Positions 1 to 33,539 of a DNA stretch of 33,539 nucleotides are shown here, one piece after another. The stretch covers positions 1-33,539 of the forward strand of contig LOES01000149.1 of the NCBI GenBank assembly GCA_001515955.1, given 5' to 3'. This DNA comes from Clostridia bacterium BRH_c25 (lineage in GTDB: Bacteria > Bacillota_A > Clostridia > Lutisporales > Lutisporaceae). How positions within the stretch are numbered: the first letter of the stretch is position 1; the number at the start of each line of letters is the position of its first letter. Below the pieces are notes generated by a model. That model was not told where the DNA came from. It made no database searches and saw only the letters and a program-made list of their open reading frames with translations. The position numbers and the translations under genes were made by a program.

Positions 1-479
1 TAATCTTCAACACTGGTTAACAGCGGTGAGCCGTATTTAACATCGGCAAATTTGTCTTTATACGGAGAAACAGCCGCCATCATCTCTTCATATTCATAAC
101 CGTTCATCACATGAGTAGGCTGGACGATAAGCGTGCCTATGCCGTCTGCAACAAGGCGGTTCATTGCCTGGGACAGATTGTCTATTTGAAGCCCGTCACG
201 GCTTGAGAGCTTGTCGATGATGATCTGGCTGGTGAAGGCGCGACGTACTTCATAATCCGGATATTGGGAGGCAATCTGCTTTTCGATTGCTCCTATGGTA
301 TTCTCACGGGTATCATTATAGCTGGTGCCAAAGCTGACGACAAGAATCGCCTTCTTTGATGCATCTCCCACCGCAGTTGCCTCAGCCTCTTCATTATTTG
401 CGGAGACCGGTACCGCACAGCCTGCCAATGCTGCTGTGCACATAACAATTGATAGCATAAATACTAATAGTTTTTTCAT
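1..479 (-). CDS. cbiK: Sirohydrochlorin cobaltochelatase, lipoprotein form (3' part missing)
   Basis: The protein resembles CbiK, which inserts cobalt into sirohydrochlorin or factor II at the entry to the anaerobic B12 pathway. About 159 residues are visible; the C-terminal part runs off the left edge. The chelatase domain starts near residue 44 with AILVVSFGTSYNDTREN, and the conserved metal-site histidine is probably H123 in VQPTHVMNGYEYE; the second active-site His would lie outside the window. The oddity is the N-terminus: MKK, a hydrophobic stretch and the lipobox LAGC with Cys21, so the enzyme should be lipid-anchored outside the cytoplasm, whereas ordinary CbiK is cytosolic. A periplasmic CbiK-P that binds haem is known in Desulfovibrio. 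The start ATG overlaps the stop of the upstream ATPase (ATGA), so it is coupled to a BtuCD-type importer. The family assignment is firm; its role outside the membrane is inference. Confidence 0.88.
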   Translation of the reverse strand, partial: MKKLLVFMLSIVMCTAALAGCAVPVSANNEEAEATAVGDASKKAILVVSFGTSYNDTRENTIGAIEKQIASQYPDYEVRRAFTSQIIIDKLSSRDGLQIDNLSQAMNRLVADGIGTLIVQPTHVMNGYEYEEMMAAVSPYKDKFADVKYGSPLLTSVED

Positions 480-1282
480 TTTATTTCCCTCTCTCTTTCT
501 TGTTTGATTATATTATCGTGAATGAAGAAACCTTTTTTTCCCAGGATTTCAACCTTCACGTCAAACACATCTTCAAAAAATTCCTCTGTCATTACCTGTT
601 CAGGTGGTCCTGCCGCCACAACCCTGCCCTCGTGAAGAGCAATGATCCTGCTGCTGAAGCGGTAGGCTGTGTTCAAATCATGGTTGATTACCACAACAGT
701 AATCCCCTGCTCCTCAATCAGCCCCTTTAATATTTTTGTCATGCTTATCCTGGCACAGATATCCAGGCCGGACATAGCCTCATCCAGGAACAATACCTTC
801 GGCTTTTGCACTATGGATTTTGCAAGCATCACCCGCTGCAGCTCCCCTCCGCTTATCTGCGTAATGAGCTTATCGGCGAAGCGGAAGGTATCCGTCAGGC
901 GCATTACCTGTTCAACCTGGAAAAGTGCTTCATCCCCAAGGGGTTCAAATATGGCACGGTGCGGATGGAGCCCCATAATCACCATTTCAAGGCAGGTATA
1001 GGGGAAGCGGATGCCATGCTGCTGGTAAACTACCGCAAAATGCTTTGCCCTCTCCCTGATGCTCATTTTATGCACATTTTGGCCCCGATAATAAGCAATT
1101 CCCTTTCCCGGTCCGAAATAGCCGCACATGATTTGAAGCAGTGTTGTTTTACCGCTGCCGTTGGGACCCACAATCGACAGATATTCTCCCTTATCTATTG
1201 AAAAACTGATGTTTTTCAGCACAGGCCTTGCCCCATAAGCAAAGGCAATATTCTCAAGGACCAGCAGTGGGAATGCTTCCAT
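476..1282 (-). CDS. ABC transporter ATPase of the FecE/BtuD/FepC family
   Basis: This is the nucleotide-binding subunit of an importer for an iron-siderophore, haem or corrinoid, acting on the inner face of the membrane with the permease encoded just upstream. Walker A (GPNGSGKT), Q-loop (VVYQQHG), signature (ISGGELQRVMLA), Walker B (VLFLDEAMSGLD) and the switch histidine (VINHD) are all present in order. The length of about 268 residues is normal for the family. An open frame extends up to 1342, but the ATG at 1282 has AGGAG nine bases upstream and follows the permease stop by one base; an ATG at 1291 is an alternative. The location at the end of a B12-riboswitch operon favours a cobalamin, cobinamide or other tetrapyrrole cargo over iron; this is inference, since no binding-protein gene is visible. 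Confidence 0.9.
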   Translation of the reverse strand: MEAFPLLVLENIAFAYGARPVLKNISFSIDKGEYLSIVGPNGSGKTTLLQIMCGYFGPGKGIAYYRGQNVHKMSIRERAKHFAVVYQQHGIRFPYTCLEMVIMGLHPHRAIFEPLGDEALFQVEQVMRLTDTFRFADKLITQISGGELQRVMLAKSIVQKPKVLFLDEAMSGLDICARISMTKILKGLIEEQGITVVVINHDLNTAYRFSSRIIALHEGRVVAAGPPEQVMTEEFFEDVFDVKVEILGKKGFFIHDNIIKQEREREIK

Positions 1283-1283
1283 A

Positions 1284-2342
1284 TTATTCATCTCCTGCCC
1301 CCTTCCGCCGCTTTGTAAATATATAGATAAAAAACGGCCCACCTATAAGCGTCGTCAAAACGCCTACGGGAATTTCACTTGTTGTAAGAAGCCGGGTCGC
1401 ATTGTCGGCAATGCTTAGAAGCATTCCTCCCATCAGGGCGGAAAGCGGTATGAGCACACGATTATCCGATGTAAACCAGAATCGGAGCATATGGGGCACT
1501 ATCAATCCGATAAAACCTATGATTCCGCATACGGACACACAGGCCGCCGTAATCCACGAACCTAGAATAAGGTACAGCAGTCGCAGCCGTTTGGTATTTA
1601 CACCCAAAGCTACCGCATTTTTATCACCCATGGCCATGGCATTCAAATCCTTTGAGAACAGAAACGCTATCCCTCCACTGATGCACAAGGCGGGCAAAAT
1701 CAGTGCCACTTCCTTCCACGACCTTGAGGACAGGCTGCCCATAAGCCAGAATACAATTGCACCGACATTCTCGCCGGAAAGCATTTTAATGAAGCTGATG
1801 CCGGAAGATAAAACGGCACTTACAATAATACCCGCAATAATCAGATTGGAAGAGGGCTGCCCTCTTCCTCTGCCTGCAATAAGAATCACCATAAGCAGCG
1901 TAATAAACGCAAAAGCAAATGCGAAAAGAGGAACAGGCACAATTATGCCGTACATAATATTAATAAATATCGCCAGGCTTGCGCCAAAAGCCGCTCCTGT
2001 AGAAACCCCCAGAGTGTACGGGTCGGCCAGAGGATTTTGCAGCAGCGACTGAAATATCGTCCCTGCCATGGCCAGTCCCATTCCGACGCATATACCGCAG
2101 ATGATGCGCGGCAGGCGTATATCCCATACCACCGAAACTATATTGGGTTTTATTCCCTCAAGCAGCTTTTCACTTCCTGCAAGCTTTGCAAGCAGCACAT
2201 TCCAAGTCGTGATCAGGCTTATATTCATCGCTCCGAGGCTGACCATAGAAATCAGCAATGCACATAAAACGAAAAGAAAAATCACCCCGACTATCGCATG
2301 CTTCATTTTTTTCCTTTTATATCGACTTATGCTATCGTTCAT
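1284..2342 (-). CDS. FecCD/BtuC-type ABC transporter permease
   Basis: This integral membrane permease of about 352 residues belongs to the FecCD/BtuC family that moves vitamin B12, haem or iron chelates. It has many hydrophobic segments and family motifs, including RLPRIICGICVGMGLAMAGT near the N-terminus, NPLADPYTLGVSTGAAFGA, and near the C-terminus GIIGFIGLIVPHMLRF, followed by LLSIADNATRLL and EIPVGVLTTLIGGPFFIY. The ATG at 2342 overlaps the cbiJ stop in ATGA and has GGGGAA just upstream; a TTG six bases earlier is less likely. The overlap puts it in the cbi operon and makes a corrinoid or its tetrapyrrole precursor the most likely cargo. The family is certain from motifs; the substrate is not readable from the sequence. 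Confidence 0.9.
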   Translation of the reverse strand: MNDSISRYKRKKMKHAIVGVIFLFVLCALLISMVSLGAMNISLITTWNVLLAKLAGSEKLLEGIKPNIVSVVWDIRLPRIICGICVGMGLAMAGTIFQSLLQNPLADPYTLGVSTGAAFGASLAIFINIMYGIIVPVPLFAFAFAFITLLMVILIAGRGRGQPSSNLIIAGIIVSAVLSSGISFIKMLSGENVGAIVFWLMGSLSSRSWKEVALILPALCISGGIAFLFSKDLNAMAMGDKNAVALGVNTKRLRLLYLILGSWITAACVSVCGIIGFIGLIVPHMLRFWFTSDNRVLIPLSALMGGMLLSIADNATRLLTTSEIPVGVLTTLIGGPFFIYIFTKRRKGAGDE

Positions 2343-3073
2343 TGCCAACTTCCCCTTAGAGCCTTTATCAATTCATCCATATCTTCAATTCCTTTTTCCT
2401 CACATTGCCTTAAAATTACTACGGGAGTTATGCCCAACCTCTTGCAGGCGTTTATTTTTTCCAGGGTGCCTCCCTCTTTGCCGCTATCCTTCATTACTAC
2501 ATAATCAGCGTTATACTCCTTAAACATCTGATAATTCATATCCTCCGATACAGGCCCAAGGATTGCTATTATATCCTCCATCCTGATGCTGCATTGCACA
2601 CACTGCTGAATACTGAAAATAGAGGGCAATACTCTGTAAACAAAACGGTTTGTACCTCTGGCCTTTTCAAAATCCTTAATATTTTTTATTCCTGTAGTAA
2701 AAAGCACACAACCCTCCACACTTTCAAGGTATGAAACGCACCTTTCCACTGATTCGACAAATATACAAGCTTCCATATCCGAGCTTCTTCTTACAAACCT
2801 TATATAAGCTGCACCTGTCTCTTCACTGGCTGTTTTTGCATTTTGTGTTACTTCCAGAGCATAGGGATGAGACATATCAACTACAGTGTCTATGGATTTA
2901 TCTTTTATGAACTGCACCATCTCACTATAGCTCATTCTTCCAACTATCACCTGCCGATCCTGAAGCATTTCTGCACCGCTATAAGTCGCTACGGTTGCAA
3001 CGAATTCCTTTTTGCCCCTAAGCAGACTTATTAATTTCTTAGCCTCGCTGGTTCCGCCTATTACCCATATCAA
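2339..3073 (-). CDS. cbiJ: Precorrin-6A / cobalt-precorrin-6A reductase
   Basis: CbiJ (CobK family) uses a reduced nicotinamide nucleotide to reduce a double bond of cobalt-precorrin-6A in the cytosol. The 244-residue length fits the family. Visible marks are the N-terminal nucleotide-binding strand-loop IWVIGGTSEAKKL, the VDMSHPYALEVTQNA segment around residue 67, the mid-domain VLFTTGIKNIKDFE and the C-terminal VVMKDSGKEGG, which is typical of this reductase. The start is most likely TTG at 3073: it overlaps the cbiH stop codon, and AGGGGG lies eight bases upstream; no in-frame ATG is nearby. It sits between cbiH and the ABC permease, the usual company for the late C-methylation steps. Confidence 0.9.
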   Translation of the reverse strand: MIWVIGGTSEAKKLISLLRGKKEFVATVATYSGAEMLQDRQVIVGRMSYSEMVQFIKDKSIDTVVDMSHPYALEVTQNAKTASEETGAAYIRFVRRSSDMEACIFVESVERCVSYLESVEGCVLFTTGIKNIKDFEKARGTNRFVYRVLPSIFSIQQCVQCSIRMEDIIAILGPVSEDMNYQMFKEYNADYVVMKDSGKEGGTLEKINACKRLGITPVVILRQCEEKGIEDMDELIKALRGSWQ

Positions 3074-3789
3074 AGGGAATACCCCCTAGGTGTAATCATT
3101 TTTCCAGCCTTTATATAGGTGTTGCTGTTACCGATGATTACTACAGTCATCATATCTATGAAATCATAATCAATAGTATCTAAAGTTACTATACACCTGT
3201 CATTTCCTTCTCTTCCCGCATTCTTAACCAGAGCTGCCGGTGTTTCCGGCTTCATATAATTTAAAATAATACCTATTGCTTGATTGATATTCTCCGGTCT
3301 CCCCTTGCTTTTGGGATTATATAAAGCGATTACAAAATCTGCGCTTGCCGCCATATGCAGCCTCTTTTCAATTATCTCCCATGGGGTCAGCAAATCGCTT
3401 AAGCTTATAGTGCAGAAATCATGCATTATCGGGGCTCCTGCCTCGGCAGCGGCGCAAAAGGAGGATGTAACTCCCGGAATAATCTCGACCTCAATATCCT
3501 CTGCCAGTTCAAGTACCGGTCCGGCCATGCCATAAAGTCCCGGATCCCCGGTACTTACAATACATGTATCCAGGCCCTTTCTGGCCTCTTCAACAGCTAT
3601 TCTGCACCTTTCTATTTCACCCTTCATACCTGTCTTGATTATCTTTTTCCCATCTATTAAATCCTTGATCAATTCTATGTAAAATGTATATCCAATAATT
3701 ACATCACACTTACTAATCGTTTTCAGGGCTTTTAGAGTCATATGCTCCTTGTCCCCGGGGCCAATACCTACAACATAAACCTTAGCCAT
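3070..3789 (-). CDS. cbiH: Cobalt-precorrin-3B C17-methyltransferase
   Basis: CbiH (CobJ family) transfers a methyl group from S-adenosylmethionine to C17 and drives ring contraction on the cobalt-early route. The 239-residue protein has the class III methyltransferase signatures: VVGIGPGDKEHMTLKA at the N-terminus, STGDPGLYGMAGPVLE near residue 90, and the CbiH-specific SLSDLLTPWEIIEKR followed by ALYNPKSKGRPENI. The start at 3789 is chosen because AAGGAGG lies six bases upstream and it follows the cbiG stop by one base; a longer frame to 3813 lacks such a site. The context between cbiG and cbiJ fits, since CbiG opens the lactone made by the CbiH product after CbiF acts. Confidence 0.94.
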   Translation of the reverse strand: MAKVYVVGIGPGDKEHMTLKALKTISKCDVIIGYTFYIELIKDLIDGKKIIKTGMKGEIERCRIAVEEARKGLDTCIVSTGDPGLYGMAGPVLELAEDIEVEIIPGVTSSFCAAAEAGAPIMHDFCTISLSDLLTPWEIIEKRLHMAASADFVIALYNPKSKGRPENINQAIGIILNYMKPETPAALVKNAGREGNDRCIVTLDTIDYDFIDMMTVVIIGNSNTYIKAGKMITPRGYSL

Positions 3790-3790
3790 T

Positions 3791-4753
3791 TCATTCCTCC
3801 TTGGATATAGCAATTGTTATTCCATTTATGCCGGTTTTGGGTACTATTATTTTCCCCCCCAAAAGGTGAGCGCAGGGCTCACACACTGATGAGACTCCTA
3901 TTTTTGACTTTACAAAATCGCTGGATGCAAACAGACCTTCTATTTTCGCAATACTTTCCCTGCCGAATATCCTCATACTGCAGCCAAGCTCTTTGCAGGC
4001 TTCTATAATTCCTGACTCATCGCTCTTTATGTCAACTGTCCCTACTGCTTTTATGCTTCTTTTGCTTATATCATACATGTCAAATACTTGATCTACAGCC
4101 TTCAATATATCTTCTTTAGTTTTTCCACGCTTACAGCCAATTCCAATATTAATGTTCCGGGGTCGCAATATACAGCAAGGCCTCTCTGAGGATATTCTCA
4201 GCTTGGAGCTTACAATGACTGAAGCTTCATAATCAACATCAGATATATTATCATAGCCTAATTGGAGCTTAACCTCGGATTCCAGCCTTATTTTCTTATT
4301 TTCTATCATCATAGCTGTTATTTTCTTTGCAGCCTCCAAGCTCTCTATAAATAGGCCGTTGGCCTTTGCAAAAATATCGACAGCCTCAATTGCTCTTCCG
4401 TCTGAGGCAGTTGTTATTATGGGTTGACAGCCCAATATTTCAGAAAGCTTTAATGCCAACTCATTAGCTCCTCCCAAATGGCCCGAAACAAGGCTTATTG
4501 AAAATCTCCCCAAATCATCCACTACAACAATTGCAGGGTCAGCTGCCTTATGACGGAGAAATGACGAAGACAGCCTTACGGCTATCCCTGTGGAGGATAT
4601 AAATAATATATATCTGTATTGTTTGAAAATACTATCAAGCTGCTCCTTATAGCTGTGCTTGTCAAATATATCAACTTCAAAGCTCTCATTACTCTTAATC
4701 CTGTTTGCAATCTCAATACCTGATGATGTAAAAGCTATACAGGCCAGCTTCAT
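3791..4753 (-). CDS. cbiG: Cobalt-precorrin-5A hydrolase
   Basis: CbiG opens the delta-lactone of cobalt-precorrin-5A and releases acetaldehyde (the lost C20 unit), a step specific to the anaerobic pathway. The 320-residue protein shows the three expected parts: an N-terminal domain beginning KLACIAFTSSGIEIA, a central segment with VSGHLGGANELALKLSEILG and ITTASDGRAIEAVDIFA, and the C-terminal CobE/CbiG domain with NIGIGCKRGKTKEDI and the closing VPKTGINGITIAISKE. The start ATG at 4753 overlaps the cbiF stop in ATGA. Its presence, together with cbiD and cbiK, identifies this as the cobalt-early rather than the oxygen-dependent route. Confidence 0.94.
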   Translation of the reverse strand: MKLACIAFTSSGIEIANRIKSNESFEVDIFDKHSYKEQLDSIFKQYRYILFISSTGIAVRLSSSFLRHKAADPAIVVVDDLGRFSISLVSGHLGGANELALKLSEILGCQPIITTASDGRAIEAVDIFAKANGLFIESLEAAKKITAMMIENKKIRLESEVKLQLGYDNISDVDYEASVIVSSKLRISSERPCCILRPRNINIGIGCKRGKTKEDILKAVDQVFDMYDISKRSIKAVGTVDIKSDESGIIEACKELGCSMRIFGRESIAKIEGLFASSDFVKSKIGVSSVCEPCAHLLGGKIIVPKTGINGITIAISKEE

Positions 4754-5505
4754 TTGCCGCCCTCCCTGAAAGCGTGGCTGAAATCAGGATGATATAAAAG
4801 GGACCTCTCATAATCTCCCTCAATAAAGTTACCCACCAGAATCTGAGAGAAATTGCTGATACCCTCATTCCTAACCTTGTCTGCAATGTTCCGAAGTGTT
4901 CCGTATATTATCCTCTGCTCCGGCCAGGTGGCTTTATAAACAACTGCCACAGGCACATCATAGCTTTCATAGCCCTTGGCAAGCTTTTCAACTATCTTTT
5001 CCATATCCTGCACAGAAAGGAAAATAGCCATAGAGCATTTATGCGCCGCTAAAAGCTCCAAGCTCTCAGCCTCAGGAACAGGTGTCCTGCCTTCCAGCCT
5101 TGTAATTATCACTGTCTGGCTGACACCCGGCAAGGTAAATTCTCTTTTTATAGCCGCACAGCCGGCTGTGAATGAGCTTACTCCCGGTATGACTTCATAT
5201 GGTATATTATGCTCCCGGAGACAATCCAGCTGTTCTCTTATAGCACCATAAATAGTGGGGTCCCCCGTATGAAGCCTTACAGTTGTTTTCCCCCCGGTCT
5301 CCGACTCCAGCATAACCTCAATTACTTCTTCCAAAGTCATTGAAGCACTATTATATGCCTCGCATTCCTTTTTGCAAAACTCCAGATGTGCATTCCAGAC
5401 CAGAGATCCGGCATAAATGACAACATCAGCTGCCTCCAATATTCTTCTGCCCTTTACAGTTATCAAATCCACATCTCCCGGACCGGCTCCTATGAAATAA
5501 ATCAT
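4750..5505 (-). CDS. cbiF: Cobalt-precorrin-4 C11-methyltransferase
   Basis: CbiF (CobM family) methylates C11 of cobalt-precorrin-4 using S-adenosylmethionine. The 251-residue sequence carries FIGAGPGDVDLITVKG at the start, VIYAGSLV shortly after, the RLHTGDPTIYGAIREQ loop near residue 90 and EVIPGVSSFTAGCAAI, all typical of this enzyme. The start at 5505 has GGAGG seven bases upstream; the open frame to 5538 has no ribosome site. Unlike its neighbours it is not overlapped by the preceding gene: 189 bases containing a large inverted repeat separate it from cbiL. A TTTCGCGAAA palindrome (5524-5533) lies just upstream of its ribosome site. Confidence 0.94.
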   Translation of the reverse strand: MIYFIGAGPGDVDLITVKGRRILEAADVVIYAGSLVWNAHLEFCKKECEAYNSASMTLEEVIEVMLESETGGKTTVRLHTGDPTIYGAIREQLDCLREHNIPYEVIPGVSSFTAGCAAIKREFTLPGVSQTVIITRLEGRTPVPEAESLELLAAHKCSMAIFLSVQDMEKIVEKLAKGYESYDVPVAVVYKATWPEQRIIYGTLRNIADKVRNEGISNFSQILVGNFIEGDYERSLLYHPDFSHAFREGGK

Positions 5506-5564
5506 CTTAAGACCTCCAATGCGTTTCGCGAAAAACATTTAAAATTACTACAATACCTTGCCGG

Positions 5565-5670
5565 TGTCATTCCGAGCCTGCGAGGAATCTTATGCCTGTG
5601 AGAATAACCCAGGCAAATACTCTTGGGTATACTTTAAGGGTCAAGATTCTTCACTGCGTTCAGAATGACA
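5565..5670. repeat. Inverted-repeat element inside the cbi operon (MITE/REP-like)
   Basis: Two arms of about 28 bases face each other: TGTCATTCCGAGCCTGCGAG from 5565, continuing GAATCTTA, and AAGATTCTTCACTGCGTTCA from 5643, continuing GAATGACA to 5670. They match at most positions and enclose about 50 bases. A weaker third half (AGGATGACA) follows at 5680. The layout, with GTCATTC termini, resembles dispersed palindromic elements seen in many bacterial genomes. It lies between cbiL and cbiF and, if transcribed, would fold into a long hairpin in the operon mRNA. There is no T-tract, so it does not look like a terminator. Confidence 0.75.
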
Positions 5671-5694
5671 ATCCTATTCAGGATGACATTTGCA

Positions 5695-6360
5695 TTATTT
5701 CTGACCTGCCTTCCTTGCAAATATCAGGGACATGTAATCATTGTCCTCCAGCATTTCCTGCCTGTCGTATATTATTTTCTGACCTGCCTGGGTACATCTT
5801 TTTACATATGCATAGCTGAAACCGTACTGCTCCAGCTTGCCTATTATATTCTCCTTATCCTTGCTAACCTTCAAAATACACACTGTATCAACCCTTTTAA
5901 GTATTTCCTCATCAATATTTCCATCGGCCATATAAAAGCTTTCATCCCGCAGAGCAACCGGGAGTCCCAATACAGAAGCTGCCGCATTGAAAGAAGTGAT
6001 ACCCGGTATTGTTTCAGTTGTTATCTTTATATCAGCAAGCTCCTTCATCAAATAGCTATAAGTGCTGTATGTCATCGGATCACCGAGAGTAAGAAAAACT
6101 CCTGCCTCATCATCCTTCAAAACTTCATTTATTGTTTGTGCTGCTTGCTTATAACGCAATTGATTGTCTTCCTTCATAGGAAAGCTCAGTTCAACTACTT
6201 TCTTATCCTTTATGTATTCATGGGAGATAATGCCTGCAAGACTATCGCCCTTGCTCTCCGGTATAAAGACGCAGTCGCAGGTTCTGATAATCCTGTATGC
6301 TTTCAGAGTTATCAGCTCTTTGTCTCCAGGCCCGACGCCTATTCCATATATCATTTTCAT
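5695..6360 (-). CDS. cbiL: Cobalt-precorrin-2 C20-methyltransferase
   Basis: CbiL (CobI family) adds the methyl group at C20 of cobalt-factor II/cobalt-precorrin-2, the first methylation of the corrin branch. The 221-residue protein opens with MIYGIGVGPGDKELITLKA, then CVFIPESKG, and has LTLGDPMTYSTYSYLM near residue 90, which is characteristic of CbiL, followed by ETIPGITSFNAAASVLGLPV. The ATG at 6360 overlaps the cbiT stop in ATGA and has AAGGGGA upstream. It is the last gene before the inverted repeat that splits the operon. Confidence 0.94.
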   Translation of the reverse strand: MKMIYGIGVGPGDKELITLKAYRIIRTCDCVFIPESKGDSLAGIISHEYIKDKKVVELSFPMKEDNQLRYKQAAQTINEVLKDDEAGVFLTLGDPMTYSTYSYLMKELADIKITTETIPGITSFNAAASVLGLPVALRDESFYMADGNIDEEILKRVDTVCILKVSKDKENIIGKLEQYGFSYAYVKRCTQAGQKIIYDRQEMLEDNDYMSLIFARKAGQK

Positions 6361-6908
6361 GGCTTTTTCCCCTTTATAAGAAAAATAGGATTATTTGCCT
6401 TCATAAGTCCCATTCCTTCAATAATGGAGGCTTGTATAAGCCTCACTTCAATCCCGGAATACTTCTTTTCCATCAATATTCTCTTCAGCTCTACCATATT
6501 TTCGGGAATGATGAAGCTTCCAGCCAACACACCGCCATTTGAAAGCTTTTTATCTGTTTCATCCGCAATTTGCACAAGCTTTCCACTGCTTCCGCCTATA
6601 AAGCATTTATTGAAGCTATTAACAGAATCCAGGGCATCAGGAGCAGTACCTTGAATAATGTTTATTTCTGCGCCGAACTTACCGGCATTTTTTCTTATCA
6701 GCTCTACTCCCTCCTGTTCCTTCTCCACCGCATACACCTCAGCTCCCAGAAGTGACGCCTGCACCGATAAGGAGCCTGTTCCTGCACCTACATCCAGAAA
6801 TATGTCTCCTTTATCAATATCAAGCAGCGCCAGAGCTATAACTCTTATATCAAACTTCGACATGGGGACAGCTCCTCTGATAAATTCCTCATCTCTAATC
6901 CATTTCAT
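6357..6908 (-). CDS. cbiT: Cobalt-precorrin-6B C15-methyltransferase (decarboxylating)
   Basis: CbiT methylates C15 and removes the acetate carboxyl at C12 of cobalt-precorrin-7/6B; in many organisms it is fused to CbiE as CobL, but here it is separate. The 183-residue Rossmann methyltransferase shows RGAVPMSKFDIRVIAL near the N-terminus, the S-adenosylmethionine-binding loop FLDVGAGTGSLSVQASLLG around residues 38-56, and AVEKEQEG at the end of the second strand. The motif usually reads TK-x-E-[IV]-R; here it is SKFDIR, a mild deviation. The start overlaps the cbiE stop by 14 bases, which implies tight coupling of the two partner enzymes. Confidence 0.92.
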   Translation of the reverse strand: MKWIRDEEFIRGAVPMSKFDIRVIALALLDIDKGDIFLDVGAGTGSLSVQASLLGAEVYAVEKEQEGVELIRKNAGKFGAEINIIQGTAPDALDSVNSFNKCFIGGSSGKLVQIADETDKKLSNGGVLAGSFIIPENMVELKRILMEKKYSGIEVRLIQASIIEGMGLMKANNPIFLIKGKKP

Positions 6909-7491
6909 TTTCTATCACCACCAGTGCTAATGTGCTTATATCCTCGATTTCTTCGCCTATTCTTTTTTCTGCTATACGCTCGTCATCATAAGATAAATTA
7001 AAGCCCGCATATATTTTCCCCTTTAACCCGTTATCCCTGAGACAACAGGATATATAACCGGGTGTATGTTTGCTGTCCGCAAGAATTATAGCTGTCTTAT
7101 ATTCTTTGATGCTTTGAAGCCCGGCTTCTCTTCCGTGAAAGCTTATAAGAGCTGCATCATGCCAGCTTTTTTTCAGCTTCGCCATCATGTATTGGATGGA
7201 AGAAAGTCCCGGTACTACTTCATCTATATTAATTCCTTGCTTTTGAAGAAAGTCCAATATACCATAAAAGCACGGATCCCCGGAGGCCAGAATAACTGTA
7301 TTCATTCCTGCTTCCAGCATTCCAGGCACTTCATCCACTTTATTTATCACCCGGATATCTGTTCTTATCTCTTTAGCTGTTCTTGCGATTCTTCCAAAAG
7401 CCAAGACTCTGTCTGCCTCTTTTATTCTCTCTATTGCTTCTACCGTTATATGCTTCATACTTCCGGGACCCATACCCACAAGACTAATCAT
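6895..7491 (-). CDS. cbiE: Cobalt-precorrin-7 C5-methyltransferase
   Basis: CbiE acts with CbiT in the late methylations, transferring a methyl group to C5 from S-adenosylmethionine. The 198-residue protein has the tetrapyrrole-methyltransferase opening ISLVGMGPGSMKHITVEA, the ILASGDPCFYGILDFL loop around residue 80 and VVPGLSSIQYMMAKL after it. The start at 7491 is supported by GGGAGG five to six bases upstream and overlaps the 3' end of cbiD by eight bases; the longer frame to 7512 has no such site. It is the shortest methyltransferase of the set, as usual for stand-alone CbiE. Confidence 0.92.
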   Translation of the reverse strand: MISLVGMGPGSMKHITVEAIERIKEADRVLAFGRIARTAKEIRTDIRVINKVDEVPGMLEAGMNTVILASGDPCFYGILDFLQKQGINIDEVVPGLSSIQYMMAKLKKSWHDAALISFHGREAGLQSIKEYKTAIILADSKHTPGYISCCLRDNGLKGKIYAGFNLSYDDERIAEKRIGEEIEDISTLALVVIENEMD

Positions 7492-8563
7492 TGTTACCTC
7501 CCAATACCCCATAGTCCATGGAATACATTATTACTTTAATGGATAAATTGCTGTGCTTCAAATATCTTCTAATTCTATCTTCACAGCCTTTTATCATAGC
7601 TGGGAATATCTTTTCATTACCTGTTTCTATAATTAACTTTACTGCTTCCTCTGAGGTCTTGCAGCCGTTTATGTTTTTCAGAAGCTGCAGAGATGCTCCA
7701 TGGAGAGCAAGGTAGTATACAAAAGCCTCAATACGCACATCACATGTTTTGCTGTGAGTATTGAAGACCCCTATGGAAAGCTTGCACAGCTTACCGATGT
7801 GTCCCACTAATGTAATACTTTTAAAGCCCTTCTCATTAATGTATGACAGAGTATCCCCGATAAAGTTGGATATCTTGATCCCTCTTCCCCCCAGCTTTAG
7901 ATCCTTTACTACCTTTTCTCCGTAATTCCCGGGAAATAAGACAAGCTCTTCAACTCCACTGTCGTATGCGGAATCAACCTCAAGATAAATTGTTTTCTTC
8001 AAAGCATCCTCTGACATTGGCTCAACAATTCCGGATGTTCCGATTATAGATATCCCTCCCTCAATTCCAATATTCTCATTGAAGGTTCTTTTTGCAATTT
8101 CTGTACCCTCTGGAGCATATATGACCACATTAAAACCACACTGAGAAATTTTATTCAACTCTTCCTTTATCATCTTTCTGGGAACAGGATTTATTGCAGC
8201 TTGACCTGCCTCTCCCCAGAAGCCCCTGCGGGTAATTGTGCCTATGCCTTCCCCCCCGTCAATATTGATTACTCCGTCAGCCCGTCTGCTTACACGGGCA
8301 TATATCTCAAGCTTATCAGTAACATCCGGGTCATCTCCCGCATCCTTTACAATGCAGCAGCTTGCGTATTTTTCTTCTATACAGGGCTTGCATACTTGAA
8401 GCTCCAGTTTTATGCCTGCAGGAATCTCAATGTCTATATGATCAATTTTCTCACCGGTAACAAGCATATTCGCTGCTGCCTTGGCAGCTGCAGCGGCGCA
8501 GCTTCCGGTTGTATACCCGCACCTTAGCTTCTTTCCATCCTTAATCACAAAAAGATCATGCAT
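7484..8563 (-). CDS. cbiD: Cobalt-precorrin-5B C1-methyltransferase
   Basis: CbiD methylates C1 of cobalt-precorrin-5B and is a hallmark of the anaerobic route; it is not related to the other corrin methyltransferases. The 359-residue protein has the family's RCGYTTGSCAAAAAKAA near the N-terminus, DAGDDPDVTDKLEIYA around residue 75, the glycine-rich GGEGIGTITRRGFWGEAGQA, AINPVPRKMI, and further on LVLFPGNYGEKVVKDL and LVGHIGKLCKL. The ATG at 8563 overlaps the cbiC stop. Its ribosome site (GGTGGG) is weak, consistent with translation carried over from cbiC. Confidence 0.95.
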   Translation of the reverse strand: MHDLFVIKDGKKLRCGYTTGSCAAAAAKAAANMLVTGEKIDHIDIEIPAGIKLELQVCKPCIEEKYASCCIVKDAGDDPDVTDKLEIYARVSRRADGVINIDGGEGIGTITRRGFWGEAGQAAINPVPRKMIKEELNKISQCGFNVVIYAPEGTEIAKRTFNENIGIEGGISIIGTSGIVEPMSEDALKKTIYLEVDSAYDSGVEELVLFPGNYGEKVVKDLKLGGRGIKISNFIGDTLSYINEKGFKSITLVGHIGKLCKLSIGVFNTHSKTCDVRIEAFVYYLALHGASLQLLKNINGCKTSEEAVKLIIETGNEKIFPAMIKGCEDRIRRYLKHSNLSIKVIMYSMDYGVLGGNND

Positions 8564-9182
8564 CTCTACCCACCGCCATGTAAATCAAAGCATTCATAAT
8601 TGCAGCCGCTACATTGCTGCCTCCTTTTGTTCCCACTGTCGTAATCGATGGAACCTCAAACCTTCTTATATATTCTTTGGACTCTGCCGCTCCTACAAAG
8701 CCCACAGGTACCCCTACAATGAGCTTGGGAGAAACCCTGCCTTCACTTATCAGCTCACCTATTCTAAAAAGTGCTGTTGGTGCATTCCCTATAACAAATA
8801 TATCCACTCCGGTCTCGGCAGCATGATCCATGGCTGCCATTGACCGGGTTATCTGCTTTTCCATCGCGATTCTGTAAATCTCCTCTTCGCTTATGTAACA
8901 GTCTATACTGCAGCCTGCCGCCTCCAAGCTTCTCTTGTTTATACCGGAGAAGGCCATTTTAGTATCAGTCACTATTCTGCAGCCGGATTTTATCGCTGAT
9001 ATTCCGGCATGGATTGAGCCTTTTTTAATCGTTATTATATTTTGATAATCAAAGTCCCCGGTAGTATGTATGGTCCGCTTTATTACCTTCAGCTCCTGCC
9101 TGTCGAAATCTCCGGTGTTCATTCCCTGGTCAATGATTTCCATACTTTTCGCTTCAATGGCTTCAGGATTTTTTAAATACAT
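8556..9182 (-). CDS. cbiC: Cobalt-precorrin-8 methylmutase
   Basis: CbiC (CobH family) shifts the methyl group from C11 to C12 of cobalt-precorrin-8, giving cobyrinic acid. The 208-residue length is typical. Key segments are IKRTIHTTGDFDYQNII around residue 35, which holds the conserved catalytic histidine, SGCRIVTDTKMAFSGINK, IGNAPTALFRIGELI, and VGVPVGFVGAAESKE with the closing KGGSNVAAAIMNAL. The start at 9182 lies six bases after the cbiA stop, with AGGTG upstream. Placement right after cbiA is common in clostridial cbi operons. Confidence 0.94.
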   Translation of the reverse strand: MYLKNPEAIEAKSMEIIDQGMNTGDFDRQELKVIKRTIHTTGDFDYQNIITIKKGSIHAGISAIKSGCRIVTDTKMAFSGINKRSLEAAGCSIDCYISEEEIYRIAMEKQITRSMAAMDHAAETGVDIFVIGNAPTALFRIGELISEGRVSPKLIVGVPVGFVGAAESKEYIRRFEVPSITTVGTKGGSNVAAAIMNALIYMAVGRDA

Positions 9183-9188
9183 AACAAT

Positions 9189-10496
9189 TCACCTGTTCCT
9201 CTCTATGCTGTTTAAAATATTCTTTAATACCTGCAGGTTGCCTATAAAGCTGATGTGGGGATAGCCTCCATAAGTGTTCTTATGTATATATCCGCCTTCC
9301 CACTTTTTATTGCCCATAGTCTTTGATATGGCAAATATTTTATCGTCCTTTACATCTGTAACAGACTTGTGAAACTCATGGGCGGTTATCTTGTCCCCCT
9401 TCTTTCCCAGCATGCAGTCAGCTTTAAGCTCAATATCCATATATCCAAAGTTTTGCAGAGTTTCGGTCAGCATGCTTTGTCCTGGAAATACCCCAACCAT
9501 CGCTTCTCCATCAATGCTGTCCGTAAGGTACATGAAGCCCCCGCACTCAGCATAAATATAACCACCCCTTTGACTGTATTCCTTTATTGAACTGAGCATG
9601 GCTTTGTTTTTTGCCAGCTCCTCCTTAAAAACCTCAGGATATCCTCCACCCAGATATAACAGGTCACATCGCGGCAAATTGTTATCTTCCAGGGGTGAGA
9701 AGCAGGTTACGTCACAAGCCGCCTCCAAAAGACTGAGGTTCTCACTATAGTAGAAGGAAAATGCTTTATCCTTTGCAATAGCTACTGTTACATCATATTT
9801 TCCGATTGCCGTCTCTCTGCTTGTATTGATATCTGTCATTAACTTTATAATTCCATCAAGGTCAATATTAGTGCTTACCATTTTGGAAATCTCTTCGATT
9901 TGGAAGTCAATGTCTTCAAGCTCAATACTCTGAACTAATCCAAGATGGCGGCTTTTAAGCTCCACAGCATCCATTGGGGGTAAAAAACCCAATACTTTTA
10001 GCTTGGTATGCTTTTCCACGGCTTCTTTGAGCATTTCATAATATTTCTCACTGATATTGTTAAATATTACGGCTTTGATATTTGAAGCCTCGAACTCAGC
10101 CATTCCTTTTATCTTTGGTATTGCTGAGAACATCTCTCCCTTGGGCGTATATACCAGGATGGAATTGATGCCCAATTCCTTCGAAATATCATAGCTGGAG
10201 TTTATACATGTGTTATATATCCCGTCAAAATAACCCATAGCTCCCTCTATTACACAGTAATCTGCAGCTGCCATTGAAAATGCCGATAAAAGTCCCTCCT
10301 TGCCCTGCAGGTGCATATCCAGATTGCCGTTTCTGCCTTTGCAGGCTTTTCCAAGAAAAGCTCCGTCAATATAATCAGGGCCTGTTTTAAATGCACAAAC
10401 ATCAAGTCCCATATTTTTCATAGCCCTGAGAATTCCCATGGTGAGGGTTGTCTTTCCACTGCCGCTTGCGGGTGCTGTTATCAGTACCGATTTCAT
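9189..10496 (-). CDS. cbiA: Cobyrinate a,c-diamide synthase
   Basis: CbiA amidates the a and c carboxylates of cobyrinic acid using glutamine and ATP. The 435-residue protein has two domains: an N-terminal dethiobiotin-synthetase-like ATP-binding part starting ITAPASGSGKTTLTMGILRA with KTGPDYIDGAFLGKA, and a C-terminal glutamine amidotransferase with the nucleophile Cys in YAECGGFMYLTDSI and the GATase histidine region AHEFHKSVTD. It is the first gene of the operon although it catalyses the last step encoded here. The start at 10496 has GGGAG upstream. A cobalamin riboswitch with a terminator precedes it, so the whole operon should be turned off by coenzyme B12. Confidence 0.95.
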   Translation of the reverse strand: MKSVLITAPASGSGKTTLTMGILRAMKNMGLDVCAFKTGPDYIDGAFLGKACKGRNGNLDMHLQGKEGLLSAFSMAAADYCVIEGAMGYFDGIYNTCINSSYDISKELGINSILVYTPKGEMFSAIPKIKGMAEFEASNIKAVIFNNISEKYYEMLKEAVEKHTKLKVLGFLPPMDAVELKSRHLGLVQSIELEDIDFQIEEISKMVSTNIDLDGIIKLMTDINTSRETAIGKYDVTVAIAKDKAFSFYYSENLSLLEAACDVTCFSPLEDNNLPRCDLLYLGGGYPEVFKEELAKNKAMLSSIKEYSQRGGYIYAECGGFMYLTDSIDGEAMVGVFPGQSMLTETLQNFGYMDIELKADCMLGKKGDKITAHEFHKSVTDVKDDKIFAISKTMGNKKWEGGYIHKNTYGGYPHISFIGNLQVLKNILNSIERNR

Positions 10497-10528
10497 CTCA
10501 TATGCTCCCTTTATAGCAAGTATTGCAA

Positions 10529-10563
10529 TAAAAAAATTGGAACCTCCAAAAGAGGTTCCAATT
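10529..10563 (-). terminator. Riboswitch-controlled terminator before cbiA
   Basis: Read on the minus strand, a perfect 12-bp stem (AATTGGAACCTC paired with GAGGTTCCAATT, five-base loop) is followed directly by a run of seven T residues. It lies between the cobalamin riboswitch and the cbiA ribosome site, exactly where a ligand-controlled transcription terminator is expected. Confidence 0.9.
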
Positions 10564-10604
10564 GTATGTTACAAAAGCAATTAATCTACTTCCATACGCA
10601 TTTA

Positions 10605-10800
10605 TCTTTCCCTCCGAAAGAATTTGCAAATATCAGGCAGGTCTCCTGGCTTAGCTTCAATTTACTCCCTGTACCTTCCCGATTTTAATCAGTGACTGCA
10701 AGTATCGACTTGCTTACAGGTTTCATCAGCTTCACAGTAACGGTGGGCTGCAGCGGATTCTAACCGCTTTCCCTTTTCATCCTTTACGGACACCTGATAT
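10605..10800 (-). promoter_or_regulatory. Cobalamin riboswitch
   Basis: On the minus strand the leader contains the conserved elements of a B12 aptamer in order: CAGGTGTCC near the 5' end, GGGAAAGCGGTTAGAATCCG followed by CTGCAGCCCACC in the core, and the B12 box AAGCCAGGAGACCTGCC at 10636-10652. A short hairpin (CTTTC/GAAAG arms around 10606-10620, loop GGAGG on the transcript) follows and could form the loop-loop contact with the CCCACC loop. The first and last parts (CAGGTGTC and GCCTGATAT) close the outer helix. It controls the cbi operon through the terminator downstream. Confidence 0.95.
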
Positions 10801-10823
10801 TAATTATTAATTTTTCTGGGTTG

Positions 10824-10852
10824 ATTATAGCACGTAAATATTAATAAGTCAA
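10824..10852 (-). promoter_or_regulatory. Sigma-A-type promoter of the cbi operon
   Basis: On the minus strand TTGACT (10847-10852) and TATAAT (10824-10829) are separated by exactly 17 bases. Transcription would begin about 15-20 bases before the riboswitch aptamer. It lies within 90 bases of the 3' end of the zinc operon's last gene, so the cbi operon has its own promoter. Confidence 0.85.
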
Positions 10853-10887
10853 AAAATTTCACATTAAGTTCTTTGCTAATAATCCGC

Positions 10888-11385
10888 CTAATTCACCACA
10901 AATTCTGTTCCGCGCTCTGCCAGCACTTCAAGCTCTGTTGCATTAAGATGCATATAGTCTATCCCGTCTTCATTCACAATTTCAAGGTATCCGGTGACAC
11001 TAAGCCAATCATTGTCCTTGGGGTATTCGCCATCCCAAACAAACTCAAATCCGGCGACTCCATCATTTCCACAGCAGCCCGGACCATTACGGATAACCCC
11101 ATGTACCGTTTCACCATCTACTTCAACTATAGTATGGAAACCCTCAAGCTTTATTTTTTTACCCATGTAATCATCCGGATTCAGATAGATATCATTTATC
11201 TGGGTTATAAACATTTTCTCTTTTATTTCCACAATTTCTTCTTCCAAAGCTTCTTCTACAGCAGCCGGAGCATTTTGTTCCCGGATAGCGGACTCTGCAG
11301 GAACACCGTCATTTTTACCGGCACATCCGAACATTACAGATATACTTATAAAGAAGATCAATATAACTTTAATTTTTTTCCTCAT
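10888..11385 (-). CDS. Small lipoprotein of the zinc operon with a Cys-Cys motif
   Basis: This predicted lipoprotein of 165 residues has a positively charged start (MRKKIK), a hydrophobic stretch and a lipobox VMFGC with Cys21, so it should be anchored outside the membrane. Residues 23-55 are a low-complexity, acidic linker. The folded part (about 56-165) contains DIYLNPDDYMGKKIKLEGF, IRNGPGCCGNDGVAGFEF with C104-C105, and DWLSVTGYLEIV. This pattern looks like the OB-fold-like C-terminal domain of the TIGR03943/YcgQ family that accompanies zinc-stress genes, but I am not certain of that link. It starts ten bases after znuB and closes the zur-znu operon, so a role in zinc capture or metallation is inferred from context. 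Confidence 0.8.
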   Translation of the reverse strand: MRKKIKVILIFFISISVMFGCAGKNDGVPAESAIREQNAPAAVEEALEEEIVEIKEKMFITQINDIYLNPDDYMGKKIKLEGFHTIVEVDGETVHGVIRNGPGCCGNDGVAGFEFVWDGEYPKDNDWLSVTGYLEIVNEDGIDYMHLNATELEVLAERGTEFVVN

Positions 11386-11395
11386 ACCTATCCCC

Positions 11396-12217
11396 CTATG
11401 ACCTTTTTAAAACAAGTCCCAAAGCTGAAAATGCTCCAAAATTTAAAATGTTAACAACAACTATACTTGCACCGGCAGGAAGCGAGAAGGCAAAGGATAC
11501 AACAATTCCTGCCAGGAAACAGATTATAGAAATTATAGCAGAGCTTGTTACCACACTCTTAAAGCTTTTAAAAACACGCATCGATGTAAGAGCCGGAAAA
11601 ATTATCAGGCTTGAAATAAGCATGGTACCCATGATCCGCATGCCTACAACTATTGTAATTGCTGTTAATAAGGCAATAAGCATATTATAGTTATCCGCCT
11701 TTGTGCCTGTGGCCTTTGCGAAGTTCTCATCAAAGGTAACGGCGAAAATCCGATTGTAGAATATGATAAACAAGGTAAGTACAACTATTGACAGTACAAC
11801 GCTCATATATACATCACTCTTGCTCATGGCAAGGATGCTGCCGAACATATAGTTGCATACATCAGTATTCATACCGCTGACAATAGAAGTCACAATAATA
11901 CCGATTGCCAGGGCGCTGCTTGAAATAAGTGCAATTGCCGCATCTCCTTTGATCTTGCTGTTTTCACTTATTCTAAGCAGCAAAAATGCGGCTGCAACTA
12001 CTACTGGAATCGACACTTGCAAGGGCGCCATGTTCATTGCCATAGCAACTGATAATGCACCAAAGCCTACATGGGAAAGTCCGTCACCTATCATTGAGTA
12101 GCGCTTTAGTACAAGGCTGACTCCAAGCAGTGCCGCACAAAGGGAAACCAAGCTTCCAACAATTATTGCCCTTACAATAAATGTATAGGATAAAAGTTCA
12201 GTTAACAGCTTAATCAT
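11396..12217 (-). CDS. znuB: Zinc/manganese ABC transporter permease
   Basis: This ABC-3 family membrane permease (273 residues) forms the channel for a divalent metal, most likely zinc. It is strongly hydrophobic throughout, with the family segment LVLKRYSMIGDGLSHVGFGA near residue 37 and, later, MGTMLISSLIIFPALTSMRV and a glycine/alanine-rich last helix (FAFSLPAGASIVVVNIL). The start at 12217 overlaps the ATPase gene's end by eight bases and has AGGAGG eight bases upstream. Metal choice follows from the Fur-family gene and the histidine-rich binding protein in the same operon. Confidence 0.92.
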   Translation of the reverse strand: MIKLLTELLSYTFIVRAIIVGSLVSLCAALLGVSLVLKRYSMIGDGLSHVGFGALSVAMAMNMAPLQVSIPVVVAAAFLLLRISENSKIKGDAAIALISSSALAIGIIVTSIVSGMNTDVCNYMFGSILAMSKSDVYMSVVLSIVVLTLFIIFYNRIFAVTFDENFAKATGTKADNYNMLIALLTAITIVVGMRIMGTMLISSLIIFPALTSMRVFKSFKSVVTSSAIISIICFLAGIVVSFAFSLPAGASIVVVNILNFGAFSALGLVLKRS

Positions 12218-12920
12218 TCTGACTACCTCCTAAAAAGCCTTTGCTGATATTACTGGAAAGATAGTCGGAAGTATTTCCAAAGAACAGGGCTTTGGTTCCC
12301 ATATGCAGAATTTTATCTGAATTTTGCACAGCGCTGCTTACGTCATGTGATACCATTAATATTGTAATATCATTTTCACGGTTAAGCTTTTTAACGAGTG
12401 TATAAAATTCAGCTGTTATAATCGGGTCAAGCCCTGTTACAGGCTCATCTAAGACGAGAATTTTGTCTGTGGCGCAAAGAGCCCTTGCAAGTAGGACCCT
12501 CTGCTGCTGTCCCCCGGATAAATCACGATAGGACTTTTTCTTGATTTCCTCAATATTAAGCCTTCTCAAGCTTTCGGATACTCGGGTTTTTTCTTTTTTT
12601 GAATAAAAAGGATTCATACCCCTGCTGTTCAGACAACCCGAAAGCACTACTTCAAATACACTTGCAGGAAAATCTCTCTGCACAATAGTCTGTTGTGGTA
12701 AATATCCTATTTCAGTTTGTTTTACTCCGTTTTCAAATGTTATACTTCCGGATTTATACTTTATCAAGCCTAGAATTGCTTTAATAAGTGTACTTTTCCC
12801 CGAACCATTTTCACCAACTATAGCTATATAATCACCGGCAGAAACATCAAAGGCAACATTGTCAATTGCAAGTCTGTTTTCATAGCTGACAGACACATTT
12901 TTGCAGGAAATCTGCATCAT
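12210..12920 (-). CDS. znuC: Zinc ABC transporter ATPase
   Basis: The 236-residue ATPase that powers the importer shows Walker A GENGSGKSTLIKAILGL, Q-loop IGYLPQQ, signature LSGGQQQRVLLARAL, Walker B ILVLDEPVTGLDP and the switch histidine in MVSHDVSSAV. Two ATG codons in tandem (12920 and 12917) could start it; GAGGGG lies about ten bases upstream of the first. It begins one base after the znuA stop, so the three transporter genes are in one transcript. The A1-C-B gene order matches znu/adc/mnt-type clusters of Firmicutes. Confidence 0.92.
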   Translation of the reverse strand: MMQISCKNVSVSYENRLAIDNVAFDVSAGDYIAIVGENGSGKSTLIKAILGLIKYKSGSITFENGVKQTEIGYLPQQTIVQRDFPASVFEVVLSGCLNSRGMNPFYSKKEKTRVSESLRRLNIEEIKKKSYRDLSGGQQQRVLLARALCATDKILVLDEPVTGLDPIITAEFYTLVKKLNRENDITILMVSHDVSSAVQNSDKILHMGTKALFFGNTSDYLSSNISKGFLGGSQND

Positions 12921-12921
12921 A

Positions 12922-13890
12922 TTATTTTAGCCCCTCTTTCAAATTTTCTGCATTTTGTTTCATTAGTGACAGATATGTAACTCCATTATTAAATTCATCC
13001 TTTGAGACATTATGGCAGGAGTGAAGCAATAGCATTTTTGCGCCTGTTTCATCACTTATTGATTGAGCTACCTTGGGTGTAGTCAACTCCTCGTAGTAAA
13101 TCACAGGGAACTTTTCTTTCCTTATTTCATCTATAAGCCCTGCAACAACCTTTATGCTGGGTTCTGTTTCAGTAGAGCAGGAATCATATGCAGCCTCATA
13201 TTCAAGTCCATATTGCTTAGCGAAGTAATAAAATGCAAAACGCCCACCAAAGATGATTTCCTTTCTGCTGCCATTCTCCACAATCTCTTTAAACTCTTTA
13301 TCCAGATCATCAAGCTTCGCCTTATAATCAATAGCGCTTTTCATATAGTATTCTGCATTAGCAGGATCAATCTCACAAAGTGAGACAGCAATATTATCTA
13401 CCATTATCTTAGCATTGTTAGGATCTGTCCAAACATGCGGGTCAAATTGGTGGTCGTGGTCATGCTCTTCATGGTCTGCGTCATGCTCGTGCTCCTCTGC
13501 TTTTTCCAACGCTATATTTGTAGAAGCATCGAGCACAACAACAGCTTTATTGCTGATTCCGTCAATTATACGCTGTGCCCATGGCTCCATATATTGTCCT
13601 GTATAAATGAACAAGTCTGAGGAATTGATTCTTATAATATCCTCAGGGGTAGGCTCATAAGAGTGGCTTTCCACCCCGGCAGGCATGAGCATTATTATAT
13701 CTGCCTTATCTCCTGCAATCTGGCGTGCAAAATCATATTGAGGGAAAAGAGTTGTAACAATACTGATTTTTTTATTTTCTGCTATAGCACTGTCACTGCC
13801 GCTTTGTGCTGTTTCTGTGGAAGAACAGCCCATAACAGTCAATACTAAAAGTACCATAACAATACATAACGCAATTATTTTTTTTAACAT
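12922..13890 (-). CDS. znuA: Zinc-binding lipoprotein of the ABC importer
   Basis: This cluster A-I solute-binding protein (about 322 residues) captures zinc outside the membrane and hands it to ZnuB. A signal peptide ends with lipobox VMGC (Cys22). The mature part has IVTTLFPQYDFARQIAGDKA, metal-ligand histidine in MPAGVESHSYEPTP, a His/Asp/Glu-rich loop (HEHDADHEEHDHDH) typical of zinc rather than manganese proteins, DPHVWTDPNNAKIM, and a C-terminal LLLHSCHNVSKDE. The start at 13890 is preceded by AAGGAGG; the open frame extends to 13950 but would overlap the regulator gene and has no signal peptide. Confidence 0.93.
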   Translation of the reverse strand: MLKKIIALCIVMVLLVLTVMGCSSTETAQSGSDSAIAENKKISIVTTLFPQYDFARQIAGDKADIIMLMPAGVESHSYEPTPEDIIRINSSDLFIYTGQYMEPWAQRIIDGISNKAVVVLDASTNIALEKAEEHEHDADHEEHDHDHQFDPHVWTDPNNAKIMVDNIAVSLCEIDPANAEYYMKSAIDYKAKLDDLDKEFKEIVENGSRKEIIFGGRFAFYYFAKQYGLEYEAAYDSCSTETEPSIKVVAGLIDEIRKEKFPVIYYEELTTPKVAQSISDETGAKMLLLHSCHNVSKDEFNNGVTYLSLMKQNAENLKEGLK

Positions 13891-13934
13891 TAAAAAATCC
13901 TCCTTATACAATGTTTTGATAGAGAGTACTCTCC

Positions 13935-14342
13935 CTATATAGCACCACATTTTTCACAGGTACCATATAAAACAGTTTTTAAGTTATCCATTTTGAAGCA
14001 ATGATGATTCAAAATATGGTCTCCCACCTTGTCAAGGTAGGTACATTCAATATGAAACAGCTTACCGCAGTCATTGCATATCAAATGATAGTGCATATGG
14101 CAATTATCATTATCAATGTATTGATAGCAAGCACTTAGGCCTTCTACACCACCATATTTTCTCACCTTACCCTCCTTTGCAAGCAAGTCGAGAAAACGGT
14201 ATACAGTGGCTTTCCCAACCGGATTGCCCGTATTTTTAAGATGATCTACTATACTATCTGCTGTTATATGATCTTTTTTGTTTTTGTGAATAAAGTCGAT
14301 AATTATTTCCCGCTGTTTTGTGTTATAGTTCCCCCTTACCAT
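13935..14342 (-). CDS. zur: Fur-family metal-responsive repressor, probably Zur
   Basis: This 135-residue Fur-family regulator has an N-terminal winged-helix DNA-binding domain (TKQREIIIDFIHKNK then GKATVYRFLDLLAKEGKV) and a C-terminal metal-binding dimerisation domain with HMHYHLICNDCGKLFHIEC and a second CEKCGA pair at the C-terminus; the two CxxC pairs form the structural zinc site. It is the first gene of the operon and is followed after 44 bases by znuA, so zinc is the likely effector. Its own promoter overlaps a Fur-like palindrome, consistent with autoregulation. The Zur assignment rests on the neighbours; Fur, PerR or Mur cannot be excluded by sequence alone. Confidence 0.88.
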   Translation of the reverse strand: MVRGNYNTKQREIIIDFIHKNKKDHITADSIVDHLKNTGNPVGKATVYRFLDLLAKEGKVRKYGGVEGLSACYQYIDNDNCHMHYHLICNDCGKLFHIECTYLDKVGDHILNHHCFKMDNLKTVLYGTCEKCGAI

Positions 14343-14372
14343 AACCAGCCCTCCCTATATATTTCTATCAAT

Positions 14373-14389
14373 TTGAATCTGAGTCTCAA
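14373..14389. promoter_or_regulatory. Fur/Zur-like operator
   Basis: TTGAATCTGAGTCTCAA is an imperfect palindrome (TTGA and TCAA outer halves, 6 of 8 arm positions matching) of the TTGA-N9-TCAA type. It begins seven bases downstream of the -10 box of the zur promoter, so it should cover the transcription start. Binding by the Fur-family protein encoded next to it is inferred. Confidence 0.55.
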
Positions 14390-14395
14390 TTTCAT

Positions 14396-14424
14396 ATTAT
14401 AGCGAAATAAAACCCCATTGTCAA
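14396..14424 (-). promoter_or_regulatory. Consensus sigma-A promoter of the zur-znu operon
   Basis: On the minus strand a perfect TTGACA (14419-14424) and a perfect TATAAT (14396-14401) are 17 bases apart. A promoter this strong next to an operator-like palindrome fits an operon held off by a repressor and fully used when metal is scarce. Confidence 0.9.
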
Positions 14425-14427
14425 TTA

Positions 14428-14440
14428 TTACCTTAGGTAA
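14428..14440. promoter_or_regulatory. Perfect small palindrome between the divergent genes
   Basis: TTACCTTAGGTAA has two 6-base arms around one central base. It lies just upstream of the zur -35 box and just before a plus-strand TTGACA (14451-14456) that could serve the DNA glycosylase gene. It may be a second operator, but no partner protein can be named. Confidence 0.4.
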
Positions 14441-14512
14441 ATAAATAATTTTGACATCCTCCAAGGCTTATGATATTTTTGTAGCAGCACAAATTCACTT
14501 GTGGGAGGAATT

Positions 14513-15073
14513 ATGATAAAGCTTGATAGGAAATTTTATTTAAGAGACACCCTGATTGTAGCAGAAGACTTGCTGGGCAAGCTGCTGGTCCATGAAACAG
14601 GGGATCATGGAATGGCCTGCAAAATAGTGGAGACAGAAGCATACATTGGCCCTGAGGATAAGGGCAGCCATTCTTATGGAGGCAGAAAAACCAAAAGAAA
14701 TGAGGTCATGTATCATATTGGAGGAACCTCATATGTCTACTTAATCTACGGTATGTATCACTGCTTCAATGTGGTCACCGAACAGGCAGATAAGCCATCG
14801 GCGGTGTTGGTGAGAGCTGTTGAGCCGGTTGAAGGTGTGGGGCAGAAGCTGAGCTTGTGCAACGGGCCGGGAAAGCTATGCATGGCAATGGGCATAGGAA
14901 AGGCTGAAAACGGTCTTGATCTGTGCAGCAGCAAGCTATACCTATGTGACATAAAAAATGAACCCTTCAATATAAAGACCTCTCCAAGAATTAACATAGA
15001 CTATGCAGGGGAATATGCCCTCAAGCCCTGGAGGTTCTATATTGAAGGGAACAGGTATGTATCGAAAAGATAG
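14513..15073 (+). CDS. 3-methyladenine DNA glycosylase (AAG/MPG family)
   Basis: This 186-residue enzyme removes 3-methyladenine and other alkylated or deaminated purines from DNA in base excision repair. It has the AAG/MPG core: DTLIVAEDLLGKLLVHE near the N-terminus, the active-site region KIVETEAYIGPEDKGSHSY in which the Glu of ETEAY activates water, VMYHIGGTSYVYLIYGMYHC with the tyrosine used for base flipping, VLVRAVEPVEG, and LCNGPGKLCMAMGI. The length is normal for bacterial members. The ATG at 14513 follows GGGAGGA; a GTG at 14501 is less likely. It diverges from the zinc operon and has no clear functional link to it. Confidence 0.92.
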   Translation: MIKLDRKFYLRDTLIVAEDLLGKLLVHETGDHGMACKIVETEAYIGPEDKGSHSYGGRKTKRNEVMYHIGGTSYVYLIYGMYHCFNVVTEQADKPSAVLVRAVEPVEGVGQKLSLCNGPGKLCMAMGIGKAENGLDLCSSKLYLCDIKNEPFNIKTSPRINIDYAGEYALKPWRFYIEGNRYVSKR

Positions 15074-15147
15074 GCAATGGGCAATAGATCAGGGTATTCC
15101 TATAGGGTGTGGTTACGTGTTACGTGTTACGTGTTTCGAGTTGCGTG
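15073..15147. repeat. Tandem 7-bp repeats between convergent genes
   Basis: Two period-7 tracts lie in the 141-base gap after the glycosylase gene. The first is GGCAATG-GGCAATA (15073-15086). The second is TTACGTG three times perfectly, then TTTCGAG and TTGCGTG (15113-15147). No gene or clear terminator is visible in the rest of the gap. Similar period-7 tracts occur near 19028 and 20599. Confidence 0.7.
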
Positions 15148-15214
15148 TTTTAGGAAGGGCTTCGAAGCTCATAATCAAAAAGGCCGCTGACCATAGTAGC
15201 CAGAAGCCTTTATA

Positions 15215-16447
15215 CTACATTATCCGCTTGCAGCCCATATCCTTCATAAAACGGTCTATGAGAGCCGCATAATCTCCTTTTATTACCAGATGGTGGTTCG
15301 CTATCGGATTCTTAAGAAAGTAGTTGATATCAGCATCCAGATGCACCTTCAACTGGGTTCTGCACATGTAGTCATCCTCAGGACTATCCACAAGCCGCCC
15401 GGATGCCACAAAGTACTTGTCCAACTTAGCACCGCCGCATTTGAACAGGGTCACAGGACCCTCCTCAATCATTCCCTGGATAGAAACTCCTATACGGGAT
15501 TCAAAGTGATTCCTGATGATATACTTGTCGGTCATACAGGTTGGAATTGTGCAGTGAGCCAATACTATATCATTTTTTTCAAAATCAATATAGGATGGAT
15601 TTGCCATGAAGGCTTTGCTCCCGGTAAGCATATTCACAAGCAGCATTGAGAACACCCCCTGGCAGTCCCCTTCACAGCCGAATACCACATCTTCATTATT
15701 CAGTAGAGACAGTGCAAGGCACCCGGTAGTTCCATGCTTCGGAAGCAGCTCAAAGCACCGCACTGTCATTGCATCAAATCCATATTCCTCGTGCAATGCC
15801 TTCAGTGCCAAGTAGACCTTTGCCCCTTCTATTACATCCTTCTCGTTCGGTTCCTTAATCAACGCCGCTCCGCTGATAAAATTATCTGCGATTCTCTTAG
15901 CCCTGTCGTTGCTGACCTCCTCTATTTGTTGGCTGAGTTCCTGCATTTCGATATTTTTAAACCTGACTCCCCACTTCTTTTGTGCATCCATATAGTTGAC
16001 GTCACTTGCAATAAGCCAATCAGACGGAAATCCCACCACTCCTATAGCAGCTTCATTCAAGCTTTTTTTGGCTGTACGGGCTGTATAGCTATACTTTATC
16101 TGTGAAACAGTCTCGTCCATATTTCCATGCAATATAATTGAATCATCCCCAAGGGCCTTGATCCATGCCAGTATTTCCATTGATGCGGCAAGGGAATTCT
16201 GCATGCTGTCCGTCAATAGGAGCACAGGCTTGGGAAGCTTGTCATATATATTCTTAAAATAATTCTCGACGCCTCCAGAACCAATAAATACAATAGGTAA
16301 ATCTACGATATCAGTATCTTCAGGATCTATAAAAGAAATATCGAAATTCTTTTTGAGTCCCGAGATGAAATCGTAGTGGGAGTTTTCAACCTTAGTAGCA
16401 TCATGTAGTGCAGAAAGCAAAGTTATTATGCCTAGCTTCAGCTTCAT
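15215..16447 (-). CDS. L-fucose/L-arabinose isomerase-like protein
   Basis: This 410-residue cytosolic protein looks like a member of the sugar isomerase family that includes FucI and AraA. The strongest match is in the C-terminal half: TGCLALSLLNNEDVVFGCEG followed by DCQGVFSMLLVNMLTGSKAF, then NDIVLAHCTIPTCM, the layout in which fucose and arabinose isomerases place their metal-ligand acidic residue and histidine. The N-terminal half (IITLLSALHDATKV; PIVFIGSGGVENYF; PVLLLTDSMQNSLAASMEIL) is Rossmann-like and less conserved. The start at 16447 has AGGTGGAG upstream. Kinase and aldolase genes that normally accompany fucose use are absent; its partners are two membrane-protein genes, so its real substrate is unknown. 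Confidence 0.7.
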   Translation of the reverse strand: MKLKLGIITLLSALHDATKVENSHYDFISGLKKNFDISFIDPEDTDIVDLPIVFIGSGGVENYFKNIYDKLPKPVLLLTDSMQNSLAASMEILAWIKALGDDSIILHGNMDETVSQIKYSYTARTAKKSLNEAAIGVVGFPSDWLIASDVNYMDAQKKWGVRFKNIEMQELSQQIEEVSNDRAKRIADNFISGAALIKEPNEKDVIEGAKVYLALKALHEEYGFDAMTVRCFELLPKHGTTGCLALSLLNNEDVVFGCEGDCQGVFSMLLVNMLTGSKAFMANPSYIDFEKNDIVLAHCTIPTCMTDKYIIRNHFESRIGVSIQGMIEEGPVTLFKCGGAKLDKYFVASGRLVDSPEDDYMCRTQLKVHLDADINYFLKNPIANHHLVIKGDYAALIDRFMKDMGCKRIM

Positions 16448-16491
16448 GATACTCCACCTGCCTTCATAATTATTTTTGAGCCTGCCTTTTA

Positions 16492-17190
16492 TCAGGCGGC
16501 TTTTGGCTTTCTTCTCTTGGCAAAAGCAAGTATCCCCCCCATAGCTATTGAAAGGAATGACGCCATAAGCACCCTGTATTCCGGTGCCAGCATGAAGGTA
16601 ATTGTATGTGCGGGAATCCAGAATATAGGGATAGTCTTTATTACCACAAAGCTGATGAACCCGTGGAAGTCTATTTTACCAACCACTTCTCCCAGCTTAA
16701 TCTTCATTATCCTTGACAGATTGCCTTCTCCAAGGTCTATAAAGGTATCCGTCACCCTGTGAAAAAGCATAAAGGTGGGCGCAAATGCAAGATTCATAAA
16801 TGAACTGGTAAAAAAAGCAAATAGCACTTGGTTTATAACTTTATTGGTGCTTGCCGGAAGCAGAGCCTTATTCATGGCACCTGTAACACCTCCGGCAAAT
16901 ATTTCAAATATTATTACAAAAGCCATACCCAGAAGTCCCCATACAAATACCCTATAAGGAAGTCCTACCGGCTTTTTCCATTCACCTGCAACTATTCTGA
17001 GTGCCATAAGCTCACCCATTGTAGCCAGGATTGCCACCTTTATAAAACCCATGAGATAAGGATGTGTTTTAGTTGCTGTTATAAACAAGGTGTGAGTGGC
17101 CGGATATGATAGAATGAATGCAATTGCAAAAAGGGTTCCAAACCATACAATAAAACATAAATAATTGCGGAAATTACTACTATTTTTCAA
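16492..17190 (-). CDS. Polytopic membrane protein, unknown function
   Basis: This protein of 232 residues has about six hydrophobic segments (for example WFGTLFAIAFILSY, GFIKVAILATMGELMALRI, FVWGLLGMAFVIIFEIFAGG, NQVLFAFFTSSFMNLAFAP and VLMASFLSIAMGGILAFA) and a basic C-terminus (KRRKPKAA). The last third, with FWIPAHTITFMLAPEYRV, loosely resembles the closing part of Mpv17/PMP22 channel proteins, but I would not rely on it. The start is TTG at 17190 with AAGGAGG seven bases upstream. It lies 45 bases before the fucose-isomerase-like gene and has its own promoter, so these two genes probably form a unit. Confidence 0.75.
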   Translation of the reverse strand: MKNSSNFRNYLCFIVWFGTLFAIAFILSYPATHTLFITATKTHPYLMGFIKVAILATMGELMALRIVAGEWKKPVGLPYRVFVWGLLGMAFVIIFEIFAGGVTGAMNKALLPASTNKVINQVLFAFFTSSFMNLAFAPTFMLFHRVTDTFIDLGEGNLSRIMKIKLGEVVGKIDFHGFISFVVIKTIPIFWIPAHTITFMLAPEYRVLMASFLSIAMGGILAFAKRRKPKAA

Positions 17191-17225
17191 TACTGAACCT
17201 CCTTCATAAATTTAGGCGTAATATC

Positions 17226-17254
17226 ATTATACAAGATAACTCTGTCACTCGCAA
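17226..17254 (-). promoter_or_regulatory. Promoter for the membrane protein and isomerase-like pair
   Basis: On the minus strand TTGCGA (17249-17254) and TATAAT (17226-17231) are separated by 17 bases. The -35 box lies inside the last codons of the MgtC-like gene, so the two downstream genes can be transcribed independently of it. Confidence 0.65.
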
Positions 17255-17910
17255 ACTTCAACATATAAAATACCCTCTATTTTCGATAAACAGTCCATAA
17301 CCTCCGGTCCTATATCCTCCTTCGCCTTGCTGATCCTGACTTTAATCAGAACAGAGGCTCCCTCCGTCACTTCCATGGAGATATCGCATATCTGCAGATC
17401 ACATTTACCCAACTCAGTACCAATCTTGCCTATCTGCCCGGGTCTATCGGTGGATTTTATTTTGAGGAGTGTGCTTTTCCTGTTTCCATATATGTGATAT
17501 TCAAACCTTGAAAAAACCACAAGTGTGATAAGTACAAGTATAGTTGCAAATATCGATCCGGTATAAAAACCCAGACCTACAGCAAGGCCGATGCACGCTA
17601 CCGACCAAAGGCTGGCAGCTGTTGTCAGACCCTTTACTGTAACCCCTTCCTTCAATATTGTTCCCGCACCAAGAAAACCAATTCCGCTTATTACCTGAGC
17701 CCCCATACGTGCCGGATCTATATTGGCATAAGTCTTATATTGTTCATATATAAAAATATTACACAGCATAACCAGTGTAGAACCTATACATACAAGTATA
17801 TGTGTTCTGAAGCCCGCCGGATGCCCCAATCGTTCCCTTTCAATGCCGATAAGCCCTCCCAGCAGGCAGGCAAGGGTAAGTCTGATAAGCAGCTCCATAT
17901 TGTCAGGCAT
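17245..17910 (-). CDS. MgtC/SapB-family membrane protein
   Basis: This 221-residue protein belongs to the MgtC/SapB family, whose members are membrane proteins tied to magnesium limitation, virulence or acid tolerance. The N-terminal membrane domain has the family signature: LACLLGGLIGIERERLGHPA, GFRTHILVCIGSTLVML, and MGAQVISGIGFLGAGTILKE followed by VTVKGLTTAASLWSVACIGL. The C-terminal part from about residue 145 is a soluble ACT-like domain (KSTDRPGQIGKIGTELGKCD). The start at 17910 has AGGTGG seven bases upstream. It may act with the two downstream genes, but a separate promoter lies between them. Confidence 0.9.
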   Translation of the reverse strand: MPDNMELLIRLTLACLLGGLIGIERERLGHPAGFRTHILVCIGSTLVMLCNIFIYEQYKTYANIDPARMGAQVISGIGFLGAGTILKEGVTVKGLTTAASLWSVACIGLAVGLGFYTGSIFATILVLITLVVFSRFEYHIYGNRKSTLLKIKSTDRPGQIGKIGTELGKCDLQICDISMEVTEGASVLIKVRISKAKEDIGPEVMDCLSKIEGILYVEVCE

Positions 17911-18070
17911 TGATCTCCACCTCACTTCAACATATTTCTAATATATTATCCGAATTACTGTTCCTTATGTTGCAATATTCGACTTATTGCTTAAGTATTC
18001 CTGTCGTGCAAAATATTAATCCTTGAAATATTATATACTTAGTGGTAAGTTTTTATTGTAAGTACTATAT

Positions 18071-18114
18071 GTTTCGCACTAAATCCATTACATAATTGTT
18101 CAATAGTGCGAAAC
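18071..18114. repeat. Perfect 11-bp inverted repeat upstream of the aminotransferase
   Basis: GTTTCGCACTA (18071-18081) and TAGTGCGAAAC (18104-18114) are exact reverse complements 22 bases apart, in the 293-base gap between the divergent MgtC-like gene and the aminotransferase gene. A further half-like GTGCGA occurs at 18162. The long spacer and lack of a T-tract argue for a pair of operator half-sites rather than a terminator. Confidence 0.6.
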
Positions 18115-18204
18115 GTTTTCCTTGATGTTATAAATCGCTTCTATTCTATGTAATCTTCTTTGTGCGATTTATATTATAAATATATGAAGACAGGAGCTGG
18201 ATCA

Positions 18205-19035
18205 ATGAGCAATGAAATAATAGAAAGCTTTCTTATTTCTAATAGTAAAGTTGTACCGGTGTCTGAGGCTGGATTGCTCTCTGCAAATTCCTCCGGAACA
18301 ATTTATGAAGTAGTAAGGGTACTTTCGGGAGTCCCTCTTTTCCTTGAAAGACACATGGAAAGACTGGAAGCTTCAGCCAAGCTTGTAGGGTGTTCTGTAA
18401 GCTCTATAGCCGGCAAGATCGAAAGCAGTATACGTGAGTTGATAAAGGTCAATGGCAGTCCTGAAAAGAATATTAAGATAATAGTATATAATCTGAAAAG
18501 CAACACTCCTGATTATATGGCTTATTTCATACATAGCAGCTATCCGTCAGCAGAAGAATATCATAATGGAGTCCATGTCATACTTCTGCAGGAGGAAAGG
18601 ACCAATCCCAATGCAAAGGTTGTGAATTTGAGGTTCAAGGAGAAAGTATCCGCTGCTATGTCTGATTCCAATGCTTATGAGGCGTTGCTGGTAAACAATG
18701 AAAACGAAATAACCGAGGGAAGCCGTTCCAATATATTCTTTGTCAAGGGTGATACCGTTCTTACAGCACCCAAAGGAAATGTATTGATAGGAATAACCCG
18801 TGTATGTATCTTCGAACTGTGTAAAGAGCTGGAAATTGAGATAGTGGAACGACCCGTATCTGTTTCAACGCTTGATAACATGGATGGTGTATTCATGACC
18901 GGAACCTCACCAAAGCTTCTCCCAATCAGCACAATTGATGATATGCGCTTCTGTTCTGCCGGCAATCATGTAATCAGGGCACTTATGAAGGGTTATGATG
19001 ATATGCTTGATGATTATATCATCAAGAGTCGCTAG
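18205..19035 (+). CDS. Class IV PLP-dependent aminotransferase (BCAT / D-amino-acid transaminase type)
   Basis: This fold-type IV enzyme transfers amino groups with pyridoxal phosphate. The 276-residue protein shows the family order: EAGLLSANSSGTIYEVVRV, VPLFLERHMERLEASAKLVG, the likely Schiff-base lysine K138 in NAKVVNLRF (33 residues before the next motif, as in the family), EALLVNNENEITEGSRSNIF with the conserved Glu, and FMTGTSPKLLPI near the end. The ATG at 18205 follows AGGAG; an upstream TTG frame has no ribosome site. Spacing resembles D-amino-acid transaminase, but the Arg-x-His carboxylate trap of that enzyme is not evident, so branched-chain aminotransferase or aminodeoxychorismate lyase remain possible. 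It converges with the D-serine lyase gene. Confidence 0.85.
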   Translation: MSNEIIESFLISNSKVVPVSEAGLLSANSSGTIYEVVRVLSGVPLFLERHMERLEASAKLVGCSVSSIAGKIESSIRELIKVNGSPEKNIKIIVYNLKSNTPDYMAYFIHSSYPSAEEYHNGVHVILLQEERTNPNAKVVNLRFKEKVSAAMSDSNAYEALLVNNENEITEGSRSNIFFVKGDTVLTAPKGNVLIGITRVCIFELCKELEIEIVERPVSVSTLDNMDGVFMTGTSPKLLPISTIDDMRFCSAGNHVIRALMKGYDDMLDDYIIKSR

Positions 19036-19143
19036 TCACGAGTCGCTAGTCGCTAGATTTAAGCCAGGCGCTGGGGTATTAGTTATGGCTATGAATTTTC
19101 AAATTGGAGTTCTTGCTACAGCACTAGAGACTAGTGACTTACT
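19026..19143. repeat. Inverted pair of 7-bp tandem repeats between convergent genes
   Basis: The left side reads GTCGCTA-GTCACGA-GTCGCTA-GTCGCTA (19028-19055, period 7) and the right side ACTAGAG-ACTAGTG-ACTTACT (19123-19143, period 7). Read on the opposite strand the right side matches the left (AGTCGCTAGTCGCTAG versus AGTCACTAGTCTCTAG, 14 of 16), so the two tracts are inverted around about 67 bases. The left tract overlaps the last codons of the aminotransferase gene. The pair could be a small mobile repeat or a bidirectional hairpin. Confidence 0.6.
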
Positions 19144-19144
19144 G

Positions 19145-20512
19145 TTAACGGCACGGCGTTAGCAGTCCTTTCCCTCTGTCATAGAACTCCTGCATCATGT
19201 CTTCAGGCACAAACAGCCCCCCTGTAGCCCATGCTATATGTGTGGAGTTTTTCATATTGCCATTAAGCCCGTTGGCATTAATATAAGCCCTTCCTTCACT
19301 GCTGCCTTCCAGCCATATTGGTCCCAGAAGTCCCGGAGTTGCCGATGGTTCAATCTTAATGCCCTCCTCATCCTTCATCATGGCAAGCAGCTTGTATAGT
19401 TCATTATCATCAACAGTGTATATGCCGCTAAGAAGCTTCTCCACAATCCTGCCTGCAAAGCCGGAAGGCCTTCCAACTGCAAGCCCGTCGGCATCTGTAA
19501 TATTGTCCATTCCGAAGTCCTGCACTGAAAGCCTTTCATTCTCACCTGTCGCCAGTCCAAGAAGCATACAGGGTGAGTGAGTCGGCTCGACAAAGAACAC
19601 ATGCACATAATCCCCAAACACCTGCTTCAAGCCAAAACATATGCCTCCCGGTGCGCCACCCACCCCGCAAGGTATATATACAAACAATGGATGATCCTTG
19701 TCAACCGCTGTTCCAAGACTATCCAACTGCCCCTTCAGGCGAAGCGCTGCCACACTATATCCCAGGAACAGATTTTTAGAATTCTCGTCATCCACGAAGT
19801 AGCTGCCGGGATCCTGCTGCGACTGCCTTCTTCCTTCCTCTACAGCCTTGCTGTAATCGGATGAGTATTCTATAACATTGACACCTCTGCTTCTCAGAAG
19901 GCTTTTCTTCCATTCCTTCGCATCTGCCGACATGTGTACAGTAACCCTGAAGCCCAGGGCAGAACCCATTATACCTATACTTAATCCCAGATTGCCGGTT
20001 GAACCCACAGCCAGCGAGAATTTTCCAAAGAATTCTCTGAAAGCAGGCTCTGCCATTTCAGAATAATTGTCATCCATACTTATCATATTATCCTTAACAG
20101 CCAACTCCTCCGCATGCTTAAGCACCTCATAGATGCCTCCCCTTGCTTTAATGGAACCCGCTACAGTCAGATAATTGTCGCATTTAAGCATAAGCCCGCC
20201 TTCAAAGGCCTGATTATATACAGCCTGAATACCGCTCTTCATTCCTTTAATATATACTAATTCAGATTCAATCAACCCTTTTTTATCCATTGTTTCGGGA
20301 AACAGCCTTTCTATTAGCGGAGCAAATCTTTGAAGTCTTTTTTCCGCATCAGCCATATCCTCAAAGGTTAAAGGAAGTCCGGGAAGTACATTATCAGCGC
20401 TGTCCGGGCCATTGTTAACCCAGAAAACAGGTTTATACCCCATAAGCTTCTCAATGACAGGAAACTCCTCAACCCACCGATCAATCTTTTTGCCCAATAC
20501 CATCTTATCCAA
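19145..20512 (-). CDS. dsdA: D-serine ammonia-lyase
   Basis: DsdA deaminates D-serine to pyruvate and ammonia with pyridoxal phosphate in the cytosol. The 455-residue protein closely follows the family: CDNYLTVAGSIKARGGIYEV with the Schiff-base K122, the phosphate-binding loop VGSTGNLGLSIGI around residue 169, VTVHMSADAKEWKKSLLRS, YIPCGVGGAPGGICFGLK, FVEPTHSPCMLLGL, and THIAWATGGLFVPE near the C-terminus. The start is TTG at 20512 because GGGAGG is eight bases upstream; the in-frame ATG three codons later would be too far away. No dsdC-type regulator or D-serine permease is beside it. It fits the D-amino-acid genes at 21791-30801. Confidence 0.95.
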   Translation of the reverse strand: MDKMVLGKKIDRWVEEFPVIEKLMGYKPVFWVNNGPDSADNVLPGLPLTFEDMADAEKRLQRFAPLIERLFPETMDKKGLIESELVYIKGMKSGIQAVYNQAFEGGLMLKCDNYLTVAGSIKARGGIYEVLKHAEELAVKDNMISMDDNYSEMAEPAFREFFGKFSLAVGSTGNLGLSIGIMGSALGFRVTVHMSADAKEWKKSLLRSRGVNVIEYSSDYSKAVEEGRRQSQQDPGSYFVDDENSKNLFLGYSVAALRLKGQLDSLGTAVDKDHPLFVYIPCGVGGAPGGICFGLKQVFGDYVHVFFVEPTHSPCMLLGLATGENERLSVQDFGMDNITDADGLAVGRPSGFAGRIVEKLLSGIYTVDDNELYKLLAMMKDEEGIKIEPSATPGLLGPIWLEGSSEGRAYINANGLNGNMKNSTHIAWATGGLFVPEDMMQEFYDRGKGLLTPCR

Positions 20513-20598
20513 AGAACTTTCCTCCCTTTAATATCTATTGAGCAAGACTCTGTTGTCAGGCAATAGGTCTAAGTATACCCACGCAGCCCTGCTCTAAT

Positions 20599-20615
20599 TC
20601 TCGCATCTCGCATCT
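20599..20615. repeat. Short 7-bp tandem repeat upstream of dsdA
   Basis: TCTCGCA is repeated twice and begins a third copy (TCT). The gap also holds GGCAATAG near 20560, a module found as well beside the 15073 repeats. It is the third period-7 tract in the window. Confidence 0.45.
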
Positions 20616-20704
20616 ACATTAATTATAAATTCTTGCCTATAACAGTGTCAAATATTCTGCCGCTACATAAAATGATAATATCACTGCATGTGAGGTGAAT
20701 TGTT

Positions 20705-21148
20705 ATGCCACTTTCTACCAGAGAATTGTTTGCTCGAATGATAAGGTGTGAGGCCGGTGGCGAAGGTGAAAACGGGATGAAAGCCGTAGCTACTGTGATT
20801 ATGAATAGAGTCCATGTGCCCAATGGCGAGTATCAAAGATTAGGTCAGGGAGATTTGCGCAAGGTGCTATTTCAGAGAGGACAGTTTGACTGTGCCGCAG
20901 AAACTCTGGGAGGACAGATTAATCCGCAGAATATATATAATATACCGGCTGAGCAAATACACTACGACATAGCCGACTGGGCTTTGTCGGGCAACAAGCA
21001 GCTGACAGTGGGCTACTGCCTGTGGTATTTTAATCCATTTGCTCCGACATGCATTCAGACTTTCCCCAGAAACGGCTCCGGTACATTTGCAAACAGAATA
21101 GGAGAGCACTGCTTCTATAATCCTACAAGACTTTATTATTTTACATAG
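20705..21148 (+). CDS. Spore cortex-lytic type cell wall hydrolase (CwlJ/SleB catalytic domain)
   Basis: This stand-alone Hydrolase_2 domain of 147 residues has no signal peptide and no peptidoglycan-binding domain, like CwlJ, which degrades spore cortex during germination. The catalytic region reads ARMIRCEAGGEGENGMKAVA with the likely catalytic Glu16, then TVIMNRVHVPNGEY and QRGQFDC; the C-terminal half has ADWALSGNKQL and LWYFNPFAP. The ATG at 20705 follows GAGGTGAATTGTT. A CATAAAAT box at 20666-20673 resembles the -10 of sigma-E promoters, but the -35 is not convincing. GerQ, which CwlJ needs for its placement in Bacillus, is encoded 51 bases downstream, which strongly supports the assignment. 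Confidence 0.88.
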   Translation: MPLSTRELFARMIRCEAGGEGENGMKAVATVIMNRVHVPNGEYQRLGQGDLRKVLFQRGQFDCAAETLGGQINPQNIYNIPAEQIHYDIADWALSGNKQLTVGYCLWYFNPFAPTCIQTFPRNGSGTFANRIGEHCFYNPTRLYYFT

Positions 21149-21199
21149 GAAAAGAACGGAAAGTAAAACCAATTAGAATATCAATGAAAGGAGATTCTT

Positions 21200-21679
21200 A
21201 TGTACAGCAATAGTCCATACAATTATAACCAAGCTCCACTGGCAGGTACTGCCCAGTCCCAGTTCAATACTATTGCCGAGGGGGGCACAACCTTTGGTTA
21301 TCCAATGGCACCCAGCCCTTATGGAACTATGCAGGTTGCTGCACAGCCAATGATGGGAGGGCAAGTTGGAATAGGACAGCAGATACCTCAGATGCCTCCG
21401 CAACCAATGCAGGTTCCCGTTACAGGAGCAGCTCCTGTAGACTTTGAAACACTCCCAACAACACCTGTACTTGATATTGGATACACGCAGGGCTACCTGA
21501 AGTCACAGATCGGGCAACGGATCAAGGTGGAGTTCCTTATCGGCACCAATATGCTGATAGACCGTGAGGGGACACTTGTTGATGTCGGAATAAGCTACAT
21601 CATTATAAGGGAAGTTGAAACTGACGACCTGCTGCTTTGCGATATTTACTCAATAAAATTCGTACGCTTCTATTACTGA
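21200..21679 (+). CDS. gerQ: Spore coat protein GerQ
   Basis: GerQ is a spore coat protein that is crosslinked by transglutaminase in Bacillus and is needed for CwlJ function there. The first 80 or so of its 159 residues are rich in Gln, Pro, Met, Gly and Tyr, typical of coat proteins (for example MYSNSPYNYNQAPLAG). The conserved domain follows: VLDIGYTQGYLKSQIGQRIK, VEFLIGTNMLIDREGTLVDV and IIREVETDDLLLCDIYSIKF, ending in VRFYY. The start has AAAGGAG upstream. The gene follows the CwlJ-like gene in the same orientation and ends before a clear terminator. It is firm evidence that the organism makes endospores. Confidence 0.93.
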   Translation: MYSNSPYNYNQAPLAGTAQSQFNTIAEGGTTFGYPMAPSPYGTMQVAAQPMMGGQVGIGQQIPQMPPQPMQVPVTGAAPVDFETLPTTPVLDIGYTQGYLKSQIGQRIKVEFLIGTNMLIDREGTLVDVGISYIIIREVETDDLLLCDIYSIKFVRFYY

Positions 21680-21691
21680 TATCAGAAAGAC

Positions 21692-21720
21692 GAGACCTCA
21701 AAGCCTTTTGAGGTCTCTTT
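21692..21720 (+). terminator. Rho-independent terminator after gerQ
   Basis: A perfect 11-bp stem (GAGACCTCAAA at 21692 paired with TTTGAGGTCTC at 21707) with a four-base loop is followed by TTTCTC. It begins 13 bases after the gerQ stop. Because deacylase 1 ends at 21791 on the other strand, the hairpin may also stop transcription arriving from that side. Confidence 0.85.
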
Positions 21721-21790
21721 CTCATAAAAATACTTGCCAACCTGTCCGGCTGATTATTCTTTATACACATGTCTCCGGAATGCATACAAC

Positions 21791-23431
21791 TTAGCCTCTA
21801 TACCCGGCATCCCGTTGTGAGTCTTGTCTGCGAAGAAGCTTGCCTGCCCTTGTGCCGTTATATTCACCATCCTTGACGACAATCCGTCCATTTACTATGA
21901 CATAGCCAAGTCCGTCGTTCTTGCGGAAGGGATGTATAAAATCAGCATTTTCACGCATATTTTCCCAGTCAAGAATACATATATCGGCAGCAAAGCCCTC
22001 CTTGAGACAGCCCCGGTTTAAGATACCCGCAGTTTCTGCAGGCAGTCCTGTTGCACGATATATCGCCTTGTGCACAGGCATGATATTATTCTCACGGACA
22101 ATTCGAAGATGTCGTATAAATGTAGCTGTCCCTCGAGGATGACTACCTCCAACTTGCTCTCTATCCTGATGCTCATTGTGCATCCAGTCGGTTCCGGGCA
22201 TTACGCAGGGATGAGCTATAATACGCATCATATCCTCCTCGCAAATAAGGAAGAATGCCATATCAACAACACCCCGGTTTAAAATTAACAGATCAATGGC
22301 AGCATCAATCTCATCGCAGCCCATGAGTATGGCAACCTCGGCTATAGTTTTTCCGATATACTCCTTGGTTTTGGGTGCTCCGACAATAAGAGAACCCTCA
22401 GGGCTTGCAGCCATGAACATGTTTTCATATTCCTCACTATCAATAGATAGAGCTTTTTTTGCCTTTTCACGGAACTCAGGATCATTAAGCCGCTCAACCA
22501 ATACTTTTATTCCATCAGTCGCATAGCTGGGCGGCAATGAAGAAATAAGGCCGGTAGAACAGGCAAGGAAAGGGTACTGATCAGCCCGGACGCGGGTGCC
22601 CCGAGCGTTAGCCTCATCAATCATCTTGAGAGTAACTGCAGATAAGCCTGCGTTTTTCTGATTGCATACCTTATGATGAGAAATGACTGAGGTTATGCCG
22701 CAGGTTTCTCCGACGCATATACATTCCTCAACGGCTGAAAGCAGCTTGAAGCTTTCTCCCCGTATATGTGAAACGTAGAAACCGCCATATTCGGCGACAA
22801 CCTTTGCAAGCTCAATGATTTCATCAGTGTCGCCATAGACACCCGGGGGATAGATGAGCCCGGTTGACAGGCCAAAGCAACCGCATTCCATTCCTTGACG
22901 AACCCATTCACACATTTTGCCAAGCTGCTCAGCCGTAGGCTTTTCCGGGCTGTAGCCCATGACATGTTTGCGTATTTCTCCATGAGCTGCTACAAGTCCT
23001 ACATTTGTACCCAAGCCCTGCTTTTCAAGTCCTGCAAAAACACTCCTGTAATCACGCCATAATTCACGTATATATTCAAGCTGTTCAGATGATATATTTT
23101 TAACATCATATCCATATTCGTTAGCTGTGCAATATGGTACCGGCGATGAACCGCATTGACCACACATTTCGGTTGTGATACCCTGCTCAAGTTGGTTATA
23201 CGCATCACTGCCAAATAGTAAGGAACTGTCTCCATGACTGTGGAAATCAATAAACCCGGGAGTTACAAAAAGTCCCTCGGCATCAATTATCTTCTCAGCG
23301 TCTGCATCACCGATAGTGCCAATTTTGGCAATTGTGCCGCCTATAATACCCATATCGGCGGCAAAGGGCTCCTTTTCGCCTGTGCCATCTACGATTTTAC
23401 CGTTCTTAATGATTAAATCAAATTCCTTCAT
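21791..23431 (-). CDS. N-acyl-D-amino-acid deacylase (D-aminoacylase), copy 1
   Basis: This amidohydrolase-superfamily enzyme of 546 residues should hydrolyse N-acyl-D-amino acids to a carboxylate and the free D-amino acid. It shows the N-terminal FDLIIKNGKIVDGTGEKEPF, the metal site TPGFIDFHSHGDSSL with H64 and H66, the metal-bridging Cys93 in TTEMCGQCGSS, later histidines in GFYVSHIRGES and TSVISHHKVC, and the catalytic Asp in MPGTDWMHNEHQ. The C-terminal beta domain ends GLGYVIVNGRIVVKDGEYNG. A dihydroorotase or related amidohydrolase is less likely because the single-Cys metal site is specific to this group. It is the last gene of the transporter cluster and is distinct from copy 2 at 29203-30801. 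Confidence 0.9.
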   Translation of the reverse strand: MKEFDLIIKNGKIVDGTGEKEPFAADMGIIGGTIAKIGTIGDADAEKIIDAEGLFVTPGFIDFHSHGDSSLLFGSDAYNQLEQGITTEMCGQCGSSPVPYCTANEYGYDVKNISSEQLEYIRELWRDYRSVFAGLEKQGLGTNVGLVAAHGEIRKHVMGYSPEKPTAEQLGKMCEWVRQGMECGCFGLSTGLIYPPGVYGDTDEIIELAKVVAEYGGFYVSHIRGESFKLLSAVEECICVGETCGITSVISHHKVCNQKNAGLSAVTLKMIDEANARGTRVRADQYPFLACSTGLISSLPPSYATDGIKVLVERLNDPEFREKAKKALSIDSEEYENMFMAASPEGSLIVGAPKTKEYIGKTIAEVAILMGCDEIDAAIDLLILNRGVVDMAFFLICEEDMMRIIAHPCVMPGTDWMHNEHQDREQVGGSHPRGTATFIRHLRIVRENNIMPVHKAIYRATGLPAETAGILNRGCLKEGFAADICILDWENMRENADFIHPFRKNDGLGYVIVNGRIVVKDGEYNGTRAGKLLRRQDSQRDAGYRG

Positions 23432-23508
23432 TTTTTACCTCTTTCCCGATATAATATATGATCTGTATTTATATGCCCAATAAGGGTTCCTTTGTCGCCG
23501 CTGCATTT

Positions 23509-24477
23509 TTATCCGGCAAGTGGACAGGCTACAAAATGTCCTTTCAGGATTTCGCGAAATTCTATATCGCTCTTAGTACATGTGTCAAAGCAATATGGAC
23601 ATCTCTGTGCAAAACGGCAGCCGGGCTTGGGATCAACCGGACTGGTTACTTCCCCGCGGATAACCTGTATTTTCTTGTTGCGCATTGAAATATCGGGAAT
23701 AGGTATAGCCGCGAGAAGCGCTTTGGTATATGGATGCTGCGGATTGCGGAACAGCTCTCTGGAATCAGCCTTTTCAACGCATTGCCCCAGATACATAACC
23801 ATGATTTCATCAGATATATGCTTGACGACGGAAAGATCATGGGTGATAAACATATATGTAAGACCCATGCTTTCCTGAAGGTCCATCAGGAGGTTCAGTA
23901 TTTGTGCCTGAATGGAAACATCAAGGGCCGAAACCGGCTCATCGCAAACAATGAATTTAGGATCAAGAGCCAGAGCCCGAGCTATTCCTATGCGCTGTCT
24001 TCTTCCACCGTCGAGTTCATGAGGATATGCATTATAAAGTCTTTCAGCAAGACCTACCGTTTCCATCAGAAAGTCTATCCTCTTAAGTAAATCATTTTTA
24101 TTCTCATAAGTTTTATTGACAATCATAGGCTCTGCAATGATATCAGAAACTGTCAAGCGGGGATTTATGCTTGAATAAGGATCCTGAAAAATAATCTGCA
24201 TATCCTTACGCACAGCCCGCATGCTTTCTTTACTATACTTTGAAATATCGTCACCGTTGAAGAAAATTTCTCCGCTGGTAGGCTCCAGGAGTCTGAGTAT
24301 GGTTCTTCCCAAGGTACTTTTTCCGCAGCCCGACTCACCGACGATGCCCATGGTTTTGCCCCCATCAATTTTCAGCGATATGTTATCGACTGCATGTAAA
24401 AGAGATTTTTTTACCTTGAAGTATTTTTTAAGATTTTTTACTTCAATTACAGGGATTTGATTAGTTTGTGTCAACAT
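23509..24477 (-). CDS. Oligopeptide/dipeptide ABC transporter ATPase (OppF/DppF type)
   Basis: This is the second ATPase of the peptide importer, 322 residues. Walker A is GESGCGKSTLGRTIL, the Q-loop IIFQDPYSSINPRL, Walker B FIVCDEPVSALDVSIQAQIL and the switch histidine FITHDLSVV. The ABC signature reads LDGGRRQR instead of the usual LSGGQRQR. The C-terminus has the oligopeptide-transporter zinc/iron-sulfur-like Cys region (GCRFAQRCPYCFDTC). The ATG at 24477 follows AAGGAGG. It starts 14 bases after the OppD-type gene. The changed signature also occurs in some DppF proteins, so it need not mean loss of activity. Confidence 0.92.
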   Translation of the reverse strand: MLTQTNQIPVIEVKNLKKYFKVKKSLLHAVDNISLKIDGGKTMGIVGESGCGKSTLGRTILRLLEPTSGEIFFNGDDISKYSKESMRAVRKDMQIIFQDPYSSINPRLTVSDIIAEPMIVNKTYENKNDLLKRIDFLMETVGLAERLYNAYPHELDGGRRQRIGIARALALDPKFIVCDEPVSALDVSIQAQILNLLMDLQESMGLTYMFITHDLSVVKHISDEIMVMYLGQCVEKADSRELFRNPQHPYTKALLAAIPIPDISMRNKKIQVIRGEVTSPVDPKPGCRFAQRCPYCFDTCTKSDIEFREILKGHFVACPLAG

Positions 24478-24491
24478 ACTCCGGCCTCCTT

Positions 24492-25475
24492 CTAAGATAT
24501 CCCGTCTGTAAAGAGATGGCAGACGATGCTGTGTGTTCCTTCAACATATTCACCTGGTTGCTTTTCTTTGCAGATATTCATACATCTTGGACATCTTGGT
24601 GAAAACTTACAGCCCTTGGGGAGGTTTGTAGGATCAGGAATAAGTCCTTCGATAGCGGTAAGTCTGTCAGTTTCAACAGTAAGGTTGGGGATTGAGCCAA
24701 AAAGTCCCTTCGTGTACGGATGTCTTTTATTGGATATAAAAATATCTTCAGCAGTTCCACATTCAATTATCTCACCTGCATACATAACGGCAACCTTATC
24801 GCAGATCTGTGCGACAATTCCCAGATCATGCGTGATCATGACCATAGCCATCCCAAGCTTTTCCCTTAATTCACCCATCATAGCAAGAACCTGTGCTTGA
24901 ATGGTAACATCAAGGGCGGTGGTAGGCTCATCTGCAATAAGTAATTCGGGTTGGCAAGCAAGGGCAATGGCTATAACCACCCGCTGCTTCATTCCACCGG
25001 AAAACTGGTGAGGATACTCATTTTTGCGAGTTGCCGGTATGCCTACTAATTCAAGGGTTTCCTCCACCTTTTTATCAATCAATAATTTGGATTTATTATC
25101 TTTGTTGTGATAGATAAGTGCCTCGGCAATTTGTTCTCCAACTGTAAGTATAGGATTAAGAGAGGTCATAGGGTCCTGAAATATCATAGATATCCTTGCC
25201 CCACGAACTGTTTCGCGCATTTCAACCTCGGGTATGTCAAGCAGGTTCCTGCCAACAAAATCAATGCTTCCGCCGGCTATCTTCCCTATTCTGTCCGGCA
25301 GTAAACGCATGATTGCCAGTGCAGTGGTTGTTTTACCGGCTCCTGTCTCCCCGACAATTCCAATGGTTTCTCCTCTATTCAAGGTAAGGTTGATTTTATT
25401 TACCGCATACACAGTTTCGGTATCAGTCTCGTAAACCACTTCCAGATCCTTTATTTCGAGCAGTTTTTCACTCAT
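24492..25475 (-). CDS. Oligopeptide/dipeptide ABC transporter ATPase (OppD/DppD type)
   Basis: This is the first ATPase of the peptide importer, 327 residues. It has Walker [20 protein letters not shown], the Q-loop [20 protein letters not shown], a canonical signature [17 protein letters not shown], Walker [21 protein letters not shown], the switch histidine [10 protein letters not shown], and the C-terminal oligopeptide-transporter Cys region ([15 protein letters not shown]). The ATG at 25475 follows AAAGGAG. It pairs with the OppF-type ATPase immediately downstream; the asymmetric signatures suggest unequal roles for the two ATP sites. Confidence 0.94.
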
Positions 25476-25558
25476 ACTTTCAACTACTCCTTTCCAGTAA
25501 ATTTGGTATAATATATATCAACTTCCTGATTAATTGCAAATTCAACTGTACTATATTA

Positions 25559-26455
25559 TTAGCTCCTAAGCTTAGGATCAAGAGCGTCACGCAAGCCGTC
25601 ACCAAGAAGATTGAAGGAAAGTGCTGTGAGAATAATGGATACACCAGGGAAAATAAGCAGATACGGCGCAATCCTCATATACTCTCTGGCCTCTGAAAGC
25701 ATAGTGCCCCACTCCGGTGTAGGCGGCTGAACACCCATTCCTATAAAGCTCAGTCCCGATGCCTGCAAAATCATGCTGGCTATACTGGATGTTGTCTGTA
25801 CGATGATAGGGCCAATTGCATTAGGAAGAATGTGCTTAAAGATAATTCTAGGGTCCCGCGTTCCACAGGCATGTGCTGCCTCGATAAAGTCCATTTCAAC
25901 AACGGTGAGAACAACAGAACGAATAAGCCGGACAAAGCCCGGAATACTGGAAATGGAAATGGCAATAAGCAGATTGATCATACCGGGACCTAGGGCAGCA
26001 ACGATTGTAAGTGCAAGAAGAGTACCTGGTATTGCTGTAAGCATGTCCATAAGACGCATGATAGTATTGTCAATTCTGCCGCCGTAAAAGGCAGCACAAG
26101 CGCCGAGAATGCCACCAAACAAAAGTGAAATACCCGCTGTGACAAAGCCTATTGTGAGAGAAATTCTCGCTCCGTAAAGTACCCGGGCAAATAAGTCCCG
26201 TCCATATGCATCCGTTCCGAAAATATGTTCGGCCGTCGGACCTGTAAGTCTTATGGCTGCTTTTTGCGTCGTAACATTTGACTCTGGTGATATAACATTT
26301 GCGAAGATTGCTGCTGTTCCGAATATTATCAGAATAACAAGGCCGATCATGGCACCTTTGTTCTTCCGCATTCTTCTCCAAACCTCTTTTAACATGCTCT
26401 TTTTTTTGGTTCTGAGCTTTATGTTATGATCGCTGACCCTTATATCTGTATTCAT
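25559..26455 (-). CDS. Oligopeptide/dipeptide ABC transporter permease (OppC/DppC type)
   Basis: This 298-residue membrane permease has the OppC/DppC layout: a short N-terminal tail, MLKEVWRRMRKNKGAMIGLV leading into the first membrane helix, HIFGTDAYGRDLFARVLYGA, and the cytoplasmic EAA loop (VVEMDFIEAAHACGTRDPRI) followed by FKHILPNAIGPIIVQ that docks on the ATPases. The C-terminus reads FNLLGDGLRDALDPKLRS, normal for the family. The ATG at 26455 has GGAGG seven bases upstream; the open frame to 26512 would overlap the OppB gene. It comes between the OppB and OppD genes, as in standard dpp/opp operons. Confidence 0.94.
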   Translation of the reverse strand: MNTDIRVSDHNIKLRTKKKSMLKEVWRRMRKNKGAMIGLVILIIFGTAAIFANVISPESNVTTQKAAIRLTGPTAEHIFGTDAYGRDLFARVLYGARISLTIGFVTAGISLLFGGILGACAAFYGGRIDNTIMRLMDMLTAIPGTLLALTIVAALGPGMINLLIAISISSIPGFVRLIRSVVLTVVEMDFIEAAHACGTRDPRIIFKHILPNAIGPIIVQTTSSIASMILQASGLSFIGMGVQPPTPEWGTMLSEAREYMRIAPYLLIFPGVSIILTALSFNLLGDGLRDALDPKLRS

Positions 26456-26468
26456 TTTTATACCTCCG

Positions 26469-27401
26469 TTATCGGGAATATTTTGCTTTAATACGGGGAT
26501 CGATAAATGCATAAAGCAAATCTACAGCCAGCATGATCAAGCTGAACAAGGCAGCAAGGAAAACTGTGCTTGCAAGCACAATGGGAGTGTCCTTCTGGCG
26601 TATACCCTGTACGATAAGAGTGCCAAGCCCGGGCATTGAAAAAACCGTTTCAGTTATAACAGCACCGCCAAGCAGGCCTCCAAAGGATGTTGCTGTAGTC
26701 GTAATAATCGGAAGCAGTGCATTTTTTAAAGCATGCTTGATGATAACTATATTCTGAGGAACGCCCTTTGCCTTTGCAGTTCTTATATATTCCTGACGGA
26801 TCGTTTCCAGCATGGTCGAGCGTGTCATGCGAAGCTGGCTGCCGGCATAGGGGAGCCCCAAGGTTATCATTGGCAGAATATAGTTTTTCCAGCTTTGAAT
26901 TCCGCTGGACGGAAACCAACCGAGCTTTAGAGCAAATATAAAAATAAGCATCATTCCTAACCAGAAGGGCGGGATAGCTGCCAAAAGCATAGCGGTAACA
27001 CGGGAAGAATTGTCTATTGCCGAATACTGCTTTACAGCAGAAATAACGCCAAGGGGTATGCCGATCAGTGTCGCAGCAAAAATACCGTTAAAGGCAATTT
27101 TTATACTGGTAGGTACCCGGACAATTACATCTTTAAAAACCGGCTTGCCCGTCCGGTAGGAGGTGCCGAAATCAAGCTCGAAAATGGCTTTATAGAGATA
27201 GTCCGCAAATCTCGTCAAAAACGGGCGGTCATTTCCAAGCTCATGATTAAGCTGATCAACCGCTTCTTGCGGAGCAGACTCGCCAAGAATTATTCTTGCA
27301 GGATCCCCGGGAGTAAGAGCCATAATTGTGAAGATAATAAAAATTACTCCTAATAGAACTGGTATTAGCAGCAGTAACCGTTTCAAGACATATCTTACCA
27401 T
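26469..27401 (-). CDS. Oligopeptide/dipeptide ABC transporter permease (OppB/DppB type)
   Basis: This 310-residue membrane permease has the OppB/DppB marks: VRYVLKRLLLLIPVLLGVIF as first helix, TPGDPARIILGESAP, DFGTSYRTGKPVFKDVIVRV, the EAA loop (TRSTMLETIRQEYIRTAKAK) with GVPQNIVIIKHALKNALLPI, and VFSMPGLGTLIVQGIRQKDTP. The ATG at 27401 follows GAGGAGGG; a start at 27416 lacks a ribosome site. It lies 161 bases after the binding-protein gene with a hairpin between them, the usual way such operons keep binding protein in excess of permease. Confidence 0.94.
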   Translation of the reverse strand: MVRYVLKRLLLLIPVLLGVIFIIFTIMALTPGDPARIILGESAPQEAVDQLNHELGNDRPFLTRFADYLYKAIFELDFGTSYRTGKPVFKDVIVRVPTSIKIAFNGIFAATLIGIPLGVISAVKQYSAIDNSSRVTAMLLAAIPPFWLGMMLIFIFALKLGWFPSSGIQSWKNYILPMITLGLPYAGSQLRMTRSTMLETIRQEYIRTAKAKGVPQNIVIIKHALKNALLPIITTTATSFGGLLGGAVITETVFSMPGLGTLIVQGIRQKDTPIVLASTVFLAALFSLIMLAVDLLYAFIDPRIKAKYSR

Positions 27402-27495
27402 AAACACCCTCCTCATTTTTTAAAACTTTACTATGAATGTCAGAATATCACAGTAATGCTCATAAAAGCAACAATTCATCATGGAGCTTAATAAT

Positions 27496-27529
27496 ATTGC
27501 GGAGTTCGGAATAACCGGAACTCCGCAAT
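27496..27529 (-). other. Stem-loop between the binding-protein and permease genes
   Basis: ATTGCGGAGTTC and GAACTCCGCAAT form a perfect 12-bp stem, extended by GG/CC with one bulge, around a short loop. There is no T-run, so it is more likely an mRNA-stabilising or partial-attenuation hairpin at the 3' end of the binding-protein message than a full terminator. Confidence 0.7.
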
Positions 27530-27562
27530 GATATGCTTTGGAATTAACTGCAGATAATATTG

Positions 27563-29092
27563 TTAATTCCAACTCCATTCATAGATGTACCATGGGCGCC
27601 CGGATGACAAGTGAGGAACTGCATTGAGCTCTTTGTTCCAAACATATGGAATCTGCTTATGGAAGATAGGGATAAGGGGGGCCTCTTCAGTTATAATGGA
27701 GATAACCTCTCTGTAGTATTCCTTTCTCTTTGCATTGTCAAGGGTGGAATCGGCTATTGCAAACAACTCATCCACTCTCTTGTTGCTGTAAAATGACATA
27801 TTGCCGGAGCCTATTCCACTTTCTGTGTAGTATCTGCTGTTATAAGCAAAGTCATTTGTATAACCGCCGCCCATGCTGCTAATAGTGTAATTGCCGGCAC
27901 TTGCATCGGAAACAGTTGTTTCAGACTTCTGAAGCTCCAGTTTACAGCCAATATCGGCAAGACTCTGCTGAAAAATCTGAGCGATTTTCTCATGGTAGCC
28001 GGGAAGCAGCGTCATTATTCCCAGATCCAGCCCGTTGGGATAACCTGCCTCCGCAAGCAGTTCCTTGGCTTTTTCCAGATCATATGTATAATCAACCGCG
28101 TCTGAGAAATCAACACCAAATGAATTTTCAGCAGCTAACAGCTTTGAAGGAACTGCAAGGCCTTCATAAGCAACGGAAATCATCGTCTCCTTGTCGGCAG
28201 CATAATTCAAGGCTTGGCGAACAAGTATGCTGTCAAAGGGTGCCTTTGTGTTGTTAAGCAGAATATATGCGGTATGGAGTGTGGGACAGAGCTTTGTGTT
28301 GAATTTTCCGGATGCCTCAAGGCCTGCAAATGAGGACGGATTGTAGCACATAGCAAAATCAAGCTCGCCGGCCTCGAAGGAGACCATTGCTGTGGTAGCT
28401 TCTGTGATAACCTTGAAGGTGACATCCTTGATTGAAGCAGGGCCCAGGCGATAGTCATCAAATCTGGTCATTTTTGTCTCTGTGTTCATATCAAAGGAAA
28501 CCAGCTTATATGGGCCTGTACCGCAAGCCTGCTCACGAATAAGCTCGCCATTTTCATTGCAGAACTTTTCGTTAACAATCATAACCTCGGCAGTATTGGC
28601 AAGGAATGATGCATACACATACTTAAGCTTTATATTTATTGTATAATCATCAACCGCTTCAATATTGTCAATCATATTTGTATAGCTAATCATGTTGGCA
28701 TTTTTCATGGCTTTGTTATAGCTATATACTACGTCTGATGCTTTAAGCTCCTCACCGTTATGAAACTTGACTCCCTCTTCAAGCTTCAAGGTATAGGTCA
28801 AGCCATCATCACTGGCGGACCATTCCTTGGCGAGAGCAGGATTCACATTACCAGCGTCATCAATAATGGTAAGTGACTCAAACATCTGGTTGAAAAGGTA
28901 CATATCCACATATGCACCGGAGTCGTGCGGGTCAAGTGTCTTCCAGACCCCTTCACAGTAGACAATTACATCCTCACGTTTGGTTGAGTCCGACCCGGTA
29001 GGATCGGTTGCTGCTGTGCTGCTGCTCTGGCAGCCTGTAATAAGCACTGAAAATATCATGATGACGGTCAAAAGCAAGGCTAATCTTTTCAT
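27563..29092 (-). CDS. Peptide-binding lipoprotein of the ABC importer (OppA/DppA, SBP family 5)
   Basis: This extracytoplasmic binding protein of 509 residues captures the transporter's substrate. A signal peptide (MKRLALLLTVIMIFSVLITG) ends at the lipobox with Cys21, followed by a Ser/Thr-rich linker. Family 5 hallmarks are WKTLDPHDSGAYVDMYLFNQ, ESLTIIDDAGNVNPALAKEW, YTLKLEEGVKFHNGEELKAS followed by DVVYSYNKAM, GTGPYKLVSFD, and LVRQALNYAADKETMISVAY. The start follows AAGGAGGAAGAAAG. Its neighbours, two D-aminoacylases, suggest it binds N-acyl-D-amino acids or D-residue peptides, but binding specificity cannot be read directly. Confidence 0.94.
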   Translation of the reverse strand: MKRLALLLTVIMIFSVLITGCQSSSTAATDPTGSDSTKREDVIVYCEGVWKTLDPHDSGAYVDMYLFNQMFESLTIIDDAGNVNPALAKEWSASDDGLTYTLKLEEGVKFHNGEELKASDVVYSYNKAMKNANMISYTNMIDNIEAVDDYTINIKLKYVYASFLANTAEVMIVNEKFCNENGELIREQACGTGPYKLVSFDMNTETKMTRFDDYRLGPASIKDVTFKVITEATTAMVSFEAGELDFAMCYNPSSFAGLEASGKFNTKLCPTLHTAYILLNNTKAPFDSILVRQALNYAADKETMISVAYEGLAVPSKLLAAENSFGVDFSDAVDYTYDLEKAKELLAEAGYPNGLDLGIMTLLPGYHEKIAQIFQQSLADIGCKLELQKSETTVSDASAGNYTISSMGGGYTNDFAYNSRYYTESGIGSGNMSFYSNKRVDELFAIADSTLDNAKRKEYYREVISIITEEAPLIPIFHKQIPYVWNKELNAVPHLSSGRPWYIYEWSWN

Positions 29093-29123
29093 CTTTCTTC
29101 CTCCTTAATATTTGGTTGGTGTT

Positions 29124-29146
29124 AATCTATTTAACTTTAATAGATT
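29124..29146. repeat. Inverted repeat upstream of the binding-protein gene
   Basis: AATCTATT (29124-29131) and AATAGATT (29139-29146) are perfect complements around seven bases, about 30 bases upstream of the binding-protein start. It is either a leader hairpin or a small operator. No strong promoter is obvious in the 110-base gap after deacylase 2. Confidence 0.4.
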
Positions 29147-29202
29147 GCAAGACAACACTTAACCCTCCATTTTTATATAAAACTCAAGGACAGCTATGGT
29201 AC

Positions 29203-30801
29203 TTAGCTTCTTCTCATAACCTTCCCCGGGGTTTTGCCGGTAAACTTACTTTCTTTAATCACTATTTGTCCATTGACGATTACATGGTTTATTCCGACCG
29301 GATCTTTAAACGGGTCCTCAAAGCTTGCCCCATCAATAATAATGTCAGGGTTGAACAAAACAAGATCCGCATCCATGCCTTCCCTTATCAGCCCCTTATA
29401 TTGCATATTAAACCGGGCTGCAGGGAATGAAGTCATTTTCCTTACTGCATCTTCCAGTGTTAATGTCCCTTCCTCACGTACATACTTGCCAAGCACTCTT
29501 GGAAATGTCCCGTTTGTACGGGGATGGCACTTTGCTCCGGGGGCTACAGGGATGGAATCCGAACCTATCATAACCAATGGGTTCTTCATAACATCCTTTA
29601 TATCATCTTCAGACATCATGAAGTAGCAGGCATTATCCGAACCATTATTTAAAACAATAATATCAAGGGCCGCCTCTATTGGATCTTTTCCTGTCATTGC
29701 TCCGATTTCTTCAAGGTTTTTCCCCTCATACTCAGGGGTAGCAGGAGTATAAACAACAAGTATACCCTTTGGACCTCCGCTCTGGTGTAAATAATTCTCC
29801 CAATCGCCTTCATTTTTAACATCCTTGATTACTTTTTCTCTTAAAACAGGGTCCTGCAGTCTTTTCACCACTTTTGCAATTCCACCCTCTTGAATCCAAG
29901 GAGGAAGTATTGCTCTTAAAGTAGTACTTGCTGCGTAATACGGATATTGATCTATTGTCATATCCACGCCTCGTCTTCTTGCTTCTTCTACAAGCTTGAC
30001 AGTATCGTTGACAAGCCCCCAATTTTTTTTACCGCAAACCTTATGATGGTGTATCTGACATGCTATACCGGCCTTTTCTGCGACATTGATCAGTTCTTCA
30101 ACAGCTTTTACTACATTATCAGATTCGTTGCGTATATGAGAAAGATATATACCGTTATACTCTCGAAGAGCCTTGGCTGCTTCAACAAGCTCCTCCGGTT
30201 CCGAGTACACTCCCGGGGGATATATAAGCCCGCTGCTCATCCCAAATGCGCCCTGGGCCATTGCATCCTTTACCAGTTGCCTCATTTCTTCAATCTCTTC
30301 TTTTCCGGGCTTGCGAGGATCAAATCCCATAACATTCAGCCTTATTGTCCCCTGCCCTACAAAAGCCCCAATATTAGTTCCCAATTGGAGCTTTTCCAAG
30401 GCATCCAAATAATCACCAAAGGACTGCCAATTATAATCAGGATTTGCACCCGCTTTTATAAATCCCGCGTATTTATCCAGCATTTCTGCTTTTTCAGTTT
30501 TTATAGGCGCCGCACTAAGGCCACATGGACCTATCATCTGAGTAGTTACACCCTGCTTCAGTTTGGAGACCATAATTGAATCTCTAAAAAGAAGGAAGTC
30601 GGAATGACAATGGCAGTCAATGAAACCCGGGGATAAAACCTGTCCATTTGCATCAATTGTTTCTGTACTATTCACATCTGCCGGCAGTTTGCCGACATAA
30701 TCAATTTTACCGTTTTTTACTCCAATATCTCCCCGAAACCAGGGACTGCCGGTTCCATCTACTATCTTTGAATTCCTTATGACTAAATCATAAAGTGCCA
30801 A
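29203..30801 (-). CDS. N-acyl-D-amino-acid deacylase (D-aminoacylase), copy 2
   Basis: This is a second amidohydrolase of the D-aminoacylase group, 532 residues if it starts at the TTG at 30801, which has GAGGGTG six bases upstream; a GTG at 30810 would place the ribosome site over the start. It has YDLVIRNSKIVDGTGSPWF, the metal site SPGFIDCHCHSDFLL (two His), the bridging Cys in TTQMIGPCGLS, YLSHIRNESDN, ACQIHHHKVC and MIGSDSIPVAP with the catalytic Asp. The C-terminus ends GINHVIVNGQIVIKESKFTG. It shares the motif set of copy 1 but differs throughout (for example GPCGLS versus GQCGSS), so the two are diverged paralogs with probably different acyl-amino-acid preferences. It is the first gene after the operator region. 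Confidence 0.9.
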   Translation of the reverse strand: MALYDLVIRNSKIVDGTGSPWFRGDIGVKNGKIDYVGKLPADVNSTETIDANGQVLSPGFIDCHCHSDFLLFRDSIMVSKLKQGVTTQMIGPCGLSAAPIKTEKAEMLDKYAGFIKAGANPDYNWQSFGDYLDALEKLQLGTNIGAFVGQGTIRLNVMGFDPRKPGKEEIEEMRQLVKDAMAQGAFGMSSGLIYPPGVYSEPEELVEAAKALREYNGIYLSHIRNESDNVVKAVEELINVAEKAGIACQIHHHKVCGKKNWGLVNDTVKLVEEARRRGVDMTIDQYPYYAASTTLRAILPPWIQEGGIAKVVKRLQDPVLREKVIKDVKNEGDWENYLHQSGGPKGILVVYTPATPEYEGKNLEEIGAMTGKDPIEAALDIIVLNNGSDNACYFMMSEDDIKDVMKNPLVMIGSDSIPVAPGAKCHPRTNGTFPRVLGKYVREEGTLTLEDAVRKMTSFPAARFNMQYKGLIREGMDADLVLFNPDIIIDGASFEDPFKDPVGINHVIVNGQIVIKESKFTGKTPGKVMRRS

Positions 30802-30860
30802 AAAATACACCCTCTTGCATAATTATTTTTTTGTCGATAAAGATATTGAACGCATTTAAG

Positions 30861-30889
30861 ATATTACATCGGGTATAGTGCGAATTCAA
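30861..30889 (-). promoter_or_regulatory. Predicted promoter of deacylase 2 and the transporter
   Basis: On the minus strand TTGAAT (30884-30889) and TAATAT (30861-30866) lie 17 bases apart. The -10 is a weak match (4 of 6), as expected for a promoter that needs an activator, and three palindromes lie just upstream of it. Confidence 0.5.
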
Positions 30890-30905
30890 TAACAATCAAG
30901 GAAAC

Positions 30906-30972
30906 ATTTCGCGAAATTTGAATTAAAAATGTAAAATGTTTTTCGCGAAATATATAGAACCCTTTCGCGAAA
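30906..30972. promoter_or_regulatory. Cluster of three TTTCGCGAAA palindromes (operators)
   Basis: Identical 10-bp palindromes TTTCGCGAAA occur at 30907-30916 (extended to ATTTCGCGAAAT), 30941-30950 and 30963-30972. Centre-to-centre distances are 34 and 22 bases, close to three and two helical turns. If transcription starts near 30854, the sites are centred near -57, -91 and -113, typical of activator binding. The PucR-type protein encoded just upstream is the obvious candidate, by inference. Confidence 0.7.
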
Positions 30973-31067
30973 TCGTACATTGAGTGTAAGTATTGCCAGT
31001 CATCCAAACACCTAGGTTTAAAACTATAATATCACTATCATTCAAGTTTAGCTTTGTACCCCGAATA

Positions 31068-31104
31068 CAAAAATAATGGTTGAGTACTGTACTACTCAAC
31101 CATT
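31068..31104 (-). terminator. Rho-independent terminator at the end of the PucR-type gene
   Basis: On the minus strand AATGGTTGAGTA pairs with TACTCAACCATT (12-bp stem, six-base loop), then ATTTTTG follows. The stem begins in the last codons of the regulator gene, so the regulator is transcribed separately from deacylase 2 and the transporter. Confidence 0.85.
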
Positions 31105-32696
31105 TCCATTAACTTCAGAGATATATCAATATTCAATTTTTGCTCGAAGTCTTTAAAATCAGCATCCATTATATTTTTTATTATACCGAACCTGTATTTT
31201 ATAGTGTTATAATGTACATACATTTCTTTTGAGGCTGCCTTGAGATTCCAATTGTTTCGCACTATGTACCGTAGTGTCTCCAATAGATTCATGCTGTTTT
31301 TATTATCATAATCAATAAGCTTTTGCAAATAGGATAAATAAAACTCTTTTGCCTCATTACTTTTATATATTAATGATAATAGTTTTTGTATACCCAGTTC
31401 ATCATAGAAAACCACTTTATTCCCTTTATATGTAATCCTGCCCAGATCCACTGCTTTTTGAGCACATCCATAGCTTTTATATGCATTCATTACCGATGAT
31501 TCATAATTTCCGATACCTATTGTCACTGTAAAACTATTCATATTTAATATATTGATCCTTATTTCTTCACATATCCTTCTTAACTGGCAGAAATAATCAG
31601 CTTTATATTTATTTGACAGCTTTATCAGAAGGACAAGCTTGTCATTAAACATAGTATACACTACCTGGTTAAAATACTTTTCCAATACTTTTATAGCCGT
31701 ATTGAATATTTTGAGCTTCGTACTTTCAAGTGTGTCATTCAGTACTTTATCATCCACCTTTAAATATTGTATTTTAAAATTATCTATATCCACTATGATC
31801 GATACCAGGCCTGTGCTCAAATCCCAACCGTAAAGCTTTGACCTGTTCTTTACTTCTTCTATCGTCCGTATGTTATTTACAACCAAGTCCCTTACAAATT
31901 CACTCCTGTATCCTGCTTCAATTTTCTTGTAAGATATCCTCTTCTGTATTTCAAGCTTCAATATAGTACTGGCATTCTCAATGGCGATTTCATCATATTC
32001 AGCTATATGATCTTCTATCTCCGTTTCATTTGAAGTAATGATATACCCATAATTTTTTTTATCAATATACAGCGGATAATGAGTGTATTCCAATAATATT
32101 TCATCTAGCCTGAGGGAGTTGATATCATTTGAAAACCTCTCAGAATTTGCATTGATATACATTCTCTCATCACATGTGTCATAAAAAGCAACATTATATT
32201 TTAATATATCTCTTAACGTGTCAATTATTTGTTGAATACCGCCTCCATCAATAACAAGCTGAGTGAATGCTTTATGTATATTCACAGAATGCTGAAGCCT
32301 TTTGGACTGCTCATTAACTATAGCGGACAGTATTGGGTTTATAATATCTATGAATGTAAAATCCATAGGTATTTGTATTATCGGAAAGGCCAGTCTATCC
32401 GCTCTTTCAATTACATCATTTGGCAGTATGTCAATAAATCTGTTTAGTTTTATACCAAAGGCTGAAGCACCTGAGCTTTCGATCTTTTCTATCAGGTCTC
32501 CGAGTCTGTCAAGCTCATCTTTAACGCAATAACCTGTTGTAATGAAGAATTCGCCGCCTTTCAACCATTTATACATATCGGGTGCTTCCATTACGCTAAC
32601 AGATGTAATCTCTCTTTGTAAACCGGTATGTCCTGCGATAACTTTCAGTTCAGCAAATTTCCCGATTTTTAGCATACTTTCAATTGTAATTGACAT
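31092..32696 (-). CDS. PucR/CdaR-family transcriptional regulator
   Basis: This cytosolic transcription factor of 534 residues has three parts. The N-terminal PucR sensory domain (about 1-125) contains LKVIAGHTGLQREITSVSVM and MYKWLKGGEFFITTGYCVKD. A central region (about 270-400) has the degenerate GGDEF-like fold of CdaR proteins (LVSIIVDIDNFKIQYLKV; FTVTIGIGNYESSVMNAYKS). The C-terminal PucR-type helix-turn-helix is near 465-515 (TLRYIVRNNWNLKAASKEMY then VHYNTIKYRFGIIKNIMD). Members control purine, sugar-acid, amino-acid or peptide catabolism, usually as activators. Location next to the operator cluster suggests it controls the deacylase-transporter genes; its ligand might be a D-amino acid or an acyl derivative. 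The start at 32696 has GGGTGG upstream. Confidence 0.92.
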   Translation of the reverse strand: MSITIESMLKIGKFAELKVIAGHTGLQREITSVSVMEAPDMYKWLKGGEFFITTGYCVKDELDRLGDLIEKIESSGASAFGIKLNRFIDILPNDVIERADRLAFPIIQIPMDFTFIDIINPILSAIVNEQSKRLQHSVNIHKAFTQLVIDGGGIQQIIDTLRDILKYNVAFYDTCDERMYINANSERFSNDINSLRLDEILLEYTHYPLYIDKKNYGYIITSNETEIEDHIAEYDEIAIENASTILKLEIQKRISYKKIEAGYRSEFVRDLVVNNIRTIEEVKNRSKLYGWDLSTGLVSIIVDIDNFKIQYLKVDDKVLNDTLESTKLKIFNTAIKVLEKYFNQVVYTMFNDKLVLLIKLSNKYKADYFCQLRRICEEIRINILNMNSFTVTIGIGNYESSVMNAYKSYGCAQKAVDLGRITYKGNKVVFYDELGIQKLLSLIYKSNEAKEFYLSYLQKLIDYDNKNSMNLLETLRYIVRNNWNLKAASKEMYVHYNTIKYRFGIIKNIMDADFKDFEQKLNIDISLKLMEMVE

Positions 32697-32721
32697 ACAA
32701 CCACCCTTTCAATTTCAATCC

Positions 32722-33539
32722 TTAGGGAATGATGTAACCGATGCCGTCGACTATATCAATGTCTGCCCCATAATCTGCGGAGCACTCCTTATACTTATCC
32801 AGAACAGACTCAGCAGCTTGTCCCTGTGCAATGACCGGCCTGCAAGCCTCTATCCTGATCGGGATTATCCTGGTCTCCTTCCAGCCGCCCCTATCAACAG
32901 TTATATCAATTATGACCGATTCATCGGTTCCCCCGGGCAGCTGCCTGTCGAATACAAAGTTGCCCAGGCTGTAGAATATGAGCTTTCCTTTGTATTCTTC
33001 CACACTTTGAAGTACATGGGGATGGTGTCCGATTACAAGATCCGCACCATTTTCTATAGCGGTATGAGCCATTTCCCTCTGCCTGTCGCCGGGATAGCGG
33101 TCAAATTCCTTACCCCAATGGAAGGACACCACCAGAAAATCACATTGCTCCCGGGCTGCCTTTGCTTCTTCTCCTAGAGACTTCATATCCGCCCGTGCAA
33201 CATCAGCTTTATCCTCGTCATACATATAACCTTCAGGGGGGAAATCACTATAGCCCAGAAAACCTATCCTTGTCTTTCCCTTTTCAATAAAAACCGGCTT
33301 GCGGGCTTCACTTCTGCTCATCCCCGCTCCCACTGTCTTGATACCGTAGCTTTCCAGAACCTTGATAGTATCCGTAAGCCCCTCCCTGCCCTGATCCATT
33401 GTGTGATTGTTTGCCAGGCTCAGAAGATCAAAGCCTGCACCCTTCAGCGCAGCCACGTTCAGCTCGCTCCCCCTGAATATCAAATCAGGCCTCTTAAGAA
33501 CGGGATTTTCATTGTCTGTCAATGGGCATTCCAGGTTGG
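32722..33539 (-). CDS. CapA/PgsA-family metallophosphatase-like protein (5' part missing)
   Basis: This CapA-family protein (poly-gamma-glutamate capsule synthesis, calcineurin-like metallophosphatase fold) is visible for about 272 residues; its N-terminus lies beyond the right edge. The open frame continues to the last base and includes the family's NLECPLTDNENPVL motif, so an apparent internal start at 33522 is not real. Other motifs are FDLLSLANNHTMDQGREGL, FLGYSDFPPEG, VVSFHWGKEFDRYPGDRQR, ADLVIGHHPHVLQSVE and KLIFYSLGNFVFDRQ. The stop lies 25 bases before the regulator's start codon, so the two may share a transcript. Outside capsule-forming species such proteins are common lone enzymes with unknown substrates; no capB or capC is visible. 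Confidence 0.88.
   Translation of the reverse strand, partial: NLECPLTDNENPVLKRPDLIFRGSELNVAALKGAGFDLLSLANNHTMDQGREGLTDTIKVLESYGIKTVGAGMSRSEARKPVFIEKGKTRIGFLGYSDFPPEGYMYDEDKADVARADMKSLGEEAKAAREQCDFLVVSFHWGKEFDRYPGDRQREMAHTAIENGADLVIGHHPHVLQSVEEYKGKLIFYSLGNFVFDRQLPGGTDESVIIDITVDRGGWKETRIIPIRIEACRPVIAQGQAAESVLDKYKECSADYGADIDIVDGIGYIIP

Follow-up and report, generated by a model that had tools for sequence, protein, structure and literature searches.

A predicted surface CbiK beside a FecCD importer in cobalamin riboswitch-controlled operons: a candidate route for cobalt-loaded B12 precursors

Why would a cobaltochelatase carry the export signal of a lipoprotein? Passages in PMC7689651 treat CbiK as an intracellular enzyme that receives cobalt at the cell's buffered availability, and the locus described here contains a CbiK that appears to be destined for the outer face of the membrane, next to genes for an importer. 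The window, meaning the whole stretch of 33,539 nucleotides from Clostridia bacterium BRH_c25 that was analysed, holds one end of a module comprising surface CbiK, substrate-binding protein (SBP), FecCD permease and ATPase; many relatives add a surface protein of predicted NEAT fold. We give a probability of about 0.5 to the reading that this B12-riboswitch-controlled module feeds the anaerobic corrin pathway a cobalt-loaded ring from outside, most likely cobalt-sirohydrochlorin (cobalt-factor II).

The operon and its chelatase

The cbiK, ATPase and FecCD permease genes lie in an operon that begins with a B12 riboswitch (Table 1). The promoter-like site is the best of 24 in the region, compared with 27.2 in shuffled sequences, and the terminator-like hairpin has the longest stem of 8 (8.9 in shuffles); this hairpin is probably the expression platform of the riboswitch. 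No TonB-dependent receptor was recognised by eye among the frames of the window, where the cluster is cut by the edge. Absence of an SBP gene from the window is uninformative, because the window stops halfway through cbiK and includes nothing past it.

Table 1. Features of the cbi operon in the window, in order of transcription
Feature	Positions	Strand	Evidence and remarks
Promoter-like site	10824..10852	-	TTGACT-17-TATAAT with TG, 11/12 consensus matches, directly before aptamer
Cobalamin riboswitch aptamer (RF00174)	10619..10812	-	100.2 bits (passes gathering score of 31.5), E 3.9e-24, full length
Intrinsic-terminator-like hairpin before cbiA	10535..10563	-	13 pairs, T tail
cbiA (cobyrinic acid a,c-diamide synthase)	9189..10496	-	NF002204, 404 bits, over cut-off
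cbiC (precorrin-8X methylmutase)	8556..9182	-	NF004057, 287.8 bits, under cut-off of 311
cbiD	7484..8563	-	TIGR00312 over cut-off
cbiE	6895..7512	-	TIGR02467 over cut-off
cbiT	6357..6908	-	TIGR02469 over cut-off
Gene	5695..6360	-	TIGR01467 over cut-off
cbiF	4750..5538	-	TIGR01465 over cut-off
cbiG	3791..4753	-	NF004466 over cut-off
cbiH	3070..3813	-	TIGR01466 over cut-off
cbiJ	2339..3073	-	Profile matches
FecCD-family ABC importer permease	1284..2348	-	PF01032, E 4.4e-89; overlaps cbiJ
ABC importer ATPase	476..1342	-	PF00005; longest frame from GTG 1342, likelier ATG at about 1291
Lipoprotein CbiK, N-terminal 159 residues	3..479	-	Signal peptide 1-20, predicted lipid-anchored Cys21, CbiK domain from about residue 42; cut by window edge

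The frame left open at the window edge is the N-terminus of a CbiK cobaltochelatase. This half-protein matches positions 1-113 of the 262 in the Pfam CbiK profile (PF06180, E 9.7e-40), along with the PDB entries 1qgo and 2xwp (CbiK), 9b86 (FetB) and 2xvx, a chelatase which we take to be Desulfovibrio CbiK-P. Against the NCBIfam equivalog NF047852 (cut-off 400) it scores 127.5, and a relative, L001, scores 268.3, both below. The window protein retains the presumed Glu motif HVMNGYEYEE, which we assume to contain the catalytic Glu; His145 and His207 fall in the half beyond the window. Residues 1-21 combine a K-K n-region, a hydrophobic core and a lipobox (LAGC, ending at Cys21), the features of a bacterial lipoprotein; the export call comes from a simple classifier of hydropathy plus lipobox pattern, not a trained signal-peptide predictor. 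The ATG of cbiK overlaps the TGA of the ATPase gene (ATGA). An earlier note on this DNA had described the lipobox, this overlap, the permease after cbiJ and control by a B12 riboswitch, and each was borne out.

One way to keep a cytosolic chelatase in such an operon would be an internal start yielding it from the same gene, the outside form being a side product. An in-frame GTG does occur at codon 37 of the window gene, with GAGG eight bases upstream, and a start codon lies between the Cys and the domain in 36 of 73 relatives (SD-like motif in 11 of 73). The remaining 37 have no such codon, however, and fusions of CbiK-NEAT type would place the entire chain outside; we regard this dual location as extremely unlikely.

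The importer could alternatively bring in only finished corrinoids (B12, cobinamide), CbiK being an accessory or relic and cobalt being inserted within the cell by some chelatase, for instance SirC/Met8, that moonlights or went unrecognised. In favour of this, the permease and ATPase score well on BtuC-like and corrinoid-importer models among others: among NCBIfam models the highest scores come from BtuC, FhuB and F420-0 permeases for the former and from haem, corrinoid and F420-0 importer ATPases for the latter. Every one is under its cut-off, however, and the curated BtuCD models were not passed (BtuC best 261.2 bits vs a cut-off of 461; BtuD 141.3 vs 281). Together with the genomic evidence below, this leaves import of finished corrinoids alone as an unlikely explanation.

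Modules in the relatives

Eighty relatives, most of them draft MAGs, were picked by similarity to the N-terminal half of the window protein, a choice that biases upward the rate at which they passed the same export classifier (73/80). Pattern searches found GHG and [AS]G[DE]H in 80/80 and the Glu motif in 77/80, conservation that argues against a relic. An SBP gene was found in the available DNA around cbiK in 73 of the 80. Among loci that share the importer subtype of the window, 13/13 have a PF01497-type SBP gene past cbiK, and in 12 relatives the SBP start lies between 178 bases before and 101 bases after the cbiK stop, as judged from longest frames. Beyond the left edge of the window, an SBP gene is accordingly predicted within about 100 bases of the cbiK stop. 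With these genes in place in the relatives, the earlier suggestion that CbiK itself stands in for the binding protein is not supported.

Many relatives also encode the companion surface protein, whose predicted fold is that of an immunoglobulin-like, haem-binding NEAT domain. Fold comparison matched it to the NEAT domains of IsdX1, IsdC and IsdH at 5-18% identity in structural alignments. The likeness to these haem-transfer domains lies in predicted fold, whereas no Pfam NEAT match exceeds its cut-off of 32.8 bits (of five companion proteins, two reached 18.5 and 17.6 bits with PF05031 and the other three were unlisted) and the companion occurs with cbi genes. Searching the PDB with a profile of this NEAT-like family built on sequence alone retrieved no NEAT chain, only one chance hit at E 0.29. 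CbiK-NEAT fusions occur among the relatives.

A haem-binding fold raises the question of whether the module is a haem iron system, with a lipoprotein that strips haem of its iron, the role proposed for IhtB/FetB, and an importer for the iron or the porphyrin. Nearly the whole L001 protein is matched by FetB 9b86, the predicted fold of the companion would suit haem, and PMC10913741 presents haem iron removal as the presumed activity of IhtB. Yet a B12 riboswitch lies upstream in 17/21 module loci, the module sits within cbi operons in relatives, and exported CbiK co-occurs with CbiD (see below). The riboswitches and this co-occurrence speak against a module that serves mainly to take up haem iron, and we consider such a role very unlikely.

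In three relatives (L003, L006 and L011, from genomes G003, G005 and G010 respectively), SUMT (in frames of roughly 500 residues) shares a contig with cbi genes and the lipoprotein CbiK, and no other CbiK or CbiX was found in these genomes; the genome of L005 was left out of the genome searches. This arrangement would suit a cobaltophore cycle replacing CbiM, in which the cell's own sirohydrochlorin is exported, cobalt-loaded outside by CbiK and re-imported as Co-sirohydrochlorin. CbiM is indeed mostly absent from genomes with an exported CbiK. The cycle is inapplicable, however, wherever HemC is missing, which is the case in 32 of 53 genomes, and CbiM stands beside HemC in G005 and G012; we hold it to be quite unlikely.

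Chelatase, precursor and cobalt genes across genomes

A sample of 293 genomes from one class, not chosen by CbiK similarity, contained 18 with an exported CbiK; the selection was set to completeness 90, with no completeness values shown for its entries. A lipobox is present in 17 of the 18, and L173 has a signal peptide without one; L137 and L173 were classed as exported by reading their N-termini. The cross-tables exclude genomes G261, G179, G080, G130 and G108, whose CbiK matches are partial, broken or odd. CbiX genes that surfaced as weak CbiK matches were assigned to CbiX (E <1e-20, 21 genomes), and neighbourhood counts (14/18 and 3/45) were judged by eye.

All 18 genomes have cbiD, and no exported CbiK was counted in 204 CbiD-negative genomes, leaving out odd partial matches in G130 and G261 (one beside SBP-FecCD genes, one after a hydrophobic stretch). 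This distribution runs against import of finished corrinoids alone, since salvage would be the sole need in CbiD-negative genomes. A second CbiK or CbiX is absent from 13/18; G329 (L139), whose second CbiK is probably cytosolic with an ambiguous start, is not among the 13. CbiM is present in 3/18 genomes with exported CbiK vs 60/66 with a cytosolic chelatase, and HemC in 7/18 vs 59/66, associations that are not phylogenetically independent. An independent-pairs test on the CbiK tree offered only 5-6 independent contrasts: CbiM absence went in the expected direction (3.3 vs 0.2 pairs on average) and was not significant, and HemC received no support (0.9 vs 0.6). The nearest CbiK relative of the window, G002, has HemC, CbiM and a CbiX, which counts against supply of a cobalt-loaded ring from outside, as does the retention of HemC in 21 of 53 genomes. 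G006 (Marasmitruncus massiliensis, L007), close to the window on the tree, is without HemC and SUMT, but has a SirC-like domain fused to CbiJ.

HemC, SUMT and a strong SirC are all missing in 23/39 relatives, which counts against import of finished corrinoids alone. Here SUMT means TIGR01469 over its cut-off (one G032 match falls just below, 176.2 vs 185) and strong SirC means E <1e-15; at E <0.001, 38/39 genomes have some PF13241 match, and we took the weak ones for other NAD-binding proteins. On the other side, a strong SirC/Met8 match occurs in 15/15 HemC-positive genomes among the 39, as import of finished corrinoids with internal cobalt insertion would have it.

The cbi regions of HemC-negative genomes with exported CbiK bear on which ring enters. 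CbiL is encoded in 4/11 such regions (G006, G098, G162, G163), and cbiL was not found in 7/11 (G007, G018, G052, G154, G209, G267, G310); G209, G267 and G310 have only two genome-wide matches to a related methyltransferase model. The missing cbiL would fit a decaying pathway in a cell that imports finished corrinoids, and it also means that these genomes may import a ring from further along the pathway. Comparative gene content favours a ring from the sirohydrochlorin stage or later, imported for cobalamin synthesis.

Surface loading of cobalt and known systems

For our preferred reading, import of a ring that is cobalt-loaded outside, we propose the following sequence. Metal-free sirohydrochlorin from other organisms or the cell itself would be bound at the surface, where the lipoprotein CbiK, to judge from its retained catalytic motifs, would insert Co2+. 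The SBP, plus the NEAT-fold protein where present, would pass the product to the FecCD importer, and CbiL, where present, and the remaining Cbi pathway would complete cobyrinate inside. The earlier note had suggested that tetrapyrroles are metallated or captured outside the cell before they are imported, and this idea gains support from the comparative genome evidence. From their genes, many anaerobic gut-type bacteria seem to have, outside the cell and beside an importer, the enzyme that inserts cobalt into the B12 precursor. Many of these bacteria apparently cannot make that precursor; they may acquire it from neighbouring organisms, add the cobalt outside the cell and then import the product. 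Somewhat more tentatively, and at less than even odds, cobalt insertion may have moved outside the membrane in many anaerobic Firmicutes, such that sirohydrochlorin, passed between organisms as a shared ring, would be metallated on the surface by the lipoprotein chelatase with NEAT-fold carriers and enter as Co-sirohydrochlorin, carrying the cobalt with it.

Accessible passages of the open-licence PMC literature yielded nothing on extracellular cobalt insertion for B12 or on a sirohydrochlorin importer. If the reading is true, a sole CbiK outside the membrane would break the assumption that the enzyme draws on intracellular cobalt, because metal selection would depend on the milieu. One of nature's longest pathways would be divided between organisms near the sirohydrochlorin stage. 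Candidate genes would be named for an uptake route predicted by genome surveys (PMC6461909), the missing route of precorrin-2-level salvagers, and the corrin pathway of P. gingivalis would be explained despite its absent precorrin-2 synthesis. Reconstruction rules that count any CbiK as the pathway chelatase, of which PMC6593275 gives an example, could label such organisms self-sufficient B12 producers.

Several known systems resemble parts of the module. The tetrapyrrole precursor salvagers of Shelton et al. likewise have corrin genes without early tetrapyrrole genes and are primarily Firmicutes, although only ALA users were verified and no uptake system for later precursors is named in the available sections (PMC6461909); one salvager class begins at precorrin-2, according to an excerpt of PMC8123684. 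In Sulfurospirillum, cbiK adjoins btuC, btuD and btuF within a cbi cluster (PMC7755780). Excerpts of PMC545781 place cbiK-cbiL and btuCDF under one B12 element in Desulfovibrio, state that deltaproteobacteria with cbiK had no known cobalt transporter, and report cbtX as a cobalt transporter predicted by the 2004 authors. Desulfovibrio also has an exported CbiK of the same family.

That protein is Desulfovibrio vulgaris CbiK-P, presumably the subject of PDB 2xvx/2xvy/2xvz, which is reportedly periplasmic, haem-binding and found beside a second, cytosolic CbiK. The earlier note's appeal to it as a partial precedent is sound, and a nearer one exists: the closest known system is Iht/FetB of Porphyromonas gingivalis, with its CbiK-like lipoprotein IhtB/FetB. 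As described in part of PMC10913741, Iht consists of the TonB receptor IhtA, the lipoprotein IhtB/FetB, the SBP IhtC, the permease IhtD and the ATPase IhtE, uniting in one system a CbiK-like lipoprotein, SBP, permease and ATPase; the window has the lipoprotein, FecCD permease and ATPase. Precorrin-2 synthesis is absent from P. gingivalis according to a passage in PMC6461909. The published description makes Iht a haem/iron system equipped with a TonB receptor, whereas the module here occurs in riboswitch-controlled cbi operons, mostly in Clostridia-type bacteria and often with a NEAT-fold partner. A Treponema locus (L080), ordered CbiK, TonB receptor, SBP, FecCD, ATPase and then cbi genes, links the Iht-type and cbi-operon arrangements.

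The corrinoid operon and its truncated chelatase gene

Positions 10852 to 3, on the minus strand, look like a single operon, with neighboring genes mostly overlapping and the widest gap, 156 bases, lying between cbiL and cbiF. The earlier note had described a cobaltochelatase (CbiK) with a lipobox at Cys21 and a start overlapping the ABC ATPase stop, and both are present, as a lipoprotein signal LAGC and an ATGA respectively. The cbiK frame runs for 159 residues to the left window edge; its CbiK match begins at residue 42 or 43, and both catalytic histidines are expected in the half of the gene beyond that edge. A GTG preceded by an SD-like GAGG after the lipobox would be a possible internal start.

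Features of the window, with cbi genes under their NCBIfam names
Feature	Position	Strand	Context
Promoter-like site	10852-10824	-	Operon head
Cobalamin riboswitch	10812-10619	-	Downstream of promoter-like site
Terminator-like hairpin	10563-10535	-	Between riboswitch and cbiA
cbiA, C, D, E, T, L, F, G, H, J		-	In this order after the hairpin
FecCD permease, ABC ATPase, cbiK		-	In this order after cbiJ
DUF1980 C-terminal domain protein adjoining ABC-3 family importer operon	10888-14342		Importer presumably for zinc uptake, with Fur-family regulator
Presumed N-acyl-D-amino-acid deacylase-like genes (two), either side of peptide ABC importer	21791-30810

Substrate-binding proteins, riboswitches and further chelatases in relatives

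Among 550 pattern matches in species genomes, 422 were relatives, and the best 80 of these 422 were fetched. The window's importer subtype occurs in 13 of the 80, 12 of them with a permease that scores >350 bits when compared with that of the window; the thirteenth is L002, where the permease gene is interrupted by masked bases. The suggestion that CbiK might stand in for a substrate-binding protein (SBP), none being seen in the window, is not supported by this comparison: an SBP gene lies beyond cbiK in all 13 loci, and its absence from the window is therefore an edge effect. The SBP start falls at the cbiK stop in 12 loci (178 bases before to 101 after, on longest frames), and in L080, from Treponema, the SBP follows about 2 kb past cbiK with a TonB receptor gene in between. 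Three of the SBPs, from L001, L027 and L080, were compared with Pfam PF01497; the L001 protein has a C-terminal S-layer-like stretch at 20.7 bits, just below the Pfam cut-off of 20.8. Over all 80 loci, an SBP lies within the fetched DNA in 73, and 73 have a same-strand FecCD gene.

An RF00174 riboswitch lies upstream on the same strand in 17 of 21 module loci scanned. It is present in all seven module loci with no cbiC-to-cbiJ cluster in the fetched DNA, four of which have a weak cbiA-like gene downstream. The operon heads of L003, L006, L040 and L080, which have no riboswitch in the fetched DNA, may lie outside it. Of ten cytosolic CbiK loci scanned, three have the riboswitch.

Among the relatives, CbiK is confined to a single locus in 73/79 genomes, and separate CbiX appeared in 1/39 genomes searched for it; a second CbiK locus exceeds the cut-off in G016 (partial), G021, G054, G059, G065 and G066. 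CbiM exceeds its cut-off in 7/39 genomes.

CbiK also varies in architecture. One polypeptide joins it to a NEAT-like domain in L015, L024, L025, L050, L072, L076 and L077; tandem double CbiK proteins occur at L030:9842-12133, L070:4139-6280 and L078:9827-11578, the first two also scoring for a NEAT-like domain. About 90 or more extra residues separate signal peptide and CbiK domain in L162, L166, L168, L171, L172 and L173.

Gene content and the entry point of the ring

A sample of 293 genomes from the class of G006 (Marasmitruncus, locus L007), chosen independently of the signal peptide, was searched with models for CbiK, CbiD, CbiM, CbiX and HemC, and CbiK neighborhoods were then read. Exported CbiK is found in 18 genomes, all within the 89 CbiD-positive ones; five have a second CbiK (cytosolic or probably so in G021, G175, G273 and G366, unclear in G329), and 13 are without such a second copy. 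Compared with the 66 CbiD-positive genomes with cytosolic CbiK or CbiX, and with kinship ignored throughout, CbiM is present in 3/18 versus 60/66 (Fisher 2.3e-9) and HemC in 7/18 versus 59/66 (2.8e-5), or in 2/13 where there is no second chelatase (2.2e-7). CbiK has both SBP and FecCD genes at a distance of 5 kb or less in 14/18 exported versus 3/45 cytosolic cases, and HemC is absent from 12/17 genomes with this neighborhood versus 5/46 without (8.8e-6, kinship ignored). The three cytosolic cases (G126, L155; G194, L152; G281, L153), where CbiK adjoins SBP, FecCD and ATPase genes, are all without HemC and perhaps import first and chelate inside second. Separately, G080, G102, G233, G315 and G356 are CbiD-positive with no counted cobaltochelatase, and in the CbiD-negative G130 (L186) genes for an SBP, FecCD and an ATPase adjoin a partial frame that resembles CbiK.

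A 98-row CbiK tree made by a quick method has six changes between exported and cytosolic forms, and five independent pairs on it back CbiM loss in direction only and give no backing to HemC loss. The window's nearest CbiK neighbors disagree, G002 having HemC, CbiM and CbiX and G006 being without HemC, so the window's own genome may resemble either.

Of 53 genomes with the exported type (the 18 and another 35 taken from the first 39 relatives), 32 have no HemC and 34 no SUMT above the cut-off; HemC, SUMT and SirC are all missing in 23 of the 39 where SirC was also searched. Judged by gene content, these 23 have no known route to uroporphyrinogen III, precorrin-2 or sirohydrochlorin, and it follows from the same content that the ring would enter from outside. 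Since the early steps are missing and the cbi genes kept, entry would have to be at the sirohydrochlorin stage or later, provided that the pathway is functional. We infer that CbiK acts on the ring outside and that the importer carries its product.

CbiL, the step right after cobalt insertion, is found in 4/11 cbi regions of HemC-negative genomes (G006, G098, G162, G163), and cbiL adjoins cbiK or importer genes in L031, L052, L055 and L078. In CbiL-bearing genomes exported CbiK is the sole gene seen between missing and kept steps, and this bridging position is the core of the argument. In the other seven cbi regions cbiL was not found: G007 (L192), G018 (L193), G052 (L194), G154 (L196), G209 (L199), G267 (L200) and G310 (L201). 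Where seen, CbiL proteins match TIGR01469, the SUMT model, at about 39 to 53 bits. HemC-negative G011, G022, G028 and G033 have a match in this range away from the cbi cluster, and their cbiL may be elsewhere in the genome; G209, G267 and G310 have just two genome-wide matches. In a genome that really has no CbiL, either a later ring would be imported or the pathway is in decay. At L191:11579-12814, in G006 (without HemC and SUMT), CbiJ is fused to a SirC/CysG N-terminal-like domain.

Comparison with known systems

The individual parts of the module are already known; our searches of the open-licence PMC literature met no reading of it as a ring and cobalt entry point for B12 synthesis with an outside chelatase. 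A 2004 study placed Desulfovibrio cbiK-cbiL and btuCDF under one B12 element, reported no known cobalt transporters in deltaproteobacteria with cbiK, and proposed cbtX for that role (PMC545781); cbiK-btuCDF is present in Sulfurospirillum (PMC7755780). The category of tetrapyrrole precursor salvagers comes from Shelton and colleagues, who confirmed for three species that ALA is used (PMC6461909, which also cites a report that precorrin-2 synthesis is missing in P. gingivalis). The P. gingivalis Iht system, so far interpreted as a haem or iron system, has the module's same parts with an additional TonB receptor (PMC10913741), and the structure of its FetB, a relative of CbiK, has been solved (9b86). 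In the Treponema cbi cluster a TonB-dependent receptor (L080:5289-7232) lies between lipoprotein CbiK and SBP, a layout like that of the iht genes, and here the Iht-like parts are placed ahead of cbi genes.
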